A stretch of 42,381 nucleotides of DNA, from assembly GCA_021799535.1 (NCBI GenBank), contig JAJZAH010000006.1, positions 1-42,381 of the forward strand, read 5' to 3'. Origin of the DNA: Nanobdellota archaeon (GTDB lineage: Archaea; Nanobdellota; Nanobdellia; Pacearchaeales; GW2011-AR1). The position numbers were made by a program, and so were the translations under genes. The notes under the pieces were generated by a model. It had not been told where the DNA came from. It saw nothing but the letters and a program-made list of their open reading frames with translations, and did not search any database. The stretch's first letter is position 1. Every line of letters begins with the position of its first letter. Below are positions 1 through 42,381 of this stretch, piece by piece.

Positions 1-1188
1 TTATTTGAAAATACTTCTGAATTTTACAATCATGCTTCAAAATTCTTTAATATAAAAATAGCTGACAACGTTCCAAAGGTTATTTCACTCAAAGATTCCT
101 TTGATGACGCGACAGAAAAAGATCTTGAGATATTTAACCAGTACAAGGAGATGGTAAGCGGCCACCATCTAAAAAGTTCGGGGTTCACCGATAGGATAAC
201 GAGTGTTTATAATATCGCATCAATGCTTGTGAATTTTTCGTCAAATGAAAAATATGTCTTATCTCTTGCTGAGAAAGAGGCGCATGAGAAAGAAGAACTG
301 AAAGAAAAGAAAAGATCGCTCATAGAGAAACTAACTCAGACCCATCATGTAAGTGAATTCCCGTATGATTTAATGTCTATTCCTGTAAGCGAGCTTGAAG
401 GAAAAGTGGTAAGGAAAAGCATAGATGAACTGCTCTTGGCAAGAAGATATGCAGATCCGGAGGATCTTGCTCCTGAAAGTGGATATGTGAAGCCATGGGT
501 TGAGCATACACTTTCTGAAGAAGCGAATGAAGGCCAACTTGTGTTACTTTCGAAAGCTTTGAGTGCGGTTTCAGACAAGTACATGAAGATATCCAAGTAT
601 TTGACCCAGAATTCAAACAGCCTTGCATTCAGCCTTATGAGTAAAATAACCGGGGAAGGGAAAAAAATTCCTTACATTTTAGAAAGGGCATTAAGAAATG
701 AGAATCTGACTGATCCTCAAAGAAAAGCTATTGAATTTTCAGGGAAACTCGAAGAACTTGGAATGCACCTTATTTTCCACACCGATTGGAAAAATGTATT
801 TGCAAACCTTTCGAATCATCCAGCAATAATTGGAGAGGCTTACAGGGGAGACCCTTTACTTAATCCGGAAGTTTTCATGTCAAATGCGATGGTTGACAAG
901 TACCTTGAACTTCCTCCAATAGAAGAAACGGCAAGAAGTTTCAGTCCTGAAATCACCCAAGAACATATAAAAAAGCTTTATGCGGGATATGGTAGAAAAA
1001 ATGTTTTCATGGATCCAAGCAGGTTCAAATACCTTATGGAAAGCTATCTTTGGGGTGTAAAGACTAAACCAAACCATCCTCATCCAAGAGTCATAGATAC
1101 AATGCTTTATGCTCTTCAAACAAAAGATTCCGGGTTCAAAGAAGTGCTCAGTCGTGCAACACCCCTTGCAGATTTCATGAACTTTTAA
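1..1188 (+). CDS. Partial CDS, unrecognised 395+ residue protein (5' end outside window)
   Basis: The frame is open from base 1, with no start codon required, through to TAA at 1186-1188, so the gene begins upstream of the window; the ATG at 151 is internal because the residues before it (LFENTSEFYNHASKF...) are coding-like. I do not recognise a family. The visible part is soluble, mostly helical and charged, with a Lys/Glu-rich stretch about residues 90-105 of the visible protein that could be a short coiled coil. No signal peptide or membrane segment is visible. It lies only a few bases before the next co-directional gene and two such genes follow it, which suggests one operon. Function unknown. 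Confidence 0.75.
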   Translation, partial: LFENTSEFYNHASKFFNIKIADNVPKVISLKDSFDDATEKDLEIFNQYKEMVSGHHLKSSGFTDRITSVYNIASMLVNFSSNEKYVLSLAEKEAHEKEELKEKKRSLIEKLTQTHHVSEFPYDLMSIPVSELEGKVVRKSIDELLLARRYADPEDLAPESGYVKPWVEHTLSEEANEGQLVLLSKALSAVSDKYMKISKYLTQNSNSLAFSLMSKITGEGKKIPYILERALRNENLTDPQRKAIEFSGKLEELGMHLIFHTDWKNVFANLSNHPAIIGEAYRGDPLLNPEVFMSNAMVDKYLELPPIEETARSFSPEITQEHIKKLYAGYGRKNVFMDPSRFKYLMESYLWGVKTKPNHPHPRVIDTMLYALQTKDSGFKEVLSRATPLADFMNF

Positions 1189-1204
1189 AAAAGTGAAAAT
1201 TAAA

Positions 1205-1558
1205 ATGGAACTTCCTCAAATATATCCAATAACTGGAATGAGTGTCGATTATTTGGGAGAGTATAGCTCTAAGATAAGTATTTTTATATCCGGCGAAGGG
1301 CTCGAAAAGGTTGCAAATTTTTTCAGAAAATTTCCAGCAAAAAGATATGAAGAAAGATTTCCACAGTCAAAATATCCGGATGTGATAAATGAAGTGAATA
1401 GAGAAAAAGTGAAAAGGCTTGATGAGCTTTCTGAAATTGCAAATTCAAGGTTCACTGATGCATCAAAATTTTCAGAAGGCGATTTCAAAAAATTTATTAA
1501 CGAAATTTATAAGATTATCTGGAATACTACAATGTTTCCTGAGAAAGGGATTGATTAA
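1205..1558 (+). CDS. Hypothetical protein, 117 aa
   Basis: Unrecognised small soluble protein with a beta-rich N-terminal third and a helical, charged remainder. I prefer ATG 1205 because GTGA at 1193-1196 can act as a Shine-Dalgarno site at 8 nt spacing; a GTG start at 1193 adding four residues is the alternative. It starts 16 nt after the preceding gene stop, consistent with cotranscription. No signal peptide, membrane segment or catalytic motif is visible. Confidence 0.65.
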   Translation: MELPQIYPITGMSVDYLGEYSSKISIFISGEGLEKVANFFRKFPAKRYEERFPQSKYPDVINEVNREKVKRLDELSEIANSRFTDASKFSEGDFKKFINEIYKIIWNTTMFPEKGID

Positions 1559-1600
1559 AAAAAGGGGAAGATTCCCTATCTCAAAACTATTAAGTAAAAA

Positions 1601-2221
1601 ATGACAAACAATCTTATTGAACTAACAGAAGAAGAAAAGGGCAAAGTGTATCAAACAGAAGAACTGTCTTTGGATATGAAAGACGAACTTAGACCCATCC
1701 AGCACGATATTCTATATTACGCTGTGAACGGGTTCATACATAATTACATAATGACTGATGCGGCAAAAATGGACTTAGACAAATTAGTTGCAAAATACGA
1801 TCTTAAGGAAGGATGGCCTTTTTATATGACAGAAACAAAATTCTTCATAGTAGGGGGTTTTAGCGCAAGGCCTGCCGCCATAAATAATGACGACGGAATT
1901 TTCCTGCCAAGAAGAGCTCTTGAGACAAAAATGTGGCTTTTTAGCCCCGATTACGGAAATGTTCTACACCTCCCTTCGAAAGGTTTTAATGGAGAAAGAT
2001 ATGAACGTGCATTAGAAAATCAGGGAAATCTTTTCAAAAGAAAAGATTGGAAACTCGAGAACTTAAAAGATCCTGAATTTATTGAACGCGGGATGAGATT
2101 CGGAGCAGACATATGGGCTGCAAGATTTATGCAATTAAGAGAAAGACAAAAACCAGGAGAGATAAAAGATTTTGGATTCAAAATACTTAATTACTACGGC
2201 CAGTTCATGAAAATAATTTAA
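1601..2221 (+). CDS. Hypothetical protein, 206 aa
   Basis: Unrecognised soluble protein beginning at ATG 1601, 42 nt after the previous gene. It has many aromatic residues (Trp, Phe, Tyr), a motif FFIVGGFSARPAA near residue 85 and a mixed alpha/beta look; nothing matches a family I know. Its 3' end overlaps the convergent dehydrogenase gene by 17 nt, a compact arrangement with no space for a terminator. Together with the two genes upstream it forms a probable three-gene operon of lineage-restricted proteins. Confidence 0.65.
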   Translation: MTNNLIELTEEEKGKVYQTEELSLDMKDELRPIQHDILYYAVNGFIHNYIMTDAAKMDLDKLVAKYDLKEGWPFYMTETKFFIVGGFSARPAAINNDDGIFLPRRALETKMWLFSPDYGNVLHLPSKGFNGERYERALENQGNLFKRKDWKLENLKDPEFIERGMRFGADIWAARFMQLRERQKPGEIKDFGFKILNYYGQFMKII

Positions 2222-3272
2222 GTGCTGATTGTAGCATGGTTAGCCTGTGTCTTTTCGAATATCTTATGACTTCCTTCAATCTTTCCCTGACAATTTTTGA
2301 TTTTTTTCTTGCCTCATCGACAGTTCCGCCGTCCCTTTCTACTAATGCCTGAAGATATCCGGCGCAGTTTATCACAAAATCCGGAATGTAAATTATTCTT
2401 CTTTTCAGCAGTCTTTTCTCGTCTTTGGATTCATCATCAAGGGGATTATTAGCCCCTCCGGCAATTATTTTGCATTTTAATTTGGGTATCGTATCTTTGT
2501 TTATAATTCCGCCGAAAGCACAAGGAGAAAGTATATCCACTTTTTGAAATAAGATTTTTTTGATTGGAATAACGTGAACTCCGATTCCTTTCGCAATTTT
2601 GCAATTGTCTTCGGATAAATCACTACCATAAACTTTAACTCCTGAGTTTATAAGTCTCCTTGCTAATGGCATCCCTACAGCCCCGAGACCCTGAATTGCA
2701 ACAGAACATTCACCTAACGGTTTTTTTAGTATTTCTTTGCATATAACGTCAAAACCATGCATCAAACCTTCTGCAGTGTTCTCCCCTGAGCTTCCCAGAC
2801 CTTTTTCCAGATGGGATAATGAGTCAATATAATCTGATTTTGAATATATCTCTCTTCCGTCTTCCATTGAGAAGCCAAGATCAACAGCAGTCTGGAACAG
2901 CCCTTTATGCATCTGGGAAAAATCTCCAACCGAGTGAAGAAGTTTTTTGCTTTTTTTCTGATTCGAAATAACGACCGCCTTTGCTCCTCCCTGTTTTACT
3001 CCAAGAACAGCTGCTTTTCTTGTCATTGCTCGTGCAAGCTTTAATGCATCTCGGAGGGCAGCATCTGGATTTCTGTGTGCGAATCTTGTCCCGCCAGAAA
3101 CTACCAAGTCCCTTTTTAGTTTTCCCTTTTTGTCTCTCAGTTCAGGTATGGAGTCAATCACCCACACAAGTTCAAGGTTTGTTTTTGGATCGCGATGAAA
3201 AACGATCTCCCTGCAATTTTCTTTCTCCATCAATTTGAAAATCTTTTTAGCAGGATCTTCTTCTTTTTTCAT
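2205..3272 (-). CDS. Glu/Leu/Phe/Val dehydrogenase family protein
   Basis: A NAD(P)-dependent amino-acid dehydrogenase of the leucine/valine/phenylalanine dehydrogenase branch, catalysing reversible oxidative deamination of an amino acid to a 2-oxo acid. Length 355 aa is normal for leucine dehydrogenases (about 360). The N-terminal domain has the motif MTRKAAVLGVKQGGAK with both family lysines (about K86 and K98); the C-terminal Rossmann domain has GLGAVG (about 195-200). The order of motifs and spacing fit LeuDH, but substrate cannot be read from sequence. ATG 3272 is chosen because GTGAT lies about 5 nt upstream on this strand; a TTG at 3287 would add five residues. It is convergent with the gene before it and follows the SDR gene on the same strand. 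Confidence 0.85.
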   Translation of the reverse strand: MKKEEDPAKKIFKLMEKENCREIVFHRDPKTNLELVWVIDSIPELRDKKGKLKRDLVVSGGTRFAHRNPDAALRDALKLARAMTRKAAVLGVKQGGAKAVVISNQKKSKKLLHSVGDFSQMHKGLFQTAVDLGFSMEDGREIYSKSDYIDSLSHLEKGLGSSGENTAEGLMHGFDVICKEILKKPLGECSVAIQGLGAVGMPLARRLINSGVKVYGSDLSEDNCKIAKGIGVHVIPIKKILFQKVDILSPCAFGGIINKDTIPKLKCKIIAGGANNPLDDESKDEKRLLKRRIIYIPDFVINCAGYLQALVERDGGTVDEARKKSKIVRERLKEVIRYSKRHRLTMLQSALKLFS

Positions 3273-3328
3273 AATTATCACAGACAATTTTATTATAAAA
3301 ATATTTCCCAGAAAAATTTAACTTACTA

Positions 3329-4063
3329 TCATAAATGGCACGTCCAGCCACCATCAATAGTTATTATCGATCCGGTCATGTAAGTATTTTCATCTGAGGC
3401 AAGATAAACTGCAAGAGGTCCGAGCTCATTTGGTTTTCCCTCCCTTCCCAAAGGAACAGAGCCTTTTATCATCTGGTTCATCTCCTCTGATTTCAATAAG
3501 TCTGTGGTCATTGGAGTTTCAAACACACCTGGGCATATTGCATTGGCAAGAATTCCCCTTGGGGCAAATTCCTGAGCCATGGTCTTTGTGAGCATTATTA
3601 CTCCTCCCTTACTAGCGTTGTAGGCAGCAGAACCAGCAAAAGCATGAGTCCCAGCGACCGATGCCGTATTTATTATTTTCCCCCCGTTTTTCATTTTCGG
3701 AACAGCATGCTTCGTAACAAGAAAGTACCCTTTTAGATTTACATTTATAATTTTGTCCCAGTTAGAGGCATCCGTTTCAATTATAGGGGTTGGAAAAAAA
3801 ACTCCTGCATTATTTATAAGCACGTCTATCCTACCAAAATCCTTCTCAACTTCGTCAAGAACTCCCTGGATGTTCTTCTCATCAAGAACATTGACCTGAT
3901 AATATTTTGATTTTGTTTTCAGGCTTTTTGCAACTTTGCCCCCATCCTTTAAATCCAGTATTGCAATCTTTGCACCTGCTTCAGAAAGCGACCTCGCCAT
4001 TGCCTCCCCCAAACCGCCGCCCGAGCCAGTCACAACAGCAACTTTATTCTTTAAGTTAAACAT
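3329..4063 (-). CDS. SDR family NAD(P)-dependent oxidoreductase
   Basis: Classical short-chain dehydrogenase/reductase, 244 aa, full length. Visible motifs: cofactor-binding TGSGGGLG (12-19), NNAG (84-87), catalytic Ser135, Tyr148 and Lys152 in the S...YxxxK arrangement, followed by PG and a C-terminal IDGG. It resembles FabG/glucose-dehydrogenase type enzymes, but the substrate cannot be assigned. D37 in the ILDLKD segment after beta-2 favours NAD over NADP (family rule, inference). A Shine-Dalgarno-like GAGGT lies just upstream of ATG 4063 and a TATA-like box at 4081-4090. It is divergent from the ROK kinase and could form an operon with the dehydrogenase downstream (56 nt gap). Confidence 0.9.
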   Translation of the reverse strand: MFNLKNKVAVVTGSGGGLGEAMARSLSEAGAKIAILDLKDGGKVAKSLKTKSKYYQVNVLDEKNIQGVLDEVEKDFGRIDVLINNAGVFFPTPIIETDASNWDKIINVNLKGYFLVTKHAVPKMKNGGKIINTASVAGTHAFAGSAAYNASKGGVIMLTKTMAQEFAPRGILANAICPGVFETPMTTDLLKSEEMNQMIKGSVPLGREGKPNELGPLAVYLASDENTYMTGSIITIDGGWTCHL

Positions 4064-4214
4064 GCCTACCTCAAAATTCTCTTTATAAAGGGAGCGGTCT
4101 ATTTAAACTTATCTTTTCATATGAATGTAAATTACATATATTATTTTAACCTGGAAATTTCCCGAACTGGAAAGATATTTAAAATTATTTAGTCTTTAAT
4201 TAAAAAGGTGACAA
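4064..4214. promoter_or_regulatory. Divergent promoter region between SDR and ROK kinase genes
   Basis: On the minus strand a TATA-like TTTATAAAG (4081-4090) and a GAGGT site precede the SDR start. On the plus strand ATATTTAAAA (4175-4184) lies about 30-40 nt before the kinase ATG, which has GGTGA at 4207-4211. The AT-rich stretch between has no coding potential that I can see. Confidence 0.5.
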
Positions 4215-5024
4215 ATGACAAAGAAAATAGGGGTTGATCTTGGAGGGACTAATTTAAGGGTCGGGGTTGTTGAAGGAAAAAGGGTGATAAAATCAGCCGA
4301 AATGAAAACTCCTGCAACAAAGAAAGAACTGCTCAAAGCCATGATTGATTCCATCTCTTCATGCATGGAAGATAACATTAAAGGAATAGGAGTCGCATGT
4401 CCGGGACCTCTAAAAAACGGTGTTGTGAAAAATACTCCAAACATTCCCCTAAAAAATTTTAATCTTAAAAAATTTCTTGAAAAAAAATTCAGAAAAAGGA
4501 CCGCCATTGAAAATGACGCAAAATGTGTTGCCCTTTCAGAGCTTAAATTCGGAATTAGAAAGAAAAATTTCCTTGTTCTGACATTCGGAACTGGAATCGG
4601 CGGTGGAATAGTGATAAACTCGAACCTTTACAAAGGAAGAGGCAATGCCGGAGAGCTGGGTCACATAGTGCTCGGCGAGGGAGAAGACTTTGAGCGCCAT
4701 TGGCAGGAAAGCAGGAATAAGGTGAAAAAACTGCAGGCAGGGCATTTTGTGATAAAGGACCTTCTGGATTCAAAAGACGTTAAATCGGTCGCCATCCTTG
4801 GTGAAATCTACCGATACTGTGGGGAGGCGGTAGCATCTTTGATAAATGCATTTAACCCGGAAGCAATAGTTTTCATGGGGGGGGCAAGAGAATCGGGAAA
4901 CAGATTCCTTGAAGGAATAAAAAATGAGGCGAAAAAGCACGTCATAGTCCCGGATATGCCTCTGATTACATGGAGCAAACTAAAACATCCTGGAATACTT
5001 GGTGCGAGTTTGCTTATTGATTGA
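4215..5024 (+). CDS. ROK family sugar kinase (probable glucokinase)
   Basis: Actin-fold ATP-dependent hexose kinase of the ROK family, 269 aa (family about 300). Motifs: phosphate-1 loop IGVDLGGTNLRVGVV (5-19), catalytic Asp101 in IENDAKC, phosphate-2 GTGIGGGI, and sugar-contacting GELGH. The cysteine-rich zinc motif usual after GxxGH in ROK kinases (CxCGxxGCxE) is absent; the segment after GELGHIV has no cysteine at all. Some archaeal ROK kinases are reported without zinc sites, so activity is still expected. It lies upstream of the alpha-glucan operon and would phosphorylate glucose released by the GH15 enzyme; that link is inference. Fructokinase or N-acetylhexosamine kinase are alternatives. 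Confidence 0.85.
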   Translation: MTKKIGVDLGGTNLRVGVVEGKRVIKSAEMKTPATKKELLKAMIDSISSCMEDNIKGIGVACPGPLKNGVVKNTPNIPLKNFNLKKFLEKKFRKRTAIENDAKCVALSELKFGIRKKNFLVLTFGTGIGGGIVINSNLYKGRGNAGELGHIVLGEGEDFERHWQESRNKVKKLQAGHFVIKDLLDSKDVKSVAILGEIYRYCGEAVASLINAFNPEAIVFMGGARESGNRFLEGIKNEAKKHVIVPDMPLITWSKLKHPGILGASLLID

Positions 5025-5313
5025 TTTCATCGCAAAAATTCTTTTAAAGGACTTATTGCTTGGGGGAGCATGGCTAACCAAATAACTCAATTGAAACAAT
5101 GAGAAACTTGCGTTTGTATTATCAAAAAAGAATGAATTTTACAATTTTGCTTCAGTGAGATTTTGAGAAATATTTCCAAGAATCAATCATTTGAGGGTAA
5201 CCTGTGCTGCATAAAGTTCTGTATCAACAATAATCAAAAAAACCAAATCCGGACAGATTTTATAAATAACATTTATAAAGATTGAATGGTTTTCACATCC
5301 GTGGAAAGAGGAT

Positions 5314-6528
5314 ATGAGAGTTTTAATGTTTGGATGGGAGTTCCCCCCATTTAACAGCGGGGGGCTTGGTACAGCCTGTCTCGGTTTGACAAAGGGTCTG
5401 AAGAACAACGATGTAGAAGTAACTTTCGTTTTGCCAAGGAAAGTTAACCTTGATGTGGATTTTCTGAAGATTGTGTATGGCGATGATTTTGGTTCAATGA
5501 AAAAAAGTTATGTTATAAACTCACTTTTGCAGGGATATTCGACTTCCGAAGAGTATGACACAAGGATTTTTGCTGAGAGTGAAAAAAAACCAGTGATTTA
5601 CGGGAGGAACCTGTTCGAGGAAGTCGAAAGATACGCAGAGATAGGCGGGGAAATCGCGAAAAACGAAGAATTCGACATCATCCATGCTCATGACTGGCTG
5701 ACTTACCAAGCAGCCATAAACGCAAAGAAAGTTTCAGGAAAATATCTTGTGATCCACGTACATGCCACTGAGCTTGACCGTTCAGGGGGAAACAACGTCA
5801 ACCAGTACGTATATGACATTGAAAAGAAAGGGATGGAAGAGGCTGATGCCGTGATTGCAGTGAGCAACTTTACAAGGCAGAAGATCATAGATAATTATGG
5901 GATTTCGTCAGATAAGATAAAAGTCGTCCACAATGCCGTCGAGTTCGAGAATTATGCTCTGCATGAGATGCACACTTTGAAAAGGACCAAAAAAATTGTT
6001 TTGTTTTTGGGAAGGCTCACTCTCCAGAAAGGACCAGATTATTTTGTCTACGCGGCAAAAAAAGTGCTTGAGTATTACCCTAACGTCGTATTTGTCGTGT
6101 CAGGTTCCGGCGACATGGAAAAGCCAATAATAAGAAAAGTCGCCGAGTTGGATCTCGCCGACAAGTTCATATTCACAGGATTTCTTAGAGGAAAAGATAT
6201 ACAGGAAGCTTATCACATGGCTGATCTTTACGTTATGCCATCTGTTTCTGAGCCTTTTGGTATAAGCCCCCTTGAAGCTCTGAAATGCGAAACGCCTGTC
6301 TTAATTTCAAACCAGTCGGGAGTTTCAGAAGTGCTTAACCACTGTCTAAAAGCAGACTTCTGGGATGTTGATGAAATCGCAAACAAGATAGTTTCAGTAC
6401 TTAAATATAACGAGCTTTACAGATGTCTCAAGGAAAACGGCTCAAGGGAGGTCAAAAGCCTGAACTGGAACGAGTCAGCACACAGATGCGTCGATGTATA
6501 TAACGGCCTTCTGAGGAGAAAAGAATAA
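5314..6528 (+). CDS. GT4/GT5-type glycosyltransferase, glycogen-synthase-like
   Basis: GT-B fold glycosyltransferase, 404 aa. The N-terminal MFGWEFPPFNSGGLGTA matches the starch/glycogen synthase type donor-site entry (KxGGL-like SGGLG), then DIIHAHDWLTYQAA; the C-terminal domain has FLGRLTLQKGPDYF and the retaining EX7E motif (E313, E321) within SEPFGISPLEAL. Predicted to build alpha-1,4-glucan from a nucleotide sugar in the cytosol; no signal peptide. A TATA-like AT-rich tract sits at about 5258-5278. It is the first gene of an operon: its TAA shares an A with the next ATG. It is shorter than bacterial GlgA (about 470-530) but normal for archaeal homologues. A sucrose- or trehalose-type GT4 activity cannot be excluded. 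Confidence 0.85.
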   Translation: MRVLMFGWEFPPFNSGGLGTACLGLTKGLKNNDVEVTFVLPRKVNLDVDFLKIVYGDDFGSMKKSYVINSLLQGYSTSEEYDTRIFAESEKKPVIYGRNLFEEVERYAEIGGEIAKNEEFDIIHAHDWLTYQAAINAKKVSGKYLVIHVHATELDRSGGNNVNQYVYDIEKKGMEEADAVIAVSNFTRQKIIDNYGISSDKIKVVHNAVEFENYALHEMHTLKRTKKIVLFLGRLTLQKGPDYFVYAAKKVLEYYPNVVFVVSGSGDMEKPIIRKVAELDLADKFIFTGFLRGKDIQEAYHMADLYVMPSVSEPFGISPLEALKCETPVLISNQSGVSEVLNHCLKADFWDVDEIANKIVSVLKYNELYRCLKENGSREVKSLNWNESAHRCVDVYNGLLRRKE

Positions 6529-7781
6529 TGGTATCGATCTGTTTCTACTTTCAGGTCCATCAGCCTTTTAGGATAAGAAAATACTCTATATTTGATATAG
6601 GAAAAAACGATAACTATTTTTCTGATAGTTCTGAGACGAACTTGAACAATGAAAAGATATTGAAAAAAGTGTCAGAGAAATGCTATCTCCCAATGAACTC
6701 CCTCCTCCTTGAACTCCTTGAGAAATATCCGCAGTTCAAAGTAAGTTTCTCTTTCTCCGGAGTTTACTTAGAGCAACTCGAAAAGTACGCCCCAGATGTG
6801 CTTGAATCATTCAAAAAGCTCGTCGATACAGGAAGGGTTGAGATACTTGCGGAAACATATTATCATTCACTTTCATTTCTTTTCTCAAGAGGAGAATTCT
6901 ACGAGCAGGTGAAAAAGCACAAGGAGATTGTAGAAAGGCTCTTTGGAAAAACACCGGAAGTTTTCAGGAATACGGAGCTTATATACAACAATGAACTTGC
7001 GAAAGTAGTTGAAAGGATGGGCTATAAGGGGATAATTTCAGAAGGGGCTCCGTCCATTCTGGGATGGAGATCGCCAAATTACTTATACTCACCTTCAGGA
7101 ACCGAAAAAATAAAAGTCCTCTTGAAAAATTACAAAATGAGTGATGACATTGCATTCAGGTTCTCGGAAAAAAGCTGGAAAGAATGGCCCCTTACTTCCC
7201 AAAAATACGCCCAGTGGGTTAATGCGGTAAACGGCGGAGGCGAGGTCATAAACCTTTTTATGGACTATGAAACTTTTGGAGAGCACCAATGGAAAGAGAC
7301 CGGGATATTCGAGTTCATGAGACACTTCCCTGAAGAGATCCTCAAAAGCTCGGACAATGATTTCAAAACCCCTTCGGAGGTTGTCAATTCTTATCCAGCA
7401 AGAGGGACCTTTGATTCCCCGAGATTCATCTCCTGGGCAGATGTGGAGAGAGATCTTTCCGCTTGGATAGGCAACGAGATACAAAATGCAGCTATAAAGA
7501 AGATATATTCTTTAGGCTTCAAGGTACTTAAGACTCAAGATTCGGATATAATAGAAAAATGGAGAAAACTCCAGACCTCAGACCACTTTTATTATATGTG
7601 CACTAAATGGTTTTCCGACGGAGATGTCCATAAATATTTCAATCCTTACCAGAGCCCTTATGATGCTTTTATCAGTTATATGAATGTCCTTCATGACCTT
7701 GAACTGCATGCAGATGAGCTATTAAAGAAAAGGACCCTCGTTGCCAGCAACACTCGTGAGAACATTTATAAAGAAAATTAG
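6528..7781 (+). CDS. Glycoside hydrolase family 57 (alpha-amylase/glucanotransferase-like)
   Basis: All five GH57 conserved regions are visible: VHQPFR (His11), GRVEILAETYYHS, VFRNTELIYNN with the probable nucleophile Glu150, MDYETFGEHQW with the probable acid/base Asp246, and TSDHFYYM. Length 417 aa places it with the short cytosolic GH57 alpha-amylase-like enzymes; there is no signal peptide. It would cleave or rearrange alpha-1,4-glucan made by the preceding glycosyltransferase, with which it overlaps by 1 nt (translational coupling). Whether it is a hydrolase, 4-alpha-glucanotransferase or debranching enzyme cannot be told; the branching-enzyme type is usually longer. Confidence 0.9.
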   Translation: MVSICFYFQVHQPFRIRKYSIFDIGKNDNYFSDSSETNLNNEKILKKVSEKCYLPMNSLLLELLEKYPQFKVSFSFSGVYLEQLEKYAPDVLESFKKLVDTGRVEILAETYYHSLSFLFSRGEFYEQVKKHKEIVERLFGKTPEVFRNTELIYNNELAKVVERMGYKGIISEGAPSILGWRSPNYLYSPSGTEKIKVLLKNYKMSDDIAFRFSEKSWKEWPLTSQKYAQWVNAVNGGGEVINLFMDYETFGEHQWKETGIFEFMRHFPEEILKSSDNDFKTPSEVVNSYPARGTFDSPRFISWADVERDLSAWIGNEIQNAAIKKIYSLGFKVLKTQDSDIIEKWRKLQTSDHFYYMCTKWFSDGDVHKYFNPYQSPYDAFISYMNVLHDLELHADELLKKRTLVASNTRENIYKEN

Positions 7782-7806
7782 TCACCCAATAACAGGGGTG
7801 AAACAA

Positions 7807-8124
7807 ATGGAAGAAATTAAAGATTCTTCACATTATTTTTATGCAAGAGATGGTAATATTCTGAAGAATATGGGAGATTTACTGACGTTTCTTGAAAATG
7901 CGGATGATGGAACTTTCTCACATCATTTTAATAAAGAAAAAAACGATTTTGCTAATTGGACGGACGGCACATTGAAAAACCATTCACTCGCGAGGAAAAT
8001 GTATTCGACAAAAACAAGGGAAGAAATGCATAATCTCGTCAAAAAAGAGATTGAAAAATCCCTGCATCCTACACCAAAGAAAAAATCTATAATTTCTGAG
8101 ATAAAAGAGGCGTTTTCAAGATGA
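7807..8124 (+). CDS. DUF5752-like protein, copy 1 (105 aa)
   Basis: Small acidic/basic protein with the pattern YFYARDG-N-LKNMGDLLTFLE...FSHHFN..KNDFANW...SLARKM, which resembles the DUF5752 domain (F..DG..i.sL.el...F..H....DF..Wi...lgd..La). ATG 7807 is chosen over an upstream TTG because GGGGTGA at 7795-7801 is a good ribosome site. It ends in a basic tail PKKKSIISEIKEAFSR similar to the tail of the ParA protein encoded next, whose ATG it overlaps by 4 nt. A paralogue lies just after the ParA gene. Function unknown; the position between GH57 and ParA suggests a glucan-linked adaptor (inference). Confidence 0.75.
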   Translation: MEEIKDSSHYFYARDGNILKNMGDLLTFLENADDGTFSHHFNKEKNDFANWTDGTLKNHSLARKMYSTKTREEMHNLVKKEIEKSLHPTPKKKSIISEIKEAFSR

Positions 8125-8900
8125 ACTCAAAAGTTTACGGTATAATAGCCCTTAAAGGAGGGGTTGGCAAGACCACAGTAGTTGAGAACCTGGGAGCAAC
8201 TCTTGTAAGAGATTTCCAGAAAAAAGTCCTGATTGTCGATGCAAACTTCTCGACGCCACACCTTGGGCTTCATGTCGGGATGATTAATCCGACACATACA
8301 CTCCATTCAGTTTTGAATGGGGAATATCCTATCTACGAAGCTATTTACCAGCATGATTTGGGCTTCCATATAATCCCTGGAAAACTATCGTCCCCCCCGA
8401 CAAATGTTAGGATTCTTAAAGAGAAAATAGATCCTTTAAGAGGGATCTATGATATAATCCTGATAGACTCATCTCCTTCACTTGACAAAGAGATGCTAGC
8501 GACAATGCTTGCTGCCGACGAACTTCTCGTAGTAAGCTCTCCGGATTATCCGACGTTGAGTTCAACCATCCATGCTGTGAACATTGCAAAAAGCGAGAAC
8601 GCTCCGATAAAAGGGATAATTCTAAACAAAGTCAGGAATAAAAGGTTCGAAATAAGCTCTAGGGACATTGCAAAAGCCTCAGAGGTAAAAGTCCTTGCGA
8701 GCCTCCCCGAGAATATAAAAGTGCTTTCGTCTCTCTCCGTCATGACCCCTGTGGTTGTAAAGTATCCATCACAAGACGTCTCAAAAATCTACAGGGACCT
8801 TGCATCTTCACTTTTAAATATTCCAAAAAAAAAGTCCAGGTTTTCAAAGATAAAAGATAGGTTAATGGATAAAGAAAAGGGGGTGGAAGAAGAGGGCTAG
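8121..8900 (+). CDS. ParA/MinD family ATPase
   Basis: P-loop ATPase of the ParA/MinD (SIMIBI) class, 259 aa. Deviant Walker A KGGVGKTT (12-19) with the signature lysine, switch I-like VDANFSTPHLGLH, Walker B-like DIILIDSSPS, and a late nucleotide-base segment KGIILNKVRN. The last 30 residues are highly charged (PKKKSRFSKIKDRLMDKEK), a possible amphipathic helix for membrane or partner binding. It overlaps the upstream DUF5752-like gene by 4 nt and is followed after 26 nt by a second one. No ParB gene or parS-like repeats are nearby, so chromosome partition is unlikely; positioning of a cellular cargo, possibly glucan particles, is an inference from operon context. Confidence 0.9.
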   Translation: MNSKVYGIIALKGGVGKTTVVENLGATLVRDFQKKVLIVDANFSTPHLGLHVGMINPTHTLHSVLNGEYPIYEAIYQHDLGFHIIPGKLSSPPTNVRILKEKIDPLRGIYDIILIDSSPSLDKEMLATMLAADELLVVSSPDYPTLSSTIHAVNIAKSENAPIKGIILNKVRNKRFEISSRDIAKASEVKVLASLPENIKVLSSLSVMTPVVVKYPSQDVSKIYRDLASSLLNIPKKKSRFSKIKDRLMDKEKGVEEEG

Positions 8901-8926
8901 AAATTAGAAGTTCAACCTGTTAAAAG

Positions 8927-9232
8927 ATGACTAAAGAAACAAGAGAAACTTTGTCTGCTTACCTAAGCGATGTCCCTGAAGACAGGAAATTTTGGTCTTC
9001 AGACGGGAAAATATTCAGAAACCTCTCGGACTTGGCAGATTCTTTCAAATCCATGAGCAAAAATACCTTCACATCACACGTGAATCAGGGTAAAAATGAC
9101 TTCGCAAAATGGATTTATGATGTCATAGGAGATGTAAAGCTTTCAGAGAGCTTAAGAGACACTACCGACATGAAGGAAACTGAAAAAAGGATTAAGGCAA
9201 GGATTGCTTCTATAAAAAAGGGAGCCCCTTAA
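8927..9232 (+). CDS. DUF5752-like protein, copy 2 (101 aa)
   Basis: Paralogue of the protein encoded before the ParA gene: FWSSDGKIFRNLSDLADSF, TFTSHVNQGKNDFAKWIYDVIGD and LSESLR align with YFYARDGNILKNMGDLLTF, TFSHHFNKEKNDFANW and LARKM. Shared core is about 70 residues; this copy has a longer N-terminus and lacks the PKKKS tail. Start ATG 8927 follows weak upstream signals. Six nt separate it from the GH15 gene. Function unknown; the family assignment (DUF5752) is from recalled pattern and should be confirmed by profile search. Confidence 0.75.
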   Translation: MTKETRETLSAYLSDVPEDRKFWSSDGKIFRNLSDLADSFKSMSKNTFTSHVNQGKNDFAKWIYDVIGDVKLSESLRDTTDMKETEKRIKARIASIKKGAP

Positions 9233-9238
9233 GTCTTT

Positions 9239-11203
9239 ATGACCAGACCAGTCATTTTGGGCAACGGCAATATGCTCGTTTGCCTCGATAAACATGCAAG
9301 AATACGTGATCTTTATTATCCGCATATAGGCCAGGAAAATCATGTGTCAAGCAGGACTCACAGGATCGGGGTTTGGGTCGGCGGGGAGTTTAGTTGGATT
9401 TCCGAGGAAGAGTGGGAATTGTCCCTGAAGTATAAGAAAGATACGCTTTCAAGCGACATAACTGCATATAGTAAGAAGCTAAAAGTGAGGATTTCCATGA
9501 ATGAAGCCGTTCACCACGACAAAAACATTTATTTAAGAAAAATCTGTATTGAAAACAGAGGCCAAATACAAAGAGATATCAAAGTTTTTTTTGGGCAGGA
9601 GTTCCAAATTTCTGAAACGAACATAGGAGACACCGCTTATTTTGACCCGCTGCTCCAGTCCATAGTCCACTATAAGGGAAGGAGATACTTTCTAATTGGC
9701 GGACAAATGGATGGGAAACCATTCAAAGATTATGCGACCGGTGTGAGCGGGACGGAGGATCATGTAGGAACGTATGTGGATGCCGAAGATGGGTTCCTGA
9801 GCAAAAATGCAATAGAACATGGATCGGTTGATTCTGTAATAGGATTCACGATGAATCTGAAAAAAGATGAATCAAAAAGGATAGATTATTGGATCATAGC
9901 AGGTAAAAACCATGGAGAAGTCGCGGAGCTTAAGAAATTTGTGCTAAAAAAAACTTCTGAGAAACTGATTGAAGAGACTGAAGATTTCTGGAAAGAATGG
10001 CTTGGAAAAAGCCCTATAAAATTCTATAATCTAAACGAAAAAATGAAAGACCTTTTCAAAAGATCCCTTTTGATAATCCATGCGCAGACTGACAAGAATG
10101 GCGCAATCATAGCTTCTAACGACACTCACACATTCAAGTTCAAGAAAGATACTTACAGTTACATGTGGCCAAGAGACGGCGCGCTTGTCGCTAGATCTTT
10201 TGATAAAGCAGGATATTTCGAGATAACTAAAAAGTTTTTCGATTTTTGCTCCGAAGTGCTGGAGAAAGAAGGATACTTGCTTCCAAAATACCGTCCTGAC
10301 GGGTCAGTTGGAAGTTCGTGGCATTCATGGCTTAGCTATGGGAAAGTGCAGCTTCCCATACAAGAAGATGAAACTGCACTCGTCTTGGATTCACTTTGGA
10401 AGCACTATACAAGATACAAATCGGGAAAGATGAAGGAAGCTTACGAGGTGTTCATAAAAGACGCGGGGGATTTTCTCGCAAATTTCAGGGATGAAAAAAT
10501 GAAGCTCCCGAAAGAAAGTTATGATTTGTGGGAAGAAAAATTAGGAGTTCATACATTTACATGCGCAACAGTATATGCCGGACTTGAAGCTGCAAAGAAC
10601 TTTGCGAGAATATTCGGAAACGAGCTTGATGAGGAGAAGTACTCAAAAGCTATGGAAGAAATAAAAAATGGGATACTGGAGTATTTATACGACCCTGAAG
10701 AAGGGCTTTTCATAAAAAGAATATATTATGATGAAAATGGCGAGATGGTAAAAGACAAAACTGTTGATATGAGCACTGTTTATGGCCTTTTCGAATACAA
10801 AGTCCTTGATCCAACTGATGAAAAAATAATAAAAACAATGGAAAAAACTGTGAAAAAACTTTGGTGCATAACCCCATGCGGAGGAATCTCAAGATATGAA
10901 AATGATAATTATTACAGAGTCTCAAGAGATGCCCCCCCAAATCCCTGGTTTATCTCCACGTTCTGGCTTGCGGAATATTACATTGCAAAAGCTAAAAAGA
11001 CAGAAGATCTCAAGCCGGCTGAGGACCTCTTGAACTGGGCAACACAAAGGGCGCTCCCCTCAGGGATATTATCAGAACAGCTTAACCCTTACACAGGAGA
11101 GCACCTGTCCGTATCCCCTCTCACATGGAGCCATGCAGGATTCATAATAGCAGTCATAAAATACGTCGACAAATATGAAAAACTCACCAGGCAATCAGGA
11201 TAA
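9239..11203 (+). CDS. GH15 glucoamylase / glucodextranase-like enzyme
   Basis: Exo-acting alpha-glucan hydrolase, 654 aa, with the archaeal/bacterial GH15 architecture: N-terminal beta-sandwich (about 1-265) and C-terminal (alpha/alpha)6 barrel (about 285-650). Barrel motifs include YMWPRDGA, SSWHSW, DLWEEKLGVHTFT holding the general acid (E432/E433) and GILSEQLNPYTGEH with the general base E613. There is no signal peptide, so it acts in the cytosol, releasing glucose from internal glucan. It is the last gene of the operon begun by the glycosyltransferase, 6 nt after the second DUF5752-like gene. A trehalase activity, known for some archaeal GH15 enzymes, is possible. Confidence 0.93.
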   Translation: MTRPVILGNGNMLVCLDKHARIRDLYYPHIGQENHVSSRTHRIGVWVGGEFSWISEEEWELSLKYKKDTLSSDITAYSKKLKVRISMNEAVHHDKNIYLRKICIENRGQIQRDIKVFFGQEFQISETNIGDTAYFDPLLQSIVHYKGRRYFLIGGQMDGKPFKDYATGVSGTEDHVGTYVDAEDGFLSKNAIEHGSVDSVIGFTMNLKKDESKRIDYWIIAGKNHGEVAELKKFVLKKTSEKLIEETEDFWKEWLGKSPIKFYNLNEKMKDLFKRSLLIIHAQTDKNGAIIASNDTHTFKFKKDTYSYMWPRDGALVARSFDKAGYFEITKKFFDFCSEVLEKEGYLLPKYRPDGSVGSSWHSWLSYGKVQLPIQEDETALVLDSLWKHYTRYKSGKMKEAYEVFIKDAGDFLANFRDEKMKLPKESYDLWEEKLGVHTFTCATVYAGLEAAKNFARIFGNELDEEKYSKAMEEIKNGILEYLYDPEEGLFIKRIYYDENGEMVKDKTVDMSTVYGLFEYKVLDPTDEKIIKTMEKTVKKLWCITPCGGISRYENDNYYRVSRDAPPNPWFISTFWLAEYYIAKAKKTEDLKPAEDLLNWATQRALPSGILSEQLNPYTGEHLSVSPLTWSHAGFIIAVIKYVDKYEKLTRQSG

Positions 11204-11267
11204 TCTTTCCGGCATAATGCATTATCACAAGGTTTAAAAATAAAATTGGGCATTCAGTCTAATAAAT

Positions 11268-11339
11268 GCTCACGTGGTCTAACGGCTATGACGCTAGCCT
11301 GTCGCGCTGGAAACCCGAGTCCGACTCTCGGCGTGGGCG
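11268..11339 (+). tRNA. trnD-GTC: tRNA-Asp (anticodon GTC)
   Basis: A complete cloverleaf can be drawn: acceptor GCTCACG/CGTGGGC with one G-T pair, D arm closed by GTC/GAC around a GG-containing loop, anticodon stem CTAGC/GCTGG with loop CTGTCGC giving anticodon GTC, short variable loop AAAC, T arm CCGAG/CTCGG with loop TCCGACT, discriminator G. No intron, no encoded CCA. A TATA-like TTTAAAAATAAA lies about 25-35 nt upstream and a T run (11366-11371) follows, a possible transcript end. Confidence 0.95.
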
Positions 11340-11479
11340 TCTCCTGTAATACGTAACGTACTGACTTTTTTCGTGGGTTATATACCCATGATGACTACAA
11401 AAAGGCATGGACATACATCGCAGATTATAGACTAAGGAAATATCACTTTACTTAATAATCGTTGTATTAAAAATGAGGA

Positions 11480-11779
11480 TTATATTTTATTCTTATATTC
11501 CCATGCTAAAACTGAGACGAGGATAAAATCCGCAAGCAAGATAAAAGTCTCGATAGGAACAAAGCCCATTTTTATTCCCGTAAGGCATTGATTATTATAC
11601 CACCAATGTCCCCGCGCTATCGCAAGATTGTCCCATATCAAGACGAGGATAAATCCGAAAACATAAGTGAACAGGAGGGCTTTCCATTTTTTAAAAATTC
11701 TCCCACCAAGGGCGAATCTATCCACCAAAAAAGCAATAATCAAAATCCCGAATGTAATAAACAGATATTCATATGCCAT
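11480..11779 (-). CDS. crtYd: Lycopene cyclase domain protein, CrtYd-like half
   Basis: 99-aa membrane protein with three predicted helices. The segment WDNLAIARGHWWYNNQCLTGIKMGFVPIETFILL matches the lycopene cyclase domain hallmark (WDxxAxxxGxWxYxxxxxxGIxxxxxPxEE), although the second Glu of PxEE is Thr here (PIET). In actinobacteria CrtYc and CrtYd form a heterodimeric beta-cyclase and in archaea and fungi the halves are often fused; here they remain separate. ATG 11779 is chosen; the reading frame extends to 11812. The start overlaps the CrtYc-like stop by 11 nt, suggesting coupled translation. Role: ring closure of lycopene in the membrane. Confidence 0.7.
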   Translation of the reverse strand: MAYEYLFITFGILIIAFLVDRFALGGRIFKKWKALLFTYVFGFILVLIWDNLAIARGHWWYNNQCLTGIKMGFVPIETFILLADFILVSVLAWEYKNKI

Positions 11780-12077
11780 AAAACACCTTCTTCCCAAGTT
11801 CCCAAAAAACAATGGAACCTATCGGGATAATGAACAGGATAAATAAAATTTCCTCTATCGGGAATATCCACACATAAGTGACCATTAATTTACTATTGAA
11901 TCCCCACCAACCGCTCAAAATTGCATAGATATCCGCGGGGGTGAAGATAATAGAACTTGCAAGAATAGCCAGAAAGATACGCCTTGGATTCTTGAAGATA
12001 TGAAGCTTAAATCTATAATTTACCAAAAGAGCGATTACAAAGACTATTATCTCGATTAAAAGATATTCCCCAATCAT
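11769..12077 (-). CDS. crtYc: Lycopene cyclase domain protein, CrtYc-like half
   Basis: 102-aa protein with three hydrophobic helices. It ends its core with WGFNSKLMVTYVWIFPIEEILFILFIIP, where FPIEEILF is the characteristic PxEE motif of the lycopene cyclase domain and ADIYAILSGWWGFN is the equivalent of DxxAxxxGxW. It is paralogous to the next gene on the same strand, as expected for the two halves of a CrtYc/CrtYd heterodimer. No phytoene synthase or desaturase is in the window, so the pathway must be encoded elsewhere or the domain serves another isoprenoid substrate. Confidence 0.72.
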   Translation of the reverse strand: MIGEYLLIEIIVFVIALLVNYRFKLHIFKNPRRIFLAILASSIIFTPADIYAILSGWWGFNSKLMVTYVWIFPIEEILFILFIIPIGSIVFWELGKKVFYGI

Positions 12078-12130
12078 AATCTAATTTATCAAAACCCTCA
12101 AATAAATAACTTTGGGTGAAAGATGCAGCC

Positions 12131-12466
12131 CTAATAGATCCAAAACACTAAATTATTTCTAAAAATAAACGCAAGGATCACAAATAAAACCAAGATAAGA
12201 ATAGATGAAACCGAATAATTATCTTCATGGGTTTTCCCGCCAATTATCAGATAGCCTAGCTCATCGATAAAAAACCCCAGTCCAATTGCATAAACAACAA
12301 GATTTTGGATAATGCCCCCGATTAAAGCAATAATAATCCCAAAAATATAATGATGAAACCTAAAACCCTTTACTGTTGGTGATGGAGTAGGTCTGAAATA
12401 AAGGAAAATCCTTATAATTATTATTGTTCCCAAAAAGATTAAGAAGAATTGCATGCCATTTTCCAT
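12131..12466 (-). CDS. Small membrane protein with HHY and GLGFFIDE motifs
   Basis: 111-aa integral membrane protein, three to four helices: an N-terminal helix (about 5-22), the motif FRFHHYIFGI beginning helix 2, the motif GLGFFIDELGYLI near helix 3 and a C-terminal helix. The polar residues HH and DE within membrane helices hint at metal binding or catalysis, but I cannot name the family. It is the first gene of a minus-strand group with the two lycopene-cyclase-like genes (53 nt gap), so a role in membrane lipid or isoprenoid metabolism is possible but only inferred. Confidence 0.65.
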   Translation of the reverse strand: MENGMQFFLIFLGTIIIIRIFLYFRPTPSPTVKGFRFHHYIFGIIIALIGGIIQNLVVYAIGLGFFIDELGYLIIGGKTHEDNYSVSSILILVLFVILAFIFRNNLVFWIY

Positions 12467-12559
12467 AATAATAAATAGAAATAAGATTTATATCTTTTAT
12501 CAAAACTGAGATAAATCCGCCCCAATTAAATTTTTATATCCCCGAGATTTCTCAAGAAA

Positions 12560-13000
12560 GTGATAAAAATTGTCAGGGCAAAAGTCGAGGATTCTGAAGA
12601 GCTAAGAAAACTTGAGACAAGAATCTGGAGAGAAAGAGTTACAAATAAATATGACCTTTCTGACATGATAAGATTTAGTTATGCTTACATTGCAAAAGAT
12701 GAGAATAAGACTGTTGGAGGCATATATGGATATAAAACCAAAGATGGTAAGTTTTATGTCTGTGATTGGTTTGTTGATAAGAGGTATAGAAAAAGAGGAA
12801 TTGGATCGAAATTGTATAAGAGATTAATTAAAGACATTAAGTTACCAATAGTTTCTTTCCTTGATCCAAACTACCCCCCGACAATAAAAGCCCATAAAAA
12901 ACTAGGCTTCAAAATATTGAAAAAGGTTAAAAACGCCTATGGCAGAATTAAGGGGCTTGAAGATGGTTACCAGCTTCTTGCTGAGTTGAGGAAAAAATGA
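12560..13000 (+). CDS. GNAT family N-acetyltransferase
   Basis: 146-aa acetyl-CoA-dependent acetyltransferase. Motif A is clear: CDWFVDKRYRKRGIGSKLYKRL, with the R/KxxGxG/A pyrophosphate loop; motif B follows as AHKKLGF. The acceptor cannot be predicted; RimI-like protein acetylation or small-molecule acetylation are both possible. It starts at GTG 12560 (a start within the frame at ATG is much further in and would cut the fold). A TATA-like TTTTTATAT lies about 25 nt upstream. Its stop overlaps the ATG of a decayed GNAT copy by 4 nt. Confidence 0.85.
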   Translation: MIKIVRAKVEDSEELRKLETRIWRERVTNKYDLSDMIRFSYAYIAKDENKTVGGIYGYKTKDGKFYVCDWFVDKRYRKRGIGSKLYKRLIKDIKLPIVSFLDPNYPPTIKAHKKLGFKILKKVKNAYGRIKGLEDGYQLLAELRKK

Positions 13001-13212
13001 AACTCCAAGTAAAAGATGCAAAAAGTGAAAATATAGAGCTCATAGTCTCCCTTTGGAATAGATTATGAAAATTACTCAGAAGTTACCGTCGGGTGAATAC
13101 AATATGTACATTATCAGGAATTTCAGAGGCAAAGGGATTGGGAATCTTCTTTTCGACAAATTTTAAAAACTTTGAAGCATTTTATAAAGTAAGAGGAAAT
13201 TCCAGAAAATGA
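12997..13212 (+). pseudogene. Decayed GNAT acetyltransferase
   Basis: Three short fragments in order look like pieces of one GNAT. Fragment 1 (12997-13068) reads MKLQVKDAKSENIELIVSLW, like a GNAT N-terminus. Fragment 2 (13065-13166, another frame) ends RNFRGKGIGNLLFDKF, a good acetyl-CoA loop. Fragment 3 (to the TGA at 13210-13212, back in the first frame) reads NFEAFYKVRG, like the C-terminal N..A..fYkk.GF helix. Only about 70 codons remain of about 145, with two frame changes, so an internal deletion and shifts have destroyed it. Both ends keep 4-nt ATGA overlaps with the neighbours, showing it once was part of the operon. Confidence 0.55.
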
Positions 13213-14711
13213 CTTTGGAATTAAGCATTTTATCTGAATATGTGAAGAAAGGAAGGCACAATAAACCTTTTTACAGCGAACTTTTTGGAGTTGTTTCTAA
13301 AGATAAACTTTTTATGAATACTTCACAAATTATACAGAGAAAATTATCCTTCACGGTGGCACCCTTTGAGGATGAAAAGACCGGAAAATCCGACTTAGCA
13401 GAGTTCATAGAAGAAAACTGGAAAGAATTCTACAAAACAAAAAAAGACGCGATTGAGGACTGGAACAAAATAAAGTCCAGGTGGATGAACAGCACTTTTA
13501 CCACAAGTGATGCAGTCATATTTCATCCCGATGGGAGTATTAAAATAATTCCAGATTATTTAACCAATAGACAGATCGCGCAAAAGCCCATTTCGGAGGA
13601 AGAATATTTCTCTCTCAAAGGGAAGGAACTGAAAAAGCACGAAATCGGAAAAATCAACGATTTTTTATCAGAAGATGAAGCTAGATCTAATCTTTTATGG
13701 AAGCTGCTTTCAAGAAATCAAAGTCTACTTGATAATTTCGTAGATTACGTTTTTTCAGATGGAAAAAAGGAATTCAGATACAATACTGCCATGGGGATTT
13801 TCCCGAAAATTGCAAAAGAGAACAGCTTGGAAATGAGATTGTGGCGCGTCAGAGGTGTTGGAAACAGATCAAGCCTCGACGCAATGGAAATTAATGATCC
13901 AAAAAACAATTTTGTCGGAGCAATTCCGGAAGTTATGAAATTCTATCTGAGACGGGATTTCAAAAACTTTGATGAGTTAAGGAAAAAAATTGAAACAACT
14001 GATAGAGATTACGGTGCGTCACCCTTAAAGCAATTTGCCCAAAAATATACCGGAATCGGTCTCGCACTTGCAATAGCTCTCCATCTCGTTGGAATCGGCG
14101 CTTTCTGGGGATTAAGATATTTCAGTCGTGAAGAAGAAAATAAAGCGCCTATTGTGATGCTTAAATACAGTGAGCTTGGACCTCCTCCTTCAATCACAAA
14201 TCAGCAGGCCATTCCTCAGATTGCCTTAAGCACACCAATGGCAAAACCTAACATAGGGATTCCGGTCCCAGTGCCCGACGCTCAAGTTTCGCCTGAGCAG
14301 ACAATTGCAACACAACAGGAACTAAGCAAGATTGCGGGTCCTGTGGTTCAAAGCACAGGTGGAAGTTCTATAGGAGTTTCTTTCAATCCTAACAGCCTCA
14401 AAGTTGAAGACAACACTCCCCCACCAGATTTCGTCCCGGTCGAAAAGGAACCGGCGGTAATAAAGAACGTGACACCAAAGTATCCTGAGCTCGCACAAAG
14501 AGCAGGCATAGAAGGTAGAGTGTGGGTCAAAGTCTGGGTCGACAAAACCGGAAAACCAAGAAAAGCTGTAATTCTCAAAAGTGATGCCGAAATATTTAAT
14601 CAGGCGGCTGAAGCAGCGGCAATGCAGGACCGCTTCACCCCCGCTATAATGAACAGGGGACCTGTAGACGTCTGGATAGTCATTCCATTCACTTTCAAGC
14701 TGCAGAAATGA
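13209..14711 (+). CDS. TonB-like energy transducer protein with novel N-terminal domain
   Basis: 500-aa protein. Residues 1-280 form a soluble domain I do not recognise. Residues 282-302 (GIGLALAIALHLVGIGAFWG) are one membrane helix with a central His, as in TonB anchors. Then EEENKAPIVMLKYSELGPPPSI and a Pro/Gln-rich linker (to about 420) lead to a complete TonB C-terminal domain (about 420-500) with PKYPELAQRAGIEGRVWVKVWVD and FTPAIMNRGPVDVWIVIPFTF. In bacteria TonB couples the inner-membrane proton gradient to outer-membrane transporters. No ExbB/ExbD is nearby. The linker and tail resemble Bacteroidota/Ignavibacteria homologues, so transfer is likely. A TATA-like TTTATAAAG at 13181-13189 fits a leaderless start. 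Confidence 0.85.
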   Translation: MTLELSILSEYVKKGRHNKPFYSELFGVVSKDKLFMNTSQIIQRKLSFTVAPFEDEKTGKSDLAEFIEENWKEFYKTKKDAIEDWNKIKSRWMNSTFTTSDAVIFHPDGSIKIIPDYLTNRQIAQKPISEEEYFSLKGKELKKHEIGKINDFLSEDEARSNLLWKLLSRNQSLLDNFVDYVFSDGKKEFRYNTAMGIFPKIAKENSLEMRLWRVRGVGNRSSLDAMEINDPKNNFVGAIPEVMKFYLRRDFKNFDELRKKIETTDRDYGASPLKQFAQKYTGIGLALAIALHLVGIGAFWGLRYFSREEENKAPIVMLKYSELGPPPSITNQQAIPQIALSTPMAKPNIGIPVPVPDAQVSPEQTIATQQELSKIAGPVVQSTGGSSIGVSFNPNSLKVEDNTPPPDFVPVEKEPAVIKNVTPKYPELAQRAGIEGRVWVKVWVDKTGKPRKAVILKSDAEIFNQAAEAAAMQDRFTPAIMNRGPVDVWIVIPFTFKLQK

Positions 14712-14963
14712 ACCTCTAAAAAGCTATCATAAAAATTTAGTCACATGAAAAAAAATTCCATTCAGCAATCTTAGATATATTCCCGACGTACATAAGTTGT
14801 AAAAAGATGTGAAAAATGCAAAAGATTCTTAAAAAAAGAGCATCTGAGAGATTTTATCAAAGAAATAAAATTTTAGTGATGTTAGTTCATGGCATATATC
14901 CTGGTCTTACACATCTCTAAAAATTTAGGCAATCCTTAAATACCTTCGGGTAAACTTATTTTA

Positions 14964-15329
14964 ATGACCGGAATAAAAACAAAAGTGACATGCCCCAAAT
15001 GCAAAGACAGTTTTGATTATGAGTTTGTTCCCGGCGCTTCGCTCACCTCTGTGAGGCTGGGAAATTACAGATATATGAAATGCAGAAAATGCGGCAAATG
15101 GGCACTCTTCAATATGATTGAAAACCTCCCGCGGGAATATAAGAAGATTCTCGGGCTCTCAAGCATCCTTTTCGGATCTTTGCTGACTGTCCTAAGCATC
15201 CTGTTGATTATACAGGGCGATTTAAAAAATCTCCCTTATCCCGAGATAGTCGGCGTGATAATAGCTGCAGTTTCCATGTTAATGATAATCTCAGGTGCAG
15301 TATCTGTATTCAGCGCTAAAAAGGTTTAA
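14964..15329 (+). CDS. Zinc-ribbon membrane protein, 121 aa
   Basis: An N-terminal zinc ribbon (CPKC at about 9-12 and CRKC at about 38-41) is followed by two membrane helices (about 62-82 and 92-116) and a short basic tail. The ribbon would face the cytosol or surface depending on topology. Function unknown; such ribbon-plus-two-helix proteins are common small membrane proteins in archaea. It stands alone between a noncoding stretch of 252 nt and one of 237 nt. TTAAATACC about 25 nt before the ATG may be its promoter. Confidence 0.75.
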   Translation: MTGIKTKVTCPKCKDSFDYEFVPGASLTSVRLGNYRYMKCRKCGKWALFNMIENLPREYKKILGLSSILFGSLLTVLSILLIIQGDLKNLPYPEIVGVIIAAVSMLMIISGAVSVFSAKKV

Positions 15330-15566
15330 CCATTTTTATCCCCCTAAAAAGATTCTTTATTTTTGAGACATTCCATAACTAACCAAAAGCGTCGCTAATC
15401 CTGCCACAAATCTCAAAAGAATAGGCTGCCCATTCTGGCTGATGGTTTATATTATCCCGCCCATGATGGAAATCTCAGAAGATTCATTTGATGAGACTGC
15501 TTTGTTTTCGCTAATGTTCACCTTATCTTCAGAAATCTTTTTATATAAAATATCTAGATTGGATTC

Positions 15567-16256
15567 ATGGAGAAAAGTGAAATAGTTTATAGCATAACAA
15601 ACGCTGCTCCAAATTACAAGTGTACAAATGAGTCAATAGAAGCCATACTTTTGGGAATGGATGTAAAACCAGAAGACAATATTCTCTGTATAATGGGGTC
15701 CGGACAACAGGGGCTTGCTATGGCAGGAGAAGGGGCAAACGTGACACTTATAGAAAGAAGCAAATCACAAGCAGACTATTTTTCAAGACTGTTCTCTTTT
15801 CTCTCGGACGAAAAAAATCAAAATGAGTTGTGCAGGGACATTTTAGTGGAAATAAGCCGGGCGTACAAATCCCCAAAATCATACTTCTCCGACCTGAAGA
15901 AGATTGCAGATATAAGAAAAAACCTGTTTCGTATAAATAATCCCGGACAGACAGATATGTTCGAGGCAAAGAAAGGCATTTCAGGGTACAATAAAGTCTA
16001 TCTGTCAAATGCATTAACAATAGGGGAGATGTATTATCCGAGATCTCTCAGTGTCTTCAAGGATTTTGGCGGAAGATTCAAGGAAGGAACATTGTTTTAC
16101 GCCACAAGAAGGTTCACGGAGTCAGATGACGAAATAAAACCGCCGTTTTATATAGAAAAAACGCTTACTGAAATAGCACGGGAACTTGAAAGAAGCAGCT
16201 GGGATCCAAGAGTAATAATAAAAAACGAAAATTACAAGACTGTGGGAAGCTTATGA
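15567..16256 (+). CDS. Rossmann-fold, probably SAM-binding protein (BtaA/DUF3419-like)
   Basis: 229-aa protein with a methyltransferase-type core: VKPEDNILCIMGSGQQGLAMAGEGANVTLIERSKSQADYF gives the beta1-G-loop-beta2 acid pattern (G.G...L......V..IE.S), and YNKVYLSNALTIG plus FKEGTLFYATRR resemble the later strands. The general style (SGxxxL...a..V..iD.s..q...) reminds me of DUF3419/BtaA amino-carboxypropyl transferases, but identity is uncertain; DNA or lipid methyltransfer are alternatives. TTTATATAAA at 15540-15550 lies about 20 nt before the ATG, suggesting a leaderless mRNA. It is 47 nt upstream of the tandem-domain gene array on the same strand. Confidence 0.6.
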   Translation: MEKSEIVYSITNAAPNYKCTNESIEAILLGMDVKPEDNILCIMGSGQQGLAMAGEGANVTLIERSKSQADYFSRLFSFLSDEKNQNELCRDILVEISRAYKSPKSYFSDLKKIADIRKNLFRINNPGQTDMFEAKKGISGYNKVYLSNALTIGEMYYPRSLSVFKDFGGRFKEGTLFYATRRFTESDDEIKPPFYIEKTLTEIARELERSSWDPRVIIKNENYKTVGSL

Positions 16257-16303
16257 GATTCTAAAGACAAAAAATTAAAAAGTCAGGTGAATTAAAAAAG
16301 ATA

Positions 16304-16918
16304 ATGCCAACCGAAGAGAAGAGAGTTGATTCCCAGATACATTTTGAATTCGGCCCTGCTGAGCTTCACGAACTCAGCACACAGATAAAAAAGAGCATCA
16401 AAAGCGGAAAAATTCTCGACCTTCTTGACTTGACTCATAAAAACCTATTCTCAAAACCCATAGGTGAAAAGTATATTAATTATTTCCTTGATGTCTATCT
16501 GGAGAGAATGGCTCCTGACATTGAAAAAAATCTAAGAGTTTCAGAAGCCATTTATTACACTATAAGGCAGATGAACGAGGACTATATGAGAAAAGCCTTT
16601 GATTTCAGAAGCTCTCCGAAGTTCAGATTCAGACCGGAAAAGAAAAAGTCAAATTCCCTTGCTGATAAAGCGAAAGAGAGTGTTGAGAACCACACGATGC
16701 TCGAATTTTTAGACTCCTTTCACAAAGAATTATTTTTTGAGGATCTGAACGAAAGGTACAAAGATTACTTAATCGAAAGATATTCATTCCACAGAAAAGC
16801 CGGCAATGATGACCTGCATTCAAAAGAGGACTCTCTTGTAGATACTGCAAGGAAAATGAACGAGGACTATAAAGAGAAAAGCGGATCGAAGAAAGATCCA
16901 AAAAGAGGCTCCGTATGA
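16304..16918 (+). CDS. Tandem-array helical protein A, two units (204 aa)
   Basis: First gene of an array of paralogues. It contains two copies of a roughly 95-residue all-helical unit: unit 1 with LLDLTHKNLFSKPIGEKYIN, then IRQMNEDYMRKA; unit 2 with FLDSFHKELFFEDLNERYKD, then ARKMNEDYKEKS. The shared pattern is FLDxxHxxLFxxPLxxxYxxY followed 30-40 residues later by TxxKMNEDYxxK. No signal peptide, membrane helix or known catalytic motif. Highly charged, likely cytosolic. GGTGA at 16286-16290 precedes ATG 16304. It overlaps gene B by 4 nt. I know no matching family. Confidence 0.8.
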   Translation: MPTEEKRVDSQIHFEFGPAELHELSTQIKKSIKSGKILDLLDLTHKNLFSKPIGEKYINYFLDVYLERMAPDIEKNLRVSEAIYYTIRQMNEDYMRKAFDFRSSPKFRFRPEKKKSNSLADKAKESVENHTMLEFLDSFHKELFFEDLNERYKDYLIERYSFHRKAGNDDLHSKEDSLVDTARKMNEDYKEKSGSKKDPKRGSV

Positions 16919-17280
16919 ATCCGAACAGTACAAGAGCTATCCCTGAATGGGTTGAAATCAGGGCAAAAATTCCTGAGATATGGATGAGCACATGCAAAGG
17001 GACAGAAATTGATTATTTAAACAAATCTCATATGCGGTTATTTAAGGAGAATTTGCGTGAGGAATATTCAGATCTGCTTTTTGACCAATACAATTCTTAT
17101 ATTGATTTTTATAAGACAGAAAAGCCTTCAGAATCCGGAGAAATACTTGAAAGAATGGCAAAATCAAGAGCTATGTGGGATGTCCAAAAAAAGATGTACT
17201 GGGATTATAATGAAAAAGCACAACTGGACGCCGAGCTCTCAAGAGTCTATAATATAAACAGTGAAGAAAATGAGCCTTGA
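16915..17280 (+). CDS. Tandem-array helical protein B (121 aa)
   Basis: One array unit: IPEIWMS..., DYLNKSHMRLFKENLREEYS, LLFDQYNSYIDFYK, then DVQKKMYWDYNEKA. Compared with unit C it shares DQYNSYxxFYKT nearly exactly, so B and C are recent relatives. Its ATG overlaps the stop of gene A (ATGA). Acidic, helical, no export signal. Function unknown. Confidence 0.78.
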   Translation: MNPNSTRAIPEWVEIRAKIPEIWMSTCKGTEIDYLNKSHMRLFKENLREEYSDLLFDQYNSYIDFYKTEKPSESGEILERMAKSRAMWDVQKKMYWDYNEKAQLDAELSRVYNINSEENEP

Positions 17281-17605
17281 AAAAACCGTCCCGGGAATAA
17301 TGAAAGAAGACGAAGAACTCCTTAGCGGAGTTCCTGAAATCTGGGAAATAATAAAATATCACGACGAAACCAGCTCGCTTGAAAAGACCCATTTTGAACT
17401 TTTCTCCAAGCCACTTGATGAAGAACATTTGGATTATTTTCTTGATCAGTACAATTCCTACAGAAGGTTCTATAAAACGCTATATGAATCAGAAGATAAG
17501 ATTGAGAAACTCTCAAAATGCAGAGCAATAATAAACACCCAAGGGCTTATGTACCGAGAATTAATCGAAAAATCTGAGATTGCAGCGGGATTGGAAGAGC
17601 ATTAG
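17270..17605 (+). CDS. Tandem-array helical protein C (111 aa)
   Basis: One array unit: VPEIWEIIKYHDETSSLEKTH, FELFSKPLDEEHLDYFLDQY, NSYRRFYKT, then INTQGLMYRELIEKS. ATG 17270 is preferred: GTGA at 17261-17264 is a suitable ribosome site and the start overlaps gene B by 11 nt; GTG 17261 would add three residues. Closest to gene B by the DQYNSY segment. No known domain. Confidence 0.75.
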   Translation: MSLEKTVPGIMKEDEELLSGVPEIWEIIKYHDETSSLEKTHFELFSKPLDEEHLDYFLDQYNSYRRFYKTLYESEDKIEKLSKCRAIINTQGLMYRELIEKSEIAAGLEEH

Positions 17606-17622
17606 CAACTGGCAAGATAAAA

Positions 17623-17967
17623 ATGGGATTAGAAGAAAAATCGAAAAAAGAAGTTGTCCTCGCAAGGGATTATGAGGAAGAGATTTATGGAAACGTGGCC
17701 CCTAAAGAATGGGCTGCGATAAAAAACCATTCAGAGATCAATTTCCTTGATTATGTGCATATGGACTCGTTAGGAAAACCCCTAAGCCAGAATTACATTG
17801 ATTACATGCTCGATAAGTATAATCTCTACAGATCATCCGGGGAAAGCGTGAACTTCTCAAAATGCATGGCTCTTCTTAATACAGAGACAAAGATTTATGA
17901 TGACGCTTCTTTAATGCTATCAGAAAACTTGGAAAAATTAAAAAGAGATTTGAACGATGGGTCTTGA
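17623..17967 (+). CDS. Tandem-array helical protein D (114 aa)
   Basis: One array unit: APKEWAAIKNHSEINFLDYV, HMDSLGKPLSQNYIDYMLDK, YNLYR, then LLNTETKIYDDASLM. It begins MGLEEKS, almost the same as gene E (MGLEEST), which suggests that D and E arose by a local duplication. It starts 17 nt after gene C and overlaps gene E by 11 nt. No known domain. Confidence 0.75.
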   Translation: MGLEEKSKKEVVLARDYEEEIYGNVAPKEWAAIKNHSEINFLDYVHMDSLGKPLSQNYIDYMLDKYNLYRSSGESVNFSKCMALLNTETKIYDDASLMLSENLEKLKRDLNDGS

Positions 17968-18307
17968 GGAAAGCACATCAGAAGAGGACGCTGAATGGGG
18001 AATCCTCCTGAGCGATGCCTGGAAAAGCGTTGAACTCGATGACGAAGCCAATTTCCTCGACCATGTGCATGAGATATGGTTCGGGAGTCCGCTAAGAGAT
18101 AAATATATGAAATATTTCAAAAACCGCTCTTATTATTATATGAGAAAAAAGCCAAAGAAGATAATAAAATTAATCCCGGAGAAGGATAAAAATAAAATAG
18201 CGCGGCTCAACTCCCTTGTTGATACATTAAAAAAGATGGATGAAGATTTCGGGAAGGCAAGCGAATATTACAACACGCTTTATGAAGCTAAAAAAATCAA
18301 ATCATGA
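17957..18307 (+). CDS. Tandem-array helical protein E (116 aa)
   Basis: One array unit: LSDAWKSVELDDEANFLDHV, HEIWFGSPLRDKYMKYFKNR, then LVDTLKKMDEDFGKASEYYN. Longer, Lys-rich connector (KKPKKIIKLIPEKDKNK) between the two conserved parts. Starts with MGLEE like gene D and overlaps it by 11 nt. The TxKMDED part keeps the acidic pair best seen in genes A and F. No known domain. Confidence 0.75.
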   Translation: MGLEESTSEEDAEWGILLSDAWKSVELDDEANFLDHVHEIWFGSPLRDKYMKYFKNRSYYYMRKKPKKIIKLIPEKDKNKIARLNSLVDTLKKMDEDFGKASEYYNTLYEAKKIKS

Positions 18308-18352
18308 CTTCTGCACCGAAACAAATAAAAACCCGAAAACCGGGGAAGGCTT

Positions 18353-18667
18353 ATGGACACAGAAAATGCCGGAGATTTTTTTAAGAAAAACACAAAAAGA
18401 CTCGAAGATTTAAGGGAGACCTCCCTAAAGATGGTTTTAGACGGAAAAGAAGCCGATTTCATGGAAAAATATTCTCAGACACTTTTCCCGGGACCACTTA
18501 GCGACTCTTACAAATCCCATTTTCAGAGGAATCTTGAGAAATATATTTCAGAGGGAAACAGCAACAGACTGTCAAGATGGTATGCTGTATTAGTCACATT
18601 GGCTAAAATGAACGAAGATGCGACAATCTCATATTTAATCAGATCGGATGTAAAAGCACGCAGGTAA
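18353..18667 (+). CDS. Tandem-array helical protein F (104 aa)
   Basis: Last and most divergent unit: DFMEKYSQTLFPGPLSDSYK, SHFQRNLEKY, then LVTLAKMNEDATISYLI. The otherwise common His of the FLDxxH segment is replaced (KYSQT), while the GPLSDSY and KMNED parts are kept. It ends 4 nt before the stop of the convergent barrel-like gene. No export signal and no known domain. Confidence 0.72.
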   Translation: MDTENAGDFFKKNTKRLEDLRETSLKMVLDGKEADFMEKYSQTLFPGPLSDSYKSHFQRNLEKYISEGNSNRLSRWYAVLVTLAKMNEDATISYLIRSDVKARR

Positions 18668-18671
18668 AGAA

Positions 18672-19742
18672 CTATTCAAAAAACACACCGATTCTTGCTT
18701 CTTTTGTCTGGAAGTCATAAGTCACTATCCCAAATTTGTACTTAAAACCAATTTTCTCGCTGCCTTTCGAATAATGGAAAAGAATATTGTTAAAGTTTAT
18801 ATTGAAATCCACATTGTCCTGACTCAATGAAAAGTTATAGTCTTTTGTGAAGAACATGTCTTTTATGTAACTTCTCGACGTCTCAAGGTTCGAGTCATAT
18901 ATCCTTGGAACAGCCCGGAGCTTGTTCTCAAGGTTCATTTCAAAATCTTCCCTGTTCAGCTTGGAGTAATCTGAAGTTGCGAACGCGACCCTCAATTCCC
19001 TGTCATAACTGACGTCGACATCGACCTTATCAAATAGGTTGAAGCTCAAAAAGCCCGAAAAATTTTTCCCATAATAAATATTAAAACCATCATAATCTGC
19101 TTTTACAAGACAGTTATTGGATTTGTTCCCGTTCTGCTCGTTTTGTATGAATTTTACATATCCGTATTTGAACCCTGCGCCGTAAATGGTCGTCCTATTT
19201 TCAAGGTTGAGGGTAAATGAACTTAGGCTCTCGTTTCCCCCGACGTCGACTAAAGTTGTCCCGTCGATCTTGTCATTCTCATACGCTTTTTCAGCACTAA
19301 CGAAAAAATCCCCGTATTTTAGCTTAACACCAGACTCATTCGACCTGCCCTCGTTCAATATGTCCGTATGCGTGACAATCGTTCCCAACGGAGACTCCTG
19401 ACTGCTTTCGGTTTGGGTTTTCACGTTTTGCCTTGATTCGTTGTGGTATCCACTGACAAATTTAAGGTCTAAATCTCCGCCGTAATAGTAGTTAAGAAGG
19501 CCATTCCTTATGAAATAGACTGAGCTGTTATCATATTTCAGCTTTGCCATCCCGCGTATGTTGGTGAGCTCTTTCAGACCAAAAGTATCACTTACAGCAA
19601 GATCGAAATATTTGCTCTTAAGGTCAAGATCGTTTAAGTTTGACTCCAGCTTGAACTGAGCTTTTGCGCTCGCAGGATTCAGAAAAAAGAAAAATGGCAA
19701 AGCATAAACCAAATCCCTTAACTTCGAATTTTTCAGTTTCAT
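18672..19742 (-). CDS. Exported beta-strand-rich protein, beta-barrel-like
   Basis: 356-aa protein with a signal peptide ending SAKAQ (about 1-29). The mature part is made of repeated alternating polar/hydrophobic stretches rich in Tyr, Phe and Asn with tight turns (KLKYGDFFVSAEKAYE, GAGFKYGYVKFIQ, IGFKYKFGIVTYDF) and ends RIGVFFE, much like a bacterial outer-membrane barrel with its terminal aromatic strand. That is unexpected in an archaeon; a soluble beta-sandwich or beta-helix is an alternative. It is the last gene of a minus-strand operon after the protein with a T9SS-type tail, 29 nt away, and shares the KAQ-type signal peptide with it. Function unknown. Confidence 0.7.
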   Translation of the reverse strand: MKLKNSKLRDLVYALPFFFFLNPASAKAQFKLESNLNDLDLKSKYFDLAVSDTFGLKELTNIRGMAKLKYDNSSVYFIRNGLLNYYYGGDLDLKFVSGYHNESRQNVKTQTESSQESPLGTIVTHTDILNEGRSNESGVKLKYGDFFVSAEKAYENDKIDGTTLVDVGGNESLSSFTLNLENRTTIYGAGFKYGYVKFIQNEQNGNKSNNCLVKADYDGFNIYYGKNFSGFLSFNLFDKVDVDVSYDRELRVAFATSDYSKLNREDFEMNLENKLRAVPRIYDSNLETSRSYIKDMFFTKDYNFSLSQDNVDFNINFNNILFHYSKGSEKIGFKYKFGIVTYDFQTKEARIGVFFE

Positions 19743-19771
19743 TATCTTTTCTCCTTCAAAAAATGGGAATT

Positions 19772-20470
19772 TTACTTGAGAATCATGAACTTTTTTACGT
19801 CCTCTAATTTTCCGCCATCCGAGGACATCCTAAGAAAATAAATGCCGCTTGAAAGGTCCTCCAAATTGATATTTTCAGTTTTTTCACCCGGACTGCCCTC
19901 AAAAGAATAAACTTCTCTGCCCAGCACGTCGTAAATCTTGAAATTCGGATGGCTCGGCCCCCCTGAATTGTATTTGATATTTATCGCCCCGTTTGTTGGA
20001 TTTGGATATATTCCTTCAAGCTTTGACTCAAGGCTCGCCCGTAGCTTCTCGACAACTCCGTCAGGAGTCCCCTTAAGTATCTTTTTTATGGAATCTGCAT
20101 AGACTGACGGCAGAATATTATTGTCATCCATTATGAATCCAACACCCCCGAAGCCGTTCACATAATTAACCTCTGAAGTTGTCTCGGAATCCCTCTTGTT
20201 GAATATAACTGAGACAGGGTATCCCATAAGGCTGTCATTATATTGCTTTTGAGCGACAAGGGGGCAGTTTATAAGCTCAGAATTCCCATTATAGTCTATC
20301 TGAAGCTCTAAAGAATCGCCAATCATATAACCCTTTAGGTTAAATCCCATGTTTTCAAGATCCTTTGCCACTTCAACTGTCTTCAAAGAATCATAAACCT
20401 GAGCTTTTGCAGGACTGGATAAAAGAGTAAGTCCAAAAGCCGCCGCCAGTAAAGTCTTTGCGAGTTTCAT
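19772..20470 (-). CDS. Secreted protein with type IX secretion (Por) C-terminal domain
   Basis: 232 aa: signal peptide (about 1-23, cleavage after AKA), an unrecognised region (24-150), then a canonical T9SS type A sorting domain: IYPNPTNGAINIKYN, FKIYDVLGREVYSF, INLEDLSSGIYFLRM and final KFMILK. In Bacteroidota this tail directs export across the outer membrane and attachment to the surface. No T9SS component is visible in the window and archaea are not known to have one, so either the gene came by transfer or the domain acts as a plain beta-sandwich. One nt separates its ATG from the stop of the preceding surface-protein gene, so it is truly embedded in the archaeal operon. Confidence 0.85.
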   Translation of the reverse strand: MKLAKTLLAAAFGLTLLSSPAKAQVYDSLKTVEVAKDLENMGFNLKGYMIGDSLELQIDYNGNSELINCPLVAQKQYNDSLMGYPVSVIFNKRDSETTSEVNYVNGFGGVGFIMDDNNILPSVYADSIKKILKGTPDGVVEKLRASLESKLEGIYPNPTNGAINIKYNSGGPSHPNFKIYDVLGREVYSFEGSPGEKTENINLEDLSSGIYFLRMSSDGGKLEDVKKFMILK

Positions 20471-20471
20471 T

Positions 20472-21977
20472 TTAATTTATACTTATATCCCCAAAATATT
20501 TTATATTATCATTTTTGTTATCTTCATATATTTTCCCTTCCGGGTCGATTATAAGCTCAGGATCGTAAGTCCCGGGATTTGCGTATTTATGGGAAGTCAT
20601 GACGTTCCTTGAGCCTCCCGCCGAAACATTATTCAGGGGGTATTCAGACGAACTCCCATCACCCCAGTTTATTTTGTAATTGAAGGAGTTCGCTTTATCG
20701 TCATCATTATGCACTGTAAAGCTTGGATATATCGTTTTCCCGACGTTGTAATCATAGAGATTATCCGCATAAAGGTTGGCGTTTGGATTTATTACATCAA
20801 GAGTGAAGTTCTGATAAGAAAAAGCCATCCTTGAGTCACCGACGAAATAAAGATGGTAAGCCATAAGAGATATATTGTACATCCCCGAAGTTGAAGGCGT
20901 CCAGCTTACAAGACCAGTCTTTGGATCTATAATCATCCCTTCAGGAGCTTTTGAAAGCCCATACATGATAAACCCAGTGTTATAATTGGTTATTGATTTT
21001 GTGTCTACTGCCATCTGGTAAGTCCAAGCATTATTGACATCAAATTGCGTTGAAGGAGTCGAAGTTATAATAGGATGCCACGGACCGTTTATTACATTGA
21101 ACCCCTGAGTCATGAAACCGAAGCTTTTTTCATCGTTGTTTACCGTGTAAGACAAGTTGATTTTAAGCCTATATGCCCCGTTAAGTATCCAGTTAGGGAC
21201 CGGAACAGGCGCAGTTGAATTGCCGCCACTCTGGCATACGAATTCACTACCAGAGACATCGAACTTCTGACCCGCATATTCTCCAATAGCATTCCCAACG
21301 CATATTTCAGAACTTTCATTTGTGGATGTGACCTTCACCCAGCCGTTGGGCTTCAACGTCAGGTTGACAGAGACTCCATACATAGGATTTCCCCACCATC
21401 CGAGCTGGTGAAGAGTTGAATTATCAACAATTATAAACGCATCGTTGCTGCTGTGCCAAACGACATTGCTTGCCCCAACATTTGTCACCTGAACGACTTG
21501 GCTCATATATTCTCCCGGAACATAATTGATGCTTTTATCCAGGCTGTTCATCCTGATTGAAACGTCCCCGTTGGTCTCATAATAAAGGTACCATTGGTCA
21601 GAAGGGATCTTATCAAGAGTAACTTGAATGGACTTTCCGGAATTGGTGAAGAAGTTGCCAGTTGAAGGGCTATACGAAGTTTTATAGACAGAGTAAACGA
21701 AGATTTCATTTGTGTTAAGGGATATCGAAGCCTGACCGTTCGCATCTGTAAGCAGGTTCTTACTGAAAGTCTGATCAGAAATGCCCTGTACAACTATAAG
21801 CGCATTCCCGATGGGATTTCCGCTTGAGTCATTGACCTGAAAATTCACGTTGGCCGTTCCTTCAACAGATAAGGGATTTACAGCCCTTTTATATGGCAAA
21901 GTCACATAGTGGACATTAGCACTCACGAGAGGAAACGCAACTAAAAGGAATAGAAAAGAGGCTAGTAAAAGCTTCAT
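20472..21977 (-). CDS. Secreted multi-domain surface protein with Ig-like and PKD/CARDB-like domains
   Basis: 501 aa with a signal peptide (1-20, LVSA). Domains in order: a carboxypeptidase-regulatory/Ig-like repeat (about 45-125, VNFQVNDSSGNPIGNALIVV, TDANGQASISL), a central region with many N-glycosylation-like NxS/T sites, a putative Ig domain with GMIIDPKTGLVSWTPSTSG (about 350-385), and a C-terminal CARDB/PKD-like domain (about 405-495, INWGDGSSSEY...HKYANPGTYD). No C-terminal anchor is seen. Likely an extracellular adhesion or envelope component that works with the anchored protein encoded upstream, whose stop overlaps its ATG by 4 nt. Confidence 0.8.
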   Translation of the reverse strand: MKLLLASFLFLLVAFPLVSANVHYVTLPYKRAVNPLSVEGTANVNFQVNDSSGNPIGNALIVVQGISDQTFSKNLLTDANGQASISLNTNEIFVYSVYKTSYSPSTGNFFTNSGKSIQVTLDKIPSDQWYLYYETNGDVSIRMNSLDKSINYVPGEYMSQVVQVTNVGASNVVWHSSNDAFIIVDNSTLHQLGWWGNPMYGVSVNLTLKPNGWVKVTSTNESSEICVGNAIGEYAGQKFDVSGSEFVCQSGGNSTAPVPVPNWILNGAYRLKINLSYTVNNDEKSFGFMTQGFNVINGPWHPIITSTPSTQFDVNNAWTYQMAVDTKSITNYNTGFIMYGLSKAPEGMIIDPKTGLVSWTPSTSGMYNISLMAYHLYFVGDSRMAFSYQNFTLDVINPNANLYADNLYDYNVGKTIYPSFTVHNDDDKANSFNYKINWGDGSSSEYPLNNVSAGGSRNVMTSHKYANPGTYDPELIIDPEGKIYEDNKNDNIKYFGDISIN

Positions 21978-23812
21978 GCTTCGCCAAGCCTATCACCTGA
22001 GTTTAGTTCTTTTACAACAACTCTTCTCCCAGTTCCTCTCTTCCTGATAACAATGATTATTCCAAGAGTGATTATCCCTATGGCAAGCACAAGAGTCACG
22101 GCTATCCCTCCAGGAGATGAAAGCGCACCTATGACAGCACCAGTTATTCCGGAGTTGCCGGATGGCTGTGAAGGATTATTGTTGCCTCCGAGATTTATAG
22201 GCTCACCTGTCTGATTCGTATAGTTTATGGGATTCGTGAATATAGGAGGTATTACTGTGTTGTTGTATAGCTGTGATTCCTGAATTCCTCCGCCTCCTCC
22301 GCCACCGCCGTTATTGTTCGAAGGAGCAGCTTCTTCCGCTATCATGAAAAGTGAAAAATGAGGGGTGTTTGCGGAATAATTGTTTCCTCCCAACCAAGTG
22401 GTATTTAGTTCGTCCCATTTGGCAGTTGATTCATTATAGACATACATATGAACATAACCCGGATTCGTGGCATTTACAGTGAAGAAAAATGTTCCGTTAG
22501 ATTCTGTCCCATTAAGGATAGATATGTTCAGGAATTTGTAAACTTTTTGTAATCCGGAGGGCGTTGGAATATTTATCGTGTCAAACGCAACTATCTTCAT
22601 TTGCTTTATGCTTCCATTCATCCCTTTTATCCCTTTGAGGATGTAGCTTATCTCCGGGAGCGTTGGAATATATTCTGTCCCATTATTAATGGTACTACCG
22701 GATTCGACATTCGTCAATCCTTCAAGGCGAAGATTTATCGTCTTTGTCAGGTTATTACCTTGGGGGTCTCTTATGAAGACCGCAACAGTGTAATTTCCAT
22801 CCCTCAAACTGACATTGTTAAGATCAATGGCGCCAATAGTATAATTAAGATTAATATTATCAAGGAAACTTAAATTCGCACCAATACTTGGGATGATTTT
22901 ATCAGCAACATCTTTTATATTTACAGAAACCAAACTTTGGTTTATTAGATTTCTTATTTGATTTAAATAACTATTTGAAACGTTTCCGTATCCATTATCA
23001 TCCCACAAAGTGTAATCATTCCCTGACTTGGTGAAGATTATGTGACTTGGCGAATTAATCTCGGATGAATGAGATTTTATGTAATTATTCAAAACAGAGG
23101 GATTATTATTTACTTCATCTGCAGTAAAAGGGATATAATTGCCCGCTGAAGCGGCATTAATCAAAAAGTACATGGAAGTCACATCAATGCTCTTAGTCAT
23201 ATTAAAAGAATTAAACAAAGGATACCCCCATCCTTTTTTCATCTCTACCTGACCGTCAAAACTACTGAGAAAATTCGCTATAGATCCCTGAATTTTTACA
23301 GGCTGAGTTATATTAAGAGTGTCTAATGATGTCCCGTTGAGATTCATGTAAAAATCCACTTGCGAGGAGTTCTCAGTTACAGTAAGATTTAACCTAGTAA
23401 CATTATCATCAAAAAATTCTCCAATCTTGCTCCATACAGGGATTCGGTAGATTCCAAAAGGTTCAACTAAATGAGACACATTAATACTTTCGGGAGCAGT
23501 AAAGCGATAATGAGCAGTGCTTCTATCATTGCTTAAGCTTATCAAAGTGAACCCTTTAGAAGAAAAGTTCAGACTAGGGAGATCAGTCCCAAAAATCCAG
23601 ATATCATAAGTCCCACCAACAATAGTGTAATTATTAAGCAAAGGGCAAAGAGAAGTTCCAACCTGAGTATAATCAGGACAATTAGGGCTAATTATCAAAC
23701 CATAACTTACATTTGTGCTCGCGCTCACAACTCCTGAATTAAGAACAAAAAATAATCCAATGGCAACTAAAAGAATCACCCCGTAACGCAGGTTATGCTG
23801 TCTGGTACCCAT
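21974..23812 (-). CDS. Membrane-anchored surface glycoprotein with PGF-pre-PGF-like domain
   Basis: 612 aa: signal peptide (about 1-32), a long region with dozens of NxS/T sequons, a PGF-pre-PGF-like domain (about 365-495) ending VHMYVYNESTAKWDELNTTW and TPHFSLFMIAEE, a polyglycine hinge, a Thr/Asn/Pro spacer, then GITGAVIG, one membrane helix (about 565-590) and a basic cytoplasmic tail RKRGTGRR. The TGAVIG segment before the anchor is a feature I associate with DPANN cell-surface proteins. First gene of the four-gene minus-strand operon. Its upstream region faces the metal-regulator promoter, with about 110 nt between the ATG and the operator. Confidence 0.82.
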   Translation of the reverse strand: MGTRQHNLRYGVILLVAIGLFFVLNSGVVSASTNVSYGLIISPNCPDYTQVGTSLCPLLNNYTIVGGTYDIWIFGTDLPSLNFSSKGFTLISLSNDRSTAHYRFTAPESINVSHLVEPFGIYRIPVWSKIGEFFDDNVTRLNLTVTENSSQVDFYMNLNGTSLDTLNITQPVKIQGSIANFLSSFDGQVEMKKGWGYPLFNSFNMTKSIDVTSMYFLINAASAGNYIPFTADEVNNNPSVLNNYIKSHSSEINSPSHIIFTKSGNDYTLWDDNGYGNVSNSYLNQIRNLINQSLVSVNIKDVADKIIPSIGANLSFLDNINLNYTIGAIDLNNVSLRDGNYTVAVFIRDPQGNNLTKTINLRLEGLTNVESGSTINNGTEYIPTLPEISYILKGIKGMNGSIKQMKIVAFDTINIPTPSGLQKVYKFLNISILNGTESNGTFFFTVNATNPGYVHMYVYNESTAKWDELNTTWLGGNNYSANTPHFSLFMIAEEAAPSNNNGGGGGGGGIQESQLYNNTVIPPIFTNPINYTNQTGEPINLGGNNNPSQPSGNSGITGAVIGALSSPGGIAVTLVLAIGIITLGIIIVIRKRGTGRRVVVKELNSGDRLGEA

Positions 23813-23917
23813 TTTCTATGGAGGACAATTGCCTAGCATTCTTTAAAAATGTTTCGACTGCAGAGGGATGAATAGGTCTGAAATTTTCAGAACAAACAGG
23901 ATTGCAGGCTCAAAAGA

Positions 23918-23944
23918 TTTATAAACTGTTAGGTTCACCTAACA
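23918..23944 (+). promoter_or_regulatory. TATA box and DtxR/MntR-type operator of the metal-regulator gene
   Basis: A TATA-like TTTATAAA (23918-23925) is followed at once by TGTTAGGTTCACCTAACA (23927-23944), a perfect inverted repeat with 8-nt arms and a 2-nt centre. It keeps the TTAGG...CCTAA core known for DtxR/IdeR/SirR-type regulators. Bound repressor would block polymerase at the start site, so the regulator gene 30 nt downstream is probably autorepressed, together with the transporter gene if cotranscribed. Confidence 0.8.
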
Positions 23945-23974
23945 ATATTAAATTCTTAATTTGGCAAAATAAAA

Positions 23975-24379
23975 ATGGTGAGCATACACAAAGAGGACTA
24001 CCTACGCGAACTTTACATCATAGAAGAAAAAGGAGAGATGCCAAGCGTCACTGCAGTCGCATGGAGGCTCGGAGTATCAAAGCCCAGCGTCTCCCAGATG
24101 ATGAGAGCATTATCAAAAGAGGGGCTGGTCAGGTTCGACAAATATGGCGATATAAAACTCAAATCAAAAGGCAAAAAAATAGGGCGTGAACTCACAACAA
24201 AACATAGGATTCTTGAGACGTTCTTAAAAGAATTCCTTAAGCTTGACCTAAAAGAGATACATGAAGAGGCCCACAAGCTTGAGCATGCAATAGGGGATAA
24301 GACTTTGGCAAAGCTAAGAGAGCTATTAGGAAACCCAAAACTTGACCCTCATGGAAAGGAGATTCCTCAAAATAAATGA
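23975..24379 (+). CDS. DtxR/MntR family metal-dependent transcriptional repressor
   Basis: 134 aa. N-terminal winged helix (about 8-65) with helix-turn-helix PSVTAVAWRLGVSKPSVSQM and wing KYGDIKLKSKGKKIG; C-terminal metal-binding dimerisation helices (about 70-125) with KHRILETFL and HEEAHKLEHAIGD. The ligands correspond to Asp8, a His near 75, and the Glu/Glu/His group near 98-103 of MntR-type proteins; position 11, Glu in Bacillus MntR, is Arg here, with Glu12 next to it, so metal choice (Mn or Fe) is open. No C-terminal SH3/FeoA domain. The palindromic operator at its own promoter and the NRAMP transporter downstream support Mn/Fe-responsive repression. Confidence 0.9.
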   Translation: MVSIHKEDYLRELYIIEEKGEMPSVTAVAWRLGVSKPSVSQMMRALSKEGLVRFDKYGDIKLKSKGKKIGRELTTKHRILETFLKEFLKLDLKEIHEEAHKLEHAIGDKTLAKLRELLGNPKLDPHGKEIPQNK

Positions 24380-24394
24380 AAAAGGAAAAAAGAA

Positions 24395-24523
24395 ATGATG
24401 AAGAAAATTGCGCCCATAAGACTAGCAAATCAATCCCTCAGGAAAATAAAAGAACTGGAAATATACAATACAGTTGAAGGCCAAAATTCTGAAAATATTA
24501 TTATGGAGGAGGATTCAAGTTAA
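24395..24523 (+). CDS. Possible small protein between regulator and transporter (42 aa)
   Basis: Frame starting ATGATG and reading MMKKIAPIRLANQSLRKIKE then an acidic end MEEDSS, stopping at TAA 24521-24523, directly before the transporter ATG. A purine-rich AAAGGAAAAAAG lies upstream, and the GGAGGAGG inside its end serves as the transporter ribosome site. The exact TAAATG junction suggests coupled translation. It could be a real mini-protein or just a leader frame; no family known. Confidence 0.4.
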   Translation: MMKKIAPIRLANQSLRKIKELEIYNTVEGQNSENIIMEEDSS

Positions 24524-25768
24524 ATGGATGCTGAAAAGATAAAAAAATTCTTCTCAAAAACGTCACTGAGAAACTTTTGGATATTCTTCGGCTCAGGGCT
24601 GATAGTGTCCATGGCTTACATGGACCCGGGAAACTGGGGGACAAACATAGAGGGCGGATCAACCTTCAATTATGCGCTTCTGTGGGCAATCTGGCTCGCA
24701 AATGGAATGGCTATGTTCTTCCAGTATTTATCCGGAAAGATAGGAATAGCCGGATATTCTCTCTCGGAGATAGTCAAAGACAGGATAAAAACAAAGTGGA
24801 AAGTCTTCATTTACTGGCTCGGAGCTGAAGTATCTATCCTCGCAACTGACCTTGCCGAATTTCTGGGGATAGTCGTCGCACTGAACATCCTTTTCGGAGT
24901 GCCTCTTTTGATAGGATCATTTATATCCATCCTGGAGATACTTTTCTTCTTCGCACTCACCAAAAAATCTTTCAGGGCAGTCGAAAAAGCCTTTATATGG
25001 TTTGTCTCAATAATCAGTCTCGCATTTGTCTATGAGCTTTTTCTCGCAAAGCCGGAGTTCTCCCAGATCATCTTCCATTCAGTCGTCCCGAATCTTAATT
25101 CATCAACGATATTCATTGTTGTTGGTATAATCGGGGCTACAATCATGCCTCATGCACTTTTCATACACTCCTGGCTCATAAAGAACAAGTTAAAAGAATC
25201 AAAAGCGAAAGACAAAAAGCGATTCTTAAAGTTTCACGTGGCAGACACAATTATATCCCTGACAGTTGCAGGGATAGTCAACGCTGCGATGCTCATCATG
25301 GCCGCATCAGCTTTTTACCAAAAAGGCATCATAGCGACGCTTTCACAGGCTTACTATACGCTTGTCCCGTTGTTTGGGGAGTTTGCAGCAATAGTTTTCG
25401 GATCAGCGCTTTTAATCTCGGGAATGGCATCTTCGATCACGGGGACTCTCGCGGGCCAATCGATAATGGAAGGGCTGACAAGGTTTAGAATTGGAATATT
25501 CACAAGAAGGGTGATAACACGTTTCATAAATATGATTCCTTTGACAGCAGCGATTCTCCTTGGTCTTGAGCCCCTGAAAGTTTTGGTTTACAGCCAGGTC
25601 ATTCTCAGCATACTCATACCACTTCCATTGATACCTATAATATTATTCACATCTGATAAGAAGATAATGGGGAATCTTGTCAATAAAAAATGGACGACAA
25701 TTTTCGCGTGGACGCTTTCAGCCCTCATAATCGCACTTAATGTTTACCTCATAACAACCGTTTTTTAA
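24524..25768 (+). CDS. mntH: NRAMP family divalent metal (Mn2+/Fe2+) transporter
   Basis: 414-aa membrane protein with 11 predicted helices. The two unwound metal-binding helices are clear: MDPGNWGTN in helix 1 (about 33-41) and GATIMPHALFIHS in helix 6 (about 204-216), where Asp, Asn, Met and His are the known metal ligands. It imports Mn2+ or Fe2+ with protons across the cytoplasmic membrane. GGAGGAGG at 24505-24512 is a strong ribosome site. It is downstream of the DtxR/MntR-type gene on the same strand and is probably repressed by it when metal is sufficient. Full length; no odd features. Confidence 0.93.
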   Translation: MDAEKIKKFFSKTSLRNFWIFFGSGLIVSMAYMDPGNWGTNIEGGSTFNYALLWAIWLANGMAMFFQYLSGKIGIAGYSLSEIVKDRIKTKWKVFIYWLGAEVSILATDLAEFLGIVVALNILFGVPLLIGSFISILEILFFFALTKKSFRAVEKAFIWFVSIISLAFVYELFLAKPEFSQIIFHSVVPNLNSSTIFIVVGIIGATIMPHALFIHSWLIKNKLKESKAKDKKRFLKFHVADTIISLTVAGIVNAAMLIMAASAFYQKGIIATLSQAYYTLVPLFGEFAAIVFGSALLISGMASSITGTLAGQSIMEGLTRFRIGIFTRRVITRFINMIPLTAAILLGLEPLKVLVYSQVILSILIPLPLIPIILFTSDKKIMGNLVNKKWTTIFAWTLSALIIALNVYLITTVF

Positions 25769-25770
25769 AA

Positions 25771-26154
25771 TCAAAACAGTTTGGATAAGCTAAACCCAAT
25801 TCCAAATCCAAGAGAATAATTTCCGATACAAAGTCTTGAATTATATTTCGCATTATCCTCAGACAATCCGCTAAGCTTATTGTCCAGGTAGATTATCTTT
25901 GGGAGAAAATAAAAACCTATTCCGGCAGATGCAACATAAGGAAAAGCCTCATCCGCAATCTTCTCAAGACCCTGACCTGAAGGATTGAACTTTCCGGCAG
26001 TATAACCCATCCCGACGCCTATTAAAAATGAAAATGGGCGGAATCTCACATCATCAAGGGATGCCCTTTCAGCCTCTTTTTTATACAAATAAGAGATATT
26101 TGTGGATTCATCCTCATCTGAAGAACCTTTCAATTTCCTTTCTGTCATTTTCAC
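25771..26154 (-). CDS. Glycine-rich small protein, possible membrane association (127 aa)
   Basis: Unrecognised. A charged N-terminal 40 residues is followed by hydrophobic Gly-rich segments (PFSFLIGVGMGYTAGKF, FPYVASAGIGFYFLP, GNYSLGFGIGFSLSKLF). These could be membrane helices or, given the alternation and final Phe, strands of a small barrel. The start at GTG 26154 (or ATG 26148) overlaps the upstream lipoprotein gene by about 35-41 nt, an unusually long overlap that implies coupling. Convergent with the transporter gene, 2 nt away. Confidence 0.6.
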   Translation of the reverse strand: MKMTERKLKGSSDEDESTNISYLYKKEAERASLDDVRFRPFSFLIGVGMGYTAGKFNPSGQGLEKIADEAFPYVASAGIGFYFLPKIIYLDNKLSGLSEDNAKYNSRLCIGNYSLGFGIGFSLSKLF

Positions 26155-26521
26155 GCACAGCCGAATCTATCTTACTGAGTATTGAATCAGCTCTCTTTTT
26201 CATTTTATTCCACATTAAAAAATCATTCCCGTAATCTTTTCCGTTTATTTCCAAGTTTACAAGTTCATAAGACCCTTTACCGTAAAATCTGTTCATATCA
26301 ACATAGGGGAGAAAAATATAACTTACATGCGTCCCGTCAGGCATTATCTCTTTCACATTCTCCTTTTCATAAGGCGAAATATAAACCTTGCTCCCGTTGA
26401 ACTCAACAACTTTTGGCTCGGGAACTTTGTAACATCCAGCCACAGCCGTCCCAAGGCCAAAAGCAAACACAAACGGCAAGAACCTTTTTCCCACTTTTTT
26501 TATAAGCCCCCTTTCCATCAT
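26114..26521 (-). CDS. Small lipoprotein-like secreted protein (135 aa)
   Basis: Signal peptide with a lipobox-like LGTAVAGC (Cys about 29), then a short beta domain (VVEFNGSKVYISPYEKENVK, MPDGTHVSYIFLPYVD) and a C-terminal helical segment rich in Arg, Glu and Lys. Archaea can attach lipid at such cysteines. Function unknown. A TATA-like sequence CTTATAAATG lies about 20-28 nt before its ATG on this strand, in the 33-nt gap shared with the divergent subtilase gene. Confidence 0.65.
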   Translation of the reverse strand: MMERGLIKKVGKRFLPFVFAFGLGTAVAGCYKVPEPKVVEFNGSKVYISPYEKENVKEIMPDGTHVSYIFLPYVDMNRFYGKGSYELVNLEINGKDYGNDFLMWNKMKKRADSILSKIDSAVRENDRKEIERFFR

Positions 26522-26554
26522 TAAAAAAGCACCCCCCCATTTATAAGAACTGCT

Positions 26555-29392
26555 ATGTTAGGATTCAAGTCCTCAAAATTTAAAAGAGAAAAAGGGCTAG
26601 GACTATCGATGGAAAAGAGGGCAATTTTCGTCTCAGCTTTGGCCGTAATCACACTGGGGATATTTGTCATGTCAGGCGCTTTAGGCGCGACCCAAAAAGT
26701 TTCAGTTTCAAACTCTGTTTACAGTTCTCTTCAAAACAGCCAGAATTTAAGGGTTATAATCAAATTGAAACCAGAAATACAAAAAACTTTCTTCTCACTA
26801 GCTTCATTTTCGTTTAAGACTGTGAATGAATCAGTAAATGCAACTTCAGTTATTGATGAGATAGGAAAGCGAAATATAAAGCACAGGTTCTCAGATGGAA
26901 CAATTTCTACACTGATAAATTCTACTGAACTCTCAAAACTCCAGAACAATCCAAACGTCGGATCAATAGTACCTGATGAAATATTCCATCTCGATCTCCA
27001 ACAGTCTGTCAGCTTGATAAACGCAAGCATTGCACAAAAAACAATATATGATGGAATCAATTTAACAGGAAAAGGACAGACCATCTGCATAATCGATAGC
27101 GGAGTTGATTATAACTTATCCGACCTGGGGGGGTGCTATGGTTACAATAACGCCTCATCAAACTGTACTGTGATCGGAGGATACAATTATCTAAACAATT
27201 CCGCAACTCCAATGGATGACTTCGGGCACGGGACTCATGTAGCGGGAATAGTTGCGGCTCACAGAAAAATAACCGGCGTGGCTCCCGGAGCTAGAATAAT
27301 AGCAATAAAAGCATGTAATGCTACGGGAAGTTGCTTGGGAAGTGATATAAAAGCAGGTATAGATTGGTGTGTTAACAATGCTTCAAAATTTAACATCTCT
27401 GTTATAAGCATGAGCCTGGGAGGAGGGTTATACACTGATTACTGTAATTCATTTTACAATGGAGGTTCTCCTTATTATTTAAATTGGGTCTCGAGTATTA
27501 ATAATGCAATTGCCAAGAACGTTTCAGTCGTGGCTGCCGCAGGGAACGGTCTTAATAATAATGGTATTGGAAACTCAACAGCCATATCAAGCCCAGCATG
27601 TATAAGTGGGGTAATTCCCGTCGGAGCCTCTTACAAGAATGATACAATGGCAGGATTCTCTGACCGTTGGCCTTTGGGTAATATGTTATTTGCCCCAGGG
27701 GTGGATATAAATTCCACTATGACCCCAACACCTTCAGGAGATATTTTATCGCAATGTGGGGCAGGAAAAAATTACTGCCAATTGAGCGGTACGTCCATGT
27801 CCACACCTTTTGTTTCAGCATCAATTATGATAATGAACGAATATTTAAAATTAAATGATAAATCTTTAACCCCTCCCAAAATTGAATCTTATTTAAATCA
27901 GACAGGCAAACATATTATTGACCCAACGTCAGGATCAAATTTCTCAAGAATAAATACTTACTCCGCTCTCCTATCAATAGACAGTGAAGCCCCTGCCGTC
28001 ACCCTCATCTCCCCCAAGTCGAACTCATCTTCAACTAACACAACGCAGACATTCTCATGCAATGCAACAGATTTAGCCTTGAAAAACATGACATTCCGGG
28101 TTTGGAACTCGACAAAAAGTTATTATAATAAGACAAAAAACTCGACAGGATTTCAAAATTCATCATCATTCGGATTATCGGCAATGAATTATTCAACTTA
28201 CAAATGGAATTGCTTCTACACTGACGAGAACGGAAACGTCGGATTCTCCGCCCAGAATTCGACTTTCACCCTGTCAAGGCAGTTGCTTTTCCTTTTCCCG
28301 TCAAACAATACCTACACAAACAGGAATGAAACTTTCGAATGTAATTCTTCATACAGCAATGAGACCCTTTCAAAAATAACCTTCAAACTTTACAATTCAA
28401 CAGGGCTCTTCTATAATATAACTGAAAATATCACAGGCCACTCGGACTATTCGAAGTTCCATTATAATTTCACATCACAAGGAGAATACAAATGGAGTTG
28501 CTCATTCAACACCTCAAATAACACAGTTGTTAAATCAGGAAATTATTCAGTTTATTATGACACAACACCTCCTTACGTCACGGCAATATCTCCCGCTAAC
28601 TCATCATCAAAAACCGGCACCCAACAAGTATCATTTTCATACAACATATCAGATAACATAAAAATCGGAAGCTGCAGCTTGGTGTTAAATGACAAAACAG
28701 AAGATTCTAATTCAACGCTTTCTTCTGGAGAAAATTCTTTCCAATATACTCTGTCCCCCGGAAAATACAACTGGAGCATAAAATGTTATGACAAAGCCGG
28801 AAATATGAATTATACCACATTAAGACTCCTGACTGTGAATAGTCCTCCAGAATCTTCAAGCGGTGGTGGGGGAGGTTCAAGCTCTTTTGTTCCAGCACCT
28901 TCACAAAGGGCTCTGACGCCTACAAATAACATCACCGAAGGTTACACCGTCAAAATCCCGGAATATAATTATCAATCATTTAAGTTATCAGACAATCAAA
29001 GTCACATAATGTTTGTAGACAAAGTGAACGCCTCTTCAGCGGAGATAACAGTTGAAAGTAACCCAATAAGATTTATCTTGAGTATTGGCGAGTCAAAATA
29101 TCTGAATCTTACTTCACCTTATTATTATGATCTTTACGTGAGGCTCAACAGGATAGACGGAAACTCTGCAAATATAACAGTAAGGGAAGTTACAACAAGC
29201 AATAGAATTTTTCACACATCAAATTACCTTTCCGGAAATAATTCCGCAGCAAAACCTGTTACACAATCAAAGTATAACTTGGAGATTAAAGATGTATTGA
29301 TTATAACGATATCAATTATGCTTATAATTACTTTCTTTATATTCTCAAGCAAAAGAAAGAGATCAAAAAAAAGAAAAGCAAAAAAGCAATGA
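26555..29392 (+). CDS. Membrane-anchored subtilisin-like serine protease (S8)
   Basis: 945 aa. Signal peptide (MEKRAIFVSALAVITLGIFV; an alternative start at ATG 26609 would give it a typical length), I9-like propeptide (about 60-150), then the S8 catalytic domain with Asp181 (IIDSGVDY), His225 (GHGTHVAG), oxyanion Asn331 (AAAGN) and Ser414 (GTSMSTP). Residues about 475-760 hold two or three Ig-like/Big domains rich in NxS/T sites, then a Gly/Ser hinge, a beta domain, one membrane helix near the C-terminus and a strongly basic tail. Likely a cell-surface protease for protein degradation or envelope processing. Divergent from the lipoprotein gene. Confidence 0.92.
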   Translation: MLGFKSSKFKREKGLGLSMEKRAIFVSALAVITLGIFVMSGALGATQKVSVSNSVYSSLQNSQNLRVIIKLKPEIQKTFFSLASFSFKTVNESVNATSVIDEIGKRNIKHRFSDGTISTLINSTELSKLQNNPNVGSIVPDEIFHLDLQQSVSLINASIAQKTIYDGINLTGKGQTICIIDSGVDYNLSDLGGCYGYNNASSNCTVIGGYNYLNNSATPMDDFGHGTHVAGIVAAHRKITGVAPGARIIAIKACNATGSCLGSDIKAGIDWCVNNASKFNISVISMSLGGGLYTDYCNSFYNGGSPYYLNWVSSINNAIAKNVSVVAAAGNGLNNNGIGNSTAISSPACISGVIPVGASYKNDTMAGFSDRWPLGNMLFAPGVDINSTMTPTPSGDILSQCGAGKNYCQLSGTSMSTPFVSASIMIMNEYLKLNDKSLTPPKIESYLNQTGKHIIDPTSGSNFSRINTYSALLSIDSEAPAVTLISPKSNSSSTNTTQTFSCNATDLALKNMTFRVWNSTKSYYNKTKNSTGFQNSSSFGLSAMNYSTYKWNCFYTDENGNVGFSAQNSTFTLSRQLLFLFPSNNTYTNRNETFECNSSYSNETLSKITFKLYNSTGLFYNITENITGHSDYSKFHYNFTSQGEYKWSCSFNTSNNTVVKSGNYSVYYDTTPPYVTAISPANSSSKTGTQQVSFSYNISDNIKIGSCSLVLNDKTEDSNSTLSSGENSFQYTLSPGKYNWSIKCYDKAGNMNYTTLRLLTVNSPPESSSGGGGGSSSFVPAPSQRALTPTNNITEGYTVKIPEYNYQSFKLSDNQSHIMFVDKVNASSAEITVESNPIRFILSIGESKYLNLTSPYYYDLYVRLNRIDGNSANITVREVTTSNRIFHTSNYLSGNNSAAKPVTQSKYNLEIKDVLIITISIMLIITFFIFSSKRKRSKKRKAKKQ

Positions 29393-29446
29393 TTTCTTTG
29401 CATAAAAAACATTTTTATACTAGCGGACTTTCTTAAGATAAGTAAA

Positions 29447-29614
29447 ATGGCAAAAAAAGTGCCTAGTATAACAAAATACGAAGAGGGAGTTTTCGCGTCT
29501 GTCTCCGCAGTGGTTGTCCTCATAACATCTATATGGGGAAATTACCTCATATCAACGCTGATGGCGATGGTTGCTCTTGTCTTCTTCGCTGAAAGAAGCT
29601 TCTCCGGAAATTAG
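29447..29614 (+). CDS. Small membrane protein (55 aa)
   Basis: Reads MAKKVPSITKYEEGVFASVS followed by two hydrophobic stretches (AVVVLITSIWG and LISTLMAMVALVFFAE) and ends at TAG 29612-29614. TTTTTATAC at 29412-29420 lies about 27-35 nt before the ATG, the usual distance for a leaderless archaeal gene. It has a positive N-terminus and one long or two short helices. Function unknown. Confidence 0.6.
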   Translation: MAKKVPSITKYEEGVFASVSAVVVLITSIWGNYLISTLMAMVALVFFAERSFSGN

Positions 29615-29735
29615 CCGAAAAATAAAAAAGAGCTGAGAATTATAATTTCCATAATTGTTGCCGGAGATCAACAGCCGGCAAGTCGTATGCTTCTACACAG
29701 CACATGTTTAAATCCAATAGGCCCATAAACCTTTC

Positions 29736-29828
29736 ATGGGCAACAAGAAAGAAATCAAAAAAGGCATGAAAGAGCCTGAAGAAGAGGACGAAGAAGAACT
29801 GCCGGAAGGGGATGACGAAGAATTTTAA
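29736..29828 (+). CDS. Possible acidic mini-protein (30 aa)
   Basis: Frame MGNKKEIKKGMKEPEEEDEE...DDEEF, with a basic start and an extremely acidic end, stopping at TAA 29826-29828. GTTTAAAT at 29706-29713 lies about 23-30 nt upstream of the ATG, matching the leaderless promoter spacing of other genes here. Such small acidic tails can be protein-binding peptides. Length makes chance possible. Confidence 0.35.
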   Translation: MGNKKEIKKGMKEPEEEDEEELPEGDDEEF

Positions 29829-29918
29829 TGAGTGTTAAAGTTGCAAAGTCTCCTTCCAGCAAAGTTTAAAGCTGACATAACAACTGTGAATAAATGGGTT
29901 TTTCCAGTTTAAGATTGT

Positions 29919-30026
29919 CTACCAATTTTCCAAGAAGCCGGTAATGATCGAGACATAAAAATCATCCTCCGGCAGAGATTCATCATAATATTTATCTATG
30001 TCAACCCTTGAATAAACTCTCATCAT
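29919..30026 (-). CDS. Possible 35-aa ORF, coding-like composition
   Basis: Reads MMRVYSRVDIDKYYDESLPE then DDFYVSIITGFLENW and stops at TAG. The composition looks like real protein rather than random, so it may be a mini-gene or the remnant of a longer one. No ribosome site or family match is evident. Confidence 0.2.
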   Translation of the reverse strand: MMRVYSRVDIDKYYDESLPEDDFYVSIITGFLENW

Positions 30027-30200
30027 TTCAGCTTCCGGAAAACTTCATTTTTGCGCAAAACACCCCCAAATCTTTCCCATATTTGCAATTAAAATTCGCC
30101 TCTCATATTCAGATTATCGAATAACCCGAATTATAAGACAATCAAATTATGCAATTTAAATACGTCACATAAACATTATAAATTTCAAACGCGAAGTAAT

Positions 30201-30542
30201 ATGATGGCAAACAAAGATTACCTCATAATGAACGTGGAACCAAGTGAATACTTTGCATTGATCGAACATTCCCAGTGGAAGATGATCGATCCGTTATTAA
30301 AAAAGCTCAAAGAGCCTTTTAAATCACACTTGAACGGAATAAAGATAGGTTTCCTTTACAATCAAGGCTCAAGGAGTATGGGAATGTACTTGGAAAAAGG
30401 CGGCATAAAAAAACTGGCACTGGATAAAGAGTGTCTTGAGGAGTATGAAAATGAGGTCATCAGGAGACTCCACTCAAAACTTGAGGAAAAAATTGATCTA
30501 TTGAGAATACCTCAAAAAAGAAATTCCCGTATGGAAAGATAA
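30201..30542 (+). CDS. Hypothetical protein, 113 aa
   Basis: Unrecognised soluble protein. It starts ATGATG (either codon possible); CATTATAAAT ends about 17 nt upstream. The N-terminal half is mixed alpha/beta with KIGFLYNQGSRSMGMYLEKGG, the C-terminal half a charged helix and a basic tail (RIPQKRNSRMER) that could bind nucleic acid. It stands alone between noncoding DNA and the convergent RRM gene. Confidence 0.65.
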   Translation: MMANKDYLIMNVEPSEYFALIEHSQWKMIDPLLKKLKEPFKSHLNGIKIGFLYNQGSRSMGMYLEKGGIKKLALDKECLEEYENEVIRRLHSKLEEKIDLLRIPQKRNSRMER

Positions 30543-30589
30543 ATTAAAAATCAATAAAAAAATAAAAAACAAATTAAGAGAAAAAAGTT

Positions 30590-30940
30590 TTACCTTCTTC
30601 CTCTTCCTTCGAAACTGTTCCTTCTTCCGCCGTTAAAACCGCCGCCGTAACCGCCTCTGTTTCCCCCGCCAAAACTTCTTCTTGGCCTGTCAGATTCTTC
30701 CCTTGGCTTAGATTCTGAAACCTTTATCTCTCTTCCCTCAACGTTCTTGCCGTTCATTTCTGATATTGCTTCTTTAGCAGCCTCATCATCTTTGAAAGCC
30801 ACAAAACCAAAACCTTTAGACCTTCCGGAAAATTTGTCCATTATGATTGTTGCTTCTTCAATCTCGCCGAACTTTGAAAAAGTCTCTTTCAGTTTAGAAT
30901 CATTCATGCTGAAAGGAAGATTTCCTATGTATAACTTCAT
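30590..30940 (-). CDS. RRM-domain RNA-binding protein with Gly/Arg-rich tail
   Basis: 116 aa. One RNA recognition motif (1-76) with RNP2 LYIGNL (3-8) and RNP1 KGFGFVAF (42-49), followed by a Gly/Arg/Asn-rich tail (GGGNRGGYGGGFNGGRR). This is the layout of bacterial and cyanobacterial cold-inducible Rbp proteins and plant glycine-rich proteins; it binds single-stranded RNA, probably as a chaperone. RRM proteins are uncommon in archaea, so transfer from bacteria is likely. A strong ribosome site GGAGGGG precedes the ATG, at 30944-30952 on this strand. Confidence 0.92.
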   Translation of the reverse strand: MKLYIGNLPFSMNDSKLKETFSKFGEIEEATIIMDKFSGRSKGFGFVAFKDDEAAKEAISEMNGKNVEGREIKVSESKPREESDRPRRSFGGGNRGGYGGGFNGGRRNSFEGRGRR

Positions 30941-31134
30941 ATTAACCCCTCCATTCTATCATTATCGTAAGCTCCATAAAATTCTATCGCCACTCCATTT
31001 TTAAGGGTTTGCATTCCGAAAGCTTTGTGTATAGAGTAGTTTCTGTGTAAAAAATAGCCCTTTATTTAGACTTGTGCACAAAGCACATTCCAAAAAATTC
31101 GTGAAAAAGACTTCCTTTGTAAGAGAATTTTATT

Positions 31135-31500
31135 CTATTTATTATTCAAAGTAAACCCCAATTCTTTGAGCACATTTTTAGTTTTAGCAAGATTATCTTC
31201 CTTTACAAGCAAATGGTCTGTTGAAAAAGCAGAAATAACAAAAATGCTTACCTTCTCATTAGCTAAAGCAGCGGCAATAGGTGCCAAAAAGCCAACCATC
31301 CCAAAAGGTAAGAGCGTATCAAAAGTGATTATTCTCCATCCCTTATCTATTCCTAGAATGTCTCCTTTCTCAAGTTCACATTCCTGCGCAATGACAGTTA
31401 TCTCATTTTTGTCGGTTATATTTGCAAAAGCATTTGGATACACCTTTTTAGATTTTATAATTGAAAATTTCTCTTTCCAGACATAAGCTTCAGGCTTCAT
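31135..31500 (-). CDS. ACT-domain protein (COG3603-like)
   Basis: 121 aa with a paired ACT-like fold: the first half has NAFANITDKNEITVIAQE, the second GWRIITFDTLLPFGMVGFLAPIAAALANEKVSIFVISAFSTDHLLV, matching the two-ACT proteins of the COG3603 type (eItlV.pe ... gWr.l.v.gpldFs..GilA.La..LA...I.vf.iStydTDyilV). These bind amino acids and may act as sensors. TTTATATAAA at 31519-31528 ends about 19 nt before the ATG, indicating a leaderless transcript. Confidence 0.8.
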   Translation of the reverse strand: MKPEAYVWKEKFSIIKSKKVYPNAFANITDKNEITVIAQECELEKGDILGIDKGWRIITFDTLLPFGMVGFLAPIAAALANEKVSIFVISAFSTDHLLVKEDNLAKTKNVLKELGFTLNNK

Positions 31501-31553
31501 AGTTTATAATCCAATGTCTTTATATAAATAAGCTTTTAGGAAGGGAGCAGAAC

Positions 31554-31562
31554 CAATTTATA
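31554..31562 (+). repeat. Direct repeat (putative target-site duplication), left copy
   Basis: CAATTTATA, identical to the copy at 32546-32554, abuts the left terminal inverted repeat of the putative mobile element. Confidence 0.6.
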
Positions 31563-31612
31563 GGCTTTGTAAAATAAGTCCCATTTGGGCTGACTTTTTT
31601 TACAAAAAATGA

Positions 31613-32161
31613 TTAAACTATTTGGGAAGGAAAATAAAACAAATTAAAGAGAATCTTATATCCCTCATCAAATAATTTTGTATGCTCTTGATATAGCTTT
31701 TCCCATCCTTTAAGAGTCTTTATTTGAGAATCTAAGTCTTCGGTTACCTCTTTAACTGTGGTTTGACCCTCAGGATGCCTTGGAGATAACGTATGAGCGA
31801 AAATATTTCTTATCTCCCTAATCCTTTGAGCATCTTTCCAAAAAGTTTGAGGAATTATCTTCTTAGGATCTCCTTTTATAATATCCTTTATTATCTCAAA
31901 CTTCCTATCTAAATTAGTTTTTTCCAAAAAGAATTTTTTGAATCTATCCAATTGGTTAATATTTTCTATATACTCTAATTCATTTCCATCTGTATCTATG
32001 CCTGAGAAATAACTAGGTTCAAGACCTAAATCTGTTTGGATTATATCATCTAAAAGAATTTCTATTCTAATAGTGTTATCTATTACTTCATGTCTCATTT
32101 CTGCTATAGTCTTTTTATCTTCCATCGCACCATTTACAAGTTTTCTTAGGACAATCTCCAT
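31613..32161 (-). CDS. HEPN-like domain protein (182 aa)
   Basis: Helical protein with the segment AQRIREIRNIFAHTLSP, which holds R118 and H123 in an RxxxxH (R-N-x-x-A-H) arrangement characteristic of HEPN/DUF4145-type domains. In active HEPN proteins this pair forms an RNase site in toxin-antitoxin, CRISPR and abortive systems; the N-terminal helices (EVIDNTIRIEILLDDII) complete a plausible four-helix bundle. No antitoxin (MNT) gene is adjacent. The start may be ATG 32161 or ATG 32125; it overlaps the nuclease remnant. The gene lies inside the transposon-like element and stops just before the left-end hairpin. Confidence 0.6.
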   Translation of the reverse strand: MEIVLRKLVNGAMEDKKTIAEMRHEVIDNTIRIEILLDDIIQTDLGLEPSYFSGIDTDGNELEYIENINQLDRFKKFFLEKTNLDRKFEIIKDIIKGDPKKIIPQTFWKDAQRIREIRNIFAHTLSPRHPEGQTTVKEVTEDLDSQIKTLKGWEKLYQEHTKLFDEGYKILFNLFYFPSQIV

Positions 32162-32348
32162 TTAATAATCTTATAGCATCTTCAAAAATTTCATGGGCTT
32201 TCTTTACATCAATTTCCATTTTCTTTATAGTCACGTCAAATATTACATTCCCACTTTCAAGAACTTCTTTTGGTATATAAAATAATAGGAAGGAATAATC
32301 TTCGGTTTCATAATCATTCATTTTTAGTAGAAAGTTATAGATATTGAG
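32115..32348 (-). pseudogene. C-terminal remnant of a PD-(D/E)XK nuclease-like gene
   Basis: The minus-strand frame reads LNIYNFLLKMNDYETEDYSF (upstream of and across ATG 32321), then FDVTIKKMEIDVKKAHEIFE and ends CPKKTCKWCDGR. This matches the end of RecB-like PD-(D/E)XK proteins: the QxxxYxxLLxxNGY...D motif, a strand, a helix and a Cys pair. The codon where the conserved Gln would be is TAG (32351-32349), one change from CAG, and another in-frame stop lies two codons earlier. The catalytic part is not present. A 68-aa product from ATG 32321 is possible but would lack the active site. Confidence 0.5.
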
Positions 32349-32545
32349 CTAGTCTTGTTAGCGATTTGCTGAATAGAAAAAATAACGAAAAGCTTCATGT
32401 TGATCCCGACTTTGGAAAGAGGTCAAATCCATGTCGCAAAAGGCAATAACATTGATATTTCCTCTTTATTGAGCAGGTAATAAAGGAAAGCTTAGAAAAA
32501 AGAGAAAATGACTTTTTTTACAAGAGGTACTTTATTTACAAAGCC

Positions 32546-32554
32546 CAATTTATA
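32546..32554 (+). repeat. Direct repeat (putative target-site duplication), right copy
   Basis: CAATTTATA, identical to the copy at 31554-31562, follows the right terminal inverted repeat directly. Confidence 0.6.
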
Positions 32555-32608
32555 AATCAAAAGCCTTTGAAAGTCTCTTGTTTTAAGGAAGCCAGATGAG
32601 AAAGATTG

Positions 32609-34018
32609 TTAATGCCCCCGGCGACTCAAAGTTTTATTTGAATTGTAATTCTGGCTTGACAGGTATGAAACTTCTTTACCTTTAAGAGTCTCGTATTTTG
32701 CAAAGTCTTCCCCCGGAAGATTATCCTTATCCCTGCTTTTGATATGATTTATCACATCAAGCCAGTCAATTATCCCATAAACCCTGTATGTCAGGGTGTA
32801 AGGAGTTTCATCCGAGCCGGTGTAATTTCTTAGGTAACCATACCATTTCCTGAAGTTGACATTTGTCAGCATTATGTCCTTATTGTAAGGCGGCTCTGTC
32901 ATATGTGAAGTGACCATTGAAGCTTCTTTTATCATATCCCCGTCTGTCTTGTAAATTATTCCCATGTGGACATCCCCCCTCTGGACTTTCCCTTTCATGG
33001 GCCCATTTTTATAGAACCTTGTGAAAAGAAGCACTTGGCCGGGATAAAACCGTTTGATTCCGAAGTTTTCAGGATTCACATCAGAATAACTGTCGGAGTT
33101 CAGGATTTTCTCAAGATTGCCTCCTTCAAATAAATGTATATCTTTCGAGAGACCAATTCTTTCAATATAGTTTTTTATTATCGCGGGGCTTTTCTGCCTG
33201 TAGCTGTTGCCGCCCATGTGAGCCTGAGAAAGCTCCTTTTCGAGGTCAATTCCGGCAGTTTTCATTATAAGAGTCACAGGGTCCGAGCAAACTAAGGCTT
33301 TGTAGTTGATTTTGAAATAATCCCCATAAAGGTTCTCATAAAAACCGAGGATTTCTTTTGCATCTTTCCAGTCGATAGAATCTTTTTTTGAAAAGCGGCT
33401 GAGGACAAAGTAAGGCGGATAGTTCCATTCATCAACGAATCTGAGGCTGTCCTCAGGAGATCCTTCCCGTTCCAGGATGACCTTCATGGGAACTACATCA
33501 TCTGTCCCATAGAAGCTCTTGACATCAAGCTTTTTTCCATCCTTTGAGTATACAAGAAAAGGCCCATTTCTCACTTCCGATACGCCGTCTGTCCTGACGA
33601 TAAGTTCAGAATCATCATAAGACAAGCTGGCCTTGCTTTTAGAGTCGGAATTATTATAGAGGTAAGCGAATTTGTAGAAAACGGTAGGACTCTTAAAAGG
33701 ATATGTAACACTCACAAGAGAATCGGGAGAATAATTGACGAGGCCTGAATTGAGATTAAGTATGGAGTGCGGAGGAACCTCAATATTTGCCGTTTTTCCG
33801 TCCCTAAGTGAAACATTGTCAGAAAGGTTGAATTTGGAAAGATAAGGAGCCTCAAAATAAGGATGTTTCAGCCTGTCAAAACCTTCAAAACTTTTTTCAT
33901 AAAGTTCTCTGGCCGCTTTGGGAGGAGACTCTCCCTCGACCAAGCTCCTCATACCCATATTAGGACTCATAAATGCAAGAAGCACTCCAAGCCCTGCTGC
34001 TGTGATAAATTTTCTCAT
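32609..34018 (-). CDS. Exported DUF1287/NlpC-P60-like Cys-His protein
   Basis: 469 aa with an N-terminal signal peptide or anchor (about 1-22). The N-terminal half (about 50-200) is beta-rich and unrecognised. The C-terminal half (about 235-420) has VCSDPVTLIMKTAGIDLEKEL with Cys244 and QRGDVHMGIIYKTDG with His351, the arrangement seen in DUF1287 and NlpC/P60-like amidases (C-[ST]-D...GiDL...GD...HiGi). Such enzymes cleave peptidoglycan peptides in bacteria; archaea lack peptidoglycan, so the target may be a neighbouring cell or another amide. Possible bacterial origin. It starts about 40 nt from the end of the transcription-free gap before the DUF378 gene. Confidence 0.7.
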   Translation of the reverse strand: MRKFITAAGLGVLLAFMSPNMGMRSLVEGESPPKAARELYEKSFEGFDRLKHPYFEAPYLSKFNLSDNVSLRDGKTANIEVPPHSILNLNSGLVNYSPDSLVSVTYPFKSPTVFYKFAYLYNNSDSKSKASLSYDDSELIVRTDGVSEVRNGPFLVYSKDGKKLDVKSFYGTDDVVPMKVILEREGSPEDSLRFVDEWNYPPYFVLSRFSKKDSIDWKDAKEILGFYENLYGDYFKINYKALVCSDPVTLIMKTAGIDLEKELSQAHMGGNSYRQKSPAIIKNYIERIGLSKDIHLFEGGNLEKILNSDSYSDVNPENFGIKRFYPGQVLLFTRFYKNGPMKGKVQRGDVHMGIIYKTDGDMIKEASMVTSHMTEPPYNKDIMLTNVNFRKWYGYLRNYTGSDETPYTLTYRVYGIIDWLDVINHIKSRDKDNLPGEDFAKYETLKGKEVSYLSSQNYNSNKTLSRRGH

Positions 34019-34108
34019 TAGAAAAACAAAAAGGCCCGATTTATAACTTTTTCCTTACAAATGACAGTTAAAATTAAAAATAACAAATTAAAAGGTGGCG
34101 GAGAATTT

Positions 34109-34300
34109 TTAGTTCTTGAAAAAAACAAAAATTCCGTAAATAGCGGAGATTCCCACAAGAATGTAGATAATGCTCCCTACCATGCTTGCCGCACCGAAAA
34201 TGGCGCTGATCACGTTGAAGCCAAATGCTCCAACAAGCCCCCAATTGATTCCACCAATCAGGACAAGGATCATAGCGATGATATCTAAAGCGTTTTTCAT
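34109..34300 (-). CDS. DUF378 small membrane protein (63 aa)
   Basis: Two-helix membrane protein with the DUF378 signature: LDIIAMILVLIGGINWGLVG, FGFNVISAIFG and IIYILVGISAIYGI. Function unknown in all species. It has the best Shine-Dalgarno of the window, AAGGAGGTAA (GGAGGT at 34307-34312 in plus coordinates) 6 nt from the ATG. Confidence 0.9.
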   Translation of the reverse strand: MKNALDIIAMILVLIGGINWGLVGAFGFNVISAIFGAASMVGSIIYILVGISAIYGIFVFFKN

Positions 34301-34399
34301 AGTGTTACCTCCTTATGATCTATCAAGACGCAGGGGATTTATTAAATTTTCTTTTGAGAGGTCAGAAAAAATTAAAAACACCCATGACTTCGAAATCAT

Positions 34400-34783
34400 A
34401 TGGGAGCGGCAAAAGCGGCCCAAAAAAGAGGGAGCCCAAAAAAATCAAGTGCAGGCAAAGAGAGCATTTCATATGACCCCAAACTTTTGCGGATAAGCGC
34501 AGGTGAAATGTCAAGCCGCATCCCCATGAAAGAAAAGGTATTCTACGGCTTTTTGATGTATTTCATAGGGGTATTCGTAGTGAACTTCTTCTCAAAAGGG
34601 TTGTCCGAAAATCTTTTGCTGAGCCCTGTACAGGCAGCGGATTTTCTTGGAGAACAGATCCTCACACTTGTCAGAATACCTGTTGTGGTTGCGAATATAG
34701 TCGGTTTCCTTCTGACCTCGATTTTCTTCTTTTTTGGCTATACTATATCCGAAGAGATAAAAAGCAGGGTAAAAAGAAGTTAA
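34400..34783 (+). CDS. Membrane protein, two helices (127 aa)
   Basis: Basic, Ser/Lys-rich N-terminal 45 residues followed by two membrane helices (about 47-66 and 95-117) and a short basic tail. The first ATG (34400) gives 127 aa; ATG at codon 37 or 43 could be used instead and would give just the membrane part. Function unknown. It lies 31 nt upstream of the helicase gene on the same strand. Confidence 0.6.
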   Translation: MGAAKAAQKRGSPKKSSAGKESISYDPKLLRISAGEMSSRIPMKEKVFYGFLMYFIGVFVVNFFSKGLSENLLLSPVQAADFLGEQILTLVRIPVVVANIVGFLLTSIFFFFGYTISEEIKSRVKRS

Positions 34784-34814
34784 GAATATAAACAGATCGG
34801 GTTTCTAGATTTTC

Positions 34815-36680
34815 ATGGTCGTGATACCAGAGTATAAAAGAGATAAATCAGCCGATGAAAGGCTCGTTTTGGAGGGAATCTCACAAATCCCTTTTCCGGC
34901 CGGCAAAAACCTGCTTGCGGATTTCCTGCATGGTGAAAGCAACAATGCTTCCATCGAGAAAAATAATCTTTTTGACCTTGACGGTTTCGGCTCCATGGAT
35001 TATATGGATAAATACAGTATAATCAATATAATAGAAAAATTGTCTGATGAAGGACTGATTGAATCTTCTCCTTCAGTGTTCAACAAAGAATCAAAAGTCC
35101 TTTCAGTTTCCCAAAACGGTAAAAACAAATCTCTTTGGAAAGCCCGAAGTGAAGCAGCAAATCCGGCAGGAGACGAGATAACCCGGGAGGAGATAATATC
35201 CTTGAAGGAGCTCGATTCATTTCTGTCAGGATTCAACGACGACCAAAAGAGGGCCATCGTCAGTCGTTCTCAAAAAATACTCTGCATAGCTGGGGCTGGA
35301 TCAGGAAAAACCATGGTCCTGACAAAAAGGGTGGAATTTCTCGCGAAGCTAAAAAGGATTAAGTCAGAGAGGATACTTGCCATAACTTTCACAAGGAAAG
35401 CCAAGGAAGAGATGGAAAGAAGATTAAAAAAGTCGGGCATGACAGCAGTCGTTGAAACATTCAACTCTTTCTGCGAAAAGATACTCCTCAAGAACACAGC
35501 TATCATATATGGGAAGAAGATGAAGGTTGCAGGAAAAGAAGACAAGATCATCGCCGTGCTGAGAGCTCTTGGAGAAATAGGATTGGAACTCCCGGAAGCT
35601 ATTGGGCTGTATTTTTCCGGGGGGGAGAAGCCTGAAAAAGATTTTTATGAACTTCAGAATATTTTCATATCGGATGTATTTGAAGTTTTTGAAAAATTCC
35701 GTATCTCGGGCATTTCAGCGGAGGAATTCAAAAAGATATACTTTGGGGAAAAAGGAGAAGACAAAATAGAAGATATGATCCACAAAATGATAGTATTTCT
35801 GGAAAAATATATGGCATCAGCAGGGTTGAGGACTTATGCAGATCAGGTTAAAGATACAATAAATTTCTTTAAAATTCATCCAAAAAAGACTCCAAAATTC
35901 GATCACATACTTGTCGATGAATTTCAGGATGTAAATGAAGAACAAGCCCAATTGCTGAATGTGCTTAATCCGGAGAACCTTTTTTGCGTCGGAGACCCAA
36001 GACAGTCCATATTCGGATGGAGAGGTTCGCAGATGAAATATATCATAAACTTCAGGAAAAGCTATCCAGAAGCCCAGATTATAATGTTAAAAAAGAACTA
36101 CAGAAGTAACAGGAATATCATAGAGTTCATAAACAGCTCAATCAAAGAGATGGGCTTTCCGGGATTGGAAGCAAATTTTGACGGAAAAAAGGAAATAAAA
36201 ATCCTGCAGTTCAGCTCTGAAAGTGAAGAGTTTGTTTTTGTCAAAGACAAGATAGCAGAATCCAAAATTCCAAGGAAAGAGATTTTCGTCTTAGCAAGGA
36301 CAAACAGGGAACTGCAGTCACTGTCAGCTCTGCTGAAAAAGTCCGGAATAAAGCACGTCATAAAAAGTGAAAACAGGAATGAAATAGATGCAAAAGAGGA
36401 TGAGGTCACCCTTTCAACGATACATTCGATAAAAGGACTCGAGGCAGAAACGGTATTTGTCGTCGGGTGCACCCCATTAAATTTTCCGCCAAGGTATAAT
36501 GAGCATCCGATAATCGGGAGGGTCAAACTTTATAATTACGACGAAAAGGCAGAGGAAAAAAGGCTTTTTTATGTGGCAATAAGCAGGGCAAAAAACAGCC
36601 TCTATCTGACTTACTCAGGGAAAAGGCATACTTATTTCATCAGCAGTGAGATGGAAGAAATTGCACAAGAAGACAAATAA
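34815..36680 (+). CDS. UvrD/Rep-family SF1A helicase with N-terminal RQC-like domain
   Basis: 621 aa. Residues about 15-105 resemble the RecQ C-terminal winged helix (ISQIPFPAGKNLLADFLHGE ... LIESSPSVFNKESKVLSVSQNG). Helicase motifs then follow in order: Q-like FNDDQKRAI, Walker A AGAGSGKT (159-166), motif Ia TFTRKAKEEM, Walker B DEFQD (368-372), GDPRQSIFGWRG, KNYRSN, STIHSIKGLEAETVFVV and LFYVAISRAK. It unwinds DNA 3' to 5' in repair or replication-fork processing. It is shorter than bacterial UvrD (about 720), with a small 2B domain. The RQC-like domain before the motor suggests structured-DNA recognition. AATATAAAC near 34786-34794 may be its promoter. Confidence 0.9.
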   Translation: MVVIPEYKRDKSADERLVLEGISQIPFPAGKNLLADFLHGESNNASIEKNNLFDLDGFGSMDYMDKYSIINIIEKLSDEGLIESSPSVFNKESKVLSVSQNGKNKSLWKARSEAANPAGDEITREEIISLKELDSFLSGFNDDQKRAIVSRSQKILCIAGAGSGKTMVLTKRVEFLAKLKRIKSERILAITFTRKAKEEMERRLKKSGMTAVVETFNSFCEKILLKNTAIIYGKKMKVAGKEDKIIAVLRALGEIGLELPEAIGLYFSGGEKPEKDFYELQNIFISDVFEVFEKFRISGISAEEFKKIYFGEKGEDKIEDMIHKMIVFLEKYMASAGLRTYADQVKDTINFFKIHPKKTPKFDHILVDEFQDVNEEQAQLLNVLNPENLFCVGDPRQSIFGWRGSQMKYIINFRKSYPEAQIIMLKKNYRSNRNIIEFINSSIKEMGFPGLEANFDGKKEIKILQFSSESEEFVFVKDKIAESKIPRKEIFVLARTNRELQSLSALLKKSGIKHVIKSENRNEIDAKEDEVTLSTIHSIKGLEAETVFVVGCTPLNFPPRYNEHPIIGRVKLYNYDEKAEEKRLFYVAISRAKNSLYLTYSGKRHTYFISSEMEEIAQEDK

Positions 36681-36873
36681 AAATAAATGGACCAAAGATT
36701 TTGACAAGGAGAATGACTCAAAATAAATAAAATTACCTGCCGGACATCCCAGGCATATCTCAGATGCCATAAGATTAATATGGAATCCGCAGACAAAAGT
36801 ACCGGAAGGGTCCGGAGGTTCCGATAAAGTCAATCCCGTAAAGATTTATAAAATAGAGATTTACCCAAAAGAT

Positions 36874-37569
36874 ATGAATAATAAAGACTGGATCGAAACT
36901 TTTGAAAATGAAGAAGAGCCGGTCAGAATCAAAAATAGGCTTTTGGATTTATCCAGTTCATGCTTCAGGATGATATCTGAGGATCTTGAAGACAAAAGCT
37001 GGCCCATGAACCATGAAAAGCACACGATGGAAGAATTCCTTGAAATAGCAAAATTCGGCGTGAGAGGATTCTATCAGGGTCGCCTCGAATCTGAGGTCGT
37101 AAAAAAAGAAATTAAGAATTTTTTAAGGAAAAATATAAATTTAGACCCATACAGGGCGATAGTCCAAAGACACTTGGAGAATAAAGAGGAAGCTGTCAGA
37201 AATTTCATGCTTGACTTAAAAGATTACGAATTCGATGTTACTATTCCTGTGATGAACGGGGGGCTTGAGCCGGCATTGCTTGTAAAGTCAAGGGACGGGA
37301 TAATCCCCGTCAGATATTCGACAATAAAGTATTCAGACAAAGAGCCTTATGTACCCCCATGTTATGAAAAAGATTTAAAGGGAGATATTGAAAAAAAGAG
37401 TATACTCATAACAGAAGATATTATCGCAACAGGCGAATCCATACTTGGCATCGCCGGTCTCGTGAAAAGTCTGGATCCCGAAGAATTGTACCTGAGCACC
37501 GTGAAGTGGGAAGGGGGAGAGATTTGCGGAAACGAAAAGATCAAAGATACCTTATGGAGATACGTGTAG
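36874..37569 (+). CDS. Phosphoribosyltransferase-like protein
   Basis: 231 aa. The C-terminal half has KSILITEDIIATGESILGI, the PRPP-binding loop of type I phosphoribosyltransferases (E181, D182, T186, G187, S189), preceded by a beta strand with VTIPVMNGGLEPALLV (the flexible-loop/PPi region). The N-terminal 110 residues are helical and unlike the common purine or pyrimidine enzymes, so the base substrate is unknown; a regulatory or nucleotide-salvage role is possible. TTTATAAAAT at 36845-36854 fits a leaderless start. Ends 1 nt from the stop of the convergent zinc protein gene. Confidence 0.75.
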   Translation: MNNKDWIETFENEEEPVRIKNRLLDLSSSCFRMISEDLEDKSWPMNHEKHTMEEFLEIAKFGVRGFYQGRLESEVVKKEIKNFLRKNINLDPYRAIVQRHLENKEEAVRNFMLDLKDYEFDVTIPVMNGGLEPALLVKSRDGIIPVRYSTIKYSDKEPYVPPCYEKDLKGDIEKKSILITEDIIATGESILGIAGLVKSLDPEELYLSTVKWEGGEICGNEKIKDTLWRYV

Positions 37570-37570
37570 G

Positions 37571-38716
37571 TCACTCGAAAATCCCACCAACGATGCTTTC
37601 CCTTGTCTCTTCCCTGAAACAGTCTTCGCAGATTTCTTTATTGTTTCTCTTGCTTACCTTAAAAGTGAACGGATCCTTAAAGTCCCCGCACTTGTCGCAT
37701 CTTTTCGAGCAGTCTCTGCAATAGAAGTAACCAGAAAGTTTATCTTGCCTTGCATGATCTTTGCACACAACCCTCGAACATCTAAAACATCTCACGGAAC
37801 AGTCCTTGCATATTTTCTTGGAGCATATGTCGCATGAATTCCTAAGGCACTTCTTGCAGAATTCTTTCTTGCAGGAATCACACACTCTTGTGCAGTATTT
37901 GCAGACCGCATGGCCCGAATTGCATATCACGACTTCTTTTATTTCATCAGAACAGCTTTCGCACGCAAGCCCTAAGACTGTTTCAGAAATGGGATCATAC
38001 TGCACTGTAAAAGATTTTTTTATATTGCCTTTAAAGATGTCAAGAGAAAATACATATACGGGATAGTAGATTATTGTCATCTTAACGAGCTTGTTTTCAA
38101 TATTCAGGAGATGCTTTTGGTTCTCAAGCTGTAAAGCCCTTGTTTTATCCTTCTCTATCTCATCAAAGTTCATCTTCTCCCTAAGTGAATTAATGAGCTT
38201 TTTCTGCTCCCTTATTTTTTCTATGTCGCCGCTTTTCGAGAACTCCATAAGTTTCTCCGCAATGCTATTTAAGTCATTCCTGAATCTTTTGGTTTCAGAT
38301 ACGAAGCTCTCTTCTATTTTCTCCTTCTCTTTTTCGAGATAATTTTTAAGCATCCTGGAGATCTCATTTGTTTTCCCCTGAACTAATTTTTTGAGCTCTT
38401 CTTTCGCGATAAAATAGTCGTTTTTGTAATCAGGCAGCTTTACCTCCTTCTCATTCCCTTCAGTGACGGAATATTCAGAAAGGTCTCCTCTTATGGGCTT
38501 GCCGTTGAAGATGTAAACCGCATTCGTAACCCGCTCCTTTTTCCCAAGATAATCAAAGCAGGTTTCAAATTGGAACCTGTAGAAAAAGCCCGGTTTTTCC
38601 TTGAAAGCAATTCTTTTAATCTCCGAATTAGGAAAAGAAATCCTTTTCATGAGCTCATCGGACGGGCTCACGGAAAAATTGATTTTCAGAAACGATTTCT
38701 CTTCAGGGCCTTCCAT
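37571..38716 (-). CDS. Coiled-coil protein with cysteine-rich multi-zinc C-terminus
   Basis: 381 aa. Residues about 95-210 are a Lys/Glu-rich coiled coil (ELKKLVQGKTNEISRMLKNY and after). Residues about 255-370 contain over twenty cysteines in CxxC and CxxxC pairs (CESC, CKYC, CDSC, CKKC, CDIC, CKDC, CFRC, CRDC, CDKC, CEDC), with His as possible extra ligands, which would bind several zinc ions, like stacked B-box, RING or treble-clef fingers. The N-terminal 90 residues are beta-rich. No signal peptide. Function unknown; a nucleic-acid or protein-binding scaffold is likely. TTTATATAAA at 38738-38747 lies about 22-31 nt ahead of its ATG. Confidence 0.8.
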   Translation of the reverse strand: MEGPEEKSFLKINFSVSPSDELMKRISFPNSEIKRIAFKEKPGFFYRFQFETCFDYLGKKERVTNAVYIFNGKPIRGDLSEYSVTEGNEKEVKLPDYKNDYFIAKEELKKLVQGKTNEISRMLKNYLEKEKEKIEESFVSETKRFRNDLNSIAEKLMEFSKSGDIEKIREQKKLINSLREKMNFDEIEKDKTRALQLENQKHLLNIENKLVKMTIIYYPVYVFSLDIFKGNIKKSFTVQYDPISETVLGLACESCSDEIKEVVICNSGHAVCKYCTRVCDSCKKEFCKKCLRNSCDICSKKICKDCSVRCFRCSRVVCKDHARQDKLSGYFYCRDCSKRCDKCGDFKDPFTFKVSKRNNKEICEDCFREETRESIVGGIFE

Positions 38717-38804
38717 GATAATCTAATGCTTAAAATCTTTATATAAATTATTGGTTTTCAAGGTTTTCAAGAAGTTTTATATAAGAAACGGGCTTAAAGG
38801 GTTA

Positions 38805-39716
38805 ATGGACTTCAAAAAAGTCATTTTATCTTTGTTCACGCTTATAGCAGTCGCAATGATAATCCTGTACTGGATCATATCATCCGGACAGGTAAGGTTC
38901 ACGGAGAACTCAAACCCAAACTTTAATGTAGGGAACATATCAAGCAATATGCAGTTTTACAAGAATATGAGATACCCAAGCTCTAATATTTCATATAAGA
39001 TAGAGAACAACTGTTCTCTAGAGAGAAGGAATGCTATGGAGGAAGCGCTCATATATGTGGAGAACCTAACTGTTTTAAGATTCTACCCTGTCTCGCAAAA
39101 CCCTGAAATCGCCATAAGCTGTGATTATAAAACTATCCCTTCAGGAGAAGCTTTCGTCGCAGGAGAAGGAGGCCCCATAAAGATAATAGCAGAGGATAAC
39201 TTCGATGTCATCCTCAAAGGAGAAGTGCTTTTACTAAGAGATTCACAATGCCCGAGGCCAAATATAGAGATACATGAACTCATGCATGCATTGGGATTTG
39301 CGCACTCCAAAAACCCGGAGAATATAATGTATCCTGTAAGCGACTGTTCACAGACTCTCGGAACGGATATCCCCTCAAAGATAAATGAGTTATACTCATT
39401 TCCGTCTTATCCGGATCTTAAAGTATCAAATGTATCAGCGTCGATAAAAGGCATTTACATGGATATGAACCTTACAGTGCAGAATGTGGGGCTTGCTAAT
39501 TCAACAGGCGGAAACTTAATTATATATGCCGACGGGACAGAAGTAAAAAACCTCAGCATCGACGGGCTGGGAATAGGGGACGGGCTGGGAATTAAACTTA
39601 CAAATATAATTATTCCAAAAATAAAAACAAGTGAATTAAAAGTATCAGTAGAGACAAACCAAAGTGAGCTTTCCCTTTCTAATAATAATGTAACGCTAAG
39701 TGCGCTGCAAAATTAA
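38805..39716 (+). CDS. Membrane-anchored metzincin (matrixin-like) metalloprotease
   Basis: 303 aa from ATG 38805, chosen over an in-frame TTG at 38751 because a TATA-like TTTTATATAAG (38775-38785) would fall inside the longer form. An N-terminal membrane helix (about 6-26) is followed by a catalytic domain with HELMHALGFAH (zinc ligands His157, His161, His167; catalytic Glu158) and a Met-turn NIMYP (Met175). Residues about 205-300 form a CARDB-like domain with NxS/T sites (LKVSNVSASIKG, LTVQNVGLANSTGG). Predicted to face outside and cleave surface or environmental proteins. The cysteine pairs may be disulphides. Divergent from the zinc protein gene. Confidence 0.88.
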   Translation: MDFKKVILSLFTLIAVAMIILYWIISSGQVRFTENSNPNFNVGNISSNMQFYKNMRYPSSNISYKIENNCSLERRNAMEEALIYVENLTVLRFYPVSQNPEIAISCDYKTIPSGEAFVAGEGGPIKIIAEDNFDVILKGEVLLLRDSQCPRPNIEIHELMHALGFAHSKNPENIMYPVSDCSQTLGTDIPSKINELYSFPSYPDLKVSNVSASIKGIYMDMNLTVQNVGLANSTGGNLIIYADGTEVKNLSIDGLGIGDGLGIKLTNIIIPKIKTSELKVSVETNQSELSLSNNNVTLSALQN

Positions 39717-39949
39717 AAGTCAGAATCCAGCAACTCTAAGGTTTCATCAAAATCTGGATCTTCGTTGAGTTCCTCTTTTTCCTCCGTTTTCATAAGTTCT
39801 GCAAGCCTTGCTTGCCCCTCATTTACTAAAATTGCGTTATGCACACAACTATTTAAACATTTCTGGTTTCCCGATGATATTTTCAGGTTTCTCCCTCGGC
39901 AAAAAGATTTAAAAATGCCATTTTCTTCGCGAAGAAGGCGACTCTTCAA
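39713..39949 (-). CDS. Possible small acidic protein (up to 78 aa)
   Basis: The C-terminal half (ARLAELMKTEEKEELNEDPD, then TLELLDSDF) is acidic and looks coding, while the N-terminal part from ATG 39949 is less convincing and spans a TATA-like CTATTTAAAC (39848-39857). The true start may be a later GTG or ATG. It overlaps the convergent protease stop by 4 nt. No family known. Confidence 0.3.
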   Translation of the reverse strand: MKSRLLREENGIFKSFCRGRNLKISSGNQKCLNSCVHNAILVNEGQARLAELMKTEEKEELNEDPDFDETLELLDSDF

Positions 39950-39963
39950 AGATAACAGAAAGA

Positions 39964-41424
39964 TTATATTTTGTCCGGCAGCGTCGGAACTTCCAAAGGA
40001 AGGGTAGATTTCTTCTCTTTTACCTCTTCCTCTTTCTTTATCATCTTCTTAAGCTCATTGACAATTTCTCTCTGCTTTCTCTTATATAACCTATACACTA
40101 AATACATCGCGATAAGAACTATGATTATAAGAATAAACCATGAAGCGGTGGAAATGTCCTCGACGACAAAAGTATCGTATCCGGAAGCGCTCACATTGCC
40201 GTAGTTGACCTTTGCATAGAAGAGATAATTCCCTATTGACATATTCTTCGGGAGCTCAAGCGAGAATACCCCATTGTAAGACTGATTGATTGCAAAAGCC
40301 TCATTCTTTATCGTGTAAACTCTGTTATTGAAATCTATAGCTTTATATTCTAAATTGACGTCAAAATTCCTCAGATCCCCCCTGTTTATTACAGTTATAT
40401 TAGCTTCGGCAGTCCCTCCCGGCTCTATATATTTTTTTATCATGCTGACCTTTATGTCAAACAGCGCCGGAATCTCATTTACTTTCAGTATTGCATCAGA
40501 CTCTCTTAAGAGACCCCCCGAAGCAAACAGGAGTTTCCCTACATAGACATCAGCCGGAACAGTGTCTGATACATACACGTCGAATTTGACAAGTTTTGAC
40601 TCCCCCGGATTCAGGCTTATCGAAGTAATTTCAGGGAACACGAAATCCTGCAGCCCGTTTACAGCAATAGAGATTGTGAGCGGATTTGTCCCATTGTTTG
40701 TGACATTAATCACCTTCTGATAATATGTGCCTTTGTTCATTTCAAGTGTGAAGAAATTTGGATTGACCATAAAATCTGATCCTTTCTCGACAGGGGGCTT
40801 AGTGCCATTTGGCGTCGGCCCGCCTCCGCCACCTCCACCTCCCCCGCCGCCTCCGCCACCGGTGTGACTTGCAGATTCCCTAAGAAAGTAAAGTCCGCTA
40901 AATGAAGAAGTACTGAACTTATATATCCCGCCTGAATAGCTTATGAAAGTGCACGCAGAACCGCAAAGGACCCCATCGTGATAAATCTGCGGGGAAGTGA
41001 AAGTTATCCCATAAAAAGACAATGTAACGCTCTTGTCTATTCCAGGAAGGTTATTATTGTTGACATAAATTATATTTGACGATATGTTAACATTACTGTC
41101 AAAATTAACTGTATTGTTTGTCGCCATCGCAACAAGATTAAGGTTTTGACTAAACTGTATTTTCCCATATTTTGTCCTCTCAAGAATAACATTTGAAAAA
41201 TTCAAGTAAGTCGCTTCACCTCTTCCTACAAAATTTGTCGTAGAACCGTTGAAGGTATAAGCAAGGACTCTGAAAGGAGTAACGCTCACGTTCGAAGGGA
41301 AATCCTTTTGTGTGACAAGACCCGTTAAGGGGAGGGCAAAAACAACCCCTATCCCAAGGAATATAAGCACAAGTGCGACAATTTCATTCCCAAACAACTT
41401 GAGAGAGAATTCTTTCCACCTCAT
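39964..41424 (-). CDS. Surface protein with polyglycine hinge, CARDB-like domains and C-terminal anchor
   Basis: 486 aa: signal peptide or N-terminal helix (about 12-36), a beta-rich domain with NxS/T sites (40-185), a run of 14 glycines (about 191-204), a region with VNPNFFTLEMNKGTYYQKVINVTNNGTNPL (Ig-like), a CARDB-like repeat (about 325-425), a membrane helix (about 432-450) and a charged cytoplasmic helix (KRKQREIVNELKKMIKKEEE) of about 35 residues. Probable cell-envelope protein. The long Lys/Glu tail is unusual for a simple anchor and could bind an inner partner. Same strand and likely same transcript as the next two genes upstream. Confidence 0.82.
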   Translation of the reverse strand: MRWKEFSLKLFGNEIVALVLIFLGIGVVFALPLTGLVTQKDFPSNVSVTPFRVLAYTFNGSTTNFVGRGEATYLNFSNVILERTKYGKIQFSQNLNLVAMATNNTVNFDSNVNISSNIIYVNNNNLPGIDKSVTLSFYGITFTSPQIYHDGVLCGSACTFISYSGGIYKFSTSSFSGLYFLRESASHTGGGGGGGGGGGGGGPTPNGTKPPVEKGSDFMVNPNFFTLEMNKGTYYQKVINVTNNGTNPLTISIAVNGLQDFVFPEITSISLNPGESKLVKFDVYVSDTVPADVYVGKLLFASGGLLRESDAILKVNEIPALFDIKVSMIKKYIEPGGTAEANITVINRGDLRNFDVNLEYKAIDFNNRVYTIKNEAFAINQSYNGVFSLELPKNMSIGNYLFYAKVNYGNVSASGYDTFVVEDISTASWFILIIIVLIAMYLVYRLYKRKQREIVNELKKMIKKEEEVKEKKSTLPLEVPTLPDKI

Positions 41425-41512
41425 AAAAAGATTAATGAAAAATACTTTTTAATTATTCCTAATCACCGCCTTTCACACCTTTTGCAGAGGGCATCCGGCT
41501 AATCATATAATT

Positions 41513-42154
41513 TTATTTTTTGGCAGATTTTGTTTTCACGGGCTTATCCTGACTCATCTGGCCTGCCTTAGCAGACCTCTTTTTGAGGATTCTCCATATA
41601 AGTATAGCCAATGCGATGATTCCTATAAGTATGTAAACTATTGAATAATCTGTCCCATGCTTTATGCATTGCACCCTCACATTAAGAGGTGCCGAAATGG
41701 ACATTTGAGTCGATGAACCGCCGCTTCCTCCTGATTTGAGCTGTGAAGAGCTGACTTCCATCACCTCAACCTGACCCGAATAGGTTTTTATAGGGAAACT
41801 GCAATTCTGGCTGCACAAGAATGTATTGAACAAAAGACAATCCTCCGGATAAACTTTAGGGGTCCTAAAACAAAATTTGACAGGTATTGAATCGTTGCTT
41901 GAAGTTTCAGCAGGAATATAATTTATAGAGGAATTGGATGATGTGACTATTCCTTGCAGAGACTCCGAAAGATTTATCTTGACATAAGAATCTTTTGGCC
42001 AGGGGTTATAAACACCATAAGTGAGACAGACGTTGGAATTTTCAGGGACAAGGGCGCTTTCCTGGCTCCACGAGAGGCCAACTCCCGCGGATACTAATGG
42101 AAAAATAGAGAAAACCAGAAATGCCAGTATAAGTAAATTCACCGCTTTTTTCAT
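41513..42154 (-). CDS. Secreted, membrane-anchored surface protein (213 aa)
   Basis: Signal peptide (1-23, LVSA), an extracellular beta domain with four conserved-looking cysteines (CLTYGVYNPWPKDSYVKINL, CFRTPKVYPEDCLLFNTFLC), Gly/Ser linker (about 140-150), one membrane helix (about 170-188) and a Lys-rich tail. It resembles the small surface proteins widespread in DPANN genomes, with the WSQE...VPENS...C...YN motif, but its role is unknown. A near-palindromic TTTACTTAAAGTAAA (42155-42169) touches its ATG. Confidence 0.78.
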   Translation of the reverse strand: MKKAVNLLILAFLVFSIFPLVSAGVGLSWSQESALVPENSNVCLTYGVYNPWPKDSYVKINLSESLQGIVTSSNSSINYIPAETSSNDSIPVKFCFRTPKVYPEDCLLFNTFLCSQNCSFPIKTYSGQVEVMEVSSSQLKSGGSGGSSTQMSISAPLNVRVQCIKHGTDYSIVYILIGIIALAILIWRILKKRSAKAGQMSQDKPVKTKSAKK

Positions 42155-42191
42155 TTTACTTAAAGTAAATCTCTCTTTTTAATGTTTTTTA

Positions 42192-42381
42192 TTAACAGGC
42201 AAGGCCCGATACAACTCCTTCGAACGATACTGTGTTATTGTAATTGCCCGCAGGCTGTGCGGCAGGAATGTCCAGCCAGAATCTCCAGTAGCTTGAGCTT
42301 CCGACGGCGGTGTTATTTATCGCCTTAAAATAGCTCGTAGTCATAGATTTCTCTGCTGAAAGCCTTGGACGCGTCAGATTA
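42192..42381 (-). CDS. Partial CDS, C-terminal end of a surface-protein-like gene
   Basis: The minus-strand frame is open from the window end and stops at TAA 42194-42192. It reads INNTAVGSSSYWRFWLDIPA and NYNNTVSFEGVVSGLAC, a pattern (W.fWLdiP...aG.Ynntv.F.G) typical of repeated extracellular beta domains in DPANN surface proteins. Sixty-three codons are visible; the N-terminus lies outside the window. Confidence 0.7.
   Translation of the reverse strand, partial: NLTRPRLSAEKSMTTSYFKAINNTAVGSSSYWRFWLDIPAAQPAGNYNNTVSFEGVVSGLAC

Follow-up and report, generated by a model that had tools for sequence, protein, structure and literature searches.

What would a very small archaeal genome gain from seven units of one domain placed side by side? 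The source genome, of the DPANN type in size and gene content (747 kb, 87% complete, 8 contigs), carries on the stretch of DNA analysed here (42,381 nt, hereafter the window) six small plus-strand genes, A–F, between 16304 and 18667. That a genome of 0.75 Mb devotes one operon to seven units of an otherwise unmatched domain suggests a lineage-specific function that repays the expense. Lineage-specific tandem expansions of paralogues are common.

Layout of the array

All six ORFs proposed in the first-pass annotation are present, and the count of seven units in six adjacent genes was borne out, gene A containing two units and genes B–F one apiece (Table 1). No additional unit copies were found in the 747 kb of the source genome. 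The genes had been described as joined by ATGA or 11-nt overlaps; this applies to A/B (4 nt), B/C, and D/E (11 nt each), whereas C/D and E/F are separated by gaps of 17 and 45 nt. The overlaps and short gaps, read from the sequence coordinates, support operon-like packing of A–F. The mechanical ORF of gene C begins upstream of the ATG at 17270, at GTG 17261.

Table 1 Features of the array, its direct neighbours, and its relatives in other genomes.
Feature	Position	Strand	Description	Counterpart in genome G002
Upstream co-directional gene	15567..16256	+	229 aa; no convincing family match; not counted in array	
Gene A	16304..16918	+	204 aa; two units with disordered linker between (ORF and AF2 model)	L020:8164-8775, 47% identical
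Unit A1 helices	about 16355-16612	+	aa 18-103 of gene A (AF2 model)	
Unit A2 helices	about 16658-16885	+	aa 119-194 of gene A (AF2 model)	
Gene B	16915..17280	+	121 aa; one unit; ATGA overlap with A	L020:7787-8167, 37% identical
Gene C	17270..17605	+	111 aa from ATG 17270; one unit; 11-nt overlap with B	L020:7450-7797, 57%; B/C overlap also 11 nt
Gene D	17623..17967	+	114 aa; one unit; unit D of the structure model	L020:7125-7448 (likely orthologue), 33%
Gene E	17957..18307	+	116 aa; one unit; 11-nt overlap with D	L020:6794-7141 (likely orthologue), 25%
Gene F	18353..18667	+	104 aa; one unit; most diverged; conserved His absent	none
Convergent neighbour	18672..19742	-	356 aa; signal-peptide-like start; 4 nt from F; conserved downstream edge of array	
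Remote relative (G128)	C19:4305-4577		90 aa	
Remote relative (G129)	L086:6567-7058		163 aa	

Common descent and predicted fold of the units

We scored each unit against a profile HMM built from the other six units. The leave-one-out scores ranged from 41.3 bits (F) to 70.3 bits (C), while the best scores among 2000 composition-preserving shuffles per unit were 8.9–16.1 bits; for unit F, 41 bits compare with at most 8.9 for its shuffles. A profile made from the two other array genomes only, with the orthologue removed, gave 47.6–70.4 bits for the window units. Homology among all seven units exceeds chance, and the profile comparison, which had been named as the possible refutation of the family, upheld it.

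An AF2 model of unit D, built with the 16 known units, was all-helical (mean pLDDT 87.8, pTM 0.74), with helices at residues 5-25, 27-34, 38-50, 56-71, and 76-112. In the model of gene A (pLDDT 85 overall), each unit comprises four helices, mostly with pLDDT of about 90 or more; the linker at aa 107-115 is disordered (pLDDT below 50), and the two units show no confident mutual packing (pTM 0.47). These models confidently predict a compact helical bundle, in agreement with the helical domain postulated initially.

The 16 units were also compared for residue conservation. The units do contain the blocks FLDxxHxxLFxxPLxxxYxxY and, later, TxxKMxED reported before, but in a degenerate form rather than as one exact motif. 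They map to a helix (FLDxxHxxLF), to the PL cap that precedes the following helix and its Tyr ladder, and to the final helix, SKxxAxxxTxxKMxxD. His, Phe, and Met are each conserved in 15 of the 16 units, Thr and Asp in 13, and Lys in 10–11. The His, the sole near-invariant polar residue, is replaced by Ser in gene F and in the remote relatives described below. Identity between paralogues is roughly 0.37 in the core and 0.22 on the surface, the core being set by hydrophobicity in the same alignment. Since that residue is itself lost from gene F as well as from the remote relatives, the pattern would fit a binding module or a structural role better than an enzyme.

D and E were correctly noted to share the N-terminus MGLEE at the protein level. 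Its codons differ between D and E (ATGGGATTAGAA / ATGGGTCTTGAG), so this is not a recent copy; an old shared or a selected N-terminus would fit. MxLE also stands at the start of C in the window and of B and C in G002. All A–F products are hydrophilic overall, and none of the ORFs, read by eye, has an evident signal peptide at its start or an evident membrane segment, which weakens the antigen-like reading of the first-pass annotation.

Searches of known families and structures

Searches of Pfam, NCBIfam, PHROGs, and PADLOC gave no convincing match, only scattered sub-threshold ones, each to a single unit. We counted a family as matched when the score reached the curated cut-off or when the match was consistent across units, and the array units showed neither. 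The best of the sub-threshold matches, that of B to the CrAss tail-ring family CrAss_Ring_2 (E=0.0019), was rejected because it involved one unit only and scored 18.3 bits against a cut-off of 27, and a PADLOC match of E to Csm6 (E=0.0047, 14.6 bits) was likewise confined to one unit and rejected. The sequence search of the PDB returned nothing significant; its best match was a short stretch of TRIM25 (E=0.005), and the TRIM25 matches were rejected as chance helical similarity. Foldseek comparison of the models found no match in the PDB at E<=0.001, and the best match among viral models (BFVD) had E 0.69. Weak Foldseek statistics are typical of small helical bundles, so that, from comparison with the PDB and BFVD, a novel fold is a candidate. 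The earlier statement that no known domain fits agrees with all of these sequence searches. We regard the domain family as real; it has a narrow distribution and no description in the libraries used.

Relatives beyond the genus

We extended the scan to 200 genomes of the order and to samples from the class (378 genomes) and the phylum (371 genomes). Convincing relatives occurred in just one further genus, as single genes in G128 and G129. Unlike the array, each of these stands alone among unrelated neighbours. The G128 protein aligned with a probability of 92% in hhalign (E 7e-7 for that pair). Used as a query, it retrieved G129 (5e-9) and, at 0.003 and 0.018, two G001 units, which provides modest reciprocal support. 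G129 matches in the class and phylum scans arise by construction, as G129 was already in the profile. A second unit in the G129 protein was not supported. Among the 200 genomes, marginal matches in G055, G178, G162, and others (E 5e-4 to 0.04) were rejected as chance similarities or interrupted frames; most of these were judged by table rows only, and G128 and G129 alone survived the reciprocal check. Scans of phage, plasmid, and IMG/VR sequences gave no convincing relative. Near the G129 relative, the stretch L086 682-5740 contains AAA-ATPase-like and vWA-like genes, and the gene between the two is partly repeated (2262-3134 and 5112-5740, the copy containing an N run).

Distribution and evolution within the genus

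The array is present in three of the 11 genomes of the genus, namely the source genome, G002, and G001, and was not seen in the other eight, all of which are incomplete. In G002 (record DAHWKL010000001.1, 'archaeon isolate clean1337'), the array comprises A (two units)-B-C-D-E, that is, six units in the order of the window, and retains the 4-nt A/B and 11-nt B/C overlaps. Its last unit gene ends 4 nt from the same convergent gene, matching the position of F in the window, and the synteny extends to further genes. The copy number has thus changed between genomes (seven units in the window and six in G002), as had been anticipated. One idea is that the last gene of G002 is a fusion of E and F, in keeping with both arrays ending 4 nt from the convergent gene; its N-terminal half resembles E (score 76), and its C-terminal half resembles nothing clearly. 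In G001, three units are located elsewhere, between a glucoamylase-like gene and tRNA-Asp, and do not correspond one-to-one with A–F in the unit tree. G004 has the downstream cluster, including the convergent gene, without the array; the next gene there is of the ATP-cone/Mrr type. In all three array genomes, the array consists of this gene type only, and the upstream neighbours differ. A contig scan with a two-sequence profile of gene C returned only the known G002 contig.

Identity between the window and G002 was 62% for A1, 57% for C, 40% for A2, 37% for B, 33% for D, and 25% for E, compared with 55–64% for the direct neighbours of the array and 83–87% for a regulator and a transporter further out. 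Because array members are mostly less identical than their neighbours, most of them change faster than their surroundings. A1 and C change slowly and A2, B, D, and E faster; F has no orthologue for comparison. On the surface, 54% of residues are retained between the species in A1 and C, and 24–27% in D and E. In the unit tree, A1, B, and C form orthologous pairs at 99–100% support; only these are firm, and the deeper order lacks firm support. The duplications of A1, B, and C therefore predate the split of the two species. Tandem duplication, suggested earlier as a stepwise local process, is supported and, for A1, B, and C, is ancient.

Genes around the array

The four consecutive secreted/surface-type genes at 18672-23812 (-) are conserved in G002 (55–64%); in G004, three are at 52–53% and one is at 26%. 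They may form an envelope cluster with the protein at 19772-20470 (-), which, although archaeal, carries a sorting domain of the Bacteroidota type, Por_Secre_tail (PF18962, E=3e-17). Homologues of this protein in two other genomes of the genus (L020:4978-5676 and L069:6924-7628) make contamination unlikely. A 500-aa protein at 13209-14711 (+) has a TonB_C domain (PF03544, E=2.5e-18), also in an archaeon; its homologue in G002 (L020:12222-12875) is not as long, and the match between the two covers only 199 aa (32%). The region 5314-11203 (+) contains glycosyltransferase (glycogen-synthase-like), GH57-like, MinD-like, and glucoamylase-like genes, interspersed with two weak DUF5752-like genes, and this gene set is conserved in G001 (52–80%). 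A protein with a Lycopene_cyc domain (PF18916, E=2e-9) is encoded at 11480-11812 (-) of this small-genome archaeon.

Possible roles of the array

We tentatively favour, as a possible reading, a transcription unit that encodes nothing but soluble helical modules for binding rather than catalysis, whose roles have long been separate and which probably co-assemble. The A–F products would be cytosolic, non-enzymatic, protein-binding modules; co-expressed, they would act together, most likely as subunits of a hetero-oligomer of mixed composition, where each paralogue may keep a fixed role and the divergent members may contact a changing partner. Order and member identity were kept while the sequences diverged, which suggests members with fixed, separate roles. 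The one-to-one order A1-A2-B-C-D-E in the second species, although the syntenic neighbours are only 55–64% identical, argues for such an assembly, as do the restriction of all three arrays to one gene type with differing upstream neighbours, the overlaps retained in G002, the concentration of conservation in the hydrophobic core, the contrast in surface retention between A1 and C and the pair D and E, and the compact bundle of the AF2 model. Against it stand the two units of gene A, which do not pack confidently in the model, and the eight incomplete genomes of the genus in which the array was not seen. Since the three units of G001 are not one-to-one with A–F, a fixed composition is not general. 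The broader proposal, that the units belong to a new family of helical domains and that its tandem paralogues form a novel mixed assembly or recognition panel in one ultra-small archaeal genus, possibly facing host or neighbour proteins, is in our estimate unlikely.

Ranked behind the co-acting binding modules, and rather doubtful, is that the array is orphan cargo of a genomic island or of an old virus or mobile element, retained by accident or because it serves a task of the element itself. Such islands and elements often carry orphan families, and the array is patchy, with three of 11 genomes carrying it. The G001 units (neighbourhood L021 1-1016) adjoin tRNA-Asp (870-943) and an ORF that resembles a tyrosine recombinase by eye, with no Pfam match, and a tRNA-Asp lies 5 kb from the array in the window. 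However, orthologous arrays occupy one syntenic place in two species, the IMG/VR, phage, and plasmid scans yielded no convincing relative, and the 3' end of tRNA-Asp is not repeated in the window. The same 3'-end probe found no match in G001 and missed even its own tRNA-Asp, so it is uninformative there.

Third in rank, and unlikely, is an immunity- or antitoxin-like role, in which every protein of the panel would neutralise its own attack protein, sent by neighbouring cells or mobile elements, as with the tandem immunity genes of bacteria. The patchy presence, the fast surface change of B, D, and E, and the position outside known families are what such a panel would show, and immunity clusters such as esaG, tsaI, and tipC typically form rows of small, non-identical paralogues that vary in copy number (PMC9484751). 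On the other hand, the one-to-one order was maintained over a long time, no toxin or secretion gene was recognised among the neighbours read beside the three loci (the G001 contig being short), and PADLOC gave no convincing match. Moreover, the paralogues share no long DNA blocks, only stretches of 28, 23, and 17 nt at 78–88%. Shared blocks are not strictly defining for immunity clusters: the genes of esaG and tipC strings have recombining DNA blocks in common, and tsaI shows little of this (PMC9484751).

A domain that binds a small molecule or metal, or is weakly enzymatic, through the His and the Thr and Asp of the last helix appears improbable. The conservation of these residues and of Lys is consistent with it, but F lacks the His, both remote relatives have Ser there, no second conserved pattern of metal-ligand residues is present, and no structural match to an enzyme was found.

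Finally, the units could be substrates or partners of the upstream gene, which is co-directional at a distance of 47 nt and had been taken as a Rossmann/SAM-type gene that may modify them or their target; this is very improbable, as the gene is found in neither G001 nor G002, the other two array genomes, but occurs in the array-less G003, G004, G005, G007, and G008 and in further genera. Given this distribution, a functional bond between the gene and the array is unlikely. No convincing family, Rossmann or other, was found for it in Pfam, NCBIfam, PHROGs, or PADLOC.

Comparison with known systems

With the esaG, tsaI, and tipC clusters of type VII secretion (PMC9484751), the array shares tandem, small, non-identical paralogues and copy-number change. 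It differs from them in that no toxin or secretion gene was recognised beside it, long blocks of homology are lacking, and the one-to-one orthology is old; the domain, itself unmatched, is set apart from EsaG, TsaI, and TipC by family libraries only. Archaeal KEOPS is a hetero-oligomeric complex with the paralogous small subunits Pcc1 and Pcc2 (PMC9889334). We liken it to the array by role only, claiming no relation in sequence or fold, and use it as a working analogy for small archaeal paralogues with separate, long-kept roles.
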